From Frigoriglobus tundricola (GTDB lineage: Bacteria; Planctomycetota; Planctomycetia; Gemmatales; Gemmataceae): a DNA stretch of 64,000 nucleotides. Shown here piece by piece: positions 1-64,000 of this stretch (its first letter is position 1; every line of letters starts with the position of its first letter). Under the pieces are notes generated by a model. It was not told the DNA's origin. It saw only the letters and a list, made by a program, of their open reading frames with translations, and made no database searches. The stretch spans positions 558,001-622,000 of the forward strand of contig NZ_CP053452.2 of NCBI RefSeq assembly GCF_013128195.2, read 5' to 3'. The position numbers and the translations under genes were made by a program.

Positions 1-1287
1 GTGGAAGCTCCGCGAGCCGTTCACGAGCCCCCAGAGGACGCGGTACGGCGGTTCGCTCTGCGGGTAGGAAATGAGGCCGTCGGTGAGAACCAGTACGGCC
101 CTCACCTCGGGGTCGGCGGCCAGTTCGTCCATTGCCGGGCTCACGTCGCTGCCGCCGAAACCGGTGGCCTTGTAGCTCCCCAGTTCGGCCGGGTCGATCC
201 ACTCGTCCGCGGTCACGCCCACGTCGCACTGCACGATGTGGACCTGCGTGACCCCCGCCGCATCGCAGAACGACGCCAGTAGCCCCAGGATGCGGGGCAG
301 CGTGTTCAGCATGGACCCACTCGTGTCCATCACGACGTGCAGCGCCCAGCCCTCGCGCTTGCGGCCCGCGAGGATCACGCCGTCGGCACGGTCGGCCCCG
401 CGGCGGCTCGCTTTCGCGTAACTACGCGGGCCGGGGGCGACCTCATCGAGCCAGTGCTGGAGCGCGAGTTGCCACGGCGGATGGTACGCGGTGGCGACCG
501 CCTCCATGAGCGTGCGGGTCGCGCCGCCGTCTTCGCCCCGCCCCTGTCCGGTCGCTTGGTCCATCCGTTCGCGTAGCTCCTTCAGGCTGACCGCGCGGAC
601 GGCCTCTCGGCGCACCCGTTCCCGCTGCGCGGAGCGCTCCTTCGGGCCGAGTTCGGGCTCCCGTTCGGCCTCCTCGTCGGCGCCGATCATGTCGCCCACG
701 CGGTCGCCGGAACCGTCCTCATCGTCTTCGGGCTCGTCCGGGTCGGGCGACACGAGGCCGAGCCGTTCGAGTTCCTGCTGGATCGCGGTCTTCGGGGCTT
801 TCACGCGCTTCGGCTTTTTCTTCTGCTCGATGGTCCAGCAGGTGGGCGTGCCCGCCGCGGCGCGGGCGAGTTCGGCCGTCAGCGCTTCGAGCGATTCCTG
901 CCGCGCACCGTGCCGCACCAGCCCGCCGAACGGCACCGGGCGGTTCAGTTCGACCGAGAGGATGTCATTGATGACGTAATCGTGCGCGACGTTGACGAGC
1001 TTGGGTTCCGAGTGTCCAGCGCGGCCGAACGTGTCGAGCGCCAGGTGCATGAGTTCGTGCGCGACGACGAACACGAGATCGGGGAGCGGCGCCTCGGAGA
1101 ACACCGTGGGGTTCACGAGCATCAGCCCGGACGCCCCGATCGCGGCGACCGGGTACTTCTTTGTCACCCTCACGCGAACGGTGTGAGCCAACCCCGACAG
1201 GTGCGGGAGCGTAGCCGAAACGAGCCGCAACGCGCGGGCGGCGTTCTCTACGGCCATTTGCTCGGGAGCGGGTACGTCGGGCGGCAT
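1..1287 (-). CDS. VWA-like metallopeptidase (DUF2201 type), partial
   Basis: The minus strand is open from an ATG at 1287 to the left edge, so at least 429 residues are encoded and the C-terminus is cut off. Residues 77-81 read HELMH, an HExxH zinc-binding motif, inside a helix ending in a second His region (GHSEPKLVN). A charged, acidic linker follows at about residues 170-250. Then comes a VWA-like domain with the metal-site motif VMDTSGSM near residue 318 and a later GSDVSPA stretch. This order (metallopeptidase-like N-domain, charged linker, VWA-like C-domain) matches the DUF2201 family, which is usually encoded next to a MoxR-type AAA+ ATPase. That partner would lie outside the window. 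The start is 19 bases after the sulfatase stop, so the two genes are probably co-transcribed. The substrate is unknown. The family call is good, peptidase activity is inferred. Confidence 0.82.
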   Translation of the reverse strand, partial: MPPDVPAPEQMAVENAARALRLVSATLPHLSGLAHTVRVRVTKKYPVAAIGASGLMLVNPTVFSEAPLPDLVFVVAHELMHLALDTFGRAGHSEPKLVNVAHDYVINDILSVELNRPVPFGGLVRHGARQESLEALTAELARAAAGTPTCWTIEQKKKPKRVKAPKTAIQQELERLGLVSPDPDEPEDDEDGSGDRVGDMIGADEEAEREPELGPKERSAQRERVRREAVRAVSLKELRERMDQATGQGRGEDGGATRTLMEAVATAYHPPWQLALQHWLDEVAPGPRSYAKASRRGADRADGVILAGRKREGWALHVVMDTSGSMLNTLPRILGLLASFCDAAGVTQVHIVQCDVGVTADEWIDPAELGSYKATGFGGSDVSPAMDELAADPEVRAVLVLTDGLISYPQSEPPYRVLWGLVNGSRSFH

Positions 1288-1306
1288 GTGGAACTCAAAT
1301 CCTAGC

Positions 1307-2740
1307 TCATTTCTTCGGCAGGAGTGCTCTCATCTGCTTAACGGTCTCGGCGTGGGCCGGGTCGGCGGCAAGGTTCTTCAACTCGCCGGGGTCGGTCTCG
1401 TAATCGAAGAGCTGCACGCCCCGTTTGCCGCCGTCCCATTCGGTGTAGCGGTACCGCTCGTTGCGGACCGTGTAGCCCAGGAACGCGTCCTTCGCACCGC
1501 CGCGGGTGACCTGCGTGAGAGCGGGCTTGTCCCACTTCGCGGTGGGGTCGTCGAGCAGCGGTTTCAGGCTCTTGCCCTCGCACGCGGGAACCGTTGCGTC
1601 CCTTCCATCCGGAACGCTCAGCCCGGCGAGTTCCGCGAGCGTCGCGTGCAGGTCCACGAGTTCCACCGTGCGCGGGCTGGCCTTGCCGTTGCCTTTCGAG
1701 CGCGGGTCGTAAATGACGAGCGGCACCCGGCACGAGTTCTCGAACAGGCTCATCTTCTGCCACAGCCCGTGCTCGCCGAGGTGGTAGCCGTGGTCGCTGA
1801 TGAAGACCACGATCGTCTTGTCCGCGAGCTTCAGCCGATCGAGGGCGTCGAGGACGCGGCCTACCTGAGCGTCCATGAACGTCGTCGAAGCGTAGTAGGC
1901 TTGCAGCGCCTTAAGTCGCAGGTCGTCGGTCATTTTGTCCTGCTCGGGCTTTGAACTGCCGAACGCGGGCGCGGGACCGGCGGCGCGGTGGCCGGCCGAC
2001 ACCGTCGGCAGTTCGAGCTTGTCTGGCGGGTACATGTCGAAGTACTTCTGCGGCGCGACGTAGGGCGTGTGTGGGCGGAAGAAGCCGCACCCGAGGAAGA
2101 ACGGCTTATCTTTGTTCGCTTCGAGCAACTTGACGACCTCGTCCGCGATCTTGCCGTCGGTCTGCTCCTCGTCGGCGCCCTCCGACGCGTGCCAGCTCAG
2201 GCTGCCGCCGAAGCGGTGCGAGCCCTTCGCGTTGGGCGTGAGGGTGAAGATGAGGTCTTTGTCCTCGTCGTCCTTATCGCGTCCGCGTGGGTTGATTGTC
2301 TTCTGCCACGACGGCTTGTCGTCCAAGCCGTCGGTTCCGATCTGGCCCGGCACGCCGTAGTGGTACAGCTTGCCGACGCGACACACGACGTAGCCGCCCT
2401 TCTGGAAGGTCTGGCCGACGCTCTGCGCGTTCGGAACGTTCTTGCGGAACTGCGTGACGTTCTCCAGCACCTTCGTGGTGTCCGGCCGCAACCCGGTGAG
2501 GAAACTCGCCCGCGACGGGTTGCACAGCGGGAACTGGCAGTACGCGCGGTCGAACTTCACGCCTTTGGCGGCCAACTTGTCGATGTTGGGTGACTTCGAC
2601 ACCTTACTGCCGTAGCAGCCGAGGGTGTTGTTCGTGAGGTCGTCCGAGACGATGAACAGCACGTTGAACTTCTCGGCGGCGGAAGCCACCGATGGCGCGA
2701 GCAGCAACCCACAGACCGCCAACCATCGGGACATAAACAT
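1307..2740 (-). CDS. Secreted sulfatase, iduronate-2-sulfatase-like
   Basis: The 477-residue protein has an N-terminal signal peptide (hydrophobic run ending ASAAE near residue 22). The mature part opens with VLFIVSDDL, where the Asp pair binds calcium. CNPSRASFLTG at residues 73-83 is the sulfatase signature whose Cys73 is converted to formylglycine. Further motifs are GCGFFRPHTPY, FISDHGYHLGEHGLW and a late VELVDLHATLAELAG, all typical of the iduronate-2-sulfatase branch. The enzyme would hydrolyse sulfate esters of polysaccharides in the periplasm or outside the cell. Planctomycetes carry many such genes. Two Met codons (2740 and 2734) are possible starts, and neither has a strong ribosome site. 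It leads a likely two-gene unit with the metallopeptidase. Exact sugar specificity cannot be read from sequence. Confidence 0.93.
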   Translation of the reverse strand: MFMSRWLAVCGLLLAPSVASAAEKFNVLFIVSDDLTNNTLGCYGSKVSKSPNIDKLAAKGVKFDRAYCQFPLCNPSRASFLTGLRPDTTKVLENVTQFRKNVPNAQSVGQTFQKGGYVVCRVGKLYHYGVPGQIGTDGLDDKPSWQKTINPRGRDKDDEDKDLIFTLTPNAKGSHRFGGSLSWHASEGADEEQTDGKIADEVVKLLEANKDKPFFLGCGFFRPHTPYVAPQKYFDMYPPDKLELPTVSAGHRAAGPAPAFGSSKPEQDKMTDDLRLKALQAYYASTTFMDAQVGRVLDALDRLKLADKTIVVFISDHGYHLGEHGLWQKMSLFENSCRVPLVIYDPRSKGNGKASPRTVELVDLHATLAELAGLSVPDGRDATVPACEGKSLKPLLDDPTAKWDKPALTQVTRGGAKDAFLGYTVRNERYRYTEWDGGKRGVQLFDYETDPGELKNLAADPAHAETVKQMRALLPKK

Positions 2741-2800
2741 GACGCTTGCCCGGCAGGGAACATTTTCGTTGCAGCCAAGTGACGGGCGAACGCTAACAGC

Positions 2801-3490
2801 CTACGCCTTACCCAAGAGCAAATCCACTACCCAGCAACCGCGGACATGGGGGCTTTCACCTCGGCAGTGGTTGAGGATGTCGGCGTTGTCGCAACCGGCG
2901 TCTTGAAGGGCGTCGGCCAGGATCGGCATTCGGTCGAAGGCGTGCTCTTGGTAGATGCCTTCAGCGAGCGCAGCGACAGTGGACGTGAGCCACGAGGGAT
3001 CGACCGACATAGTGTGGAATGGGTTGTCGAAGATGTCCCGAAAGATACAGGCTTGGCGCTTGCGTTCCTCGTCCGCTCTCGTATCTATTGCACTTCGGTT
3101 CAGTCCGCGCATGGTGGCTGGACAGGCAAACTCGGAGTACGCAAACTCGACGACATGCTGTACCGTATGTATGTTCATAGTCTGAAACGCATAAGATACC
3201 GCCGCTGAACCAGTCTCAGTCATCGTTTCGGCCTCAGCTCCATTCGATTCCTCCTCCGCTTGTAACGCCAGTTCCTCGGCACCCCTAAACTCATCTACAG
3301 TGGCTTGTCCATCGACGAACCGTTCCACCGTGTTCACAGCACTTCGGCTCCTAGTGTCAGGGATCAAGTGCCAGATACTACGGCAGCACCCACAACAGAA
3401 TAGCCGCAACTTCCGGTCGCTTGCCTTTCCTTTCAGAAACTGAAGCATTGGCGTTGGGTCGGCACACGCGAGCCACTCCACTTCAGTCAT
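2801..3490 (-). CDS. Gemmata-type paralogous family protein, unknown function
   Basis: The 229-residue protein has no signal peptide. It begins TEVEWLACADPTPMLQFL and continues KASDRKLRLFCCGCCRSIW. From memory this opening is the hallmark of a large paralogous family in Gemmata and relatives, annotated only as hypothetical. The conserved Cys-rich patch (CCGCC at about residues 32-36) could bind metal, but no known fold is assigned. The rest is helical with a low-complexity acidic stretch near residue 85-95 (EEESNGAEAETMTETG). G+C is visibly lower here than in the neighbours (more A/T third positions), which may mean later arrival or weak expression. It lies between the sulfatase and the DUF1080 gene on the same strand with gaps of about 60 and 95 bases, without evidence of a shared role. 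Confidence 0.8.
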   Translation of the reverse strand: MTEVEWLACADPTPMLQFLKGKASDRKLRLFCCGCCRSIWHLIPDTRSRSAVNTVERFVDGQATVDEFRGAEELALQAEEESNGAEAETMTETGSAAVSYAFQTMNIHTVQHVVEFAYSEFACPATMRGLNRSAIDTRADEERKRQACIFRDIFDNPFHTMSVDPSWLTSTVAALAEGIYQEHAFDRMPILADALQDAGCDNADILNHCRGESPHVRGCWVVDLLLGKA

Positions 3491-3585
3491 CGGCTACTCC
3501 AATTCACCGTTGCCCAATGAGCCGCAAGGCCGATGGGTGGCGCAACTCGCACCCACCGGCCTTGCGGCCGGGGTTCGCCTGGGCG

Positions 3586-4650
3586 TCACTTCGCCTCGAC
3601 GACCCACACGTTGCGGTAGACCACCGGGTCGCCGTGGTCCTGGAACTGGAACGGCCCCGGCATCGCGTTCTCCGGCTTGCCGCCGGGACCCTCCTTCGGG
3701 AACTCGATGTTGTCGTGGATCTTCACGCCGTTGTGGTAGATCGTTGCATGGCCGTTCTTCGTCTTCTTGCCGTCGGCGCCGAACACCGCCGGCGTGAACT
3801 CGATGTCGTAGGTCTGCCACACCAGCGGCGGCAGACACATATTCACCAGCGGCTTGTGCTGCGTGTAGATGCCCCCGCACTCGTTGTTCTCACCGTTCAG
3901 CCCGAAGCTGTCGAGTACCTGTAACTCGTACCGGTCCTGAATGTACACGCCGCTGTTCCCACGCCCCTGGCCGGTGCTGTTCGGCATCCACGGGAGGCGG
4001 AATTCGATGTGCGCCTTGAACGCCCCGAACTTCGCCTTGCTCGTGATGCTGCCCGTCTTCGCGACGGTCAGAAACTTGCCGTCGGACAGCTCCATCAGTT
4101 TGCCTTTGGTCCAGTTCTTCTCGTCGCCCTCCGCGGCCCACAGCACCACCGCGCCCTCCGGCGGCTTCTCGCCGAGCGTCTTCGACTTCCGATCGACCTT
4201 CTTCGCCGCGATCGTGTGATCGCCCTCATTCAACTCCAATTTGCCGTCCGCGATGCTCCCGATGGGTTCGTCCTCGGCCTTCCCCGCGCCCTTGTTCGAG
4301 CCCAGGATGACCACGCCCTTGCTTTGGGTAACGGCCACGAATTTCTTGCTCGTTTTGCCGTCCCACCCGGCACCCGGAAGGCCGTCTTTGAGCAACTTCA
4401 CTGTGAACTCGCCGAGGCCGTTCGCAATGACCTGAACGCCGACCTTACCCGCTTCCTTGCCCTTGAGTTCGCCCTCGTATTCGCCCTGAACGGCGAAGTC
4501 GGGGTCTTTCGCAGCGTCCTTCGGCTCAGCGATGGCGATCCGCTCCTTTTTCTTGGGCGGGTCTTTCTTCTCTTGAGCAACAGATTCAGAGAACCCGGGA
4601 GCGAACACGAGGCCGGCGCCGAGGAGGCCGGCGAGCAGCGGACGAAACAT
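3586..4650 (-). CDS. DUF1080 (3-keto-disaccharide hydrolase-like) secreted protein
   Basis: The 354-residue protein has a signal peptide of about 26 residues (hydrophobic core, then SVAQE). The second half, roughly residues 150-354, is a DUF1080 domain, a concanavalin-like jelly roll. Visible hallmarks are AHIEFRLPW, GNSGVYIQDRYELQVLDSFG, CGGIYTQHKP and a final PFQFQDHGDPVVYRNVWV. The family includes 3-keto-glucoside hydrolases, and in planctomycetes it is very common among secreted carbohydrate-degrading proteins. The first half (about 27-150) is a Lys-rich beta-rich region with no clear assignment, so the protein is longer than a bare DUF1080 protein. Start: ATG at 4650 preceded by AGGTGA. 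The enzyme activity is family-based and not proven here. Confidence 0.9.
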   Translation of the reverse strand: MFRPLLAGLLGAGLVFAPGFSESVAQEKKDPPKKKERIAIAEPKDAAKDPDFAVQGEYEGELKGKEAGKVGVQVIANGLGEFTVKLLKDGLPGAGWDGKTSKKFVAVTQSKGVVILGSNKGAGKAEDEPIGSIADGKLELNEGDHTIAAKKVDRKSKTLGEKPPEGAVVLWAAEGDEKNWTKGKLMELSDGKFLTVAKTGSITSKAKFGAFKAHIEFRLPWMPNSTGQGRGNSGVYIQDRYELQVLDSFGLNGENNECGGIYTQHKPLVNMCLPPLVWQTYDIEFTPAVFGADGKKTKNGHATIYHNGVKIHDNIEFPKEGPGGKPENAMPGPFQFQDHGDPVVYRNVWVVEAK

Positions 4651-4785
4651 GCGTCACCTGGGAGGAAGAACCGCGAGGCGGGGCCGCACGAGTGCGGTAG
4701 GCCAATTTTCACTCTAAAGTGGCCGGCGTCAATGGGCAGGTTGGCGCGACTTGGCCGCGTGGCGTGTGCCCGGTACAGTGGCGGT

Positions 4786-5256
4786 ATGGACCCGAAATCA
4801 CACGACGAGGTGACCGCGTACCACGAGGCCGGGCACGCCGTCGTCGCCCTGGCGCTCGGCCGCGTCATCCACAAGGTGAGCGTCCTGCCCAACCGCGAGC
4901 GCCTCGGGGAGTGCCGCTTCGGCAAGGGCACCTCCAAACCCACCGACGACTGGGTGGAGCGCGAAATCCTGATCGCGCTCGGCGGCATGGCCGCCGAAGC
5001 CCGGCACACGGGCACCTACGCAACAGCCGAAGCGGCACAAGACCTCCGCTTCGTCCGACGGCTGGCACAGGAGCGAAAGTCCGACCGCCAGGTCGAGCGC
5101 TACGAGCAACGGATGCTGGACAAGGTGGAGTACATGCTCGCGGACGACGGGCACTGGAGAGCCGTGGTCTCGATCGCGGCGGAACTCATGAAGCACGGGA
5201 CCATCAGCGGACGGGCCGCCCGGCACCTCTTTGAGATTGCCACCCGAGAAGAGTAA
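4786..5256 (+). CDS. Small M41-like (FtsH protease domain) zinc peptidase-like protein
   Basis: The 156-residue soluble protein consists of only a short peptidase-like domain. HEAGH at residues 13-17 is the zinc motif of M41 (FtsH) peptidases. AAQDLRFV near residue 83-90 offers Asp86 as the third metal ligand, as in FtsH. LGGMAAEAR (65-73) matches the FtsH segment between them. The AAA+ ATPase and membrane segments of FtsH (about 640 residues) are absent, so this cannot work as a processive protease alone. Such standalone domains are known but poorly studied. The start at 4786 was chosen because HEAGH lies about 13 residues from the N-terminus in related proteins. The same frame is open far upstream but there overlaps the opposite-strand DUF1080 gene. 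A strong hairpin follows the stop. Confidence 0.85.
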   Translation: MDPKSHDEVTAYHEAGHAVVALALGRVIHKVSVLPNRERLGECRFGKGTSKPTDDWVEREILIALGGMAAEARHTGTYATAEAAQDLRFVRRLAQERKSDRQVERYEQRMLDKVEYMLADDGHWRAVVSIAAELMKHGTISGRAARHLFEIATREE

Positions 5257-5279
5257 TCGGGCTCGCTCAGAAGAGCGTA

Positions 5280-5331
5280 GAGCCGCGACCGGCCGGGAAC
5301 GGGCTCGCCCGCTCCCGGCCGGTCGCGGCTC
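5280..5331. terminator. 19-bp perfect hairpin after the M41-like gene
   Basis: A 19-bp perfect inverted repeat (5280-5298 and 5313-5331) with a 14-base loop sits between two converging genes. There is no long T run on either side, so termination is inferred from position. The core GAGCCGCGACCGG recurs in reverse complement near 32540, suggesting a dispersed palindromic repeat doing duty as a terminator. Confidence 0.6.
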
Positions 5332-5404
5332 CAGCAATTGGCATCAACAGGCAGTAACCGACGCGGTAACTCGTGCGAATGAGTGAAACTACCGAAGACG
5401 CGCG

Positions 5405-6727
5405 TTACGCTTTTCGCAGCAACAGCGCATGCTCGAAGCGCGGACGGGTGCGGAACGCCGCGGCCGTCGGGCCGTGGAAGTGCGGGCGCGGTTGAGACGC
5501 CCGCGCTGCCGGTAGCAGGCCGCACAGCCGCCCCACTTCGGACACGACCTCGTCGGCACGAATCGCCACGTCGCCGACCGCCGAATCAGCCATCATCAGC
5601 ACGAGCGGACCGCCCGGAGCAAGCACGCGCGCGGCCGCGCGGAAGAAGCGTTCCAGTTCCCGTGCCCATTCGGCCCGCGCGGCGGCCGGCTTCAACCGTG
5701 AATACGCCGTCCGCGAACCGATCTCTCCGCGTGCCAAGGGAGCGGCGTCCAGGCCGAGCCACCGGAGCCGCAACGCGTGGTGCGCAAGATAGTCGTAGGT
5801 CGCAGCGTAGGGCGGCGAAGTGATGATCGCTGCAATAGAATCTCGCGGCCTGTCGCCGGCAATGCCCGGCTTCACGGCCGCTGCCGTTCCCGTCGGGCCT
5901 GTCGGCAGGTGTTTCAGTTCGGTCGCGTCGTCCTGTACAACGGTAACGGTCTGGGTGGGCGTCGGGAGCAGTTTCCCAAGTGCGGCGAGCCGGTCGCACA
6001 GGTCGCGGGTCTTTTGCACAAACAACTTCGCGGCGAAGCCGGCCGCGGTGCGGCGCGGGCCGGTGCCCGACGAAGTGTCGCCCGGCTTGCGCGACAGCTT
6101 CACCAGCACCGCCGACAACACCAGTTCCAGGTCGGCCCGGGCGGGGTCGTCTTGAAGCGTCTCGATCTTCGCCCGGATCGAATCGAGTTCGAGCAACACA
6201 TGGGGCTCGAACAGTTCCACGTCCTCGCGCGGGAACCGCCGGCTCGCGCCGGCCTTGGCCTTGCGCCGGTCGTCGGCGTGGGTGGCACAGTCCGCGGCAC
6301 GCTCCGCGAGGTGCACCAGTTCCGCCGCGGTGCGAGGGCGCGTCTTGCACGCGGCCAGGCGCACCGCGAGCGGGTTCAGGTCGGTGCCGATCGCGCTGCG
6401 GCCGGCGATAAGAGCTTCAACCAGCACCGTCCCGGACCCGCAAAACGGATCGAGCACGCGGCCGAAGGGCGGCACGAACGCGCTCACGAGCCGGGCGGCC
6501 GTGACCGGGTGCATTCGAGCCGGGTAAGTGTGGAACCCGTGAACGTGCGAGCGCGCCGGCTCGTCGTCGGCATCGGTGGCCGGGGGGACGGCCAGCGCGC
6601 GGGCAAGCCGACCCGCGTCGGCCTGATCGCCCTCGGTGCCGATCACCCCGCCCACGTTGGTGAGCGCCCGTCGCCGGTTCGGGTCGCGCGGTTCGGGGGG
6701 AGGACGGTGATCGGTCCGCTTGGTCAC
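5405..6727 (-). CDS. DNA (or RNA) methyltransferase, SPPY type
   Basis: The 440-residue soluble protein. The S-adenosylmethionine motif DPFCGSGT is at residues 93-100, preceded by FHTYPARMHP (65-74). The catalytic motif TSPPYAATYDY is near residue 300, typical of amino-methyltransferases acting on the exocyclic amine of adenine or cytosine (N6 or N4). Motif I precedes motif IV, and the inserted region between them is Arg-rich and may recognise the target. The FHTYPARMHP plus FCGSGT pairing also resembles TRM11-like RNA methylases, so the target may be RNA. No restriction enzyme gene is adjacent, so it would be an orphan enzyme. The GTG start at 6727 has GGAGGTG about nine bases upstream. Confidence 0.82.
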   Translation of the reverse strand: MTKRTDHRPPPEPRDPNRRRALTNVGGVIGTEGDQADAGRLARALAVPPATDADDEPARSHVHGFHTYPARMHPVTAARLVSAFVPPFGRVLDPFCGSGTVLVEALIAGRSAIGTDLNPLAVRLAACKTRPRTAAELVHLAERAADCATHADDRRKAKAGASRRFPREDVELFEPHVLLELDSIRAKIETLQDDPARADLELVLSAVLVKLSRKPGDTSSGTGPRRTAAGFAAKLFVQKTRDLCDRLAALGKLLPTPTQTVTVVQDDATELKHLPTGPTGTAAAVKPGIAGDRPRDSIAAIITSPPYAATYDYLAHHALRLRWLGLDAAPLARGEIGSRTAYSRLKPAAARAEWARELERFFRAAARVLAPGGPLVLMMADSAVGDVAIRADEVVSEVGRLCGLLPAARASQPRPHFHGPTAAAFRTRPRFEHALLLRKA

Positions 6728-6805
6728 GTGTAGAGCACCTCCGGGGCAATTTCCGTTCGCGTTCCCACCGCACGCGGACGGATCCGGTGCCCGTGCGTCC
6801 GCGCC

Positions 6806-8425
6806 TCAGCCCAGCCATGTGGGCAGTTCGCCCGCGGCAGGGAGTTTTACAACCGTTACCGCGCTGATCTGCGGGTGGGCCTTCACCTCGGCAATCGCCT
6901 GCTCGGGGGGCGGTCCGTCCAGGTTCAAAATGCCGATCGCCTCGCCGCCGGGCGCCTGCCGGCCGACCGTCATCTGCGCGATGTTCACCTTGTGCGTACC
7001 GAAGATGGTTCCGACGAAGCCGATCAGGCCGGGCACGTCGCGGTGCCGGAACACGAGCAGCACGCCGTCGAGGTAGCCCTCCATGCGGAACGGCCCGAGT
7101 TGCACGAGGCGCACGTACTGGTCACCGAACAACGTCCCGGCAGCGACCGTCGTGCCCTGTTCCGTTTCCACTTCCGTGTGGAGCAGGGCAGCGAAGTCGC
7201 CCTTCTTGGGGCTGGACGACTCGGCGATCTCGATGCCGCGCTCGCGGGCGAGCAGTTCGGCGTTCACGAGATTCACGCCGTCGCTGAGCCGGTATTCGAG
7301 CAGCCCCGCGGTGAAAGCCGCAGTGAGCAGCCGCGTCTTCTGGCCCGCGAGTTCGCCGCGGTAGGTCAGTGAGGCCTTGCGGACGGCCCCCTGCGCGATC
7401 TGGGCCTGGAGCAGTCCCAGCCGGCGGGCGAGATCGACGTAGGGTCGCACCTGAGCCAACTCGGCGGGATTGACAGCGGCCATGTTTACCGCGTTCGCCA
7501 CCTGCCCCTTCAGCAAGAAATCGGCAATGAGCTGTGCGGCCTCAATGGCGACGTTTTCTTGCGCTTCGAGTGTGGACGCGCCGAGGTGCGGGGTGAGTAC
7601 GATATTCGGCGCTTTCAGCAGCGGGTTGTCCGCAACGATCGGTTCGGCGGTGAACACGTCCACGCCCGCGCCGGCGATGGTACCGGCGGCCAGGGCGGCG
7701 GCGAGCGCCGCTTCGTCCACGATGCCGCCGCGGGCCACGTTCAGCACGCGCGCGGTCTTCTTCATCAGGCCCAGTTCGCGCGCCCCGATGAGGCTCTTCG
7801 TATCCTGACCGAGTGGGACGTGGAGCGTGAGGAAATCCACCTTCGGCAGCATCTCGTCGAGGTTCGCGGCCGTCTCGTAGCCGAGTTCGGCGGCCTTGGC
7901 GGCGGTCACGAACGGGTCGAGCGCGATCACCCGCATGTCCATCGCCTTGGCCCGGCGCGCGACCTCGCGCCCGATGCGGCCCAGGCCCACGACGCCGAGC
8001 GTCTTGCCGGCGACCTCCGTGCCCACGAACTTGTTGCGGTCCCACCCGCCGGCCTTCATGGTGGCGTCGGCGACCGGGATGCGCCGCGCGAGCGCCAGCA
8101 GCAGGGCGATGGTGTGTTCCGCGGCGGACACGGTGTTGCCGCCGGGCGTGTTCATCACGACGACGCCCTTGCGGGTGGCCGCGGGCACGTCGATGTTGTC
8201 CACGCCGACCCCCGCGCGGGCGACGGCGCGGCACTTGCCGGGCTCGTCGAAGAACTCGGCGGTGAGCTTGGGCTGCGACCGGCAGATGACCGCGTCCGCG
8301 GCGCGGATGGCGGCCTTGAGTTCGTCGCCCTTGAGGCCGGGACGGTTGTCCACTTCGACCCCGGCGGCGGCGAGCAGTTCGATCCCGGCGGTTTCGAGCT
8401 TGTCAGCGATCAGTACGCGCGACAT
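6806..8425 (-). CDS. serA: D-3-phosphoglycerate dehydrogenase
   Basis: A 539-residue cytoplasmic enzyme that oxidises 3-phosphoglycerate with NAD+ in the first step of serine synthesis. The NAD-binding motif is VGLGRIG near residue 146-152. The catalytic Arg is in NVARGGIVDE (about 234), the Glu region is AEPIV and the catalytic His is in TPHLGAST (about 283). The C-terminal half holds the allosteric substrate-binding (ASB) domain and a final ACT domain (about 460-530: VPGLIGF, NIAQMTVGR), where serine feedback normally acts. Length and domain order are those of the long type-1 enzymes. The ATG start at 8425 has AGGAA upstream. It reads leftward toward the methyltransferase gene with a 78-base gap. 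Confidence 0.97.
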   Translation of the reverse strand: MSRVLIADKLETAGIELLAAAGVEVDNRPGLKGDELKAAIRAADAVICRSQPKLTAEFFDEPGKCRAVARAGVGVDNIDVPAATRKGVVVMNTPGGNTVSAAEHTIALLLALARRIPVADATMKAGGWDRNKFVGTEVAGKTLGVVGLGRIGREVARRAKAMDMRVIALDPFVTAAKAAELGYETAANLDEMLPKVDFLTLHVPLGQDTKSLIGARELGLMKKTARVLNVARGGIVDEAALAAALAAGTIAGAGVDVFTAEPIVADNPLLKAPNIVLTPHLGASTLEAQENVAIEAAQLIADFLLKGQVANAVNMAAVNPAELAQVRPYVDLARRLGLLQAQIAQGAVRKASLTYRGELAGQKTRLLTAAFTAGLLEYRLSDGVNLVNAELLARERGIEIAESSSPKKGDFAALLHTEVETEQGTTVAAGTLFGDQYVRLVQLGPFRMEGYLDGVLLVFRHRDVPGLIGFVGTIFGTHKVNIAQMTVGRQAPGGEAIGILNLDGPPPEQAIAEVKAHPQISAVTVVKLPAAGELPTWLG

Positions 8426-8589
8426 TGCGGTGTTGTTCCTGCGGAGAAGGTGCCGGTAGTTTACGGACCCGCACCCGCCACGGTCACTGTGCCGCGCCGT
8501 TCACCCCCGCAATGCGCCTTCTGGTCGGGATCACAAGCGGACGATCCGTCCGCCCGTTAGCACTTGACACCTTGTCCCATTCCGGGCGG

Positions 8590-9087
8590 TCACTCCTCGT
8601 GGTGGGCGTACTTCTTCGGGTTGAAGTCCTTCCACGTGATTGTGCGCTCTTTGCCGTCGATGGGCACGGTCGTGGTGACGACGAGCGTGTCCTCCGGCTT
8701 CATCCAGCCGGCTTTGGCACTGAAGTGCGAGCACTTCCCGTCGGAGTCGCCCTTCCGCTCCTCCTTTGGCGCCGGCGTGAACTCCAACACGTGCTCCTTG
8801 CCGTCGGCGGTCTTCGCGGTCGCCCGGAAACTCTCCAACGGCAGCGGCACCGGTTTCGGTGGGGTGTCAACCGTCTCGAACTTCACGTCAAGCTCGTTGC
8901 CTTCCTTACTCGAAAGGTGTGCGGACAGTGCGGCGTGGTAGCGGCCGGCGTCCTCAAGGAGCCAGTTGCCGCCCTCGTGCGAGTGGCCGTGCGATTCCGA
9001 CTGGAACGTGGCGGGCGGGTTGGGCGCCGGGCACCCGCACAGCGCGGCGGCGAAGAGCGCGAACGAAACGAATGCGGTGCGTCGCAT
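8590..9087 (-). CDS. Small predicted lipoprotein, His-rich near N-terminus
   Basis: The 165-residue protein starts MRRTAFVSFALFAAALCGC, a lipoprotein signal with a lipobox-like LCGC and modified Cys at position 17 or 19. The start at 9087 is chosen for this signal; the frame stays open 28 codons further up but adds only Arg-rich residues. After the anchor comes a His-rich stretch (SHGHSHEGG) that could bind metal, then a beta-rich domain (YHAALSAHLSS, LESFRATAKT, DTLVVTTTVPIDGKERTITWK). No family is recognised with certainty. The layout resembles small planctomycete copper or efflux-accessory lipoproteins, which is only an analogy. The next gene upstream ends 11 bases before this start, so they are likely one transcript. 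Confidence 0.78.
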   Translation of the reverse strand: MRRTAFVSFALFAAALCGCPAPNPPATFQSESHGHSHEGGNWLLEDAGRYHAALSAHLSSKEGNELDVKFETVDTPPKPVPLPLESFRATAKTADGKEHVLEFTPAPKEERKGDSDGKCSHFSAKAGWMKPEDTLVVTTTVPIDGKERTITWKDFNPKKYAHHEE

Positions 9088-9098
9088 GGAAGCCCCTG

Positions 9099-9674
9099 TT
9101 AGCGGAACTGACCGCGGTTGCCCGCGGCATTTCCGACGACGAAAAAAAACAAGAAGAAGACGGCGACGCACATCGAAATGATGCCGAGGATCAACCCGGC
9201 CACCGCCGACCCCCGGTTGTTCTGGCTCTTCAAGCCGAGCCCGCCCGTGATCGTCGCGGACAGGCCCAAGGGCAGAGAAAAGATCCAGCAGCAGGACAGG
9301 ACGAGCGCGAAGATGCCGAGAATCAGCGACGCCGTTGCGGCCCCGTCGCCGCCGGACCCGCGCCGCGACGGAGCATAGTCGTCGTAATCGTCGTAATCGT
9401 CCCGCCGGTGGTCGTGTTCGTAATCGTCATCGTCGTCCCGGCGCCGCTTGCGCACCGGCCGGTTGGCCGGTTTGCTCCGCTGGCTCCCGGGCACTGCCAA
9501 CGGACCGGGACCGCTGCCGGGTACTGGCCCGGTGCCCGATACGCCCGTGCCGCCCGGCGCCTTCGCCACGAACACTTCCAGGCAGTTGCCGCACTCGACC
9601 TCCTGGCCGGCGTGTTCGGCGCCGACCTCCAGTTCCGTGCGGCAGGCCGGACACGTCACGCGGATGTTGGCCAT
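9099..9674 (-). CDS. Zinc-ribbon plus DUF4190-like membrane protein
   Basis: The 191-residue protein. The N-terminus is a zinc ribbon with two Cys pairs, CPAC at residues 9-12 and CGNC near residue 33-36, like the MJ0042-type finger. A Gly/Pro-rich then Asp/Arg/Tyr-rich linker follows (about 45-105; DDDDYEHDHRRDDYDDYDDY). Two transmembrane segments make the C-terminal DUF4190-like domain (ATASLILGIFALVLSCCWIF and VAGLILGIISMCVAVFFLFF). Such proteins are common in planctomycetes and have no known function. Regulation or protein-protein contact through the finger is a guess. It is probably co-transcribed with the lipoprotein that follows. Confidence 0.85.
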   Translation of the reverse strand: MANIRVTCPACRTELEVGAEHAGQEVECGNCLEVFVAKAPGGTGVSGTGPVPGSGPGPLAVPGSQRSKPANRPVRKRRRDDDDDYEHDHRRDDYDDYDDYAPSRRGSGGDGAATASLILGIFALVLSCCWIFSLPLGLSATITGGLGLKSQNNRGSAVAGLILGIISMCVAVFFLFFFVVGNAAGNRGQFR

Positions 9675-9773
9675 CGGGACACGCGGTGAGTGAGGAGTGA
9701 GCGCCGCGCGAGCGGCCCGGACGACGGGCGCGCGACCGCAGGTCGCCGCGGACCGCGGTCCGCCCCGGTTGAT

Positions 9774-10757
9774 CTATTTCCCGATCGGCGGCTCGTCCTT
9801 GAAGAGTTCGCTGATCGACTCGTTCCCGTGGATGCGGTGGATGGCGTTGGCGACCAGCGCCGCGACCGTGATCACCTTGATACACGGCAACTGCTTCTCG
9901 GGCGGCAGCGGGATGCTGTCGGTGATGGCGAGCTGGTCGATCGGCGCGTCGCGGAGCCGCTTGATGGCTTCGCCCGAGAGCACCCCGTGCGTGGCGCACA
10001 CGTACACCGCCTTCGCCCCGTGGTGCTTCGCCACGTTCACCGCCCCGACGGTGGTCCCGGCGGTGGAGATCATGTCGTCGTAGATCACCACCCGCTTCCC
10101 CTCGACCGCCGCGCCGATCAGGTGCCCGTGCTTGATTTCCGTGGCGCTCGTGCGCTGCTTGTTGGCCACCGCGATCTGGCCGCCCACGTTCTTCTGGAAG
10201 TCCAGCGCCTTCTTGATGCTCCCCTCGTCCGGGCTGAGGACGACCAGTTCGTCCTGCGGGATGCCCAGGCTGCGGACGTGTTTCGCGAGTTCCTTCACCG
10301 CGTACAGGTGGTCCACCGGGATGTCGAAGAAGCCCTGGATCTGGGCCGCGTGCAGGTCGAGCGCGAGCACGCGGTCGGCCCCGGCGCGGGTGATGAGGTT
10401 GGCGACGAGCTTCGCCGAGATGGGCACGCGCCCCTTGTCCTTGCGGTCCTGCCGGGCGTAACCGTAGTACGGCAGGACCGCCGTGATGCGGGCCGGGCTG
10501 GCGCGCTTGAACGCGTCCAGCATGATCAGCAGCTCCATCAGGTGCTGGTTGACCGGCGTGCAGGTCGGCTGGACGATGAACACGTCGCGCCCGCGGACGT
10601 CTTCGTCGATGCGTACGCTGGTCTCCTGATCGGGGAAGTCGCCGAGGGTGGCGCGGCCGAGCGGCACGCCGAGGACCTTGGCGATGCCTTCCGCGAGCGG
10701 CCGGTTGGCGCGCCCGCTGAAGATCTTCAACTTGTTGTTATTACCGTTGCCGAACAC
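9774..10757 (-). CDS. prs: Ribose-phosphate pyrophosphokinase (PRPP synthetase)
   Basis: A 327-residue cytoplasmic enzyme making PRPP from ribose-5-phosphate and ATP for nucleotide, His and Trp synthesis. Visible motifs: KIFSGRANRPLAEGIA at the N-terminus, GDFPDQETSVRI (ribose-phosphate part), VLPYYGYARQDRKDKGR (flexible ATP loop), DLHAAQIQGFFD (metal/catalytic region) and VVIYDDMISTAGTT (PRPP-binding loop). The usual length is about 310-320. The start is GTG at 10757, not the in-frame upstream ATG, because AGGAG lies six bases before it and homologues begin just before KIFSG. It is divergent from dprA with about 160 bases between the two starts. Confidence 0.96.
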   Translation of the reverse strand: MFGNGNNNKLKIFSGRANRPLAEGIAKVLGVPLGRATLGDFPDQETSVRIDEDVRGRDVFIVQPTCTPVNQHLMELLIMLDAFKRASPARITAVLPYYGYARQDRKDKGRVPISAKLVANLITRAGADRVLALDLHAAQIQGFFDIPVDHLYAVKELAKHVRSLGIPQDELVVLSPDEGSIKKALDFQKNVGGQIAVANKQRTSATEIKHGHLIGAAVEGKRVVIYDDMISTAGTTVGAVNVAKHHGAKAVYVCATHGVLSGEAIKRLRDAPIDQLAITDSIPLPPEKQLPCIKVITVAALVANAIHRIHGNESISELFKDEPPIGK

Positions 10758-10763
10758 GGCCGT

Positions 10764-10768
10764 CTCCT
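10764..10768 (-). promoter_or_regulatory. Ribosome binding site that fixes the GTG start of prs
   Basis: On the minus strand this reads AGGAG, six bases before the GTG at 10757. It favours that start over the in-frame ATG 30 bases further upstream. Confidence 0.75.
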
Positions 10769-10919
10769 GATTCCCTGGTGGCCGCATTATGCCGCAGGCG
10801 GGCGGAAAGTGCCAGCGGGGTCTCCACTTCGGGCTCGGGGGCCGTCGGGGCTGCCACGCCACGGGGATCTGGGTTATCGTATGTGCGGTTCACCCCATAA
10901 ACTCGAGTACCGCCGCCCG

Positions 10920-12083
10920 ATGTCCACATTTCCCGATTTCGCCGATCACCTGGCGCTGGCGCTCGTGCCGGGGCTGGGGCCGAAACTGACCGCCGCGCTC
11001 CTGGAGCGGTTCGGCTCGCCCGCCGCCGCCAGGCGGGCCACCGCGGCCGAATTGCTCCAGATCCCGCACATCGGGGAGAAGCTCGCGCCGTCGCTCGCCG
11101 CGGCGCTGCGGGCGGTGGACATCGGCCCCGAACTCGACCTCCTCACACGCCACGACGTGCGGCCGGTGCCGCTCGGCTTTCCGGGCTATCCGCCGCCCCT
11201 CGCCGCCGTCGTGGCCCCGCCCCCGCTGCTGTACTTCCGCGGCGAGTGGGCGGACGCGGACCGGAACGCGATCGGCATCGTCGGGTCGCGCGGCTGCACC
11301 GCGTACGGGCGGAGGATGGCCGAACAACTGGCCCGCGACCTCGTCCGCGCCGGGTACACGATCGTCTCCGGTCTCGCACGCGGCATCGACGGCGCCGCAC
11401 ACCGGGCGGCCCTGGACGCCGGCGGGCGCACGATCGCGGTCCTGGCCGGCGGGCTGTCGTCGATCTACCCGCCGGAACACGCCGATCTCGCCGATAGCGT
11501 GGCGAAGCAGGGCGCGCTCGTGACGGAAACGCCGATGACGGTGGCCCCGCAACCGGGCATGTTCCCGGCCCGTAACCGCATCATCAGCGGGCTCAGCCGC
11601 GCCATCATCGTGGTCGAAGCGAACGCCAAAAGCGGCGCGCTCATCACCGCGACGCACGCCGGCGAGCAGGGGCGGGAGGTGTTTGCGGTCCCCGGCGCGG
11701 TGGACAGCGCCGCCAGTGCCGGGTGCCTGGAACTGATCCGTAAGGGCGCCCGCCTCGTCCGCAACGCCGATGATGTGATCGAGGACCTGAAGGGGATTGC
11801 CACTGCGGAATACGGCCGGGCGGCGGTCCCCGCGCGGGGGCACCGAGACGAGGCAACCCGTTCCGAGTCCGATGCTCCGGCCCCCGTACCGCCACCCGCG
11901 CCGGTTCCGCAACTCGACCCGGCCCAGCAGCGCGTGTACGACGCGCTCGCGGCCAAGCGGCACGCGGACGAGCTGGCCCGCGAGTTGGGCATCCCCGCCG
12001 GCGACCTCGCCCGCGCGCTCATGCAGCTCGAACTGAAGAAAGCCGTCCGCCGGCTGCCCGGCAACTACTACGAACGGCGGTAG
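10920..12083 (+). CDS. dprA: DNA-processing protein DprA
   Basis: The 387-residue protein protects incoming single-stranded DNA and loads RecA in natural transformation. The N-terminal part (about 10-65) is helix-hairpin-helix like (PGLGPKLTAALLERFG, IPHIGEKLA). The Rossmann-like DprA core shows GIVGSRGCTAYG, VSGLARGIDGAAHRAAL, LAGGLSSIYP, FPARNRIISGLS and SGALITATHAGEQGREVFAVPG. A Pro-rich linker (about 300-320) leads to a C-terminal winged-helix domain (ALAAKRHADELARELGI) of the DprA_WH type. The start may instead be the in-frame ATG at 10881. The gene is divergent from prs. Confidence 0.96.
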   Translation: MSTFPDFADHLALALVPGLGPKLTAALLERFGSPAAARRATAAELLQIPHIGEKLAPSLAAALRAVDIGPELDLLTRHDVRPVPLGFPGYPPPLAAVVAPPPLLYFRGEWADADRNAIGIVGSRGCTAYGRRMAEQLARDLVRAGYTIVSGLARGIDGAAHRAALDAGGRTIAVLAGGLSSIYPPEHADLADSVAKQGALVTETPMTVAPQPGMFPARNRIISGLSRAIIVVEANAKSGALITATHAGEQGREVFAVPGAVDSAASAGCLELIRKGARLVRNADDVIEDLKGIATAEYGRAAVPARGHRDEATRSESDAPAPVPPPAPVPQLDPAQQRVYDALAAKRHADELARELGIPAGDLARALMQLELKKAVRRLPGNYYERR

Positions 12084-12118
12084 GGCCGGGCCGGCGCGGC
12101 GGTTCGTAAAACGAATTT

Positions 12119-13714
12119 ATGTCGAACCCCGATTCGCGGCCCGCCCGGCGCCGCCATTTGCTCGAAGCGCTCGTCCTCGCAGCCGCCTTCGCAGTGGCCC
12201 ACACACAGTCCCCGCTGTACTACTCGAATCAGAATCAGTACTGGCTTCATGGCGCGGCCATCGCGGGCTACGGGCACCTCGCGGGCGACTGGCTCGCGAC
12301 CACCCGCGATCCCACCCCGCTGTTCTCCGCTCTGGTCGCGGGCGCGTATGCGACCGCGGGGCCGTGGCTGCTTCAGCCGGCGTACTTCGCGCTCCTCGTG
12401 GGATATTTCCTCACGGCGCGGTGGTTGGTTGCCGCCGTGCCCGGTTTCCCCGACACGCGGCCGGCGCGAATCGTCTTCGCTGCTCTCTTCACCGCGGCTC
12501 ACGCCGCCATTCTTCGCTGGGCCTCGGTGCAACTGAGCGGCACCGACTATCCGTGGTACTTTCAGTCGGGGCTCGCCGCCCAATACCTGCTCGGACCCGG
12601 AATTCAGCCGTCTGCGTTCGGTGTGCTGCTGCTGGTTGCGGTGGCCGCCTTTGCACACGGGAAACCGGTGACCGCCGCCGGGCTCGCGGCACTCGCCGTC
12701 GGCTGTCACGGCACCTACGCTCTCCCCTCCGCGCTCCTGACGCTCGGGTTCATGGTCGCACTCGCCCGCGCCGGCCGATGGCGAACGGTCGCATCCATCG
12801 GCGCGGTCGCGCTACTGGTGGTCAGCCCTGCGGTGATTTACAACCTGTACCAGTTCACCGCGCCGCCCTCAACGGCGGACGAGGCCGCGCACATCCTCGC
12901 GGCCGTCCGCATCCCGCACCACTGCGCCCCGGCGCGCTGGTTCGATGCCACGGCCGGAGTGCAACTCGCATGGTGTGCGATCGGCTTGTGCCTGCTCCGA
13001 CACACGATGGTGTTCGTCCCGTTGGTGGTCGCCACAGCGATCGGTATTGTCCTGACGGTCGTGCAGATCGAAACGGGAAGTGACACGCTGGCTCTGATGT
13101 TCCCCTGGCGCATCTCGGTGCTGCTCGTACCGGTCGCGACCGCGGTTGTCGTCGCGAAGGCTCTCGCGTGCGGGCCGCCGGGCCGCCGGGCCGAACGACG
13201 GGCTATTGTGGGGCTGGTGGCCCTCGTCGCGGGCGGTGTGGCAGTAACCGCGTGCGGACTCGGTTACCGCACCGCGGACGAACACGAACTGTACGATTAC
13301 GTCCGCGCGACCGCGGGACCGCAGGACGTGTACCTCCTCCCGGTGCAGTTCCCGGGTGTCGGGTCGGGGCGTGGGGCGGTGTCGAACACGTTCACCCGCC
13401 CGCCGCGTGCGCAACCGGGGGCGAACCAGATTCCGGTCGATTTACAGCCGTTCCGGCTCGCGACCGGCGCGCGAGCGTACGTCGATTTCAAGTCCGTACC
13501 CTACGCGCCGGCCGAGGTGCTGGAGTGGCACCGGCGGATGACCATCGCTTCGGAAATGACGCGTCGCAGCGACTGGACCGCGCCCGGACGACGCGAGGAA
13601 CTCCGGACCGAGGGCATCACGCACGTGGTCTCGCCGCGTGCGAAGCCGCTCGCAGCGGAGTACCTTCAAGAAGTGCACCGGGACGCGGCGTACGTCGTGT
13701 ACCGGGTGAAGTGA
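12119..13714 (+). CDS. Polytopic membrane protein, GT-C-like topology
   Basis: The 531-residue protein has about ten hydrophobic segments across residues 13-375, then a soluble C-terminal domain of about 150 residues. Short loops hold Asp/Gly-rich residues (GHLAGDWLATTRDPTPLF after the first segment), an arrangement seen in GT-C glycosyltransferases and in planctomycete DUF6798-like proteins. The C-terminal part (ATAGPQDVYLLPVQFPGVG, GARAYVDFKSVPY, EGITHVVSPRAKPLAAEY) looks like the extracytoplasmic domain of such proteins. I do not recognise a specific enzyme. It starts 35 bases after dprA with no strong ribosome site and meets the opposite-strand Clp-N gene end to end (stops seven bases apart). 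Confidence 0.8.
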   Translation: MSNPDSRPARRRHLLEALVLAAAFAVAHTQSPLYYSNQNQYWLHGAAIAGYGHLAGDWLATTRDPTPLFSALVAGAYATAGPWLLQPAYFALLVGYFLTARWLVAAVPGFPDTRPARIVFAALFTAAHAAILRWASVQLSGTDYPWYFQSGLAAQYLLGPGIQPSAFGVLLLVAVAAFAHGKPVTAAGLAALAVGCHGTYALPSALLTLGFMVALARAGRWRTVASIGAVALLVVSPAVIYNLYQFTAPPSTADEAAHILAAVRIPHHCAPARWFDATAGVQLAWCAIGLCLLRHTMVFVPLVVATAIGIVLTVVQIETGSDTLALMFPWRISVLLVPVATAVVVAKALACGPPGRRAERRAIVGLVALVAGGVAVTACGLGYRTADEHELYDYVRATAGPQDVYLLPVQFPGVGSGRGAVSNTFTRPPRAQPGANQIPVDLQPFRLATGARAYVDFKSVPYAPAEVLEWHRRMTIASEMTRRSDWTAPGRREELRTEGITHVVSPRAKPLAAEYLQEVHRDAAYVVYRVK

Positions 13715-13720
13715 TCGCGG

Positions 13721-14440
13721 TCAGCCGTCGAGGTTATAGCACTCGTACCAGTCGAGGAGCCGCTGAAGGGTTTCCGCCTCCTGGCGACACCGTGCGGTGG
13801 CCTCGGTGTCCGGTCCAGCGGATACGTCTCCCTGTTCGCGAAGTTGGCGGATACGGTCGCGGACAAACTGAAGGTGTACGGGACCGATCGGCGGTCGGTC
13901 GTTGGGCACCAGTAACTTCGGAATGTGATACACCTCGACGCCGTTTAATATGCCGATGACGTCTTCGCGAACATCTTCGAGTACCAGTCCCAGGTTCATG
14001 AGCACCTGGGCGGCGACGCCCTCCTGCTCCCGCAAGAGGCCCAAGAGCAGGTGCTCGGTTCCGACGTAATTGTGGTTCAGGTTGCGAGCTTCCTCGATGG
14101 AGTACTCGATCACCTTCTTCGCCCGCGGCGTGTGGGGCAGGCGGCCCATGACCACCTGCTCGCCGCCCGGACCGTGCTGCACGATCTTCTCGACCTCCCT
14201 CCGAATCACGTCGAGATCCACGTGCCGGTTCTTCAGTACGTGGCCGGCCACTCCATTGGCTTCCGCAACGAGCCCGAGCAGGATGTGCTCGGCGCCGATG
14301 TACTCGTGGTTGAAGCGCCGGGCCTCCCGGTTGGCCAACTGCATCACCTTCCTGGCCCGGTCCGTGAACCGAGCGTAAGCGGGTTCTGTGGAAGCGGACA
14401 GCGTGACGCCCCCCAAAATGTGTCGCAGCCACCCGAACAT
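13721..14440 (-). CDS. Clp-N-domain-only protein (ClpC N-terminal paralogue)
   Basis: The 239-residue protein carries the double Clp repeat (about residues 22-165: [68 protein letters not shown]) but none of the AAA+ modules of ClpC. A short extension (about 165-239) with a coiled-coil-like helix (LQFVRDRIRQLREQGDV) replaces them. The double Clp repeat in ClpC binds adaptors and substrates such as McsB or MecA-like proteins. A free copy could compete for adaptors or deliver clients. Over most of this domain the DNA is nearly the same as the start of clpC at 18.4-18.9 kb, indicating recent duplication or gene conversion. The N-terminus (FGWLRHILGGVTLSAS) is not shared with ClpC. Confidence 0.88.
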   Translation of the reverse strand: MFGWLRHILGGVTLSASTEPAYARFTDRARKVMQLANREARRFNHEYIGAEHILLGLVAEANGVAGHVLKNRHVDLDVIRREVEKIVQHGPGGEQVVMGRLPHTPRAKKVIEYSIEEARNLNHNYVGTEHLLLGLLREQEGVAAQVLMNLGLVLEDVREDVIGILNGVEVYHIPKLLVPNDRPPIGPVHLQFVRDRIRQLREQGDVSAGPDTEATARCRQEAETLQRLLDWYECYNLDG

Positions 14441-14593
14441 GGTGCGCCCCCGACTCGACCGATCGGCTACCGTCAGCCCGGTGTCACGATTTGCTCACTC
14501 CGATCGGACACGCGGCATAGGGCATCTCGCCGATCCGCTCCGACCACGCCCGAAAGGACACGATGGCGTGAGTCACTCGCATGTGCAGCGCTG

Positions 14594-15268
14594 TCACACC
14601 GCGTCGGGATCGACGCCGAGTTCGCGGAGCCGGGCCGCTAGGCGCGCGGCCCGCTGGCGCTCGTGGGTGAGCGATTCTTCGGTTTTCTGCTGGAGCGCGC
14701 CCAGGTCCACAAAGCTGAGAAACGGCGAACCATCGGGCCGGAACACGGCCACGCTTCCGCGAAGCACCGCGAACCGGATTCGGAGCCGCGGGCTGACGTA
14801 CCCGTTCATGTTAGTAACGCGGACCAGCGCCCCGGCCTCGCGGAACCAGCCCTGCGCGTACGCGGGGAAGTCCGGGTACACAATGTAGTACTCCTCCGCA
14901 CCGTACCGCTCGTAGAAGCGGCGCTTCTCCTCCATCCGCTCGGCCGTGTTGCTCGGCGACCACACCTCGAACACCACGTGCGGGAACACGTTCTCTTCCG
15001 CGAACACCTTGTAGCTGCCGCGGTGCCCCTTCGGGCGGCCGAACGCGACGTACACGTCCGGCGCTTGCCGGATGTCCGCATCGCCCTCGACCGGGTAGAT
15101 CAGGTGGTCGCCGGCGACGAACACGTCGGACCGGTCGCGGAACATCAGGTCGAGGTTGCCCTGCAACGTGACGATCCACTCGAACTGGAGCGTGTTATCG
15201 GCCATCGGCTGACCGTCGGAGTCGGGGTAATAGACCGCCGGCGGAGATTTGGTCGTTGTGGGAACCAT
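14594..15268 (-). CDS. Uma2-family (DUF820) restriction-endonuclease-fold protein
   Basis: The 224-residue protein has the Uma2 pattern of a PD-(D/E)xK-like nuclease fold: an Asp in APDVYVAF (about 87-95), then VVFEVWSPSNTAERMEEKRRFYERYGAEEYYIVYPD, with the acidic residue, Ser-Pro-Ser-Asn-Thr turn and Lys in the usual places. The C-terminal 40 residues form a helix rich in Arg, Glu and Gln (LQQKTEESLTHERQRAARLAARLRELGV), common in this family. The family is greatly expanded in cyanobacteria and planctomycetes, and its cellular role is unknown. The ATG start is at 15268. The neighbours on the same strand do not suggest a pathway. Confidence 0.9.
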   Translation of the reverse strand: MVPTTTKSPPAVYYPDSDGQPMADNTLQFEWIVTLQGNLDLMFRDRSDVFVAGDHLIYPVEGDADIRQAPDVYVAFGRPKGHRGSYKVFAEENVFPHVVFEVWSPSNTAERMEEKRRFYERYGAEEYYIVYPDFPAYAQGWFREAGALVRVTNMNGYVSPRLRIRFAVLRGSVAVFRPDGSPFLSFVDLGALQQKTEESLTHERQRAARLAARLRELGVDPDAV

Positions 15269-15331
15269 GTGTTACACGGTAACCGGAACCCGCCGCCGGA
15301 CGCAAGCCTTGGCGACGTCAGAGTGGTTCGG

Positions 15332-16189
15332 TTATTTCGGCTTCGCGGCGACGAGGTTCCAACGATGGTCTTCGAGCCCCTCGTCCTTCTTCCACTGGAC
15401 GACGTGCGCCCCGACCTCCGTAGACGCGCTGGACACCCCGATACGCATCTTGCTGCTGACGTTTTGAAACAGAAAGTAGGAGCCGTCCCGCTCCAGAGTC
15501 CACCGGCTGCCGTCCCCGGTGTCCTTTTCCAGCGTCAGGCGGCGGCCCTCGTCACCCGAGCCGCCCGTGCCCGCGAGGAGGCCGGTGGCCCGGTTGCGGA
15601 GCAGCACGGCGTCGCCGCCCGCGGTCGGAACGAGCATCCAGAGTTGACTGTCCGCACCGCTCTGCTTCGCCTGGAGCAGACCGGTGCCCGGCTCGCCCCT
15701 CTGCTTTTCCGGGGCGAGCGCCAGGTTGCTGACCTTGTTCACGACAAGGAAGTACCGCGGGCGCAGCGACGGCGGCGCGTCTTTCAGATAGGCCGCCTCC
15801 CGTTCGGCGGCCTCCGCCTCGGCGTCCAGACGCGCACGGGTGAAGTCCTTCACCGCAACGGCGAGCGCCGCCTCCAGCGTCTTACGGGCCGCGGCCGCTT
15901 TCTGCGCGACGGGGGCCGGAACGCACTTCGGCGGCACGCCGGTCAGTTCGAACAGCTCGCGCTCGGCCTTGAGCTTGTCCAGCGCGGCCTTGTCCCCGCG
16001 CTTGCGGACCGCGGCCTCGGCCTTATCGAGCGCCTCGCCGGCGCCCTTTTCGGCGGCGCTCAGCTCGCTCTCGTAGGCCGCTCGGGCCTTGTCCAGTTTC
16101 GCCCGGATTGCGTCCGGCTCTGCGGCCGATGCGCCGCCCATCAGTGCGAGAATCGCGGCGGCACTCACGGCCCGGGTTCGGCGGTACAT
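15332..16189 (-). CDS. Secreted coiled-coil protein with ricin-type beta-trefoil domain
   Basis: The 285-residue protein has a signal peptide ending ASAAE (about residue 23). Residues 25-135 are Ala/Lys/Glu-rich and strongly helical, probably coiled coil. Residues 145-280 form a beta-trefoil of the ricin-B/QxW type with three repeats visible by SQLWMLV, SRWTLE and HRWNLV, each followed by strand-like Gly/Asn segments. Such domains bind sugars. It may attach to polysaccharide at the cell surface. No catalytic domain is present. The reading direction is shared with clpC, but a strong hairpin in the gap separates the two transcripts. Confidence 0.82.
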   Translation of the reverse strand: MYRRTRAVSAAAILALMGGASAAEPDAIRAKLDKARAAYESELSAAEKGAGEALDKAEAAVRKRGDKAALDKLKAERELFELTGVPPKCVPAPVAQKAAAARKTLEAALAVAVKDFTRARLDAEAEAAEREAAYLKDAPPSLRPRYFLVVNKVSNLALAPEKQRGEPGTGLLQAKQSGADSQLWMLVPTAGGDAVLLRNRATGLLAGTGGSGDEGRRLTLEKDTGDGSRWTLERDGSYFLFQNVSSKMRIGVSSASTEVGAHVVQWKKDEGLEDHRWNLVAAKPK

Positions 16190-16306
16190 GGCGCGTCTCG
16201 TTGGCGTCCCGATTGGTCCGCCGACAGTATAACACGCGACGGACCCGGGTGGTGGGGGCTCGATCCGGCCCGCACGTCGGGTACCACGACGGGTCGCACG
16301 AAAGAG

Positions 16307-16337
16307 CGAGGGCCACCGGCATGACCGGTGGCCCTCG
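16307..16337 (-). terminator. Terminator hairpin of clpC
   Basis: A 13-bp perfect stem (16307-16319 and 16325-16337) with a five-base loop lies 26 bases past the clpC stop. Read on the minus strand, CTCTTT follows the stem, a short T-rich tail. Confidence 0.75.
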
Positions 16338-16362
16338 GGGTTCGTTCACAGTCCCGCGGACG

Positions 16363-18897
<2,535 letters not shown>

Positions 18898-19430
18898 CTA
18901 CGCCGTCTCCCGCGGGGGATGAATTCGTGGCGCCGGAAACGCGGCAGACCGTGTTCGGCTCTGACCCATCATATACCGGCCGCGCCGGTGGGGCAGGAAA
19001 AGTGACAAGGCTCCGTTACGGAAGGCGACGGAGGGGCGGTTCGTCCCGGCGTCGGCGTTGACCTTGACCTTTGTTCCGTCCCGCGGGTCGGAGGTGGGAG
19101 GGGGACCCGCGTGTCGGCCCGGTCGGTCCCGGCGTGAACCGGGGCGGATGAGTTTTGAGTCTGCGGAATTCTAGGCACCCGTGCGCGGCGAATCAAGGCG
19201 TGGCCCCGAGCGTGCGGCACGCCCCGGCGCCGGGTCCGGCCCACACAGTTTTCGCGAACGCCGCTTCAGGTGTGCCGGCACCGGGGCGACGGGCCGAAAT
19301 CCTTCGCGTCCCCCGCGGCGCCGCGCTCCGGCCGCGTCCGACGCGAACGTTTCTCTCCCGTTCAATTCGCGATCCTATCATCTGAACGGCCGCCCCTCCT
19401 ACTATTTCTCGTGAACGACCCAGAACACTT
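18898..19430. other. Gene-free stretch upstream of clpC, cut by the IS insertion
   Basis: About 530 bases without a convincing gene. It should hold the clpC promoter (minus) and, before the IS arrived, was continuous with the upstream region of the acyltransferase gene now at 21654. I see no confident promoter hexamers. The last 8 bases are the left target duplication of the outer IS. Confidence 0.5.
19423..19430. repeat. 8-bp target duplication, left flank of outer IS
   Basis: Reads gaacactt, and the same eight bases follow the other end of the nested pair at 21542-21549. An 8-bp duplication is usual for IS1595-family elements. Confidence 0.93.
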
Positions 19431-20075
19431 GGCTCATGAGGCCGTCGGGGTGGACAGGGGCAGGCCCAGTAGTGTGCGGACCATGCCCGCAACGCCGACC
19501 TTGTTGTATGCCCATTGGAAGACGGCAACGTACTGGTGGAGGTAGTGCTTGCTGATCCCGCGGAACGGTCGCAGGAACGTGCGGAGGGCCGCCCACAGGC
19601 CCTCGAGCGTGTTATCGTGGACCTCGCGGATCCCGTCCCCGTCGTCATCCCGAGCCCACTCCCGTTGGCCCGGGGTGTGGTTCACCGTGGCATGCCCGCG
19701 GCCCTCCGCGGACAGCCGCGCGTACCCCGACCACTCATCCGTGTATACGGTCGCGCCATCATCGGTATGTTCGGTCACGAACGCGATCAGGGTCTCCTGG
19801 TCCGTTCGTTCGACGACCTCCAGGACGATGGCCCCGGTGTCCCGGCTCACCACCCCGACCACCGGCGGGCGGTCGTTGGCGAAGTTCCCGTGCCCGCGCC
19901 GCTTGTTGGCCCGGCGTCGGGGCGGGTCGTCCGGGTTCGGGTGCCGGACCCCTTTTTTCCCCCGCATTCTGGAACATCTCGTCCGCTTCGGTCTCCGAGC
20001 CGGGGATCGCGCCGACCTGCGTGGCGGCTCCCGCGGCGCGTTCCTGGAACCGGTGCCGCAGATCCAGCAGGTGCA

Positions 20076-20083
20076 TCCGATCG
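20076..20083. repeat. 8-bp target duplication, left flank of inner IS
   Basis: Reads tccgatcg, identical to 21135-21142 on the other side of the inner copy. The target lies within the outer copy's transposase gene. Confidence 0.93.
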
Positions 20084-21134
20084 GGCTCATGAGGCCGTCG
20101 GGGTGGAACTGGTCTTTTCCCATTCCCCGGTCGAGCGTTAGAGTACGCCGGTATTCGGTAGCCGTGGTTTTGGAGGCCGGGAGATGGACTTCCCGATCGT
20201 GGACCTGATGGACCCAGGCGCGTGCTACCGGTATCTGGTCGATTTGCTGCACCCCGACGGTCTGTCGTGCCCGCGGTGCCACCGGTCCGATGGGATGGGG
20301 GTTCAGGCCCGGCATCGGGCACCGGTCCTGGACTACCGATGCACCCATTGCGGTCGGGTGTTCAATGCGTACACCGGAACCCCGCTCCACGGCACCCGTC
20401 GGCCCCCGGCCCAGTGGGTTCTGATCTTCCGCGGGTTCGCGCAAGGAACCCCGACCGCTCAACTGGCGCGAGAACTGGGGTGCGATCGGATGCACCTGCT
20501 GGATCTGCGGCACCGGTTCCAGGAACGCGCCGCGGGAGCCGCCACGCAGGTCGGCGCGATCCCCGGCTCGGAGACCGAAGCGGACGAGATGTTCCAGAAT
20601 GCGGGGGAAAAAAGGGGTCCGGCACCCGAACCCGGACGACCCGCCCCGACGCCGGGCCAACAAGCGCGCGGGCACGGGAACTTCGCCAACGACCGCCCGC
20701 CGGTGGTCGGGGTGGTGAGCCGGGACACCGGGGCCATCGTCCTGGAGGTCGTCGAACGAACGGACCAGGAGACCCTGATCGCGTTCGTGACCGAACATAC
20801 CGATGATGGCGCGACCGTATACACGGATGAGTGGTCGGGGTACGCGCGGCTGTCCGCGGAGGGCCGCGGGCATGCCACGGTGAACCACACCCCGGGCCAA
20901 CGGGAGTGGGCTCGGGATGACGACGGGGACGGGATCCGCGAGGTCCACGATAACACGCTCGAGGGCCTGTGGGCGGCCCTCCGCACGTTCCTGCGACCGT
21001 TCCGCGGGATCAGCAAGCACTACCTCCACCAGTACGTTGCCGTCTTCCAATGGGCATACAACAAGGTCGGCGTTGCGGGCATGGTCCGCACACTACTGGG
21101 CCTGCCCCTGTCCACCCCGACGGCCTCATGAGCC
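20084..21134 (+). mobile_element. Inner IS1595-family element (plus)
   Basis: A 1051-bp complete element with 24-bp terminal inverted repeats identical to those of the other copies and an 8-bp duplication tccgatcg. It is one base shorter than the third copy (1052 bp): a G is missing in the CGGCGC run near 20665. Being in opposite orientation inside the outer copy, it makes two long inverted repeats (arms of about 650 and 400 bp), so the locus can fold into large hairpins and is prone to inversion or deletion. Confidence 0.95.
20184..21131 (+). CDS. IS1595-family transposase, frame open but with an altered 20-residue segment
   Basis: The 315-residue protein has an N-terminal zinc ribbon (CPRCHRSDG ... 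CTHCGRVFNAYTG, about 28-60), a helical DNA-binding part (LIFRGFAQGTPTAQLAREL), and a DDE-type catalytic core with Asp in EADEMFQNAGEK (about 135), Asp in VYTDEWSGY and HNTLEGLWAALR near the end. After AGEK the reading frame is off by one from the A6 run until a one-base deletion near 20665 corrects it. As a result the expected GVRHPNPDDPPRRRANKR is replaced by RGPAPEPGRPAPTPGQQA. This replaced segment follows the first catalytic Asp and is conserved in the family, so activity is doubtful although the frame is open. The stop codon lies within the right terminal repeat. Confidence 0.9.
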   Translation: MDFPIVDLMDPGACYRYLVDLLHPDGLSCPRCHRSDGMGVQARHRAPVLDYRCTHCGRVFNAYTGTPLHGTRRPPAQWVLIFRGFAQGTPTAQLARELGCDRMHLLDLRHRFQERAAGAATQVGAIPGSETEADEMFQNAGEKRGPAPEPGRPAPTPGQQARGHGNFANDRPPVVGVVSRDTGAIVLEVVERTDQETLIAFVTEHTDDGATVYTDEWSGYARLSAEGRGHATVNHTPGQREWARDDDGDGIREVHDNTLEGLWAALRTFLRPFRGISKHYLHQYVAVFQWAYNKVGVAGMVRTLLGLPLSTPTAS

Positions 21135-21142
21135 TCCGATCG
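21135..21142. repeat. 8-bp target duplication, right flank of inner IS
   Basis: Reads tccgatcg and pairs with 20076-20083. Confidence 0.93.
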
Positions 21143-21541
21143 CACCCCAGTTCTCGCGCCAGTTGAGCGGTCGGGGTTCCTTGCGCGAACCCGCGGAAGA
21201 TCAGAACCCACTGGGCCGGGGGCCGACGGGTGCCGTGGAGCGGGGTTCCGGTGTACGCATTGAACACCCGACCGCAATGGGTGCATCGGTAGTCCAGGAC
21301 CGGTGCCCGATGCCGGGCCTGAACCCCCATCCCATCGGACCGGTGGCACCGCGGGCACGACAGACCGTCGGGGTGCAGCAAATCGACCAGATACCGGTAG
21401 CACGCGCCTGGGTCCATCAGGTCCACGATCGGGAAGTCCATCTCCCGGCCTCCAAAACCACGGCTACCGAATACCGGCGTACTCTAACGCTCGACCGGGG
21501 AATGGGAAAAGACCAGTTCCACCCCGACGGCCTCATGAGCC

Positions 21542-21549
21542 GAACACTT
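21542..21549. repeat. 8-bp target duplication, right flank of outer IS
   Basis: Reads gaacactt and pairs with 19423-19430. Confidence 0.93.
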
Positions 21550-21653
21550 TGCCCGTTATCTCTGCGGATTGACCCGCAAACCGGCCGATATCCCCATCTA
21601 GCCGCACTTCTTCGGACCGCCCACTTAACGTCCCCTTAGCCCCAGGGCACCCC

Positions 21654-22478
21654 ATGAGCGGGTCTTCGTCACCTATGAGCCGGTCCCCCCGCGCGCACTC
21701 GGACGAGGCGACCCGCGCGGCGTTCCGCTTCAGCGACCTGTCGGGCTATTCCTACAAGAAGCGGCTCACGATCCGCGCCGCGAGCGGGCTCCTGACCGGC
21801 CTCATCCGGCTGCTGGGCAGCACGATCCGGTACGAGTTCGAGGGCCGCGAGCACCTGGAAGCGGCGGCGCAGAACGGCCGGATCCCCATTTACGCGTTCT
21901 GGCACGACAGCATCGCCCTGGCGACCTACGCGTTCCGCGGCCAGAGCATTGTCGTAATGACGTCACAGAGCTTCGACGGCGAGTACATCGCCCGGAGCAT
22001 CCAGCGGTTCGGGTACGGCGCGACCCGCGGCTCATCGACCCGCGGGGGCATCGGCGCGCTGATCGAGATGATCCGGTTGATGCGCAACGGCTACCCCGCG
22101 GCGTTCACGATCGACGGCCCAAAGGGGCCGCGGCACGTCGTGAAGCCGGGCGCGATCCTGCTCGCCAAGAAGACCGGGCACCCGATCGTCCCGATCGCGT
22201 TCGTTCCGTCGCGCTCCTGGAGCCTGACGCGGAGCTGGGACCGCACCATCGCGCCGAAGCCGTTCAGCCGGGCGCGGGTCGTCATCGCCCCGCCCATCAC
22301 GGTCGATCCGAACGTTGACGAGGCCGGGGTGGAGGCCAAGGTGCGCGAGTTGCAGGCCAGCCTCGACGCGCTGGACCAGCGCTGCCAGGAGTGGCGAACG
22401 GCTCACAACAACCGGTCCTGGTGGCCCGCGTGGGGGCGCCGGCGTCTCGGCGCTCCACCGCTCAGCAGTCGACCGTGA
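21654..22478 (+). CDS. DUF374-type lysophospholipid acyltransferase family protein
   Basis: The 274-residue protein is probably membrane-associated through a short hydrophobic segment near residue 40-58. The acyltransferase motif is FWHDSIALATYAFRG (about 83-97), with the catalytic His-x4-Asp type pair reduced to HDS, as in DUF374 proteins. TIDGPKGPRHVVKPGAI (about 142-158) is the DUF374 signature. The family belongs to the LpxL/LPLAT superfamily and may acylate lipid A or a phospholipid. The N-terminal 25 residues are Ser/Arg-rich and an alternative start is ATG at 21675. The IS pair inserted about 110 bases upstream may have changed its promoter. It converges with the pyruvate-kinase-like gene. 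Confidence 0.88.
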   Translation: MSGSSSPMSRSPRAHSDEATRAAFRFSDLSGYSYKKRLTIRAASGLLTGLIRLLGSTIRYEFEGREHLEAAAQNGRIPIYAFWHDSIALATYAFRGQSIVVMTSQSFDGEYIARSIQRFGYGATRGSSTRGGIGALIEMIRLMRNGYPAAFTIDGPKGPRHVVKPGAILLAKKTGHPIVPIAFVPSRSWSLTRSWDRTIAPKPFSRARVVIAPPITVDPNVDEAGVEAKVRELQASLDALDQRCQEWRTAHNNRSWWPAWGRRRLGAPPLSSRP

Positions 22479-22588
22479 AGTGCCCCGCAGGGGGGCGCGT
22501 AACTCCGTCCGTGCGTTCCGCGCGCCCGGTGGGCGCACAGTTCGTTCTCTTCCCGTTGTGCGGCGAACGCAAGAGCGGCCGACCGCGA

Positions 22589-24484
22589 TCACGGCACGTC
22601 GGCCCGCTCGGGGCCGGGCGGGCGCAGGTGGGCCAGCCGCAGTTCCCGGAGCATCGCCCGCTTCTTGGACTGGTGCGACTGCATGCGCCGCAGGATGTCG
22701 TCCAGGACCCGCACCGCCCGGACCACGTGCGGCCCCTTGTTCAGCATCACGCACTCGGCCCGGTCGCCCATCGCCGCGTCCGTGATCTCGGCCCGCGACG
22801 GCATGCCGTCCTTCGCGAGCGACTCCAGAACCTGCGTCGCCCAGATCACCGGAACGTGAGCCGCCTCGCAGATCCACAGCATCTCTTCCTGCACCTCCGC
22901 CAGGCGCTCGAACCCGCACTCGACGGCCAGATCGCCGCGGGCGATCATCACCCCGCAGCACGGCGCGCGCATGGCCGTCAGGAGCATGTGCGGCAGGTTC
23001 TGGAACCCGCGCCGCGTTTCGACCTTCAGCACGATCGCCGGTTGCCGGCCGCCCGACCGGGCCAGGTGCTCTTGCAGCTCTTCCACGTCCCGAACGGTGT
23101 TGGCGAACGACAGTTCCACGACGTCGGCGTGGCGCGCCACGAAGGCCAGATCCTCGAGGTCCTTGGCCGTCAGCGCCGGGAGGCGGAGGTCGCTCTCGGG
23201 GAGGTTAATGCCCTTATCGGCCCGCAGCTTCACGGCCCGCAGGGGGGCGCGCGTGATCCGCACGAGGACCCGGGCGGCCTCGACCGACTCGACCACGCCG
23301 CCGATCTTCCCGTCGTCGAACCAGATCGATTCGCCCGCCTTCACGTCGTCGAACACCTCGGGAATCGAGCAGCCGATCTGGGCCGGGGTCAGAATGCGCC
23401 CCGCGCTGTCGAAGGTGGCCGGGCGCCCGGGGCGGAGATCGCGGGTGAGGACGAGCGCGTCGCCGTTGTGGAGGGAAATGGCGCTCTCGCCGGCCGGGAG
23501 CCCGCCGACGGCGGCCGTGCGGTCCGCCGCGACTTCGTGCTCGCGCGTCAGGACGGTCCCGGGAACGACGTACGCCGTCTTCGCCGCTTCGGCCCAGCAC
23601 CCGGGTTCGGTCACGTCCACGACCGTCCAGATCCGCCGGGCGCGCGCGCGTCGATGAGGGCCAACTGCTCGCCGGCGCGGACCCGGGCCAACCAGACCGC
23701 GGGCACCGGCAGGACCGCGTCCGCCGCCGCGGGCGCCGGGGCGGGCGCCTCGGCCGCGGTCAGCCAGACCCGCGCGGGCCGTGACGCGCCCGAACACGTC
23801 GCGGCGGGGGCGGATCCGCACCACCGCGGGTCCCGGCTCCAACGGCCCGGTCCGGAGTTTCGGCCCGGCCAGGTCCATGAACACCCGGCACGACCGCCCC
23901 AACTCCTGCTCCGCCCGCCGCAGGTGTTCGATCATCCGCCCCCAGGCGGCGGGGCCGTCGTGGGCGCAGTTGATGCGCATACACTCCATGCCCTGTTGGA
24001 GCAGGTCGTGCACGAGCTCGTAGTCGTCCGCGGCCTCGCCCGGCATGGTCACCATGATCCGCACCCCGCGGTTGGGTGCGGCCGCGCCCAGTAGCGATTC
24101 CGCGTGTTCGGAGAGGAGCCGGTCGCCGGTATCACAGTCGACGCCGGTCCCCGCGGGTGCCGGCCCTGAGCCCCCGTTCAGGCGGTGCAGGACGTCCAGA
24201 ACCGCGTCCACCGCCGCGAGGACGTGCGATTCGGCCCGCCCGAGCGAGGACAGGCCCATCGCGGCCAACTGCGCCTGCAACGGGCGCAAGTCGCGGCGCC
24301 GGAGGACGAGGTAGTGCAAAAGGTTCCGGGCGCTCTCCCGGAACGTGGGGTGGACCGTACCGAGACGGGCCTGTGCCCCGGCCGACTCGGAGATCATTTC
24401 TGTGCGGATGGCGACGAGCTCCTTGAGGACGCTCTCGATTTTCGCCTTCACCAGCCGTTCCCCATCGGCGTTTTTCGGTGTCAA
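22589..24484 (-). CDS. Pyruvate-kinase-like protein with N-terminal extension and a local frame anomaly
   Basis: The 631-residue protein. About 140 N-terminal residues are helical and unlike bacterial pyruvate kinase. The kinase barrel then starts at RIMVTMPGEAADD, with MRINCAHDG (substrate Arg/Asn region), DLAGPKLRTG, KVETRRGFQNL (catalytic Lys and metal Glu), MIARGDLAVECGF (metal Asp) and PVIWATQVLESLAKDGMPSRAEITDAAMG (near-signature). The allosteric C-terminal domain of ordinary pyruvate kinase is missing, and the loop MLNKG replaces MLSGETA. Residues about 233-281 are Arg/Gly-rich nonsense. Reading the same DNA one base off gives a sensible VWLTAAEAPAPAP ... VWLARVRAGEQLALIDAR, so two offsetting indels lie near 23785 and 23640. 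Start: TTG at 24484 with GGAGAG upstream. It may be an atypical pyruvate kinase or a relative acting on another enol-phosphate. Confidence 0.78.
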   Translation of the reverse strand: MTPKNADGERLVKAKIESVLKELVAIRTEMISESAGAQARLGTVHPTFRESARNLLHYLVLRRRDLRPLQAQLAAMGLSSLGRAESHVLAAVDAVLDVLHRLNGGSGPAPAGTGVDCDTGDRLLSEHAESLLGAAAPNRGVRIMVTMPGEAADDYELVHDLLQQGMECMRINCAHDGPAAWGRMIEHLRRAEQELGRSCRVFMDLAGPKLRTGPLEPGPAVVRIRPRRDVFGRVTARAGLADRGRGARPGARGGGRGPAGARGLVGPGPRRRAVGPHRRARARRIWTVVDVTEPGCWAEAAKTAYVVPGTVLTREHEVAADRTAAVGGLPAGESAISLHNGDALVLTRDLRPGRPATFDSAGRILTPAQIGCSIPEVFDDVKAGESIWFDDGKIGGVVESVEAARVLVRITRAPLRAVKLRADKGINLPESDLRLPALTAKDLEDLAFVARHADVVELSFANTVRDVEELQEHLARSGGRQPAIVLKVETRRGFQNLPHMLLTAMRAPCCGVMIARGDLAVECGFERLAEVQEEMLWICEAAHVPVIWATQVLESLAKDGMPSRAEITDAAMGDRAECVMLNKGPHVVRAVRVLDDILRRMQSHQSKKRAMLRELRLAHLRPPGPERADVP

Positions 24485-24973
24485 AATGCTCTCCGTGGGA
24501 GGACGTCGGGACGGTGCGAGCCGGCCCGACCGACACGGGGCACCGCGTGTCCTTGGTGGACTGTATCAGGTCACCGGGTGAGGTGTCGCCACACGTCCGG
24601 TGGTGATCGAGGTGCCCTCACGAATCGTCGACCCGGCGAGAACGAAATTCCGCAGTGTTGTCGGCGGCTTTCTTCTTGAACAGGCCAATTGCCGAAACGT
24701 GACGGGCCAGAGACCTCTGCAGAGCCGTATTCCGGATGTGTGGCGAACGCAAGCTGGCCGAAATGGCTATTTCACGCGATTTGGCTGCAACATGAAGGTT
24801 CAGACGTGACAATAATTCAGATCCGGCCAATTATTCGCGATCGACCGGATTTTCCGCCTGCTACGGTTCTTTTTCTCGCCCTATCCGAAACGCTGTTCTA
24901 GACTCGAAGCGTGGGTTGCGCGTCCCCAATCCCGCGCGGACCGCCGAACGCTGAACGTATACAAGGGCCGTCC
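24485..24973. other. Divergent intergenic region
   Basis: About 490 bases between the divergently read pyruvate-kinase-like and WD40 genes. The right half (about 24760-24900) is markedly richer in A/T than the surroundings and should contain the WD40 promoter. I see no RNA gene or reading frame with convincing content. Confidence 0.5.
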
Positions 24974-26842
24974 ATGACAACACCCGTTACTGCCGCCCAC
25001 TCGGACGAAACTGTCCCGGTCCGCCCGTCCCCGCTCGTCAAGCGGGTGTTCGGCGAACCGCGGTTTCACACCGACGGCGACATTGCCGCCGTCGCCTTCG
25101 CCGCGGACGGCACGCTGCTCTCGATCGACGAAGCCGGGGTCCTCCGCCACTGGGCCGCCGACGGCAAGTTGCTCGGCCGGCACTTCCTCAGCGACCTCGA
25201 AACGCTGTGGTGCTTCAACCCGACCGCGACCGTTCTTGCTAGTGGCAACGACGACCTGATCCTGTGGGACGCCACCAGCGGGCAGCTCCTCAACCGCATC
25301 GAGCAGCCGTCCGGACCCGAGGCGTGGATCACCGCCCTCGCGTTCAGCGCCGACGGCCGCACCGTCGCCAGCGGGCACGACGACGGGAAGGTGTATTTCT
25401 GGGACGTGGCCGCTCAGAAGTTCCTGGGCGTGATCCAGGCCCATCCCGAAAAGCCGACCAAAAAGGCGGTGTCCGCGATCGCGTTCTCGCCCAACGGCGC
25501 GTTCGTCGCGACCGCGGGCGAGGACCTCGCGGTCCGCGTGTGGGACGCCGATTCGCACGCGCTGGTGGCCGAACTCAAGAGCCACACCGACCGCGTCCCG
25601 TCGCTGGCGTGGGCGCCCGACTCCCAACTGCTCGTCTCGGCCGGGTGGGACACCTCCGCCCGCGCGTGGCGGCCGCCGCACCCGGACCCGCTCATGCTGC
25701 TCAACAGCCACGCGGACCAGGTGACCGTGACCGCGTACAGCCCGGACGGCAAGTACCTCGCCTGCGCCGACTCGGACAACGACATCCACCTGTGGCTGGA
25801 CGCCGAAGCGGCCGCCCGCGGCCCGGTGCTCCGCGGCCACAACGAAGAGATCCGCAGCCTCTGCTTCAGCCCGGACGGGACGAAGCTCGCCAGCGCCGGT
25901 GCGGACCGCGTGGTCCACGTGTGGGACGTGCGGGACGGTAAGCTGCTCGCGGGGCCGAACCCGAAGGGCCGGCACGCGATCGCGGTCATCCCCGGCGCGC
26001 CGCTCAAGCTCGCCAGCTCCGGCGCCACGAATGTGCGCGTCTGGGACGTGGAGACCGGCGACGAGGTGGCCCCGACGAACCTGTGCCCCGCGTTCTCCGT
26101 CGCGGCCAGCCCGGACGGGAAGTGGCTCGCCGTCGGCGGCACCGACTATTTCACGCAACTGTGGGACGCGGCCGAGGGGCACCTCGCGGCCTCCCTGGAA
26201 GCGACCAAGCCGCCGGTCGGGTTCGTCACGTTCAGCCCGGACTCGAAGTTGCTGGTTCACACTAGCCCGGCCGACGGGCTCGTGTGGGTGTGGACCTGCG
26301 CCACCGGCCAGCCCGACCTGATCCTGGTCGAAGCGGCCGACGCCTGCACGCTGGAAGCGGTCGCGGTGCACCCGAACGGCCGGTGGGTGGCGTGCGGCGG
26401 GATCGACTACATGGGCACCGGCGAGCGCGACGGCGCGGTGTGCCTGTGGGACCTGTCGACCAAGGAGAAGCTGTACACGATCGACGTGGGCGTGGTGTCG
26501 CTGGCGTTCGACCCGCAGGGCAAGTACCTGGCGGGCGCGGGCCTCGACGACGCCGTCTACGTGTGGGACGCGGAGACGCAGACCACGGTGTTCGTGTTCG
26601 GCGGGCACCAGCAGAACATCAACGTGGTGGCCTTCGACCCGTCGGGCAGCTACCTGCTGAGCGGCGGCGACGACGGCACCGTGCGGGCGTGGGACGTGCT
26701 GAGCGGCCGGCAGCTCGTGGCCCGCGCGTTCGACAGCCCGGTCCAGTCGCTCGTGTTCAGCCCGGACGGCAAGTACCTGTTCTGCGGCAACGGGAACACG
26801 ACCTGCTACCAGGTCGAGTTCAAGAAGTTCCTCGAAGAGTGA
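24974..26842 (+). CDS. Standalone WD40-repeat protein, about 14 blades
   Basis: The 622-residue protein, without signal peptide, is made almost wholly of WD40 repeats. About thirteen end in a Trp-containing strand (LILWDATSG, VYFWDVAAQ, VRVWDADSH, IHLWLDAEA, VHVWDVRDG, VRVWDVETG, TQLWDAAEG, VCLWDLSTK, VYVWDAETQ, VRAWDVLSG and others). A last degenerate blade closes with CYQVEFKKF. Fourteen blades suggest two seven-bladed propellers. Such proteins act as scaffolds and no partner can be named. The ATG at 24974 is preferred to a frame opening 63 bases upstream, because homologous content starts after it. A perfect 16-bp terminator follows. The next gene, the 10-heme cytochrome, has its own promoter. 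Confidence 0.92.
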   Translation: MTTPVTAAHSDETVPVRPSPLVKRVFGEPRFHTDGDIAAVAFAADGTLLSIDEAGVLRHWAADGKLLGRHFLSDLETLWCFNPTATVLASGNDDLILWDATSGQLLNRIEQPSGPEAWITALAFSADGRTVASGHDDGKVYFWDVAAQKFLGVIQAHPEKPTKKAVSAIAFSPNGAFVATAGEDLAVRVWDADSHALVAELKSHTDRVPSLAWAPDSQLLVSAGWDTSARAWRPPHPDPLMLLNSHADQVTVTAYSPDGKYLACADSDNDIHLWLDAEAAARGPVLRGHNEEIRSLCFSPDGTKLASAGADRVVHVWDVRDGKLLAGPNPKGRHAIAVIPGAPLKLASSGATNVRVWDVETGDEVAPTNLCPAFSVAASPDGKWLAVGGTDYFTQLWDAAEGHLAASLEATKPPVGFVTFSPDSKLLVHTSPADGLVWVWTCATGQPDLILVEAADACTLEAVAVHPNGRWVACGGIDYMGTGERDGAVCLWDLSTKEKLYTIDVGVVSLAFDPQGKYLAGAGLDDAVYVWDAETQTTVFVFGGHQQNINVVAFDPSGSYLLSGGDDGTVRAWDVLSGRQLVARAFDSPVQSLVFSPDGKYLFCGNGNTTCYQVEFKKFLEE

Positions 26843-26860
26843 TCGCCGCCGGCGCACGAA

Positions 26861-26896
26861 ACGACCGCGGCCGGGGTTGCCCCCGGCCGCGGTCGT
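26861..26896 (+). terminator. Rho-independent terminator after the WD40 gene
   Basis: A 16-bp perfect GC-rich stem (26861-26876 and 26881-26896) with a TTGC loop and a short TTTAT-like tail, 18 bases past the stop. The palindrome would work in both directions. Confidence 0.88.
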
Positions 26897-26980
26897 TTAT
26901 GACGGCCATGGTGCACCCCACGCGCTCGCGGGGGGACGATTTGAAGCCGCGTCGCTATTTACAAATCGGCCCAAATGTCC

Positions 26981-27008
26981 TTGACATCTCCGCCACTCGC
27001 GGTATAGC
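26981..27008 (+). promoter_or_regulatory. Sigma-70-like promoter of the 10-heme cytochrome gene
   Basis: TTGACA at 26981-26986 and TATAGC at 27003-27008 are separated by 16 bases, in a locally AT-richer stretch between the WD40 terminator and the start codon at 27054. The -35 box is a perfect consensus match and the -10 box matches at four of six. Confidence 0.6.
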
Positions 27009-27041
27009 GGGCGGTTCTACTGCGCTCAACGCGATCTATCC

Positions 27042-27047
27042 GGGAGG
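27042..27047 (+). promoter_or_regulatory. Strong ribosome binding site of the 10-heme cytochrome gene
   Basis: GGGAGG six bases before the ATG at 27054, which settles that start. Confidence 0.7.
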
Positions 27048-27053
27048 TGCCGC

Positions 27054-30000
27054 ATGGATGCGGCCGACTCGCCTGCTTCGCCGGTTTCGGTCCCGCTCGC
27101 GCGCCGGCGCCGCGGCGCGATCCTCCGGGTGTGCGCGCTGTTCCTGCCGCTCACCTGCGTCGCCACGCTCGGCGGCATTGCCGCGTACGCGCAGCAACCG
27201 GTCCGGCCGGCCGGCGGCACGACGCCGTCGAGCGGCCTCACACCCGACGGCACCCGCGACCTCAAGAACCCGGACTGGCCCACCGACCCGGCCGACCCGT
27301 TCCCGATGCCGCCCGAGCTGGCCAACGTCGAGCTGATGAAGCAGACGGCGGCCGAGGCGTACAGCAAGTCCGTCGGGTGCATGGCCTGCCACAAGGGCGT
27401 GGGGGACCCGCACGGCAAGGACACGCTCCGCATCGGCTGCACCGACTGCCACGGCGGCGACGCGTCCGCCGCCGACAAGAACAAGGCCCACGTGCTGCCC
27501 AAGAACCCGCAGCTCTGGCTCAGCTCCGCCAACCCGGTCCGCAGCTACACCCTGCTCAACCACGAGTCGCCGCAGTTCGTCCGGTTCGTGAACCCCGGCG
27601 ACTTCCGCATCGCCCACATCAGTTGCGGCACGTCCGGCTGTCACCCCAAAGAGGTCCAGACGAACCGCAAGCAGATCATGGCGACCGGGTGCATGCTCTG
27701 GGGCGCCGCCGCGTACAACAACGGCACCCTGCCGGTCAAGAAGGCGGTCCTCGGTGAGGCCTACGGGATGAACGGCGCGCCGCTGCGCCTCAAGACGTAC
27801 CCGCCGCCGACCCCCGAGGAGTCGGCCAAAAAGGGCGTGATCGCCCAGCTCGACCCGCTCCCGCGGTTCGAGATGAGCCAGCCGGGTAACGTGCTCCGCA
27901 TCTTCGAGCCGGGCGGGCGGTTCCTCACGGAAATCGGCATCCCCGAAAAGGACGAAGAACCGGGCCGCCCGCGCACCCGGCTGAGCGTCCGCGGGCTCGG
28001 CACCGGCAACCGCACCGACCCGGTCCTCGTCAGCGCCGGCAAGACCCGCCTGTTCGACCCGACGCTCAACTTCCTGGGCACCAACGACAACCCCGGCGAC
28101 TACCGCAGCAGCGGGTGCAGCGCGTGCCACGTCGTGTACGCCAACGACCGGTCCCCGATCCACTCCGGCCCGTACGCCAAGTACGGCAACCGCGGGTTCA
28201 GCGCGAACCCGGACCCGATGATCCCGGCCCACGAGAGCGGGCACCCCATCGACCACAAGTTCACGAACGCCATCCCGACCAGCCAGTGCATGGTGTGCCA
28301 CGTCCACCCCGGCACCACCGTCATGAACAGCTACATCGGGTACATGTGGTACGACGAGGAATCGGACGCCAAGTTCATGTACCCGGCCAAGCAGAAGAAC
28401 CCGACGGCCGAGGAGCTGATCCGCTCGATGCTCCGCAACCCGAACGAGTCGGCCGCCCGCGGCAACCTGTCGGACCCCGAGTTCGTGAAGGAGCTGAGCC
28501 AGCTCAACCCGCACCTGTCGAAGGTCCACTTCGGCGACTTCCACAGTCACGGGTGGGCGTTCCGCGCCGTGTTCAAGAAGGACCTCAAGGGGAACCTGAT
28601 CGACCACGCCGGCGGGTTCGTCGGTCCCCCGAGCGCGGAGAAACTCGCCGCGGGTGTCGAGTGGCCGAACAAGGCCAAGAAGTTCCACCAGGACGCCCGG
28701 TTCACCGACCCGGCCGCCGGCCCCGCCGCGGCCCGCAAGGCGGAAACCGACCTGAACGCCGCGTGCCGCGCGGGTAACCCCGTCCACCTGATGGACATCC
28801 ACATGGAAAAGGGCATGCACTGCGTGGACTGCCACTTCGTGCAGGACATGCACGGTAACAACCGGTTGCACCAGGAGGTGCGGGCCGGCACGGAGATCGG
28901 CTGCGTGGACTGCCACGGCACGGCGGCCAACTACGCGACCCTCAAGACCTCCGGCCCGGCGAGCTACACGTCGGCGCCCGACGGCGCCGGGCGCAACCTG
29001 CTCGCCATGAAGACGCCCTTCGGCACGCCCCGGTTCGAGGTCCGCGAGGGGCCGAACGGCACCCGGCGGTACTTCCAGAACTCGTGCGTCGAGAAGGGGC
29101 TCCAGTGGGAACTGGTGCAGACCCGCGACACGGTGACCCGCGGCAGCGCCCGGTACAACGAGAAATCGGCCCTGGCCAAGACCGTCCGGTTCGACGCCGC
29201 CGGGAAGATGGTGTGGGGCGACCTGCCGACCGGCCCCAAGGAGAAGTGCGCGCACACCAACGAGAACATGAGCTGCATCGCGTGCCACTCGTCGTGGAAC
29301 CCGTCGTGCTTCGGGTGCCACCTGCCGCAGCGGGCGAACATCAAGGCGCCGACCCTGCACGGCGACGGCGACGTGCAGCGGAACTACACGGCCTACAACT
29401 TCCAGACGCTCCGCGACGACACCTACATGCTCGCCCGCGACGGCGACGTGACGGGCAACAAGGTGAACCCGGCCCGGTCCAGTTGCGCGATCCACGTCGG
29501 CTCGCACAACGGCCAGCGCGAGGCGATCTACATCCAGCAGCAGACGATCTCGGCCGAGGGGTACGGCGGCATCGCGTTCAGCACGAACGTGCCACACACG
29601 GTCCGCGGCCGCGGGGCGCGCGAGACCAAGCAGTGCGCCGACTGCCACGTGTCCAAGGCCAACGACAACAACGCCTGGATGGCCCAGCTCATGATGCACG
29701 GCACGGGCTTCATGAACTTCGTCGGCAAGTACGCCTGGGTGGCGGCCGGCGAGGAGGGGCTGTTCGGCGTGGTGGTGACCGAGACCACCGAACCGCAGGC
29801 GGTGTACGGCAGCGACCTGCACCGGTGGGCGTACCCCGACAACTACGCCAAGCACGCCGCGACCGGCGGCCTCCTGAAGCAGGCCCACGAGCACCCGGGC
29901 CGCGACATCGCCACCGGGGTGGCCCGCCCGCTGAAGAAGTCCGAGGTGCTGATGGTGCAGAACCGCGGCGAGTACCTGTACGCGGCCTGCGGCGAGGGCG

Positions 30001-31121
30001 GGGTGCGGGTCTTCGACATCGCGTTCATCGACGACAAGGCGTTCGCCGAGCGGATCACGACCGCCCCGGTCTCGCCGGTGGGTCAGAAGTTCTACCTGAA
30101 CACCAAGTACGCGACCTACGTCGCCGCGCCGACCACGGTCGCGGTGGACCCGACGCGGAAGATGAACCCCGGGAACAAGGAGCAGCCGATCCACCCGCTG
30201 TTCGGCTACCTGTACATCTGCGACAAGTACGAGGGGCTGATCCTGACCGGGGCCGCGTCCACCATTGACGGCAACCCGGTGAACAACTTCCTCAAGCGGG
30301 AACTGGTGTTCAACCCGGACGACATCCTCCACGACGCCAAGCACGTCACGATCGCCGGGCACTACGCCTACGTGTCGTGCGCCGCGGGCCTCGTCGTGAT
30401 CGACATCGACGACCCGTTGAAGCCCAAGGTGACCTCGGTCGTAGGGGAGAAGTACCTGAAGCACCCGCGGTCGGTGTCGGTCCAGTTCCGGTACGCCTAC
30501 GTGTGCGACGAGGAGGGCGTGAAGGTGCTGGACGTGACCGACCTCGCCAAGCCGGTGCCGAAGTCGGCGCTCCGCGTCCCGGAGGCCCACAGCATCTACC
30601 TGGCCCGCACCCACGCCTACGTCGCCGCCGGCCCGCGCGGGCTCGTGATCCTGGACATCACGAACGCCGAGGCGCCGCAGCTCGATCAGGTGTACAACGC
30701 CGGCGGGCACATCAACGACGCGCACGACGTGAAGCTGGGCATCACCTACAACAGCCTGTTCGCGTACGTCGCGGACGGCAAGAACGGGTTGCGGGTGGTG
30801 CAGCTCATGTCGCCGGAGACCCCGGGCTACGAGGGCTTCGCGCCGCGGCCCACGCCGCGCCTGGTGGCGACCTACCGGACGCACGGCGGCAAGATCCTGA
30901 ACGTGGCCCGCGGCCTGGACCGCGACCGCGCGGTGGACGAGAACGGGCACCAGATCGGCGTGTTCGGGCGGGTGGGCGCGCGGCCGTTCAACAACGACGA
31001 GCAGCGGAAGATGTACCTGCGGAACGGGAAGGTGTGGTACGTCAGCGACGACCCGAAGGACGCACTGTACGAGGACCGGCGGCCGCCACAGAAGCGCCGG
31101 CGGCAACGGCGACAGGGATAA
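27054..31121 (+). CDS. Exported 10-heme cytochrome c with C-terminal LVIVD-type propeller
   Basis: A very large exported protein of 1355 residues. After an Arg-rich start and one hydrophobic segment (about 24-46, signal or anchor) come nine CxxCH heme motifs (CMACH, CTDCH, CSACH, CMVCH, CVDCH twice, CIACH, CFGCH, CADCH) plus one CGTSGCH, a CX4CH variant, all within about residues 110-870. Many extra His residues can serve as distal ligands. From about residue 960 the chain has beta-propeller repeats of the LVIVD kind (GGVRVFDIAFI, GLVVIDIDDP, GVKVLDVTDL, GLVILDITNA, GLRVVQLMSP). The tail is Arg-rich. It probably moves electrons in the periplasm or at the surface, with the propeller as a docking module. 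It has its own promoter and lies on the left edge of the cytochrome island. An IS sits 12 bases past its stop. Confidence 0.9.
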   Translation: MDAADSPASPVSVPLARRRRGAILRVCALFLPLTCVATLGGIAAYAQQPVRPAGGTTPSSGLTPDGTRDLKNPDWPTDPADPFPMPPELANVELMKQTAAEAYSKSVGCMACHKGVGDPHGKDTLRIGCTDCHGGDASAADKNKAHVLPKNPQLWLSSANPVRSYTLLNHESPQFVRFVNPGDFRIAHISCGTSGCHPKEVQTNRKQIMATGCMLWGAAAYNNGTLPVKKAVLGEAYGMNGAPLRLKTYPPPTPEESAKKGVIAQLDPLPRFEMSQPGNVLRIFEPGGRFLTEIGIPEKDEEPGRPRTRLSVRGLGTGNRTDPVLVSAGKTRLFDPTLNFLGTNDNPGDYRSSGCSACHVVYANDRSPIHSGPYAKYGNRGFSANPDPMIPAHESGHPIDHKFTNAIPTSQCMVCHVHPGTTVMNSYIGYMWYDEESDAKFMYPAKQKNPTAEELIRSMLRNPNESAARGNLSDPEFVKELSQLNPHLSKVHFGDFHSHGWAFRAVFKKDLKGNLIDHAGGFVGPPSAEKLAAGVEWPNKAKKFHQDARFTDPAAGPAAARKAETDLNAACRAGNPVHLMDIHMEKGMHCVDCHFVQDMHGNNRLHQEVRAGTEIGCVDCHGTAANYATLKTSGPASYTSAPDGAGRNLLAMKTPFGTPRFEVREGPNGTRRYFQNSCVEKGLQWELVQTRDTVTRGSARYNEKSALAKTVRFDAAGKMVWGDLPTGPKEKCAHTNENMSCIACHSSWNPSCFGCHLPQRANIKAPTLHGDGDVQRNYTAYNFQTLRDDTYMLARDGDVTGNKVNPARSSCAIHVGSHNGQREAIYIQQQTISAEGYGGIAFSTNVPHTVRGRGARETKQCADCHVSKANDNNAWMAQLMMHGTGFMNFVGKYAWVAAGEEGLFGVVVTETTEPQAVYGSDLHRWAYPDNYAKHAATGGLLKQAHEHPGRDIATGVARPLKKSEVLMVQNRGEYLYAACGEGGVRVFDIAFIDDKAFAERITTAPVSPVGQKFYLNTKYATYVAAPTTVAVDPTRKMNPGNKEQPIHPLFGYLYICDKYEGLILTGAASTIDGNPVNNFLKRELVFNPDDILHDAKHVTIAGHYAYVSCAAGLVVIDIDDPLKPKVTSVVGEKYLKHPRSVSVQFRYAYVCDEEGVKVLDVTDLAKPVPKSALRVPEAHSIYLARTHAYVAAGPRGLVILDITNAEAPQLDQVYNAGGHINDAHDVKLGITYNSLFAYVADGKNGLRVVQLMSPETPGYEGFAPRPTPRLVATYRTHGGKILNVARGLDRDRAVDENGHQIGVFGRVGARPFNNDEQRKMYLRNGKVWYVSDDPKDALYEDRRPPQKRRRQRRQG

Positions 31122-31133
31122 CGGGAACTCGTC

Positions 31134-31141
31134 GGACTGTT
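31134..31141. repeat. 8-bp target duplication, left flank of third IS
   Basis: Reads ggactgtt and is repeated at 32194-32201. Confidence 0.93.
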
Positions 31142-32193
31142 GGCTCATGAGGCCGTCGGGGTGGAACTGGTCTTTTCCCATTCCCCGGTCGAGCGTTAGA
31201 GTACGCCGGTATTCGGTAGCCGTGGTTTTGGAGGCCGGGAGATGGACTTCCCGATCGTGGACCTGATGGACCCAGGCGCGTGCTACCGGTATCTGGTCGA
31301 TTTGCTGCACCCCGACGGTCTGTCGTGCCCGCGGTGCCACCGGTCCGATGGGATGGGGGTTCAGGCCCGGCATCGGGCACCGGTCCTGGACTACCGATGC
31401 ACCCATTGCGGTCGGGTGTTCAATGCGTACACCGGAACCCCGCTCCACGGCACCCGTCGGCCCCCGGCCCAGTGGGTTCTGATCTTCCGCGGGTTCGCGC
31501 AAGGAACCCCGACCGCTCAACTGGCGCGAGAACTGGGGTGCGATCGGATGCACCTGCTGGATCTGCGGCACCGGTTCCAGGAACGCGCCGCGGGAGCCGC
31601 CACGCAGGTCGGCGCGATCCCCGGCTCGGAGACCGAAGCGGACGAGATGTTCCAGAATGCGGGGGAAAAAAGGGGTCCGGCACCCGAACCCGGACGACCC
31701 GCCCCGACGCCGGGCCAACAAGCGGCGCGGGCACGGGAACTTCGCCAACGACCGCCCGCCGGTGGTCGGGGTGGTGAGCCGGGACACCGGGGCCATCGTC
31801 CTGGAGGTCGTCGAACGAACGGACCAGGAGACCCTGATCGCGTTCGTGACCGAACATACCGATGATGGCGCGACCGTATACACGGATGAGTGGTCGGGGT
31901 ACGCGCGGCTGTCCGCGGAGGGCCGCGGGCATGCCACGGTGAACCACACCCCGGGCCAACGGGAGTGGGCTCGGGATGACGACGGGGACGGGATCCGCGA
32001 GGTCCACGATAACACGCTCGAGGGCCTGTGGGCGGCCCTCCGCACGTTCCTGCGACCGTTCCGCGGGATCAGCAAGCACTACCTCCACCAGTACGTTGCC
32101 GTCTTCCAATGGGCATACAACAAGGTCGGCGTTGCGGGCATGGTCCGCACACTACTGGGCCTGCCCCTGTCCACCCCGACGGCCTCATGAGCC
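31142..32193 (+). mobile_element. Third IS1595-family element (plus)
   Basis: A 1052-bp complete element bounded by the same 24-bp inverted repeats and an 8-bp duplication ggactgtt. It landed 12 bases after the stop of the 10-heme gene, so it separates that gene from whatever followed. It retains the G that the inner copy lost. Confidence 0.95.
31242..32190 (+). pseudogene. IS1595-family transposase with one frame break (third copy)
   Basis: The start is ATG at 31242. The zinc ribbon and first catalytic Asp (EADEMFQNAGEK) are in the first frame. After the A6 run within GGGGGAAAAAAGGGG (near 31670), family-like sequence continues one base further on (GVRHPNPDDPPRRRANKRRG, then FANDRPPVVGVV) and runs to the TGA at 32188-32190. 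A +1 shift, or loss of one A during transcription, would make a normal 316-residue protein. Without it the first frame ends at 31865 after 207 residues. Since the element has moved recently (perfect flanks, near-identical copies), the break may be programmed instead of damage. Confidence 0.85.
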
Positions 32194-32201
32194 GGACTGT
32201 T
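32194..32201. repeat. 8-bp target duplication, right flank of third IS
   Basis: Reads ggactgtt and pairs with 31134-31141. Confidence 0.93.
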
Positions 32202-32220
32202 TTTAGTCACAAAGGTGCGA

Positions 32221-32416
32221 CCAGATAATAGCCCGGGGTGGAGCGAGCGCTGCGCGAGTGCAACCCCGGGTTGGCGGTGCCAACTGCATCGGAGCCCCGG
32301 AGGGGCGACAGAGCCGATCTCGGTTCTGTCGCCCCTCCGGGGCTCCGCGTCTTCTCGTGACCCTGTCCCGGGGTTACGCTCGCGAAGCGCTCGCTCCACC
32401 CCGGGCTATTATCTGG
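32221..32416. repeat. 196-bp nested palindromic element (MITE-like)
   Basis: The outer arms, about 50 bases each, start CCAGATAATAGCCCGGGGTG at 32221 and end with the reverse complement at 32416, with few mismatches. An inner inverted repeat of 25 bases with one mismatch (GGAGCCCCGGAGGGGCGACA on the left arm) is centred near 32320. No coding potential. The short frames through it (typical SPGGATEP-like translations) are often miscalled as genes. It lies 20 bases from the third IS and looks like a dispersed, non-autonomous or REP-type element. Confidence 0.8.
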
Positions 32417-32580
32417 TGGCCCCATTCGGGGCTCAAACAACAGACCACTTGCCAACCGATACTGGTGCCGAGCCGTTGCAACGACTCGAAACCGAGCGGG
32501 CCGGCCACCAACTCGCAATGTCCCTCGCCCGCTCCCTTCCGGTCGCGGCTCCATTTCGTCGCGGGATCGCATTACCAAAA

Positions 32581-32630
32581 GCATGAGGGGCGGCACACCG
32601 GAGCGAAAACCGGTGCGCCGTCCCTCATGC
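32581..32630 (-). terminator. Terminator of the leftward 5-heme cytochrome operon
   Basis: A 21-bp stem with two mismatches (32581-32601 and 32610-32630) and an 8-base loop, starting 14 bases past the stop at 32645. Read on the minus strand, TTTT directly follows the stem. Confidence 0.8.
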
Positions 32631-32644
32631 ATCTAAAATCGTTA

Positions 32645-34402
32645 TCACGGTTTCGGAAGCGGTAGGACGTCCTGGAACGCCTTGCGGAACACGGCGTCAT
32701 CAAACGAGTAGAACAGCTTCATCCGCGCGCCGATCCGCTCGTCCACCGGCTGGCGGTTCGGGCCGGGTACGCCGCCCTCCACTTCGTAGTGGAACAGCGC
32801 GTCCGGGCGGAGCCGCGTGACGACCGTCGTCTTGAGCTTGTCGCGGAGCGTCGCCACCTCGGGGGGCGGCTTCAGCTTGCCCTCTTTGTCCTTCGTCGGC
32901 GGAATGAGGTCCAGCACCAGCGTTTCGAACGCCCACGTGTAGAGCTGGGCGACTTCGGGATCGGCGACCGGTTTCTCCGCGGCCTCCACGACTTTCGCCA
33001 GGAGCCCCTGCGTCGCGGCGGGCGTGTAGCGCACCGCGGCGAGCTTTTTGAGCGCGTCCTCGCTCCACTTCTGCAACTCGTCGGTCGCCTCCTTGACCTT
33101 CGGGCCGTCCCCGTAAGTCTTGTTGGTGAAGGCCGTTGCCAGCTTTTGCTCGGCCGCGATCAGCTCACTCAGCGACGCCTTCAAATCCGCACCGCCCTCC
33201 ATCTCGGCGGCGTGCCCGATGATCACCTTGGTCAACTCGAACGCGGCCGGGCGGAACAGCGGGCGGCCGGGCTTGCCGACGTACCCGCGGGCCTGGCGGT
33301 CGCTCGGGTACTTCAAGTTGTGGTGGCACGAGGCGCAGTCGAACGCCGCAAAATCCATCCCGTCGTCCTTCGCTTCGGAGGCGAGTTGCCCGCCCAGGAC
33401 GACCGACGCCCGCAGGGTCGCTACGGCCGATTCCACGAACCGCCGGGCGACGTGCGACTCGCCCTTCCGAATGTGGAACACGTCTTCGGCCTTCTTCGGG
33501 TTCTTCTTCACGAGCCCGGTCAGGTACGGCATCTCGGCCGGCAGGCCCCAGTGGCGCGGCTGTTCGCGGGTGTACGCGATCAGGTCGAGGGGCGGCAAGG
33601 GCGGGTGGCCGGCCGCGAACATCTCGTGCGTCACGAACCGCCCGTCACGGGTGTTGCCGACGTGGCACGACGCGCACTGGGTGGTCGCTTCGACCGGGTT
33701 CCGGAGATCGACGAGCCCCCACTTCTTCTTTTCGGCCGGCGGCCACTCGCGCCAATCGACCGACCGTTCCGGGCCGTCCGGGTCGGGGTTGACGATCTCC
33801 TGCGACTCCTGGTGCTTCTGCTGATAGCCGGAGCCCTGACCGTGGCACATTTCGCAGCCGACCCCGTCGGCAATCGAGAACGATTCCGCCGCCGTCCACT
33901 TGCTGGCCGGGGCGGCATCGCTGACCTGACGGCGGACGCTGGCGTGGCAGGCCAGACACGCCTTATCGGTGGCGACCGTGTACGACTCGCCGCGGAACCG
34001 GCGCAGGTTGTCCTCCATCTTCTGCGCGGTCTTGTTCGGCGCGTCCTTCTTGTTCTTGACGGTCCGATCGGTCAGCAGGTTCTTGTACGCGGTCGAGTGC
34101 AGGTCGTGAACGCCCCACACCCGGTTCTCCCACAACCGGATGAACTCGTAGCCCTTGGTCGCCAGGTAGGCCGGGTTCTCCTTCGGGTCTTTCTCGTTGT
34201 GGCAGCCCTGGCACACGACCGCGCCGACGTACTTGTGATCGGTCGAGGGCGGGTTCGGGATCTCTTTCGGTTGGGCGCTCGGCACGGCGGCCGCCGCGGT
34301 CCGCTCCGGCGATGCGGCCGCGAGCAGGCCGAGTGCCAGGCCGGCGAACATGCCGGCCAGCCCCACCACGCGGCCGGCTCGCCGCGATTGTTCCGTCGTC
34401 AT
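32645..34402 (-). CDS. Exported 5-heme cytochrome c (c554-like)
   Basis: The 585-residue protein has an N-terminal hydrophobic segment (about 12-32) for export. Five CxxCH motifs are spread over the first 370 residues: CQGCH, CLACH, CEMCH, CASCH and CASCHH. In between are extra His residues (GHPPLPPLD, WGVHDLHS) suited as distal ligands, as in cytochrome c554-type proteins. The C-terminal 200 residues are helical and heme-free. The start ATG at 34402 shares one base with the stop of the upstream gene (TGATG), implying translational coupling. An earlier GTG at 34405 is less likely. It is last in a three-gene leftward unit and is followed by a terminator. It probably carries electrons in the periplasm. 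Confidence 0.92.
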   Translation of the reverse strand: MTTEQSRRAGRVVGLAGMFAGLALGLLAAASPERTAAAAVPSAQPKEIPNPPSTDHKYVGAVVCQGCHNEKDPKENPAYLATKGYEFIRLWENRVWGVHDLHSTAYKNLLTDRTVKNKKDAPNKTAQKMEDNLRRFRGESYTVATDKACLACHASVRRQVSDAAPASKWTAAESFSIADGVGCEMCHGQGSGYQQKHQESQEIVNPDPDGPERSVDWREWPPAEKKKWGLVDLRNPVEATTQCASCHVGNTRDGRFVTHEMFAAGHPPLPPLDLIAYTREQPRHWGLPAEMPYLTGLVKKNPKKAEDVFHIRKGESHVARRFVESAVATLRASVVLGGQLASEAKDDGMDFAAFDCASCHHNLKYPSDRQARGYVGKPGRPLFRPAAFELTKVIIGHAAEMEGGADLKASLSELIAAEQKLATAFTNKTYGDGPKVKEATDELQKWSEDALKKLAAVRYTPAATQGLLAKVVEAAEKPVADPEVAQLYTWAFETLVLDLIPPTKDKEGKLKPPPEVATLRDKLKTTVVTRLRPDALFHYEVEGGVPGPNRQPVDERIGARMKLFYSFDDAVFRKAFQDVLPLPKP

Positions 34403-35973
34403 CACTTCCCCCCCGTTGGAGCGGTCGCGTCCCGCAACCGCTCGAAGTTCACACGCAGCAGGTCGATTTTCTTCCGGTCGTAATCGTACGGGCTGTCGAA
34501 CCGTTGGCCCTTAAGGGTCGGGAACCGGAGCCCGGCACGCAGCGATTCCAGTTCGGCGCCCCATTTCGGCGCTGGTGCCGCCCGATCGCCCGCCCGGATC
34601 GCGTGGAACATCGCCCCGCACCCGAGGTAATTGGCGGCCAGGGCGTCCCAGTCGTGGTCCGCGAGTTTTCCGTCCTTTGCGATCGCGTTGGCGGCGATGG
34701 CGTGGGCCAGGCGCTCGGCCGTGCCCGCCGCCACCGGGCGGAGCTTGGTCTTGTCGTCTTCCGCGGCTTGCATGGCGACGAGCCACGCGTCGAGTTCCGC
34801 GAGCGCCTTCGTCGCCTGTTCCTTCACGGCGGTCGCCGGCGGGGCGGCCCTCTCGCCCATCAACTTCCGGAGCTTGTGGACTTCGGTCAAGTTGGGAGAG
34901 CTTAAACCCGGATACGCGGCGCCGCAATACTCCGCCGCAATGCCGGCGGCCGTGTTCGACCACACCTCCCACCCCGGTACGCCCGGTCGGCGCGTCTGAA
35001 ACGCGTCGCTCACCCCGCCCCGAACGTCCCCCTCTCCGACCTTTTGATGGCAGGAGTAGCAACTGTAGCCCGCGAACTCCGGCCAGACGCCCGCGGGCTT
35101 GTCGGCCTGCTCGGCGCGTGCGCGGAGGAGGTCCGTCGCACTCCGGAGAGCCGCGGCCTGCCCGACCACCCAGGCGCGGACCTCAAAATCCGGTTGTGGG
35201 GTCTTTTCGACCCAGTGCTTGCGGTAATCGGGTTGGAAATGGAACCGGGCCGATTCGAACGCCAGACGCGGGTGGCCGGCGGCGTACAGGTCGTGGTTCA
35301 CGTCACGGTCCGAGTCGCCCGAGTGGCACTCGGCACAGTTGAGCGTCCGGGCGACGAGGTTACCAGCCGGAACGAACCCGTACTTGTCCCACTTCTCGCG
35401 GTTGGAGAGCCCCTTCCACTCCGAGGTGTAGTGCAGCCCGATCCACTTCTCCCCCGGGCCGTGACACGCACCGCACCCGACGCCCTCGGACAGAATCTGG
35501 TCGCGGGTCGCGGGCTCGCTCGCACCATCGACCGCGTGACACTTCAAGCAGAGCGTGGCTTGGTGCGCCGGTACCTTACTGTTGCCCTTGGCGTCCTTGA
35601 GGTCCAGGTACTTGGCCATCTGGACGGAGACGGAGTTGAAGAGGACGCTGTAAGCCCGTGTGTGCGGGTCGCTCGGCCCCGCGGGGAACGCCTGCGGTGC
35701 CCAGGTGCTGTGTTCGCTCCCGACCTTCCCGACCTGTCCGCCGCCGTGGCACGAGGCCGCGGAACACGAGGTGGCGGGCCGTTGCTCGAACGGCGCTCGC
35801 CCCACACCATAGGGGCTTTGTGGCGGAGAATCAGACGACGACGGAAGTTCGGGGAGGCGGTCCGGCGGTTGGGAATTGGCGGAGCTGAAAACGCTCGCCA
35901 CGGCCCCCCCGCTCAAAACGGCGATGATGAAGACGGGACGCACGGTACAGCTCGGGGGGATGGTCCGTCGCAT
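34402..35973 (-). CDS. Exported 5-heme cytochrome c with CX4CH first site
   Basis: The 523-residue protein. A hydrophobic segment at about 12-30 directs export, followed by a Ser/Pro-rich linker. The first heme site is CSAASCH near residue 70, a CX4CH spacing. The rest are CLKCH, CGACH, CAECH and CYSCH. The motif order, the DPHTRAYSVL and YAAGHPRLAFE segments and total length match the next gene upstream, so the two are paralogues from a tandem duplication. CX4CH sites attach heme in some multiheme proteins and may need a dedicated lyase. The stop overlaps the next start by one base. Related to octaheme/c554 families only in a general way. Confidence 0.92.
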   Translation of the reverse strand: MRRTIPPSCTVRPVFIIAVLSGGAVASVFSSANSQPPDRLPELPSSSDSPPQSPYGVGRAPFEQRPATSCSAASCHGGGQVGKVGSEHSTWAPQAFPAGPSDPHTRAYSVLFNSVSVQMAKYLDLKDAKGNSKVPAHQATLCLKCHAVDGASEPATRDQILSEGVGCGACHGPGEKWIGLHYTSEWKGLSNREKWDKYGFVPAGNLVARTLNCAECHSGDSDRDVNHDLYAAGHPRLAFESARFHFQPDYRKHWVEKTPQPDFEVRAWVVGQAAALRSATDLLRARAEQADKPAGVWPEFAGYSCYSCHQKVGEGDVRGGVSDAFQTRRPGVPGWEVWSNTAAGIAAEYCGAAYPGLSSPNLTEVHKLRKLMGERAAPPATAVKEQATKALAELDAWLVAMQAAEDDKTKLRPVAAGTAERLAHAIAANAIAKDGKLADHDWDALAANYLGCGAMFHAIRAGDRAAPAPKWGAELESLRAGLRFPTLKGQRFDSPYDYDRKKIDLLRVNFERLRDATAPTGGK

Positions 35974-36083
35974 CCGTGCGGGGAATCCGTTTGTGCTTCA
36001 CATCAAGACGGGAAGCGGGGAACTGCGGGCGTCTTGCGGGCTCCGACCGGCAGTTCGCCCACCTCTCACGTTCCCTGAGTTGT

Positions 36084-37595
36084 TCAGGGACGGTTGTTCT
36101 GAACGTTCCGAATCGTACCGACCGTGGCGTGGAACGTGTTCCACCGGTCGCGTTCGTCGTGGCGCCTCGCCGCTTCGTCGGTGAGCGGAACGCGCGGGGG
36201 AACGAACGCCGCGAACGCGGTCCGGAACTGCGCGGTCAGGGTTTCGGGTTTCGCACTTCGCGAGCGTTCAAGAGCCGCCATCCCGAATAACAGTTGTGAA
36301 CCACTGTCCCACTCCGGGACGGTCAGGTTCGCGGTATCGAGCCATTTACGCGAGGCGCGGACGGCATCCGCGTCCGCGAACCCGACCAGTCGTTTTCGCT
36401 CGACCGCCAATCGCGTTGCGGATTCTATGGCAACCGACCCCACCGATCGCGACGGCAGCGGCACCTCGATCTTCTCCAGCAAATCCTTCAAGGGCGACCC
36501 CGCTCGTGTCGGCGCCGCGAGGGCCGCCGCCGGAGTCAGCGGCCACACCGTTTGCCACTGCGGCGCCCCGAGCCGGCGCCCGTGCAAGTGGGCCGCGTCC
36601 TTCCGCCACTGCGCGTCGGGCTCCTCGTCCGAAGCGGCCCGCAGGTTGTGGTGGCAGGAAGCACAGTTGTACTCCGCGAACTCCGGCCACGGCGTTCGTG
36701 GGTCGCTGGCGGAACGCTCGGCGCGACTCGCGAGCAACTTGCACGCCGCCTCGGCGTGCGCCGTCCGCCCGACCAGCCACGCCTTCGCCGGGTTGAGCGA
36801 CCGGGCCGGCGGGACCGATTCGCTCGAGGTTCTGTCCTTCTCCTGCCAGTGGGGCGGCAACCGGCGGAGGTATTCGGCGAAGTCGAAGTTCAGCCGCGGG
36901 TGCCCGGCCGCGATCATGTCGTGGTTCATGTCGCGCACCGGCAGACCGCCCGCGGCCGGCGCCCCGACGTGGCACCCGAGGCAGTTCACGGCCCGCTCGC
37001 CGAGATCGTAGAGCGGCACCATACCGGTTGCCGCATAGGCTTCGGCCCGGTTGCCCCTCCAGTTCGTGTGTTCGCGGACCCACCCGCTCGCGTTCCCGTG
37101 GCACGCCTCGCAACTGACCCCCTCGCGCCGCTTGTTCAGCACGTGCGGATCGGTGGTCGGCCCCGGTTCGGCGAGCGCCGGGTTGGTGTGGCACGCGAGG
37201 CACCGCGCGTCCTCGGTCGCGGGCCGCCCGCCCGCGTACCGCGCCATGATGTGCCCCGCGGTCACTTTCACCGCGCGGTGCGGGTGATCCGTGAGCAAGC
37301 TGTACGCGGCACTGTGCGGGTCGGCCGCCACCCAAACGCTCCCCGCCCCCTGCCAGGTGGTCGAATCAAGGGTGCCGCCGAGCGCCTTCTCGGCCGGGCC
37401 GCCGTGACACGCCGCGGCGAGGCAGCCGGACAACCCGATGGCCTTCCCCTTCCCTTCGCCCGAGTGAGACGGTTCGGGGGGGACGTAAGCCGCGATCGTC
37501 ACCTCGGGGCGCCGCGACGCACCCGCGGTCGCCCAAACGGCAAAGGCTCCGACAACAACGACTGCGACCAGAACTGTACGTGCCGCGAGATTCAT
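36084..37595 (-). CDS. Exported 5-heme cytochrome c with CX4CH first site, paralogue
   Basis: The 503-residue protein has a clear N-terminal hydrophobic segment (VLVAVVVVGAFAVWATAGAS). Heme sites in order: CLAAACH near residue 57 (CX4CH), CLACH, CEACH, CLGCH and CASCHH. DPHSAAYSLL, NHDMIAAGHPRLNFDF and WPEFAEYNCASCHH align with the neighbouring gene downstream, supporting duplication. The C-terminal half is helical, with no further heme site. It is the first cytochrome of the leftward unit, 110 bases before the next. The upstream AT-rich segment is shared with the rightward genes, so both arms may be co-controlled. Confidence 0.92.
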   Translation of the reverse strand: MNLAARTVLVAVVVVGAFAVWATAGASRRPEVTIAAYVPPEPSHSGEGKGKAIGLSGCLAAACHGGPAEKALGGTLDSTTWQGAGSVWVAADPHSAAYSLLTDHPHRAVKVTAGHIMARYAGGRPATEDARCLACHTNPALAEPGPTTDPHVLNKRREGVSCEACHGNASGWVREHTNWRGNRAEAYAATGMVPLYDLGERAVNCLGCHVGAPAAGGLPVRDMNHDMIAAGHPRLNFDFAEYLRRLPPHWQEKDRTSSESVPPARSLNPAKAWLVGRTAHAEAACKLLASRAERSASDPRTPWPEFAEYNCASCHHNLRAASDEEPDAQWRKDAAHLHGRRLGAPQWQTVWPLTPAAALAAPTRAGSPLKDLLEKIEVPLPSRSVGSVAIESATRLAVERKRLVGFADADAVRASRKWLDTANLTVPEWDSGSQLLFGMAALERSRSAKPETLTAQFRTAFAAFVPPRVPLTDEAARRHDERDRWNTFHATVGTIRNVQNNRP

Positions 37596-37597
37596 TG

Positions 37598-37957
37598 TCA
37601 GCCGAGATTGAAGGCCGGGAATCGGAAAGCGGCGCGTGCGTCCGCGCCCGCCGGTGCGTTCACCATGTTCGGTGTTTTCGGGGCGGCCGGCAAGCGCCCT
37701 TCCACGGGAAAGGACCGCACATGGTCCCGCGCCCGTTGTGACGCGGGCAACTGCCGGTCCCGCACTCCGCGCGTCCGCTCCGGTCCGGAAACAATGTACT
37801 CTATTTCCGACAGGGGCGCCCGCATTTGCACCGAGTTCGTCCCCGGGCCACCTCCACTTCGGTGCACAATCGGTTTCAGCCGCTCCACGTGAACGGGGAG
37901 CACACGCGCGATCACTTCATTGGATAAATTATTGTCTTTATAAGATAAAACAATCAA
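37598..37957 (-). CDS. Possible small protein, unknown
   Basis: A 119-codon frame that starts in the AT-rich control region and ends two bases before the first cytochrome gene. The first 30 residues (LSNEVIARVLPVHVERLKPIVH) look protein-like. The remainder is of uncertain quality and no domain is recognised. No clear ribosome site precedes it. It could be a leader gene of the leftward operon or chance. Confidence 0.3.
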   Translation of the reverse strand: MIVLSYKDNNLSNEVIARVLPVHVERLKPIVHRSGGGPGTNSVQMRAPLSEIEYIVSGPERTRGVRDRQLPASQRARDHVRSFPVEGRLPAAPKTPNMVNAPAGADARAAFRFPAFNLG

Positions 37958-38010
37958 TTAGATGATACAAACAACCATATGTTACTTAAAAGTAAGAATT
38001 GATCTACCGT
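37915..38010. promoter_or_regulatory. AT-rich divergent control region of the electron-transfer island
   Basis: Roughly 95 bases of strongly A/T-rich sequence (attgtctttataagataaaa and following) in an otherwise GC-rich island, located between the leftward cytochrome operon and the rightward genes. Several near-consensus boxes are possible on both strands but I cannot choose among them. Short inverted repeat ttacttaaaagtaa at about 37981-37994. Confidence 0.6.
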
Positions 38011-38720
38011 AATTGCGTTATCCTCTGCTCAACGGCCTTGCGCCGCCCCACTCCGATACGCTTCGCCCCACGCCCGGCGTGTCGGCCCTTCCACGTTCGA
38101 CACTCTTTTATCCGGGTGCCCTGATGCTGCACGCTCTCCCTTGTCGGCTGATGTGGTTCGGTCTCCTTATGGCCCTGTTCTCGCTCGTCCCTATGACCGG
38201 TGCGCTCAACGCGCAACCGGTCGGGCGCTATCGCCTGGCGCCGGGCGGGTTCACCTATGTGCCGCCGGGCGGCCTGACCCCGGTGAACGGTATCCAAGGC
38301 ATTCAAGGTAACCAGGGGAATCAAGGTGTTCAGGGTGGTCAGGGCCTCCAGGGGGGCGGGCTCCAGGGGGGCGGGCTCCAGGGAGGCGGGCTCCAGGGAG
38401 GCGGCGGTCTTCAGGGCTTGGGTGGCGGCGGCATCCGCGGTGGCGGATTCGGCGGGGGCGGCATCCAGGGAGGCGGTGGGTTCGGAGGTGGCGGCATCCA
38501 GGGTGGCGGGTTCGCTGGGGGCGGGTTGGGTGGAGGAGGTTTTGGTGGCGGCGGGTCGGGAGGCGGTGGATTCGGAGGGCACGGCATTATCCGTTTCCAG
38601 TCCATCGGGAGCTATTTAGGTGTTGGGGGTGGCGGGCTTGGCGGTGGGGGCATCCGGGGCGGATTCGGAGGAGGAGGATTCGGAGGAGGAGGATTCGGAG
38701 GAGGAGGATTCGGAGGAGGC

Positions 38721-38823
38721 ATTCGCGGCGGATTCGGAGGCGGGTTCCAAGGTGGATTTGGGGGCGGGGGATCGGCGGGATCGGCGGGTTCCAAGGCGGA
38801 TTCGGAGGCGGGTTCGGGGGCGG
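38721..38823 (+). repeat. 103-bp direct repeat, first copy
   Basis: Identical to 38879-38981, with an offset of 158 bases (not a multiple of three), inside the glycine-rich gene. Confidence 0.9.
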
Positions 38824-38878
38824 AGGGTTCCAAGGCGGATTCGGAGGTGGCGGATTCGGAGGAGGATTCGGAGGCGGT

Positions 38879-38981
38879 ATTCGCGGCGGATTCGGAGGCG
38901 GGTTCCAAGGTGGATTTGGGGGCGGGGGATCGGCGGGATCGGCGGGTTCCAAGGCGGATTCGGAGGCGGGTTCGGGGGCGG
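38879..38981 (+). repeat. 103-bp direct repeat, second copy
   Basis: Identical to 38721-38823. The shared G-run carries the same frame break in both copies. Confidence 0.9.
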
Positions 38982-39305
38982 CGGCAAACAATTCGGGTTC
39001 AGCGGCGGGACCGGTTACTAAAAGTCGAGTCCAAACACTCGAAAGCCGCTGGAAACAAGCGCCGGCGGCTTTTGCTTGCCCGGTGCCCTGCGGGAATCGA
39101 CCCGTTCCACACCACCCGCTCCTCCAGTCTCGAAAGCCCCTCCGCGCGGTTTTTCGAGTACCGTCTTTTGCCCTCCCCCGTCGAACCCGACCATTCGGGA
39201 CGTGTAACTGCCACACTTCCTGCACCAATTCGTTGACCGCCTCGTCTCCGTAAGTTACTATCCTGAACCGGACTCAGCCATCCAGTAACGCAACCGGAGC
39301 CGCGA

Positions 39306-40187
39306 GTGCTTGTCGGCAAGACGAACTCGGTGCGCGGACGCATCCTCTCCATCCTGTTCGCCACGGCCGGCGTCACACTCGCCGGGGTCGCGCTCGCTGC
39401 CGCCGGGGCCGCCGTCGGCGCCTGGGCGTGGCCGCCGCAGCCGAGCAGCCCGCTCGGGGTGTTCTGCGGCGTCGTCGGCGGGCTGATCGTGATCTTCGAG
39501 ATGCTCATCCTGCCGCGGAAGTGGTTCCGCGGCCAGCGCCTCGGCCGCACCCGCACCTGGCTCCAGTGGCACGTCTGGATGGGCCTCATCTGCCTGCCCG
39601 TCATCCTGGTCCACGCCGGGTTCGGGTTCGGCGGGCCGCTCACCACCGTCACCCTCGTGCTGTTTCTGCTCGTTACCGCCAGCGGCGTTTGGGGGCTGAT
39701 CATGCAGCAGTGGCTCCCCCAGAAGTTGCTCGAAGAGATCCCCGGCGAAACCATCGCCTCGCAGATCGATCGCATGGGGGACTACCACGCCGACGAGGCC
39801 GCCCGGCTCGTATCGGCGCTGGTCACGGTGCCGCCGGAAGCGGAATCGGCCGAACCGGTCGTCAGCGGCCCGCTCGCGGCCGAGCTGGTCGCGTTCCGCG
39901 ACGACCTGTTGCTGCCGTACCTCCACTCCGGCGACCGGTCGAACTCGCCGCTCGCCACCCCCACCGATGCCGAACAGAGGTTCGCCCGGCTCCGCGAAGC
40001 GGTTCCGGGCGCGGCCCAACAGACCCTGGACCGCCTCCAAGAACTCGCCGAGCTGCGCCGCCGCTGGGACACGCAGACGCGGATCAACTTCTGGCTCCAC
40101 AACTGGCTCCTGCTCCACCTGCCGCTGTCGGTGGGGATGTCATCGCTGATGGTCCTGCACGCGGTCCGCGCGATGAAGTTCTGGTGA
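39306..40187 (+). CDS. Membrane protein with two His-x13-His pairs, di-heme cytochrome b-like
   Basis: The 293-residue protein has about five hydrophobic segments: about 13-42, 50-69, 86-106, 112-132 and 262-286. A soluble loop of about 120 residues lies between the last two. In segment three His89 and His103, and in the last segment His271 and His285, are each 14 positions apart. That is the spacing used in di-heme b-type membrane subunits where two helices bracket two stacked hemes. This is my inference, and the family was not recognised by name. It could carry electrons across the membrane between the cytoplasmic NuoEF-like/Fe-S proteins and the exported multiheme proteins encoded beside it. 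The GTG start at 39306 has GGAG six bases upstream. Confidence 0.78.
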   Translation: MLVGKTNSVRGRILSILFATAGVTLAGVALAAAGAAVGAWAWPPQPSSPLGVFCGVVGGLIVIFEMLILPRKWFRGQRLGRTRTWLQWHVWMGLICLPVILVHAGFGFGGPLTTVTLVLFLLVTASGVWGLIMQQWLPQKLLEEIPGETIASQIDRMGDYHADEAARLVSALVTVPPEAESAEPVVSGPLAAELVAFRDDLLLPYLHSGDRSNSPLATPTDAEQRFARLREAVPGAAQQTLDRLQELAELRRRWDTQTRINFWLHNWLLLHLPLSVGMSSLMVLHAVRAMKFW

Positions 40188-40315
40188 GACGGAAGGCCCC
40201 GGGGTTGGAATTCCGGGCTCCTGCCGGTGACCCTTCCTGGGTCGATGTCGTACGGAGGCCGGGGGCTGAAGCCCTCGGCCCGAATACAGGGTTTGGTCCT
40301 GACGCCTGGTGAGTG

Positions 40316-41936
40316 ATGCCACGTTCTCCGAGTCGTGACCTGTCGGACCGGTACATCGGGAAGCGCGGGTACTTTCGTAACCCGGACGCGTTCCGCCGCG
40401 GCCGCTACGCGCTGGCCGTGGTCGTGTTCCTCGGTGCGGTCGGGTGGGCCGCGGTCGATGTGCTCAACCCGACACGAGCGGCTTACGGCCACTCGCACGG
40501 GCCGCTCGCCGGCCCGCACGCCGCGTTCGACGACAACTGTGCCGCGTGCCACGTGGGACAGTCGCTCGACTTCAACCCGCTGGCCGTGTTCCGCGCCCGC
40601 GACCGCTGGCACGATCTCTCGTGCGGCAAGTGCCACGCCGGGCAGGACGATATCGGCTTCGCGCACCACGACTCCGGCACCAACGCGGCGCAAGAGTTTC
40701 ACAAGCGCTGCTCGAACTGTCACCACGACCACAACGGCCGGCAGAACTCGCTCGTCCGCTTGTCCGATGCCGATTGCACCCGGTGCCACTCCGATCTCGG
40801 CAAGTGGCACGAACCGAGTAAGTCGAGGTCCGGCACCCCCTACCAGAACACGATCACGAGTTTCGCGACCAACCACCCGGAGTTCCGCGCCCTCGACATT
40901 TCGAGCAAGCCGCGCACGCTCACGTTCAGCCACGCCGTTCACATGAATCCGGGTCAGGCGTACACGCCCGGCGGCAAAGAAGCGATGACACTCGCGCGCG
41001 TGACCGAGCTGTCCGGCAGAGCCGCAGCGGATCGCTATCGAAAGCCGGGCCAGGACGACAACTCCCCCGTCCTTCTCGATTGCGCTTCGTGTCACCAGCT
41101 CGACCCGGGCGCCGGCACCCCGACCTTCGACAAGCTGAAGACGGCACTCGACTCGTTCGGCGAACCGACCCGTGCCCTGCTCCCCCCGCGGCCCGAGGGC
41201 GCCTACTTCCTGCCCCTCAACTACGAAGTGAGCTGCCGCGCCTGTCACCCGCTGACGGCGCCCGAGGGGGTGAGTGCGGGTAAGGTCGTTCCGCGGTTCA
41301 ACGTTGCGCACCGCCGGCAGCCCACCGAACTGGCCGCCGAGTTGAAGGCCGGCTACGTGAAGGGGATGGTGGGTACCAACCACCCGGGCGCTCGCGGCCC
41401 CGCCCGAGCCCGGCGGCAAGCTCGACGCCCGGCCCGCCGCCGGCACCCCGACAATCGGGGCCGAGGCCGACCGCCTCGCGCGGGCCGCCGAGCGGCAGCT
41501 CCTCTCCGGCGCGGCCGGGTGCGCCAAGTGCCACGTGGTCGCCGCACCGGCCGCGGCCGACACGTTCCGCATCGAACCGGTGCCCGATCGGACGGTCTGG
41601 TTCACGCACGCGAAGTTCAACCACTCCGCGCACCGCGGCACGACCTGCGCCACGTGCCACCCCGGCACCGGGGCGGCGACCATCGCGCCGGCCGACGCGA
41701 ACAAGCCCGAGCCGACGCAGATCCTGGGCGTCGAGTCGTGCCGCGCCTGTCACTCGCCGGCCGGCACGAAGGTGACGCTGCCGGACGGCTCCAAGGTCGC
41801 CGGCGGCGGCGTGCGGGCGGCGTGTACCGACTGCCACCGCTACCACCACAACGACACGCCGCTTCAGGGCCGCGGGTCGCCGGCCCGGTTCCCGAAAGAC
41901 CCGCGGGGCCTGGCCGACTGGCTCAAGGGGAAGTGA
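40316..41936 (+). pseudogene. Exported 10-heme cytochrome c, single frame break
   Basis: The start is ATG at 40316, with one membrane segment at about 36-56 (YALAVVVFLGAVGWAAVDVL). First frame: CAACH, CGKCH, CSNCHH, CTRCH, CASCH and CRACH. Near 41360-41400 the frame moves by +1. In the new frame CAKCH, CATCH, CRACH and CTDCH follow, and the protein ends DWLKGK at 41936. Together that is ten heme sites over about 540 residues. Without correction, the first frame runs to 41953 through Arg/Gly-rich nonsense and the last four hemes are lost. One G fewer in AAGGGGATGG near 41362 would restore continuity. The spacing with neighbours (about 128 and 106 bases) suggests one operon. Either a sequencing indel or a broken gene. 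Confidence 0.8.
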
Positions 41937-42042
41937 CGAAAAGTGGGCAGTAGACCGTTGGCAGAACAGAGCGATGGGGGCAGGTGGGTGAAGGGTCTGG
42001 ACGGCAACTTTCGGCCCACAGCCCACTAATGAAGGGTTCGCG

Positions 42043-44100
42043 ATGATCGTTCAGCGGCTGCGCGAGATCCAGAACCGGTTCGGCTTCCTCCCCGACGACG
42101 AGCTGAAGAAGCTCGCGCGCGACAGCGGCGTGCCGCTGTACCGCATCGAGGAGGTGTCGAGCTTCTTCCCGGCGTTCATCCTCGAGCGGACCAACCCGCC
42201 GAAGATCGAAATGCGCGTCTGCCGCGACATGACGTGCCACCTGCGCGGCGCCGCGGAGCTGCTCGATACCAAGACCGGCCTCCCGGTCCTCGCCCGGGAG
42301 CTGACCGAACGGACCGGTGAGGCGGTGTGCGTCGAGGGCGTGTCGTGCCTGGGCCGGTGCGACCGCGCCCCGGCCGTGTGGGTCGAGAAGCGGCCCATGC
42401 CCGAGGGCGAACACGCCTGGGTGTACGCGAACCGCAGCCGCGAAGAACTGGAAGACGTCCTCCGCAAGCTCGCGGCCGGCGAGGACCCGCCGCCGGCCGA
42501 CCCGGACGCAGAGTACACCCCGCACACCAACGCGAACCGCACCTACTCGTCGCCGCCGGTGAAGGACAGCGACCACCCCGCGCTGCCCGCCGCCGGCTGG
42601 TCGCTCGACGTGTACGGCCGGCAGCGGTGGCCCCGGGACTACCGGGCCGTCAAGCGGTTCACCGACTACCTCAAGAACCTGTCGCGCCCGCTCCTGTCCC
42701 CGCCCCGCGAGATGGGCGGCAAGGACCTGGAAAATTACGTCCAGAAGTACCACCCGCTGCTGTGGGAGCTGAAGACCGCGAACCTCCTCGGGATGGGCGG
42801 GGCCGGCGCGCCCGCGTACCAGAAGTGGCTCGACGTGTGGCGCGAGCCGGGGCCGGAAAAGTACATCGTCTGCAACGGCGACGAGAGCGAACCGGGCACC
42901 TTCAAGGACCGCGAGCTGCTCCTGCGCATGCCCCACCTCGTCGTGGAGGGCGTGATCCTCGCCGGGCTGATGACCGGGGCGGCGGCCGGCTACATCTACA
43001 TCCGGCACGAGTACCACGAGCAGATCCACGCCGTTCGCGAAGAGATTATGAGGGCCAACCGGCTCAACGCCTGCGGCGACGACATCTACGAGTCCGGGCG
43101 GAACTTCCAGGTGGAAGTGTTCGAGAGCCCCGGCGGGTACATCTGCGGCGAACAGTCCGCCCTCATCGAAGCGATGGAGGACCGCCGCGGCCAGCCGCGC
43201 AACCGCCCGCCCGAACTGACCACCAACGGGCTCCGCGACCGCCCGACGGTCGTCAACAACGTCGAGACGCTCGCCTGGGCGCCCGGCATCGTGCTGTTCG
43301 GCGGCGACAAGTACGAACTGGGCGGCTGGCGCCTGCCGCCGGCGCCCCCGGCCGCGCAGGTGAAGATGGGCGGGCGGCGGCTGTTCTCCATCAGCGGCGA
43401 CGTGGCGCGGCCCGGCGTCTACGAGGTCGCCATCGGGTTACCGCTCCGCGACCTGCTCACCGATCCCAAGTACTGCGGCGGCATCATCAACGGCCCGCTC
43501 CGCGCGGTCGCGACCTCCGGCCCGTCCGGCGGGCTCCTGCCGGCCAAGATCCCGATCGACCCGAAGCTCGACGAGAAGAAGCGGGCCGACGTGGTGAAGC
43601 GCATCAGCGACCGGTCGCCGACCGACGCGGCGTACATGGAGTGGTTCCTCAGGACGCACGTCCCGATGGGGGCGACGCACCTCGACCTGCTCGACGTGCC
43701 GCTCGACCTGACCTTCTACCGCAACATGGAATCGGCGTTCCGGCTGCCGGTGGAACCGATGCTCGGCGCCGCCCTCGTCGTCTACGCGGGCGACGTGGAC
43801 ATTCTGGACCAGGCCGTGAACTTCACGGAGTTCTACCGCAACGAGTCGTGCGGCAAGTGCGTCCCGTGCCGGCTCGGCTCGCAGAAATTGGTACAGATCG
43901 GCAACGAGTTGCTGACGCGCCGCGACGCGGGCGAGCCGCCGGTCGGGGCCGAGGCCGCCGCGGCGAAGAGCGACATCGAGCAGATCACCCGGACGCTCAA
44001 GCTGACCTCGATCTGCGGCCTCGGGTACGTGGCCCCGTTCCCACTGGCGACCGCCGTGGCGTACTTCGGGGCCGATTTCCAGAAGAAGCCGGGAACGTAA
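42043..44100 (+). CDS. Fused NuoE-NuoF-type NADH dehydrogenase flavoprotein subunit
   Basis: The 685-residue cytoplasmic protein. Residues 1-150 are a NuoE-type thioredoxin-like [2Fe-2S] domain with Cys60, Cys65, Cys102 and Cys106. After a linker, the NuoF part binds FMN and NADH (LLGMGGAGAPAYQKW, CNGDESEPGTFKDREL, YICGEQSALIEAMEDRRGQP, RPTVVNNVETLAW). It has an SLBB domain (SGDVARPGVYEVAIGLPLRD) and the [4Fe-4S] site ESCGKCVPCRLG with a fourth Cys in SICGLGY. All cluster ligands are intact. The fused layout resembles HoxF and the flavin subunits of NAD-linked formate dehydrogenases and hydrogenases more than complex I. It is encoded between multiheme and Fe-S genes and far from the nuoJKLM operon, so it likely serves a separate NADH-oxidising module. 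Start: ATG at 42043 with AAGGG upstream. Confidence 0.94.
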   Translation: MIVQRLREIQNRFGFLPDDELKKLARDSGVPLYRIEEVSSFFPAFILERTNPPKIEMRVCRDMTCHLRGAAELLDTKTGLPVLARELTERTGEAVCVEGVSCLGRCDRAPAVWVEKRPMPEGEHAWVYANRSREELEDVLRKLAAGEDPPPADPDAEYTPHTNANRTYSSPPVKDSDHPALPAAGWSLDVYGRQRWPRDYRAVKRFTDYLKNLSRPLLSPPREMGGKDLENYVQKYHPLLWELKTANLLGMGGAGAPAYQKWLDVWREPGPEKYIVCNGDESEPGTFKDRELLLRMPHLVVEGVILAGLMTGAAAGYIYIRHEYHEQIHAVREEIMRANRLNACGDDIYESGRNFQVEVFESPGGYICGEQSALIEAMEDRRGQPRNRPPELTTNGLRDRPTVVNNVETLAWAPGIVLFGGDKYELGGWRLPPAPPAAQVKMGGRRLFSISGDVARPGVYEVAIGLPLRDLLTDPKYCGGIINGPLRAVATSGPSGGLLPAKIPIDPKLDEKKRADVVKRISDRSPTDAAYMEWFLRTHVPMGATHLDLLDVPLDLTFYRNMESAFRLPVEPMLGAALVVYAGDVDILDQAVNFTEFYRNESCGKCVPCRLGSQKLVQIGNELLTRRDAGEPPVGAEAAAAKSDIEQITRTLKLTSICGLGYVAPFPLATAVAYFGADFQKKPGT

Positions 44101-44198
44101 GGACACGACCCACAACGGCAAGCACAGACGTCAGTCTCCAGCCCTTCGGGCCGGAGACACAAACGCACAGAACCGTTCCGCCCGAGTGAGTTCGCACC

Positions 44199-46934
44199 AT
44201 GCCCGACTACGCCGACCCGGACATCTCGCTCGGCCGCGAAGAGGAGTCGCTCTTCGCGCGCGACGAAAACGACGTGCTGGTGCGCCGCGAGAAGGAGACC
44301 CGCGACCGCTTCGACCAGAAGGTCAAGGTGGTCATCGACGGGTACGAGGTGGAGGTGCCCCGCGCCGTCCCCAAGACCGACTCGCAGGGCAACCGGCTCC
44401 GCGACGCCGACGGCGAGCTGATCCCGCGGACCACCACCATCCACGACGCCGCGGCGATGCTCGTGTCCGCCGGCGTCTGGACCGACGAGGAACTGAAGAC
44501 CCGCATCCCCGTGCTGTGCCACCAGCGCCACGTCAACCCGGTGGCCGTCTGCCGCATGTGCTCGGTCCACATCTCCAGCATGAAGCGCGGCAAGCTGACC
44601 CCGAGCCGGAAGCTGGTGCCCGCGTGCCAGCACAAGGTGGACACCGGCATGGTGGTCACCACCCGCGCCGGCATCGACGGGTACAACCCCAAAACCAAGG
44701 ACCAGGCCGACCAGAAGGTGATCGACCGGGCGTCGGCCGATGTGAACGACTCGGTGCGGATGCTGGCCGAGTTCCTCATGGCCGACCACTGCCACGTGCC
44801 GATCGGTACGGCCAAGCGGTACGACGACGAACTGAGTACCGTCGCGGCGTCCCTCAATGTGACCGCGGAATCCGTCCGCGGGAGCTTGCGCCGCGACCCG
44901 GCGCTGCCGAGCCGGAACGAGCCCCACGAGATCAGCCCCAAGTCGCGCCGCGTCCCGCTCCCGCTGGCCCAGATCGCCGTGGAGGAGGAGCGGCGGCCCG
45001 ATGCCAACCGGGCCTGGAAGGAGTGGAACACGGAGGTGAGCGACGAGTTCCCGTACTCGTCCCGCACCGTGGTCGTCGACCACGACCGGTGCATCCTGTG
45101 CGACCGGTGCGTGCGGGCCTGCTCGGAGGTGAAACCGTTCAAGGTGATCGGCCACACCGGCAAGGGGTACGGCACCCGCATCAGCTTCGACCTCGACGCG
45201 CTCATGGGCGAGTCGAGCTGCGTGCAGTGCGGCGAGTGCATGAACAGTTGCCCGACCGGGGCGCTGTCGCTGCGGCGCCGGGTGCAGCCGCGGGCGTGGG
45301 CGGACTCGCCGGAGCAGATCCCGGTGAACCCGAACACCTCGTTCCCGGCGGCCTCGGGGTTCCTCACCGCCGACGAGATGCGGGACATCTGGCTCGTGTA
45401 CGAGAGCCCGACGCGCGGCTCCCGGGTCGTGTTCCCGTTCCGCTCGATCCCGTACTCGTACCTGAAGTGGAACGAGGGCTCGGTGCGGAAGTGGGAGATC
45501 GAACCGGGCGAGCGCAAGCTCCTGTGCCGCGAGGGCGAGTACGGGAGCACGGCGTTCCTGCTCCAGGGCGGCGGCACGTTCGAGATCTACTCCCGCGGGG
45601 CGGCGCCGCCCCGCAAGAAGGGCTTCCTCGAGGGCCTGTTCGGCCGCTCCCGCAAGCCGCCGGCCGATTCCGACTACGGCCCCATCCTCCGCGTCGCGAC
45701 CGGCGACGAACTCGTGATGGGCGAGATGACCTGCCTGACGCAGCGGCCGCGCACCGCGACCGTGGTCGGCGTCGCGGAACTCGACAACCAGCGGATCGAC
45801 CTGACCTACGACGAGAACGGGTGGCCGAAGGCGGTGCGGGACCCCGCCGCCCGCGGTCCGGTGGTCGTGTACGAGATCACCCGCAACCTGCTGGACATGA
45901 TGCAGCGGGCGGAATCGGCCCGCGACGACCTCGAGGAGATGTACACGTTCCGCGCGATCCAGACGAGCGTGACCCACGGCCGGCTGTTCGCCCCATTGGA
46001 CCGCGAGGACCGCGAGCGGGCGGTCACGTTCCTGCTCACCGAGGGCGTCGAGTTCCGCCGCGTGGCGGCCGGGGAGACGATCGTCGCGGAGGGCGACACG
46101 GCGGCCGCGTTCTACGTCATCCGGCTCGGCACCGTGCGGGTCTTCACCACCGCCGGCGGCGGCGAACAGGTGCTCCGGTTGCTGTCCGCCGGCGACTACT
46201 TCGGTGAAGCGGCGCTGCTGGCGGACCGGCCGGGCGTGCGCACCGCGACGGTCGCGGCCCTCGACCCGGTCGAACTGGTCCGCGTGACCGGCCCCGTGTT
46301 TCGCAAAATGTGCGAACGGTTCCCCGCACTGCGCGAAGGGCTGAAGGGGGCCACGCGGGCGGCGGTCCCGGGCGTGAAGGGGACCCCGCCGCCCGGCATC
46401 CTCCGCGAGTACGTGCGGCAGGGGCTGTACCAGGGGCAGCGCCTCCTGGTCCTCGACCTCAAGACCTGCACGCGCTGCGACGAGTGTACCCGCGCCTGCG
46501 CCGACTCGCACGACGGGAACGCCCGGTTGTTGCGCGAGGGGCTCCGGTTCGGCGACTTCCTGGTCGCGACGTCGTGCCGCTCGTGCCACAAGCCGTACTG
46601 CATGGACGGCTGCCCGGTGGACGCGATCCACCGCCACGGCAACCACCTGGAGGTGGTGATCGAGAACCACTGCATCGGGTGCGGGCTGTGCGAGCGGAAC
46701 TGCCCCTACGGGGCGATCGACATGGTGCCGCGCAGCACCCCGAACCCGGCCGCGGCCGCGGTTGCGGGCGGGAACCCGAACATGACGGCCGCCCGGCGCG
46801 CGGTGAACTGCGACCTGTGCGGCGGCGACGAGCCGTTCTGCGTCCAGGCGTGTCCGCACGAGGCGGCGTACCGCAAGGCGGGTCCGGACCTCATGGACGA
46901 GGTGCTCTCGCGGCTCAGCCACAAGCCGAAGTAG
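44199..46934 (+). CDS. Fe-S protein with two cyclic-nucleotide-binding domains between NuoG-like and DmsB-like modules
   Basis: The 911-residue soluble protein. About 40-180: NuoG-like [2Fe-2S] domain (LCHQRHVNPVAVCRMCSVHI, then PACQ). The usual His-Cys-liganded cluster is reduced to MADHCHVPI and probably lost. About 285-350: two [4Fe-4S] sites (CILCDRCVRAC, CVQCGECMNSCP). About 420-530 and 610-700: two cyclic-nucleotide-binding domains, each with a phosphate-binding cassette (MGEMTCLTQRPRTATVV and FGEAALLADRPGVRTATV). About 750-905: four [4Fe-4S] sites as in DmsB/HycB (CTRCDECTRAC, CRSCHKPYCMDGCP, CIGCGLCERNCP, CDLCGGDEPFCVQACP). That predicts seven clusters. The gene follows nuoEF by 99 bases. 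It likely takes electrons from the flavoprotein, with cyclic nucleotide acting as a control ligand. I know no described family with this order. Confidence 0.9.
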   Translation: MPDYADPDISLGREEESLFARDENDVLVRREKETRDRFDQKVKVVIDGYEVEVPRAVPKTDSQGNRLRDADGELIPRTTTIHDAAAMLVSAGVWTDEELKTRIPVLCHQRHVNPVAVCRMCSVHISSMKRGKLTPSRKLVPACQHKVDTGMVVTTRAGIDGYNPKTKDQADQKVIDRASADVNDSVRMLAEFLMADHCHVPIGTAKRYDDELSTVAASLNVTAESVRGSLRRDPALPSRNEPHEISPKSRRVPLPLAQIAVEEERRPDANRAWKEWNTEVSDEFPYSSRTVVVDHDRCILCDRCVRACSEVKPFKVIGHTGKGYGTRISFDLDALMGESSCVQCGECMNSCPTGALSLRRRVQPRAWADSPEQIPVNPNTSFPAASGFLTADEMRDIWLVYESPTRGSRVVFPFRSIPYSYLKWNEGSVRKWEIEPGERKLLCREGEYGSTAFLLQGGGTFEIYSRGAAPPRKKGFLEGLFGRSRKPPADSDYGPILRVATGDELVMGEMTCLTQRPRTATVVGVAELDNQRIDLTYDENGWPKAVRDPAARGPVVVYEITRNLLDMMQRAESARDDLEEMYTFRAIQTSVTHGRLFAPLDREDRERAVTFLLTEGVEFRRVAAGETIVAEGDTAAAFYVIRLGTVRVFTTAGGGEQVLRLLSAGDYFGEAALLADRPGVRTATVAALDPVELVRVTGPVFRKMCERFPALREGLKGATRAAVPGVKGTPPPGILREYVRQGLYQGQRLLVLDLKTCTRCDECTRACADSHDGNARLLREGLRFGDFLVATSCRSCHKPYCMDGCPVDAIHRHGNHLEVVIENHCIGCGLCERNCPYGAIDMVPRSTPNPAAAAVAGGNPNMTAARRAVNCDLCGGDEPFCVQACPHEAAYRKAGPDLMDEVLSRLSHKPK

Positions 46935-47085
46935 CGCGGCCGGGGCGAGCCGCTATCCCGGAGCGGTCGCGATGCCGTGGCTCGTGCGACGCGGTAGTTC
47001 CGTTGCGGCATCACCCGCGAAGCACCGCCCGGGGACCGAGCGGGCCACACTCCGGGACACGGCTCACAAATCGTTACTCGCCCTG

Positions 47086-48966
47086 CTACCACGTCCAATG
47101 AATGCGGTAGACGTGGTTCGCTTGCGGGTTCGGCACTTCCCAGTACAGCCAGGATTTGTCTTCGGCCGGGAACGCGATGAGCGGACCGGTGTACGGCCCG
47201 AAGTCGTGCGCCGGCGGGGCGTGACGGAGTTGGTACTCTCCGAGCGGACGCTCGTTCGGAAACAGGATCAGGATCGAACTCTTCGTCGCGCCGTCAATAC
47301 CGACCATGTCGAGCCGCTGATCCTCCGCGCGCGGGAACGCGTTCCAGAGCGTGCTCTGGAACCGCAGCGTGAACTCTTGATCGACCGGCACGTCGCGGAC
47401 ATCGAACACCAGGTGCCGGACCTTTGCCGCCGCCGTGTCGTGGGCCAGCACCCGGGCCTTGTCCGGGTTCGGGCACAGCGCACGGGGCACTACCTCGCGG
47501 TCCGTCGACCGGGTCTCGATCCGCAGTTCGTCGACCGGTGCGATCTTAGCCATCTCGCGGCGCACGAGGAACACAGCAGGACTTCCGGGTTGTGCGGCCG
47601 GTTGGGTGTTCGGGCGCCACGCCCGGAGGTCCACAATCTGAACGTCCTGGTCCACGCGGAACGCGGACCGATCGATTCGGGGCAACTCGGGCACCCGCGT
47701 GACCGCGTGTGGCACCTCCCGATCAAGGGAGGGCCGGACCCACCGGAGGGCGGTCACCTGGTTGGCGATATCATCGCGAGTCTCTGCCGTGAGCGGGTCA
47801 ACCTGTTCGGGGGGCATCTTGTGACCGCGGAGCCAGTCGAGCGGGGACGGGATCAGCCACGCGGTGACGACGAGGGCCATGAGCGCACACACCACCCCCG
47901 CCGGGCGCCACCAGCGGCGGGCGAGCTTTTGCCCCGCGTACCATGTGCCGGTCCGCGGGCCGCGGATCGCCTCACCGTTCAGGAACCGGCGCAGGTCATC
48001 GGCCAGCGCGGCGGCGGAGGCGTACCGCTCGGCCGGTTCCTTCACCAGGCACTTGCGGCAGATGAGATCGAGTTCGCGGGGCACGTCGCGGATGCGCCGG
48101 GTGACCGGTTCCGGTTCGTCGCTCACCACCTGCCGGATGACCGACCACGCGTCCGACCCGCGAAACGGCACGGACCCGCACAGGCACTCGTACAGTACCA
48201 CGCCGAGCGCGTACACATCGGCGGCCGGGCCGATGTTCTTCGTATCGCCCCGGGCCTGCTCCGGAGCCATGTACGCCGGCGTACCCATCACCGCACCGGT
48301 CTGGGTCAGTTCGGCCCCGCCGCGTTTCGCCAGCCCGAAGTCCGTCACCTTGGGCTCCCCCCAGGTGCCCGACGAATCGCGCGGCGCGTCGAGCAGGACG
48401 TTGTGCGGCTTGAGGTCGCGGTGGACGATGCCGCGGTCGTGTGCGGCCTGCACCCCGCCGGCGATTTTGATGAGGAGTTCGGCGGCGGCTCGGGGCGCCA
48501 GCCTCCCCGCCGCCCGGAGGTACTGTGACAGGCTGCCGCCCTCCAGACACTCCATCGCCATGAACGGGTGCCCGTCCACCTCTCCGCTGTCGAACACTTG
48601 AATCACGTTCGGGTGCTTGATCTCGGCAACCGCCTGTGCTTCCGCGACGAACCGGGCGAGTTCACGCGGGTCGGCGTGGCGTGCGCCGAGAACCATCTTG
48701 AGCGCAACGATTCGGTTCAGTCTCAGGTGTCGGGCCTTGTAAACGACCCCCATTCCGCCCCGCCCGAGTTCGCCGAGGATCTGGTAGCCCGGAACGACCA
48801 CCCGTCCCAAAGCGCCCGCCGCTCCCCGAGCCGCGTCGGGATTTTGAACGAGCGTCTCAGTATAGCCTCCGGGTATCGAACTGCCGATCGCGGTGTCTGG
48901 AGGCGGGCCTGATGAAATGGACGCCGGAGGTTCCGACGGGGGCGAGAGTTGCGTTTCGTCAATCAT
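47086..48966 (-). CDS. Receptor-type Ser/Thr protein kinase
   Basis: The 626-residue protein. The cytoplasmic kinase domain spans about 60-335: glycine loop LGRGGMGVVYKARH, Lys90 in VALKMV, catalytic HRDLKPHN, DFGLAKRGG, APEQARG and the C-lobe Arg region. A single transmembrane helix follows at about 350-370 (PAGVVCALMALVVTAWLI). The outer part (about 375-626) is beta-rich, unlike known sensors. This is the PknB-like type greatly expanded in planctomycetes. The start at 48966 (MIDETQ) is chosen since the earlier part of the same frame is Arg-rich and overlaps the next gene. The N-terminal 55 residues are Pro/Ser-rich. It converges with the Fe-S/cyclic-nucleotide gene, 151 bases apart. Confidence 0.93.
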   Translation of the reverse strand: MIDETQLSPPSEPPASISSGPPPDTAIGSSIPGGYTETLVQNPDAARGAAGALGRVVVPGYQILGELGRGGMGVVYKARHLRLNRIVALKMVLGARHADPRELARFVAEAQAVAEIKHPNVIQVFDSGEVDGHPFMAMECLEGGSLSQYLRAAGRLAPRAAAELLIKIAGGVQAAHDRGIVHRDLKPHNVLLDAPRDSSGTWGEPKVTDFGLAKRGGAELTQTGAVMGTPAYMAPEQARGDTKNIGPAADVYALGVVLYECLCGSVPFRGSDAWSVIRQVVSDEPEPVTRRIRDVPRELDLICRKCLVKEPAERYASAAALADDLRRFLNGEAIRGPRTGTWYAGQKLARRWWRPAGVVCALMALVVTAWLIPSPLDWLRGHKMPPEQVDPLTAETRDDIANQVTALRWVRPSLDREVPHAVTRVPELPRIDRSAFRVDQDVQIVDLRAWRPNTQPAAQPGSPAVFLVRREMAKIAPVDELRIETRSTDREVVPRALCPNPDKARVLAHDTAAAKVRHLVFDVRDVPVDQEFTLRFQSTLWNAFPRAEDQRLDMVGIDGATKSSILILFPNERPLGEYQLRHAPPAHDFGPYTGPLIAFPAEDKSWLYWEVPNPQANHVYRIHWTW

Positions 48967-49123
48967 AACAACAGCCGGCGCGGACACGAGGGGGCCGTTA
49001 ACAGCTCCCACTGTCATAAACATACCACATATCAATTTCGGACGTTGTAAAAGCGGGGTACGGAAGAGGGACCGTTTGCTTTTCGGGGGGATAAGGTTTG
49101 GGTGCCGCCATGAGATTGTGCTG

Positions 49124-49690
49124 TCACTCGTGGCCGCCTTCTTTGCCGGCCCCGGCTTCGGCCCCGTGTCCGCCTTCGGACCCGTGCCCACCGCCCTCTT
49201 TGCCGTGTAGCCGTTCCTCGCGGTCCTCGCGCGCCTCCAGTACGGCCTTTCGCAACGGACGAATCGCAAACGGGTCCGGGAGCCGGTGCCCCTCGGCGCG
49301 GTAGGCCAGGTAGATCGGGCGACCGTGCGACGGATCAGCGGACGGGGCGAGGAAGACCCGCCCGAGGTGCAAGCGCACACCGCTGTAGTCAGTGCCGAAC
49401 GTCCCGTCGTAAACCGGTCCGGTCGCCGATCCCGGCCCGCGTGCGACGAGGCTGTTGTTCCGGATACTTCCGCCCCCGATGTACCCGCCGTTGTCGTACC
49501 GCGTGACCCCGGGAATCGCCATCTGCGACACGCTCTGCGGATACCCGGCCCGCGCCGCCGAGTGCTCGACGGGCCGGCGCGGCAGCGGCGTGCGCTCCGC
49601 GATCCGCTGGAGCCACGGCCGATCGTCGGCGCGTCCCGTGGGCAACGCACAAGCGAACGCAAGGCCCACGAGGGCGATTAAGCAGCGCAT
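49124..49690 (-). CDS. Small secreted protein, His/Gly/Glu-rich tail, unknown
   Basis: The 188-residue protein has a signal peptide (LIALVGLAFACALPTGRADD). The middle shows beta-strand-like Gly/Asn segments (YDNGGYIGGGSIRNNSLVARG, DYSGVRLHLGRVFLAP). It ends in a helix followed by a repetitive tail of Gly, His, Glu and Lys that may bind metal. Not recognised. The start at 49690 is chosen for the signal peptide. The frame is open 37 codons earlier but there overlaps the promoter area of the converging gene set. It is divergent in no sense from its neighbours: all three from 47 to 52 kb read leftward. Confidence 0.7.
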   Translation of the reverse strand: MRCLIALVGLAFACALPTGRADDRPWLQRIAERTPLPRRPVEHSAARAGYPQSVSQMAIPGVTRYDNGGYIGGGSIRNNSLVARGPGSATGPVYDGTFGTDYSGVRLHLGRVFLAPSADPSHGRPIYLAYRAEGHRLPDPFAIRPLRKAVLEAREDREERLHGKEGGGHGSEGGHGAEAGAGKEGGHE

Positions 49691-49797
49691 GGGACACCGG
49701 TAGCTCTGGGGGAAAGCCGAAAATGCCGCTGGCGCCGGGCGGTGGCGCGGCCCACCCGCCCGACGCGACCGGCGCTCTCTCCCTATTATCGGCTCGC

Positions 49798-52128
49798 TCA
49801 CCCTTCGGGGTTGCGGTCCGTTTTCTGGTACGGCAGCCGGACGCCGCGGAAGACGACGCTGTCGGCCCGGAGGTCGAGCGGAGCGTCGTACCCCGACTCG
49901 CCGGCGATGGTCGCCACGTCGTCCTGATCGACGCCGTCGCCGCTCACCCCGAACCCGCCGAGCAGGGTCCGGTGATTGGTCCCACCGTACAGCGCCGCGC
50001 TGCCCGGGAAGAACACGACCCCGTTCTGGTTGAGCGGGTTGTACGGGTCGTGGAAGTTGGTCTGCGGGTTGAACGCGGCGTACCCGACCGCGGACTGGTA
50101 CGCCGAAGCCGGCGCCGCCGGGCCGATCGTCAGCCCGTTGGACTGGTTGGTGCCGCTCGCGTTGTCATTCAGGATGGAGAAGTAGCCGGGCGGCGCGCCG
50201 TTGATGCCCTCGGGGTAGAACGGCTCGGCCAGGAACCGAAACGTGCGGGCGGTGAACGCGGTGCCGGCGGCGACGCCGGGCAACTGGTCGCTCGCCTGGA
50301 GTTCCGTGGGGTTATCGTAGTAGGCCACGTTTCGCGCTTTTGCCACGGCCACGTCGATCGAGAACATCGTCGCGTCCGGCTCGCGGTACAGGCCGACAAC
50401 GTTGCCGGCCAAATCCGTCACGGCGAACACGTATTTTGCTGGCGAACCTGCGGGGAGGCGGATCGCGGCGCGGGTGATGTTCGCCTGATTGAGCCCCTGG
50501 GTGATGACGTCGTCCACTTGGGCGGCCGTGATGCCGACACCGTCGTGTGGCGTCACCAGCCAGCCGGACGGGGTGGGCTGGCCGTCGCGCAGGGTCGTGC
50601 CGTCGGACGCGACCTGGAGATTCGTGCCGTTGTTCGGGTCGCCGCGCCCGACCGCATTGCCTTCCGCGAGAAGCGTTTGTCCCCCTTTTACCGACCCGCC
50701 GGGGCCGAACACGTCGAGCTGAATACCGACGAGGTCGATTCGGCCGGCGGGGTCGCCGAAGCCGGCCGGTAGTGCGATGCCGCCGATGGTTCCGACCGGG
50801 TTGATCGGAACCGAGCCGATCGCGCTCGTCGTGCCGCCCACCGCCGCGAACGCCATCCACTCGGCCTCCAGCGAGAGGTCCGGCTTGGTCGGATCGTACG
50901 TGGCGCTGAGGGACGAGTTCTCCTCCGACGCGTATCCCGTTTTGCCGGGGAAGAAGACGCCGATGCCCCCGACCACCTGCCCGTTCTTGTAGATCGGAAT
51001 CCCGCCGGGGAGCGTGGCGATGCCGCGCGACTGCGCGTTGGGCAGCAGGCCCGACTGGTACCCGTAGGAGTCGGGCGCGTAGAGCGTCGCCTGGCCGGCC
51101 GGCACATATGTCTGGTCGATGTTGAAGCGCCCGGGCAAAAGGGTTCCGTTCGCGCTGATCGAGCGGTCGCGGTTGGTGAGTTCGATCTGGGCCAGGTCCA
51201 CCTGAGGGGTGTTCGCGATGTTCGGGGGGAAGTGGCCCCCGATGCCGACCGGCGCGACCAGCCCGGGTCCGTAGAGGGTCGAGTTCGTGTCGGTAACGTC
51301 CGGGTTCGAGTCCACCTCGCGCTGGGTGATGGTGGACTGACTGATGTACTGAACGGTACGGGACGTGAGCGGCGCCTGGTCGTTAGCAAAGTAAGCACCC
51401 GTTAGCGCCAGCGAGTAGGCGCCGTCCACGGCGAACACGAGGTTGTTCACGTTACTCGTGATCGCCGGGTCCACGCCGCTCTCGACGCGGACCCCGAGGA
51501 TGCGGCCGTTACGGTCCGTGACGACGATGATGGCGTTGTTCGCGGCGGACGCCGCCGCGGCCCGCTGCAACAGCGTGTTGACTTCGGACGAGGTGAGCGT
51601 CGCTTCGGGCACGACCGCCACGAACCCGGGCGGCAGCGCCTGGAGGGTCAGATCGTCCGGCCCGGGAAACACCATGTCCGTCGAGTACACGTTGAAGAAC
51701 TCGCTCCGGCCGCCGCCCCCGTTGAACGAGTTGCCGGCCGCGCCCCCGAAGAGGTAGTTCCGGCCGGTGCCGCCGGTCATCGTCGTGGCGCCCCCGCCGG
51801 CAACGAACTTGTTCGTCCCGTTGTCGCCCGTGATCGCGGCCGGTTGGGTCACATTGGGATCGATAATCACCGTGTTGTAAGCGCCCGCGGCGTTCACCAC
51901 GATCTGGGTGACGGCGGTGGACGCGAACGCGCCGATTTGCAGCGTGCCGTCGAGAACGTAGATCGTCGTTCCGTCCGTGTACACGCGGATCCGGTCGTCG
52001 GCCTGGGTGCCCGTAACGGTCAGGGTGCCCGCCGCGAGCGTGGCCGCGGAGAACACCTCCCGCGTTTCCAGCTTCTCGAAGCCCAGGAAGGCGCGTCGGA
52101 AGGCGCTTCGGATTTCGGCGGTGTGCAT
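49798..52128 (-). CDS. Surface protein with two GlcG/HbpS-like heme-binding domains
   Basis: The 776-residue protein. The N-terminus (HTAEIRSAFRRAFLGFEKLETREVFSA) has the planctomycete LExR-like motif found at the start of many large exported proteins. It is followed by a beta-rich part with calcium-binding-like repeats (GDNGTNKFVAGGGATTMTGGTGRNYLFGG). Two GlcG/HbpS (DUF336) domains follow, each with the AAASAANNAIIVVTDRNGRILGVRV or TRAAIRLPAGSPAKYVFAVTDLAGNVVGL type start and a GGIPIYKNGQVVGGIGV-like core (clear in the first). HbpS binds heme and iron outside the cell. The start at 52128 is ATG; a TTG lies 18 bases earlier. Proximity to the cytochrome island is suggestive but unproven. Confidence 0.86.
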   Translation of the reverse strand: MHTAEIRSAFRRAFLGFEKLETREVFSAATLAAGTLTVTGTQADDRIRVYTDGTTIYVLDGTLQIGAFASTAVTQIVVNAAGAYNTVIIDPNVTQPAAITGDNGTNKFVAGGGATTMTGGTGRNYLFGGAAGNSFNGGGGRSEFFNVYSTDMVFPGPDDLTLQALPPGFVAVVPEATLTSSEVNTLLQRAAAASAANNAIIVVTDRNGRILGVRVESGVDPAITSNVNNLVFAVDGAYSLALTGAYFANDQAPLTSRTVQYISQSTITQREVDSNPDVTDTNSTLYGPGLVAPVGIGGHFPPNIANTPQVDLAQIELTNRDRSISANGTLLPGRFNIDQTYVPAGQATLYAPDSYGYQSGLLPNAQSRGIATLPGGIPIYKNGQVVGGIGVFFPGKTGYASEENSSLSATYDPTKPDLSLEAEWMAFAAVGGTTSAIGSVPINPVGTIGGIALPAGFGDPAGRIDLVGIQLDVFGPGGSVKGGQTLLAEGNAVGRGDPNNGTNLQVASDGTTLRDGQPTPSGWLVTPHDGVGITAAQVDDVITQGLNQANITRAAIRLPAGSPAKYVFAVTDLAGNVVGLYREPDATMFSIDVAVAKARNVAYYDNPTELQASDQLPGVAAGTAFTARTFRFLAEPFYPEGINGAPPGYFSILNDNASGTNQSNGLTIGPAAPASAYQSAVGYAAFNPQTNFHDPYNPLNQNGVVFFPGSAALYGGTNHRTLLGGFGVSGDGVDQDDVATIAGESGYDAPLDLRADSVVFRGVRLPYQKTDRNPEG

Positions 52129-52323
52129 GGCCGTGCCCGCGAACAACGGAATCGTCTCTGTCCTCTCAATCGGCCGCCCGGCTCTCTTATCTACACAGAT
52201 TTACCAGCATTCTCGATACAACCGGAAGAATCCTCATGACCGGCACATTCGGAACCGATGTGTAAGGGCGAGGCACCGCCCGGGGCGTGTCCCTCGGTTC
52301 GTGCGACGTTTGGGGGAACGGAC

Positions 52324-54495
52324 ATGAGCCGCGTCTCGAAGCTCGGTCGGTGGGTCGCGGGCGGATTGTTGGGCGTTGCCGGCGCCGCCGCGCCCGGCGA
52401 TGAGCCGGCGTCGATCGCTCCGGCGCCGCGCGCAGTCGTGCCCGTTGTCGATATGATTCCCGCGCCACACGCGGTGGCACCGACCGCCGACAAGGCCCCG
52501 GCGCCCAGAACACCAGGAGCGAAACCCGTTGTCGCAGCGGCCGCGGCGCCGTTCATGCCGGTGGCGCCATCGGACCGGTCGCCCGCCGGGACACCCGCGC
52601 CGCTGCCAGTACCGGCGCCCGTTCCCGGGCCGCTCCCGCCGGGGTTCGTTCCGCCGTCCGTCGCCCTGCCGGAACTCGGCGCGCCCGTTGTCTCGGCGGC
52701 AGGCACTCGGCCGGGCCAGCCGCCAAACCCAACCCCAAAAGACACCACCCGCCAGCCGATCGACCGGCTCCTGGAACCGACGAGTCCGACCGGACCGGCT
52801 GCCCCGAGCGAACCCGTACCACCGCCGTACGTGTACTTCCCGACCCTCGGCTTCGCCGGGAAGAGCGGCGTGCTGCCGCGGTCCGGCGGGAACGAGGAGT
52901 TCGAGACGGTCGAGGACCGGTGGCGCATCGGGTTCCCGGAGTGGGACCGGTACGGCCTGGGGCACCCGCGGGTGTTCGACTACCCGTACCGCCTCGGCCG
53001 GTGGTTCGACCCGTACAACCAGAACGTTCTCAAGGGCGACTACCCGATCATCGGGCAGCACACGTTCCTCGAGATCACCGGTACGAACAGCACGATCTTC
53101 ACCGGGCGCATGGTCCCGACGGCGACGACCCCGTTCGAGAGCACCGCCCGGCCGTTCACCACCGAGTTCTTCGGCCGCCCGGGGCAGTTCGTGTTCTCGA
53201 ACACGACGATGATCTCGGTGGACCTGTTCCAGGGCGACGCGGCGTTCAAGCCCAACGACTGGCGGTTGAACCTGACGCCGGCCGTGAACGTCAACACGCT
53301 GGCCGCGCAGGAACTGGCGGTCGTCAGCCCGGACGTGCGCAAGGGCCTGAACCGCGACCGGTCGTGGACGACCATTCAGCAGGGGTTCGCCGAGTACAAG
53401 TTGGCCGACCTCAGCCCGCAGTACGACTTCGTATCGGTCCGGGCCGGCATCCAGCCGTTCACGAGCGACTTCCGGGGCTTCATCTTCAGCGACGTGAACC
53501 GCGGCGTGCGCCTGTTCGGGAACCTGGACGGGAACCGCACGCAGTACAACATGGCGTACTTCGCGCAGTTGGAGAAGGACACTAACAGCCAGCTGAACAC
53601 CTTCACCAACCGCAACCAGAACATCGTGGTCGCGAACCTGTATCGGCAGGACTTCCTGTTCCCGGGGTACACGGCGGAGTTCAGCTTCCACTACAACAAC
53701 GACAACCCCTCGCTCAAGTTCGACAAGAACGGGTTCCTGGTCCGGCCGGACCCGGTGGGCGTGTTCCAGCCGCACGAGATCGACGCGTACTACCTGGGCT
53801 GGGCCGGCGACGGGCACATCGACCGGTTCAACATCTCGCACGCCTTCTACTGGGTGCTGGGCCGCGACACGATGAACCCGCTGGCCGGGCAGTCGCAGTC
53901 GATCAGCGCCCAGATGGCGGCCGTGGAACTCTCCTACGACCGGGACTGGGCGCGGTTCCGCGTGAGCGGCCTGTACCAGTCGGGCGACGGCAACGCGAAC
54001 AACGGGCACGCGACGGGCTTCGACGGCATCCTCGACAACCAGAACTTCGGCGGCCTGTTCGGGTACTTCCGGCAGACCCGCATCCCGCTGTTCGGGGTTG
54101 GGCTCAAGAACGACCAGAGCAACTTCGTGGACCTGCGGTCGAGCCGGATCCAGGGGCAGAGCAACTTCGTGAACCCCGGTCTGTGGCTGGGCAACCTGGG
54201 CGTGGACATCGACCTCACCCCGCGGCTGCGGTCCATCAACAACGCCAACGTGCTCTGGTACGACAAGACGAACACGCTGGAAACGTTCCTGTTCCAGAGC
54301 CACATCGACCGGTTCATCGGCGTGGACCTGGGCTCCGGCCTGGAGTACCGCCCGCGGCTGACCAACAACGCGATCTTCCTGGGCGGCCTCGGGGTGCTGA
54401 TCCCCGGCGCCGGGTTCCGCGAGCTGTACAACGCCCAGAAGAGCAAGGTGCCGAGCCTGTTCAACGGGTTCTTCCAAATGACCTTCACGTTCTGA
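52324..54495 (+). CDS. Outer-membrane beta-barrel protein, Pro-rich N-terminus
   Basis: The 723-residue protein. A signal-like segment (about 8-25) leads into an Ala/Pro-rich disordered stretch to about residue 175. About 200-723 is rich in amphipathic strands (FVFSNTTMISVDLFQGDA, YDFVSVRAGIQPFTSDFRGF, RFNISHAFYWVLGRDT, FLGGLGVLIPGAGF). It ends in alternating strand residues with a terminal Phe (GFFQMTFTF), the outer-membrane insertion signal. Length and style fit planctomycete porin-like proteins of unknown substrate. The start at 52324 is chosen for the signal; the frame begins 66 bases earlier. A strong palindrome follows. Confidence 0.86.
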   Translation: MSRVSKLGRWVAGGLLGVAGAAAPGDEPASIAPAPRAVVPVVDMIPAPHAVAPTADKAPAPRTPGAKPVVAAAAAPFMPVAPSDRSPAGTPAPLPVPAPVPGPLPPGFVPPSVALPELGAPVVSAAGTRPGQPPNPTPKDTTRQPIDRLLEPTSPTGPAAPSEPVPPPYVYFPTLGFAGKSGVLPRSGGNEEFETVEDRWRIGFPEWDRYGLGHPRVFDYPYRLGRWFDPYNQNVLKGDYPIIGQHTFLEITGTNSTIFTGRMVPTATTPFESTARPFTTEFFGRPGQFVFSNTTMISVDLFQGDAAFKPNDWRLNLTPAVNVNTLAAQELAVVSPDVRKGLNRDRSWTTIQQGFAEYKLADLSPQYDFVSVRAGIQPFTSDFRGFIFSDVNRGVRLFGNLDGNRTQYNMAYFAQLEKDTNSQLNTFTNRNQNIVVANLYRQDFLFPGYTAEFSFHYNNDNPSLKFDKNGFLVRPDPVGVFQPHEIDAYYLGWAGDGHIDRFNISHAFYWVLGRDTMNPLAGQSQSISAQMAAVELSYDRDWARFRVSGLYQSGDGNANNGHATGFDGILDNQNFGGLFGYFRQTRIPLFGVGLKNDQSNFVDLRSSRIQGQSNFVNPGLWLGNLGVDIDLTPRLRSINNANVLWYDKTNTLETFLFQSHIDRFIGVDLGSGLEYRPRLTNNAIFLGGLGVLIPGAGFRELYNAQKSKVPSLFNGFFQMTFTF

Positions 54496-54558
54496 TCGGC
54501 TGAGCCGGGAACGAACCGCCGACGCATCATGTGCGATCGCGTGGACGACTTTTTCTCT

Positions 54559-54619
54559 GGGGGCCGCGGGCGTCTCGCCCGCTTTTGGCAAAGAAGCGGG
54601 CGAGACGCCCGCGGCCCCC
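54559..54619. terminator. 26-bp perfect hairpin, bidirectional terminator or dispersed repeat
   Basis: Arms 54559-54584 and 54594-54619 with a nine-base loop. A T-run before and an A-run after (tttttct ... ggaaaaaagc) make it a terminator in both directions. It separates the porin gene from the nuo operon. The stem (GGGGGCCGCGGGCGTCTCGC on its left arm) resembles a dispersed palindromic repeat of Gemmata-type genomes, from memory. Confidence 0.8.
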
Positions 54620-54840
54620 GGGAAAAAAGCGTCCCTAGCAACTTGCTATCAGCGGTCCGGTCCCGCTTTCACGGTTCTCATTCTCCCGCCTCCCACCACG
54701 ACTTCATCAAGACGCTGCTTCGGCTCTCTTGACGCCCGCCCGGGCGCTTCCGCCGAATTCTCCTTGCGAAAGGCCGCGGAGAAACTTATCCCTATTACTT
54801 CATCACAGGCTCGATGCCCTTAACTCTCCCCCCGCGGTCG

Positions 54841-55419
54841 ATGTCGCTACCCGTCGTTCTGTTCGCTCTCGTCGCTACCGCGACGGCCGTTTCCGCCGTC
54901 GGCGTGGTCGCGTCGCGCGACGTGGTGCGGATGGCCCTGTGGCTGCTGTTCACGCTCGTGGGCGTTTCACTCGTTTACTTCCTCCTCGGCGCCGAGTTCG
55001 CCGGCGCGGCGCAGCTCCTGGTTTACGTGGGCGGGACGCTCGTGCTGGTCGTGTTCGGCGTCATGCTCACCGCCCACGGGCCGCTCCGCGCGTTGCACAC
55101 GCGACGGGCCGAGTGGGTGGTCGCGGGCGCGCTCGGGCTGGCCTTGTTCGCGTTGCTCACAATGGTGTCGCTCCAACTCGGCACGCCGCAACCCGACCCG
55201 GACACCGAACGCCCGGGAACGGGCCAACTCGGTCTGAGCTTCCTCGGCGTGGTGGAGACGAGTCCGTCCGGTCGCTTGTCCGGGGTGCCGGCTGATAAGG
55301 CCCTCTATCGGACCCGCAGCGCGTACCTGTTGCCGTTCGAGATCGTGTCGGTTCACCTGCTCGTGGTACTGGTCGGCGCGGCGTACCTGGCGCGCGCGAA
55401 GCGGCGGGTGAACCCATGA
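54841..55419 (+). CDS. nuoJ: NADH-quinone oxidoreductase subunit J
   Basis: A 192-residue membrane protein with five hydrophobic segments: VVLFALVATATAVSAVGVVA, ALWLLFTLVGVSLVYFLLGAEF, LLVYVGGTLVLVVFGVML, EWVVAGALGLALFALLTMVS and a last one near residue 165 (FEIVSVHLLVVLVGAAYLA). The order and the motif FAGAAQLLVYVGG are those of NuoJ, part of the proton-pumping arm of complex I. The start at 54841 puts the first helix at the N-terminus as in E. coli; an ATG 27 bases earlier is possible. Its stop overlaps the nuoK start (ATGA). It is first in a rightward operon whose upstream nuo genes are not in the window. Confidence 0.93.
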   Translation: MSLPVVLFALVATATAVSAVGVVASRDVVRMALWLLFTLVGVSLVYFLLGAEFAGAAQLLVYVGGTLVLVVFGVMLTAHGPLRALHTRRAEWVVAGALGLALFALLTMVSLQLGTPQPDPDTERPGTGQLGLSFLGVVETSPSGRLSGVPADKALYRTRSAYLLPFEIVSVHLLVVLVGAAYLARAKRRVNP

Positions 55420-55730
55420 GCGACGTGGGACTGACGCCCTTCCTGGTGCTGAGCGCGTTCCTGTTCGCGTGCGGGGTGACCTGTGTCGCGGTCAAGCGCA
55501 ACGCGATCGGCATCCTCATGGGGGTGGAGCTGATTCTCAACGCCGGGAACGTGAACCTCGTCGCGTTTTCGCGGTTCAATACGGGCTTCCGCCTGGAAGG
55601 CCAGGTGTTCGCCCTCATGGTCGTCGTGCTGGCCGCAGCCGAAGCCGCCGTCGCGCTGGCGATCATCCTCAACTTCTACAACAACCACGCCACAGTCGAT
55701 GTGGACGAGGCCGACGATCTCAAGGGGTGA
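55416..55730 (+). CDS. nuoK: NADH-quinone oxidoreductase subunit K
   Basis: The 104-residue protein with three transmembrane helices. The conserved membrane Glu residues are present: MGVELILNAGNVNLVAFSR (helix two) and VLAAAEAAVALAII (helix three). NuoK, homologous to MrpC, takes part in proton translocation of complex I. The length is standard (about 100). Translationally coupled to nuoJ by a four-base overlap. The short C-terminal tail NHATVDVDEADDL is acidic. Confidence 0.96.
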   Translation: MSDVGLTPFLVLSAFLFACGVTCVAVKRNAIGILMGVELILNAGNVNLVAFSRFNTGFRLEGQVFALMVVVLAAAEAAVALAIILNFYNNHATVDVDEADDLKG

Positions 55731-55738
55731 CCCCCGAC

Positions 55739-56032
55739 ATGGACCCGCTGTTCCAGTACGTCGTCGTGTTCCTGGTCGTGCTTCTGGTGGCGTACCAGAT
55801 CGTCGCGATCCGGTTCAGCGTGGCCCGCGTCGAGCGGAAGGTGGCTCACATTGCCGCGTTCCTGCGGATCGACACGTCTCGGGCGCCGCCGCCCTCCGAC
55901 CGGGTGAAAGAACTGGCCCGGCAGCCGGGCGGTCGGATCGCGGCCGCGCGGGCGTACAGCGCCGACACCGGTTTGGGGATCGTCGAATCCGCCGCGGCCG
56001 TTGATGATTATCTCGCGTCCCAGGACGAATGA
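55739..56032 (+). CDS. Small membrane protein with L7/L12-C-like domain, inside nuo operon
   Basis: The 97-residue protein. One N-terminal transmembrane helix (YVVVFLVVLLVAYQIVAI), then a short helix, then a C-terminal segment (KELARQPGGRIAAARAYSADTGLGIVESAAAVDDYL) that resembles the C-terminal domain of ribosomal protein L7/L12 (xxGxKIxxIKxxRxxTGLGLKEAK). Standalone tail-type domains with a membrane anchor are known but unstudied. It starts nine bases after nuoK and ends ten bases before nuoL, so it is a firm member of the operon. A structural or assembly role in complex I is an inference. Confidence 0.82.
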   Translation: MDPLFQYVVVFLVVLLVAYQIVAIRFSVARVERKVAHIAAFLRIDTSRAPPPSDRVKELARQPGGRIAAARAYSADTGLGIVESAAAVDDYLASQDE

Positions 56033-56041
56033 CCGAACACC

Positions 56042-58663
<2,622 letters not shown>

Positions 58664-58686
58664 CGGACACTCTACAGGGCCAAGGA

Positions 58687-60579
58687 ATGCCCGAATCGGA
58701 CCTGCTCTGGCTGTCGCTCCTCGTGTTCATGCCGGCGGCATGCGCGGCCGGGCTCCTCGTGTTCCCCTCGAAGTGGACCGAGGCGATGCGCTGGTGGGCG
58801 CTGTTCGGCTCCGCCGGCACGCTCTCGGTGGCGCTCTGCGTCGTCGTCGGCTATTACAACCTCCTCGACAGCCACCTCGACGCCAACGGGATGCCGCGGC
58901 AGTCCGTCCACACCCGCCTCGACGCCCGTGCGGACCAAGCGGCCAGTAACGCGGCCCAGCCGGTGCCCAAGGCGCTCCAGTCCGCCGACTGGATCGTCCG
59001 CCGGCCGTGGATCGCGGTCCTCAACGCCCAGTACGCGCTGGGCGTGGACGGCATCAGCCTGCCGCTCGTCGTTCTCACCGCGCTCGTGTCGCTCCTCGCG
59101 GTCGCGGCCAGTTGGACGATCGATCGATCGGTGCGCGGGTACCTCGCGCTCCTGCTGCTGCTCGAAACCGGCGTGATCGGAGCGTTCCTCGCGCTCGACT
59201 TCCTGTTCTTCTACTTCGCGTACGAGCTGATGCTGATCCCGATGTACGTGCTCATCGGGTTCTGGGGCGGGGAGCGCCGCCGGTACGCCGCCCTCAAGTT
59301 CGTCATCTACACGCTCCTCGGCGGCGTCTGTCTCCTGGTAGCTATGATCGCGCTGTACTCCGTGAACGTGCGCGACTTCGTGGACCAGGAGGAAGTGAAG
59401 CGCCGCGCGACGGAGAACGCGAAGATCGAATTCGGCCCGGAGCCGTCCCCGGTGCAGTTGACCCAGGCGCTGGCGCGCGTCGAGATCCACACGTTCGACT
59501 TCGTCACCCTGGCGAAGGTCGGGCGGGCCGTCGCGCTGGTCCTCAGTGGTCAGGAGGAGCGGCTGGCGGTGAAGACAAAGGTGATCGAGGAGCCGAACAG
59601 GGGGGACGACCCGACCAAGGTGCGGTTGTTCGCGCCGGGTGTGGACCGCGCCTCCGCGCTCGCGCGGCTGAAGACGCAACCGGTGTGTACGAGCCAGTTC
59701 CAGTACTACATTTTCGCCCTCTTGTTCCTCGGCTTCGCGGTGAAGGTGCCCATCGTTCCGCTCCACTCGTGGCTCCCGGACGCGCACGTCGAAGCGCCCA
59801 CACCCGTGAGCATGATCCTGGCGGGCGTGCTGCTGAAACTCGGCGGCTACGGTCTCATCCGCGTCGCGTTCCCGATCTGCCCGTGGGCGGCGGCCGAGCT
59901 GGCGTGGTGGGTCGGGCTGGTCGGGGTGATCGGCATCGTGTACGGCGCCCTGGTCGCGATGGGGCAGACCGATTTCAAGAAGCTGCTGGCGTACTCGTCG
60001 GTCAGTCACATGGGCTTCGTGGTCCTCGGCCTCGCGAGTTGGGGCAGCGCGGCGAGGGCTCAATACTGGCAGTGGGGCGTGGACGGCGCGCTGTTCCAGA
60101 TGGTCGCCCACGGCGTCACCGCGACGGCCCTGTTCTTCATCGTCGGCGTGGTGTACGACCGCGCCCACCACCGCGACCTCAACCGCCTGGGCGGCCTGAA
60201 AGAGCCGATGCCCCTCTTCGCCGGTATGAGCGCGATCCTGTTTTTCGCGTCAATGGGCCTGCCGGGCCTGTGCGGGTTCGTGGGCGAGTTCTGCGTCCTC
60301 ATGGCCGCGTGGAACTACTCGCCGGCACTGGCGATCCCGGCCGTGCTGAGCGTGATTCTCACCGCGGGCTACCTGTTGTGGACGTGGCAGCGCGTCTACC
60401 TGGGAACGAACCCGGCCACGCGCGACTTTCCCGAACTGACGCCGCGCGAGGCGGCGTGCCTGCTCCCGCTCGTGGTGCTGGCGATCCTGCTCGGGGTCGT
60501 TCCGGGAATGATGCTTTTCAACTGGATGGACCCGAGCGTGAGTGGGTGGATCGAAAACATGTCCCCGTTGAAACCGTGA
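58687..60579 (+). CDS. nuoM: NADH-quinone oxidoreductase subunit M
   Basis: The 630-residue antiporter-like subunit of complex I. The key Glu lies in FYFAYELMLIPMYVLIGFWGG. The signature is PLHSWLPDAHVEAPTPVSMILAGVLLKLGGYG, with further motifs AMGQTDFKKLLAYSSVSHMGF and GLPGLCGFVGEF. The usual length is about 500. The extra residues are mostly hydrophilic, about 240-330 (EEVKRRATENAKIEFGP ... PGVDRASALARLK), between conserved helices. This loop seems specific to the lineage. Start: ATG at 58687 after AAGGA. No nuoN follows. Confidence 0.95.
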   Translation: MPESDLLWLSLLVFMPAACAAGLLVFPSKWTEAMRWWALFGSAGTLSVALCVVVGYYNLLDSHLDANGMPRQSVHTRLDARADQAASNAAQPVPKALQSADWIVRRPWIAVLNAQYALGVDGISLPLVVLTALVSLLAVAASWTIDRSVRGYLALLLLLETGVIGAFLALDFLFFYFAYELMLIPMYVLIGFWGGERRRYAALKFVIYTLLGGVCLLVAMIALYSVNVRDFVDQEEVKRRATENAKIEFGPEPSPVQLTQALARVEIHTFDFVTLAKVGRAVALVLSGQEERLAVKTKVIEEPNRGDDPTKVRLFAPGVDRASALARLKTQPVCTSQFQYYIFALLFLGFAVKVPIVPLHSWLPDAHVEAPTPVSMILAGVLLKLGGYGLIRVAFPICPWAAAELAWWVGLVGVIGIVYGALVAMGQTDFKKLLAYSSVSHMGFVVLGLASWGSAARAQYWQWGVDGALFQMVAHGVTATALFFIVGVVYDRAHHRDLNRLGGLKEPMPLFAGMSAILFFASMGLPGLCGFVGEFCVLMAAWNYSPALAIPAVLSVILTAGYLLWTWQRVYLGTNPATRDFPELTPREAACLLPLVVLAILLGVVPGMMLFNWMDPSVSGWIENMSPLKP

Positions 60580-60695
60580 TGGGGTTCCGACTTGCGCGAA
60601 CGATAGAAGCCGTGCCATCACGAGGGACCGGCGCGCCTGGCTGCCTCGACAAACGGCGTTAGTCGCGGAAAGTACAGACCTCGCGGAGAGAACCC

Positions 60696-61154
60696 ATGCC
60701 CATCGCCACGATTGTCCTGGCCGTCCTGACTCTCGTGCCGCGACAGGCTGAGCGCGCACTCTACGGGTACGGCATCGTGATCGGTCCGCCCGGCAGCGGT
60801 GGTCATGAGCCCCTGACGCGCCAACTGACCGGTGACCTGCTCGAACTCCGATGTGGATTGCCGACCTATCTCGCGCAACCGTTCGCCGGGCTACTTGAGC
60901 GAGCGGGGGCCGTTTCAGCCGTCCTTGTCGCTAGTAGCGTCACGGCGGGTGCGCAAGTGGGTGAACAGTTAAATGCCATCGTGTGCCCGCTCGATAGCGC
61001 CTCCGACCTGCGGGGCAGATTCCTGCTCGGCACGGGCTTACGGGCGCCCGACGGGGTCGTTTATGCGATCGCGTGGGGCCGCGCGTTCGGTGGAGGGCCG
61101 TTCAAGGCGACACGACTCAGGGCCGTGGTCACGGCGCCAGTTCCGGCCAGATGA
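60696..61154 (+). CDS. Small protein after nuoM, unknown
   Basis: The 152-residue protein with a signal-like N-terminus (IATIVLAVLTLVPRQ). The rest has short beta-like and helix segments (YGIVIGPPGSGGHEPLTRQL, LPTYLAQPFAGLLERAGAV, VVYAIAWGRAFGGGPFKATRL). There is no recognisable domain. It is not nuoN. Start: ATG at 60696 with GGAG upstream. It converges with the ECF sigma gene (stops 37 bases apart). Could be a small secreted or membrane-linked protein. Confidence 0.6.
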   Translation: MPIATIVLAVLTLVPRQAERALYGYGIVIGPPGSGGHEPLTRQLTGDLLELRCGLPTYLAQPFAGLLERAGAVSAVLVASSVTAGAQVGEQLNAIVCPLDSASDLRGRFLLGTGLRAPDGVVYAIAWGRAFGGGPFKATRLRAVVTAPVPAR

Positions 61155-61190
61155 TTGTCTGCTTACACATTCCAGAGCCGTACATCGTCG

Positions 61191-61739
61191 TCACACCGCG
61201 TTCGCGAACTGCGCTTCCAGAACGCTCTTGAGCGCCTGCCGGGCGCGGTGCAGGCGCGTCTTCACCGCGCCGCAATTCGTGCCCAGCCGTGCGGCCGTCT
61301 CCTCCGTGCTCAGCCCTTCGAGGTCGCGGAGCCGGATCACGGTCCGGTACGCGTCCGGGAGCCGCTCGACGCCCTCGCGGACGCGCTCGCACGTCTCAGC
61401 CTGTGACAGCCCGCTGTCGCATTCGACCGCGTCCGTCGGGGCGTCGTCTTCCAGTGGCACGAGCCGCGACCGTTTCCGGCCACGCAACTTCAGCAGGCAG
61501 GCGTTCACGGTGATGCGGTGCAACCACGTACCGAGTTTCGCGGTGCCCTCGAACGTCGCCATCGCCCGGAACGCCGACACGAACGCGTCCTGCACGGCTT
61601 CCGCCGCTTCGGCGTCGCCGAAGAACCGGCGGGCCACGGCCGTCATTGCGCCGGCGTGTATGCGGACCAGTTCCGCGTAGGCATCGTTACTCCCGACTCG
61701 TAAGCCCGCGACCAATTCGGCTTCGTCGTAGTGCGGCAT
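61191..61739 (-). CDS. RNA polymerase ECF-type sigma factor
   Basis: A 182-residue sigma-70-family factor lacking regions 1 and 3. Region 2 spans about 20-90 (YAELVRIHAGAMTAVARRFFGDAEAAEAVQDAFVSAFRAMATFEGTAKLGTWLHRI as a consecutive pattern, with the aromatic/hydrophobic helix 2.3-2.4). Region 4 is about 120-175 (CERVREGVERLPDAYRTVI, GLSTEETAARLGTNCGAVKTRLHRA, a helix-turn-helix). Promoter specificity is unknown. No anti-sigma gene follows, since the next gene is on the other strand. Start: ATG at 61739 with AGGAG six bases upstream. Confidence 0.94.
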   Translation of the reverse strand: MPHYDEAELVAGLRVGSNDAYAELVRIHAGAMTAVARRFFGDAEAAEAVQDAFVSAFRAMATFEGTAKLGTWLHRITVNACLLKLRGRKRSRLVPLEDDAPTDAVECDSGLSQAETCERVREGVERLPDAYRTVIRLRDLEGLSTEETAARLGTNCGAVKTRLHRARQALKSVLEAQFANAV

Positions 61740-61745
61740 GTTCAG

Positions 61746-61750
61746 CTCCT
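61746..61750 (-). promoter_or_regulatory. Ribosome binding site of the ECF sigma gene
   Basis: AGGAG on the minus strand, six bases before the ATG at 61739. It rules out longer in-frame starts. Confidence 0.7.
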
Positions 61751-61895
61751 GTTGTTCGGATGACAGGAGCCAAAGCGAGGACCGTGCCGTGCCGCGTAGG
61801 GGAGGCCGAAGGGAATCGCAAGTGATCAGCCTGCAGGGAGTTGGAGAAAAGAAATTGTCCCCAGCCGATGTGGGGGCTACCGTCATCCCGGGACC

Positions 61896-61940
61896 GCCTC
61901 CCACGACATATCGTGGGTGCCGCGAAGGGCCGTGGGAGGC
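61896..61940 (-). terminator. Alternative hairpins after the sigma-54 activator gene
   Basis: A 10-bp stem (61896-61905 and 61931-61940) overlaps a 7-bp stem (61900-61906 and 61911-61917), so only one can form at a time. It lies 76-120 bases past the stop of the activator and upstream of the ECF sigma gene. The likely role is termination. Confidence 0.4.
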
Positions 61941-62015
61941 CCAAATCGTTCCGATCGATGTCATTACTTCGAGAGTGTCGCCCGCATGGGCGCGGCTGGC
62001 GGTCCGGGCGACTGA

Positions 62016-63914
62016 CTATGTCGCGTCGTGGCCGGGCCGCGAGATGCCGAGCTTTTTCATCCGGCTGCGAAGCGTGTTCGGGTGCAGGCCGAGCACCTTC
62101 GCGGCCCCGTTCGGCCCCTCGATCACCCAGCCGGTTTGGGTTAACACGCCCCGGATGTGATCCGTCTCGACTCTGACCAGGTTCTGCCCGCTCTCATCGG
62201 GTGAAGCCGAATCGACTGTAGCTCCTGCGACCGGCAGCACCTCGGGGTCGATTTCCAGTTCGGGGCCGTCGGAGAGGATCACGGCCCGCTCCAAGACATT
62301 TTCGAGTTCGCGGATGTTACCCGGCCACGAGTAGGCGACCAGCAGATCGAGCGTCTCCCGGCTCACGGTCTCGATCCGCTTGCCCATCCGACCGGCGAAG
62401 CGGTTCACGAAGAACCGCACCAGGAGCGGGATGTCGCCCGTTCGCTCCCGGAGCGGTGGGAGCCGGACCGGGAACACGTTGAGACGATAGAAGAGGTCCT
62501 CGCGGAGCTTCCCCTCCTTCGCCATCTTCGCGAGGTCGCGGTTGGTCGCGGCGATCACCCGCACGTCGGCCTTGACCGGTGCCGTTCCGCCGACGCGGTC
62601 GAACTCGCGCTCCTGCAACACGCGGAGCAGCTTCGCCTGCGTTTCCAGGGGCAACTCGCCCACCTCGTCGAGGAACAGCGTGCCGCCGTCGGCCAGTTCG
62701 AACCGCCCCGCTTTGCGCGCGGTGGCGCCGGTGAAGGCGCCCTTCTCGTGCCCGAACAGCTCGCTCTCGACAAGGCCCGCGGGCAGCGCGGCGCAGTTCA
62801 GTTTGATGAGCGGCTTACCCTTCCGCGGGCTGGCGGAGTGGATCGCCCGTGCCACCAGCTCCTTGCCGGTGCCGGTTTCGCCGGTAATTAGCACCGTCGA
62901 ATCGGTCCCCGCCACCTTCGACACGCGCTGGAGCACCGACACGAGCGCCGGGCTGCGGCCGACGATCTCGTCGAAGTTGTGGGCCGCTTTGATCTCCTCT
63001 TGCAGGTAGCGGTTCTGCTGCTGGAGCCGCGCCTTCTCCTGCTCCATCAGTACCCGCTCGGTGACGTCAATGAACATGGTGCGGGTGAACTTGCCGCCGG
63101 GATCGGGGCGCGACCACCACTGGACCCAGACCGAGCGGCCGTCGTCCTTGCGGCACAGTTCGAGCACGAGGCCACCCGGGTCGGTGCCGCGGCTGATCGA
63201 CGCGAACGCGTCTTTCACGCGCCGCCGGGCTTCCGGCGTGTCGGGCACGAGTGCGGTGCCGACGGTGCCGGCCACCTCCTCCGGTTTGAGACCGAGGATG
63301 CGGAGGGCCGTGCGGTTGGCGCGCAGGAACCGGGAATCAAGGTCTTCGTGGACGTACGCGATCGGCGCCTCTTCGAACAGGTCGCGAAAGCGCTCCTCGC
63401 TGTCCTTCAGCATCTTCTCGAACTTCAAGCGGTCCAGTTCGGCGGCGGCGCGGGCGGCGAAGATCTGAAACGTGTACAGCAACCGCGGTTCGGGGGGCAT
63501 CGGTTTGGTATCGAACACCGCGAGGTGCCCGAGAACGGCGCCGTTGGCGTCACGGAGCGGCACACCCAGATAGCTCTCCACCTCCGCTGAGCCGGGGTCC
63601 GACGCGAATTTGTGCCGCACGTCGGTCGGGTGGTGGCAGAAATTCCCCTCGAGCACGTCCTCGCACGGGGTGCCGGCCAGATCCCACTCGTCCGGCGGGA
63701 GGAACCGGCCGTTCTCCCAGTACGCGAGCGACCGGACCCGCGTCCGCTGGTCGGCGAACTCGGCGACGAACGCGTTCGGGACACCGGTCGCGGCGCTGAG
63801 GTTCCGCACGAGCGAGCGGAAGAATTCTTCGCCCGTGTACCGGGCGGTGCCCTCGACGATCGCGCGGAGGGCCGCGACTTCCTCGCGGTCGGCGGGTTGC
63901 TCCGAGTCGGACAT
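62016..63914 (-). CDS. Sigma-54-dependent transcriptional activator, GAF-PAS-AAA+-Fis
   Basis: The 632-residue protein. An N-terminal GAF domain (about 15-165, [40 protein letters not shown]) is followed by a PAS domain (about 170-295, [25 protein letters not shown]) and a short coiled coil ([19 protein letters not shown]). The AAA+ domain has Walker A GETGTGKE, the sigma-54 contact loop GAFTGA, Walker [10 protein letters not shown] and the Arg region [36 protein letters not shown]. The C-terminal Fis-type helix-turn-helix is [18 protein letters not shown]. The order is like FhlA/NorR relatives. The GAF domain may sense a small molecule or redox state. The target genes are unknown. Confidence 0.95.
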
Positions 63915-64000
63915 CGTACCCTTGCTGTGACCGGAACGGGTGTGCCGGCATCGTACCAGCGCACGCGGTTCGCCGCGAGTCCACCCCCCAACCGAGGATG

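Follow-up and report, generated by a model that had tools for sequence, protein, structure and literature searches.

A conserved gene set of Planctomycetota and Verrucomicrobiota with the parts of a candidate NADH-fed electron line to exported multiheme cytochromes under cyclic-nucleotide control

RESULTS

Genes of the system in Frigoriglobus tundricola

We analysed a window of 64,000 nt of Frigoriglobus tundricola (GCF_013128195.2, contig NZ_CP053452.2, positions 558,001–622,000 of the forward strand). The conserved parts of the system span window positions 27054–54495 and are as follows (window coordinates, strand, description).

27054–31121, +, LVIVD-repeat multiheme cytochrome, 1355 aa; nine CXXCH and one CX4CH; secretion-signal-like N terminus
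32645–34405, −, third of three c554-like multiheme proteins; five CXXCH; PF13435
34402–35973, −, second c554-like multiheme protein; four CXXCH and a CX4CH-like motif
36084–37595, −, first c554-like multiheme protein; four CXXCH and a CX4CH-like motif
39306–40187, +, membrane protein, probable di-heme cytochrome b; H89, H103, H271, H285; model pLDDT 90.7
39570–39614, +, its first His pair (H89 codon 39570–39572, H103 codon 39612–39614)
40116–40160, +, its second His pair (H271 codon 40116–40118, H285 codon 40158–40160)
40313–41936, +, membrane-anchored decaheme cytochrome gene in two frames; six CXXCH before the break, four after
42043–44100, +, NuoE–NuoF fusion (NuoEF): [2Fe-2S], FMN/NADH site, SLBB, N3-type [4Fe-4S]; PF01257, PF01512, SLBB, PF10589
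44199–46934, +, Fe-S protein (relay): input clusters, two cyclic-nucleotide-binding domains (cNBDs), output clusters
44517–45251, +, relay input side, residues 107–351, Cys for one [2Fe-2S] and two [4Fe-4S]; 12 Cys in 42/42
45714–45770, +, phosphate-binding motif of the first cNBD, residues 506–524; G508, E509, R518 in 42/42
46056–46319, +, second cNBD, residues 620–707; PF00027, 5e-23; G669 in 42/42, E670 in 41/42, R681 in 41/42
46467–46853, +, relay output side, residues 757–885, Cys for four [4Fe-4S]; 16 Cys in at least 41/42
49798–52146, −, secreted HbpS-like protein (heme-binding type), associated; PF03928; homologues in 16 loci
52258–54495, +, porin-like protein with aromatic C terminus; no Pfam match

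The initial annotation had proposed a run of five genes confined to 38124–46934 and leading from NADH to exported hemes. These bounds proved too narrow, as conserved parts reach 27054 on one side and 54495 on the other. That description had overlooked the LVIVD cytochrome and the three c554-like proteins, as well as the HbpS-like protein, the porin-like protein and the core that lacks NuoEF. The membrane protein, the NuoE–NuoF fusion and the Fe-S protein of the proposed run hold, whereas the decaheme cytochrome does not appear as an intact ORF in the window and the Gly-rich protein is no longer a member. We excluded the Gly-rich ORF, which starts at 38124, from the parts because its matches in the loci of relatives were only weak and of low complexity. 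The four central genes of the proposed path from NADH to exported hemes form a conserved unit in which every Fe-S ligand is kept. A scan for promoters and terminators yielded no useful evidence on operon structure.

Conservation and distribution of the gene set

Co-occurrence and gene order, the latter named beforehand as one point on which the proposal could fail, were both found to be conserved: the order membrane protein–decaheme–NuoEF–relay, on one strand, is kept in 27 of the 29 loci holding all four genes. Five loci (L078–L082), having partial Fe-S matches, were left out of the 49 loci before counting. The alignments comprised 30 rows for the membrane protein, 30 for the decaheme, 37 for NuoEF and 42 for the relay, with ORFs beyond the length limits excluded. 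Judged from these sequences, the set is not due to chance, because its ligands are invariant across tens of sequences in several phyla.

The gene set also occurs in Verrucomicrobiota and in one Riflebacteria genome, and the core without NuoEF is found in further Planctomycetota and is also carried by a Sphingobium plasmid. Five Verrucomicrobiota genomes have a stand-alone NuoEF–relay pair, and in 5/5 of those fetched the membrane protein and the decaheme lie adjacent to each other elsewhere. Two loci (L093 and L094) were set aside as controls that lie outside the family; in them NuoEF is placed beside Fe-S proteins while the membrane protein and the decaheme are missing from the fetched stretch. 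Cultured members include Zavarzinella formosa and Limnoglobus roseus (loci L056 and L061).

In a tree of the relay, the NuoEF-bearing type, minus L117 and L122, forms one bipartition (local support 0.981). The latter two pair with each other (1.0) and are placed elsewhere, beside the NuoEF-free L110 (0.56); a single gain of NuoEF is therefore not shown. The tree left out L098 and L096 (repeats of L056 and L054), L093, L094 and relay ORFs shorter than 450 aa; two further rows were dropped for covering too few columns, which reduced it from 93 to 91 rows.

The membrane protein and the decaheme cytochrome

In the membrane protein, the histidines lie 14 residues apart in each pair (89/103 and 271/285), and a helical domain of ∼110 aa precedes the last membrane helix. 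The conservation of these pairs had also been set in advance as decisive, and we observed all four histidines to be invariant (30/30 alignment rows and 89/89 homologues). The protein has no Pfam match and no credible sequence relative in the PDB; its Sphingobium homologue matches PF01292 below the cut-off of that model. Unlike the NapC-type quinol oxidases CymA and ImcH, it has no c-type heme motif (CXXCH). A Foldseek search with the model returned nothing at E ≤ 0.001, and the b561-like structure 4o6y aligned at Z 8.2 (132 residues, 3.7 Å), alongside unrelated helical bundles with Z values of up to 10.1. The rows of the structural alignment (VIA-align) are mixed helical bundles. From its sequence, the protein is probably a di-heme cytochrome b.

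The decaheme had been described as a 10-heme exported cytochrome. Ten CXXCH are present, but they are split between two frames in the window, six in the frame starting at 40313 and four in the other, the frame changing between 41361 and 41383, whereas the 30/30 relatives with a usable ORF have a single ORF with exactly ten CXXCH. The break may be an assembly error or a real lesion, the two being indistinguishable from these data. Ten histidines besides the ten heme motifs are kept (at least 27 of 30 rows), as expected of electron-transfer hemes with bis-His ligation. Comparison with PDB sequences gave no credible relative of the decaheme.

The Fe-S relay and its cyclic-nucleotide-binding domains

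The cysteines of the relay account for one [2Fe-2S] cluster and six of the [4Fe-4S] type, with all the ligands kept, and the protein has the two cNBDs that the initial annotation had assigned to this seven-cluster protein. Pfam sees one cNBD stretch in the window relay (620–707); it matches the PF00027 profile and has the Gly-Glu/Arg phosphate-binding motif. The first cNBD was recognised from orthologues (e.g. residues 353–456 in L062) and from its conserved phosphate-binding motif. The input part matches the Fe-S regions of HoxU, NuoG and HydA, and the output part matches the DMSO_dmsB, ArrB, FDH3_beta and HydN models. PF10588 (HisCys3-type) has no match in the window relay, where only one weakly kept cysteine (7/42) lies between C143 and C298; a weak match in L101 stays under the cut-off. 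The structural model of the relay was poor (pLDDT 67.9) and unusable.

The 12 input cysteines occur in 53/53 relays that have NuoEF close by. The 36 NuoEF-free relays lack them as a set, and the 16 output cysteines are found in 36/36 of these as well. The cNBDs could be mere structural spacers in a redox complex that do not bind cyclic nucleotides, a reading we regard as rather unlikely. It agrees with the single Pfam stretch in the window relay, with a second motif that has degenerated in roughly half of the relays without NuoEF (E670 in 17/36, R681 in 18/36) and with the F. tundricola genome, whose three cyclases all lie away from the locus. It has, however, to be set against the G-E-R of the first cNBD, kept in 53/53 NuoEF-bearing loci and in 36, 33 and 36 of the 36 NuoEF-free relays, against an enrichment of cyclases near the system genes, and against a CpdA/SpdA-like phosphodiesterase located directly downstream of the Sphingobium version.

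Of 33 genomes, 12 have a cyclase no more than 5 kb from the LVIVD gene, with 0.18 expected; for the membrane-protein gene and a limit of 10 kb, the count is 5 of 37, with 0.30 expected. Within 5 kb of the porin-like gene the enrichment was not significant (1/34). These cyclases are of class III, and one genus accounts for 10 of the 12 neighbours of the LVIVD gene. Cyclase adjacency in Verrucomicrobiota and Riflebacteria is weak evidence because these genomes have 6–25 cyclases each where counted. The conserved phosphate motifs, the nearby cyclases and the Sphingobium phosphodiesterase lend independent support to the claim of cyclic-nucleotide involvement made from the window, although no cyclase lies near the locus in F. 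tundricola itself.

The same context would also fit a redox sensor, in which the state of the periplasmic cytochromes, via the membrane protein and the relay, steers cyclic-nucleotide signalling with minor net flow. Histidine kinases with cNBDs adjoin NuoEF in L066 and L075, and cyclases lie near the genes. We nevertheless hold such a sensor to be very improbable: a complete NADH module and a seven-cluster wire with invariant ligands exceed the needs of a sensor, and cNBDs read the nucleotide and do not make it.

NAD(P)H input modules

The NuoE–NuoF fusion, proposed to bind NADH and to have all its cluster ligands, was confirmed in its Pfam domains, in every [2Fe-2S] and N3 cysteine and in the conserved FMN/NADH motifs. 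The assignment of this module to the NADH-oxidising kind is supported at the level of sequence. Pfam finds no Fer4 domain in it, so it is without the extra ferredoxin domain of the NuoF-like subunit of HydABC.

Of 40 membrane-protein neighbourhoods retrieved from other Planctomycetota, 34 lack NuoEF; because so many systems are without it, NADH is not the donor in all of them. In the Sphingobium relay, a FAD/NAD(P) oxidoreductase replaces the NuoG-like part; in L142–L145, the membrane protein has a ferredoxin–FAD/NAD(P) protein as its neighbour or fusion partner; and in L086, an NDH-2-like protein with a cNBD is the neighbour. The predicted NAD(P)H input is modular, being either NuoEF or a FAD/NAD(P) flavoprotein with no relation to it.

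Electron-transfer parts of this kind are reversible in principle and sequence does not fix the direction, so that electrons could instead enter from a donor in the periplasm or outside the cell and reduce NAD+. We consider this reverse flow improbable, as reducing NAD+ at its low potential, and against the membrane potential, requires a donor of high energy or a site of energy coupling, and the parts that were profiled included no recognisable ion-pump subunit.

Multiheme cytochromes and envelope proteins

The LVIVD cytochrome, with ten hemes, is the sole copy found in the genome and is 45–66% identical over the alignment to 10 relatives from four phyla. It matches NF040943, the model for the ExtM conduit cytochromes of Geobacter (E 4e-15), scoring 55 bits where the cut-off is 800. 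The third c554-like protein keeps its heme motifs and further histidines in 11/11 orthologues. For the porin-like protein, no Pfam or NCBIfam match and no credible PDB relative were found, so that it lacks the assignment to a known Pfam porin family that marks MtrB/PioB-type porin–cytochrome complexes. Among 59 genomes, the LVIVD cytochrome is present in 33 and the porin-like gene in 34 of the 38 with the membrane protein, and neither occurs in the 21 without it. In seven loci the porin-like gene is immediately upstream of the LVIVD gene.

These parts bear on where the line would end. It might reach no further than the periplasm or a surface enzyme, serving detoxification, heme or iron handling or a reductive surface enzyme, as opposed to the respiration of an extracellular acceptor. 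That several phyla have an HbpS-like heme-binding protein next to the system points this way, as do the core-bearing genomes without the LVIVD cytochrome (5/38) or the porin-like gene (4/38), and an enzyme could contain the LVIVD repeats and the c554-like domains; Gemmata and Sphingobium are usually cultivated aerobically. On the other hand, multiheme cytochromes lie near the membrane protein in 40/40 neighbourhoods, with heme counts reaching 26 in L144 and 37 in L145, which resembles long-range conduction, and the extra conserved histidines suggest a decaheme without an open heme site. On balance, we judge such an end to be unlikely.

DISCUSSION

With moderate confidence, we favour a line that is fed by NADH, is controlled by cyclic nucleotides and crosses the envelope, bypassing the quinone pool. 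From the parts, their ligands, the conserved order and the co-occurrence, which are read from sequence, we infer the subunit contacts, direction, acceptor, outer-membrane step and gating of this line. NADH would reduce FMN on the NuoEF subunit, and electrons would pass to the input clusters of the relay and on to its four output clusters. These would reduce the di-heme cytochrome b of the inner membrane, which would hand electrons to the membrane-anchored decaheme in the periplasm and through it to the c554-like multihemes and the LVIVD cytochrome. The latter, with the porin-like protein, would probably deliver electrons to or through the outer membrane.

The cNBDs sit between the input and output clusters in one chain, and therefore binding of cAMP or cGMP would set the contact between the two wires. 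We put forward only tentatively the fuller proposal of a cyclic-nucleotide-gated wire, in which the cNBDs open and close a quinone-free route from NADH through cytochrome b and the multihemes to the cell surface, in at least four phyla and with exchangeable NAD(P)H inputs.

NuoEFG of complex I, HoxEFU, NAD-linked formate dehydrogenase and HydABC have NuoE/NuoF folds, FMN/NADH motifs and the N3 cluster in common with the present set. In contrast to those diaphorase modules, the relay runs on into the cNBDs and a four-cluster module; of complex I, NuoE and NuoF with FMN, NADH site and N3 are found here, but not a full-length NuoG with the HisCys3 region (PF10588). The output part of the relay resembles the four-cluster subunits DmsB, HybA and FdnH that work with a membrane cytochrome b, and it likewise pairs with a His-rich membrane protein. 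It differs from them in being fused behind two cNBDs, and its membrane partner lacks Pfam matches and PDB relatives. Quinol-fed CymA, ImcH and CbcL with their porin–cytochrome conduits are similar in having an inner-membrane heme protein, periplasmic multihemes and a porin-like gene beside a multiheme cytochrome, whereas here the inner-membrane entry would be NADH-fed through Fe-S clusters. In Methanosarcina, Rnf with the multiheme cytochrome MmcA takes electrons from a low-potential cytoplasmic donor to an exported multiheme without quinone, using subunits different from the present ones.

Counts of CymA, ImcH and CbcL by phylum are given in PMC6295460. The Verrucomicrobia cluster of He et al. 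2017 (PMC5615132) combines a porin with multihemes and comes from taxa also found here (Opitutus GAS368, Udaeobacter); its cytochromes are eight-heme and periplasmic, and the terms NADH and Fe-S are absent from the main text of that paper. The available portions of PMC5615132, PMC6295460, PMC10632474 and PMC12758564 do not describe the gene set, nor does the literature searched, most subscription journals and preprints lying outside that search.

If experiments bear it out, the system would represent a new kind of line for electron export, one that can be switched. Left uncontrolled, such a line would drain NADH by a route that circumvents the proton pumps, which may be why the relay carries cNBDs. 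Extracellular electron transfer is little studied in Planctomycetota and Verrucomicrobiota. The cultured Z. formosa or L. roseus, or the Sphingobium plasmid, make the system testable. If true, the proposal would give testable functions to hypothetical proteins, namely the membrane protein, the porin-like protein and the LVIVD cytochrome, and would provide these two phyla with a quinone-free, respiratory-type route from NADH to exported multihemes under second-messenger control.

A four-gene core conserved in order

The core of the system consists of four consecutive genes on the forward strand of the window (39306-46934):

39306-40187, +, membrane protein, probable di-heme cytochrome b
40313-41936, +, membrane-anchored ten-heme cytochrome (decaheme)
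42043-44100, +, NuoE-NuoF fusion (NuoEF)
44199-46934, +, Fe-S protein of 911 aa (the relay), with NADH-side input clusters, two cyclic-nucleotide-binding domains (cNBDs) and a membrane-side part of four output clusters

The genome is of 9.86 Mb, and its close relatives include Gemmata and other Gemmataceae. One scan of named genomes returned 49 loci, 44 of them with real relay relatives, belonging to Gemmataceae-type Planctomycetota, Verrucomicrobiota (17, assigned by name or placement) and Riflebacteria (one). Among these 44, NuoEF was observed at 40, the decaheme at 31 (one cut by a contig end) and the membrane protein at 29, many of the absences being on short contigs. The expected co-occurrence and gene order of the core were borne out: at 27 of the 29 loci holding all four genes, these run membrane protein, decaheme, NuoEF, relay along a single strand. 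The exceptions are L059, where the membrane protein and decaheme lie on the strand opposite to NuoEF and the relay, and the Riflebacteria locus L071 (decaheme, two c554-like genes, NuoEF, relay, membrane protein).

NuoEF and the relay stand alone at five Verrucomicrobiota loci; the membrane protein of these genomes is elsewhere, adjoining a decaheme in all five fetched stretches. It was found in seven of eight genomes searched; the eighth, that of L073 (a locus that includes a decaheme end at a contig edge), had none. Matches to it occur in 83 of 294 other Planctomycetota genomes at E<=1e-5, some partial only, and more rarely in Verrucomicrobiota (12/194).

The annotated ten-heme cytochrome has its ten CXXCH motifs in the window, but not in one frame: six lie in one and four in another, with the break between 41361 and 41383. 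As the decaheme is a single ORF with ten CXXCH in all 30 relatives with a usable ORF, we attribute the break either to an assembly error or to a recently acquired lesion. The initial annotation also counted a Gly-rich protein as a member. This tandem-repeat ORF (38013-39236, out-of-frame end) was set aside, as relatives have no orthologue at the corresponding place. The bounds of that annotation, 38124-46934, do enclose the four core genes, but outer parts extend beyond them, from 27054 to 54495. A Ser/Thr protein kinase (47086-49662, -) adjoins the relay, and at several loci of the same genus a similar kinase comes after the relay; a GAF-PAS sigma-54-dependent activator lies at 62016-63914 (-).

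Cofactor ligands

All 42 rows of the relay alignment have the 12 input Cys and 12 of the output Cys; the last four output Cys are found in 41/42. All eight cluster Cys of NuoEF are conserved (37/37 rows), and so, as had been expected, are the two His pairs of the membrane protein, H89/H103 and H271/H285 (30/30); these His are also invariant in 89 more varied sequences, Sphingobium included. The positive stretch following the second helix and the helices of the predicted model suggest that H89/H271 lie towards the cytoplasmic side and H103/H285 towards the periplasmic side, and that the helical domain 145-260 is on the inside. Each of ten decaheme His beyond the heme motifs is kept by 27 or more of the 30 rows, which fits hemes of the bis-His type.

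Modular electron input

We fetched 40 neighbourhoods around the membrane protein from other Planctomycetota. A matching multiheme cytochrome was present in all 40, the relay in 33 and NuoEF in only six. The NuoEF-free relays are without the NuoG-like input part and keep all 16 output Cys (36/36), so the presence of input clusters is tied to that of NuoEF (53/53). There are alternative inputs. The relay encoded by the Sphingobium plasmid pMSHV is fused to a FAD/NAD(P) oxidoreductase. A ferredoxin-FAD/NAD(P) protein adjoins the membrane protein in L142-L144 and forms one ORF with it in L145, and an NDH-2-like flavoprotein fused to a cNBD (L086:11595-13370) is divergent from a NuoEF-free relay. 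The cytochromes that go with the membrane-protein homologues of L142-L145 have 20-26 hemes, and neighbouring proteins have 13-37.

Outer parts

One arm of the Sphingobium plasmid encodes a c554-like protein (four CXXCH), an HbpS-like protein, a porin-like protein and an LVIVD-repeat multiheme cytochrome; the divergent arm encodes the relay, membrane protein, decaheme and a CpdA/SpdA-like phosphodiesterase. Relatives of every part are present in the window except the phosphodiesterase, for which none was found at E<=1e-3. The outer parts are:

27054-31121, ten-heme LVIVD cytochrome, for which no second copy was found in the genome
32645-37595, c554-like genes
49798-52146, HbpS-like gene
52258-54495, porin-like gene

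Every window ORF of >=100 aa with >=2 CXXCH belongs to this set or the core. A terminal aromatic residue (F, Y, W) is a mark of outer-membrane barrels, and the porin-like protein ends in one in 17/17 sequences with an intact end. Its gene is directly upstream of the LVIVD gene at seven loci (L067, L109, L114, L118, L119, L120 and Sphingobium). The Sphingobium herbicidovorans core (L160 and L163) resides on a large plasmid, pMSHV, typed conjugative; relay matches occur in 12 Sphingobium plasmid records, one neighbourhood of which was examined.

Of 59 genomes, 38 have the membrane protein (G016 via a weak partial match only), 33 the LVIVD cytochrome and 34 the porin-like gene, and the 21 genomes that lack the membrane protein lack the latter two as well. 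With the window's genus left aside, the LVIVD cytochrome was found in 15/19 genomes with the membrane protein versus 0/21 without (Fisher 1e-7), and the porin-like gene in 16/19 versus 0/21 (Fisher 1.5e-8), both with relatedness ignored.

Cyclic-nucleotide domains and cyclases

Two cNBDs had been assigned to the relay, and their phosphate motif, Gly-Glu-Arg, is indeed kept in 42/42 rows for the first and at least 41/42 for the second. In NuoEF-free relays the first is retained (G 36/36, E 33/36, R 36/36) and the second often degraded (E 17/36, R 18/36).

Class III cyclases lie in the fetched stretches of 8/44 relay loci and 6/40 membrane-protein neighbourhoods (several were Pfam-checked; the matches at L115 and L128 are weaker), as well as at L086, L087 and L101. 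Of 33 genomes, 12 have a cyclase no more than 5 kb from the LVIVD gene (0.18 expected; ten of the 12 belong to a single genus). For the membrane-protein gene, the count at up to 10 kb is 5/37 (0.30 expected, P 1.7e-5), and for the porin-like gene at up to 5 kb it is 1/34 (P 0.15). In the window's genome, all three cyclases lie away from the locus. At two Verrucomicrobiota loci, a cNBD histidine kinase immediately precedes NuoEF (L066:6299-7753, L075:6650-7753). A FecR-like protein and an unassigned one separate the relay from a CHASE2 cyclase (L062:12482-15590), an arrangement conserved in five Verrucomicrobiota loci.

Proposed electron route

As the most likely working mode we propose a route from NADH to the outer membrane, for which the sequences establish the parts, their order, ligands and co-occurrence, and for which we infer the subunit contacts, direction, acceptor, outer-membrane passage and cNBD gating. 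NADH would reduce FMN, and electrons would pass through the relay's input clusters to its four output clusters and on to the two b hemes. From there, they would reach the decaheme and then the c554-like proteins and the LVIVD cytochrome, which would take them as far as the outer membrane or across it. Wherever a relay has an input part, its cNBDs lie between the two cluster groups, a location from which they could make or break contact between input and output clusters.

The system would work like extracellular electron transfer chains, except that its entry is an NADH dehydrogenase module. Membership tests assigned it neither to complex I, HydABC or CymA/ImcH nor to known porin-cytochrome families. 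We found no description of this gene set in the open-access literature; the nearest published is a Verrucomicrobia porin-multiheme cluster (PMC5615132). We file the system as a variant of trans-envelope electron transfer, in which the gated relay, if true, would be a new kind.
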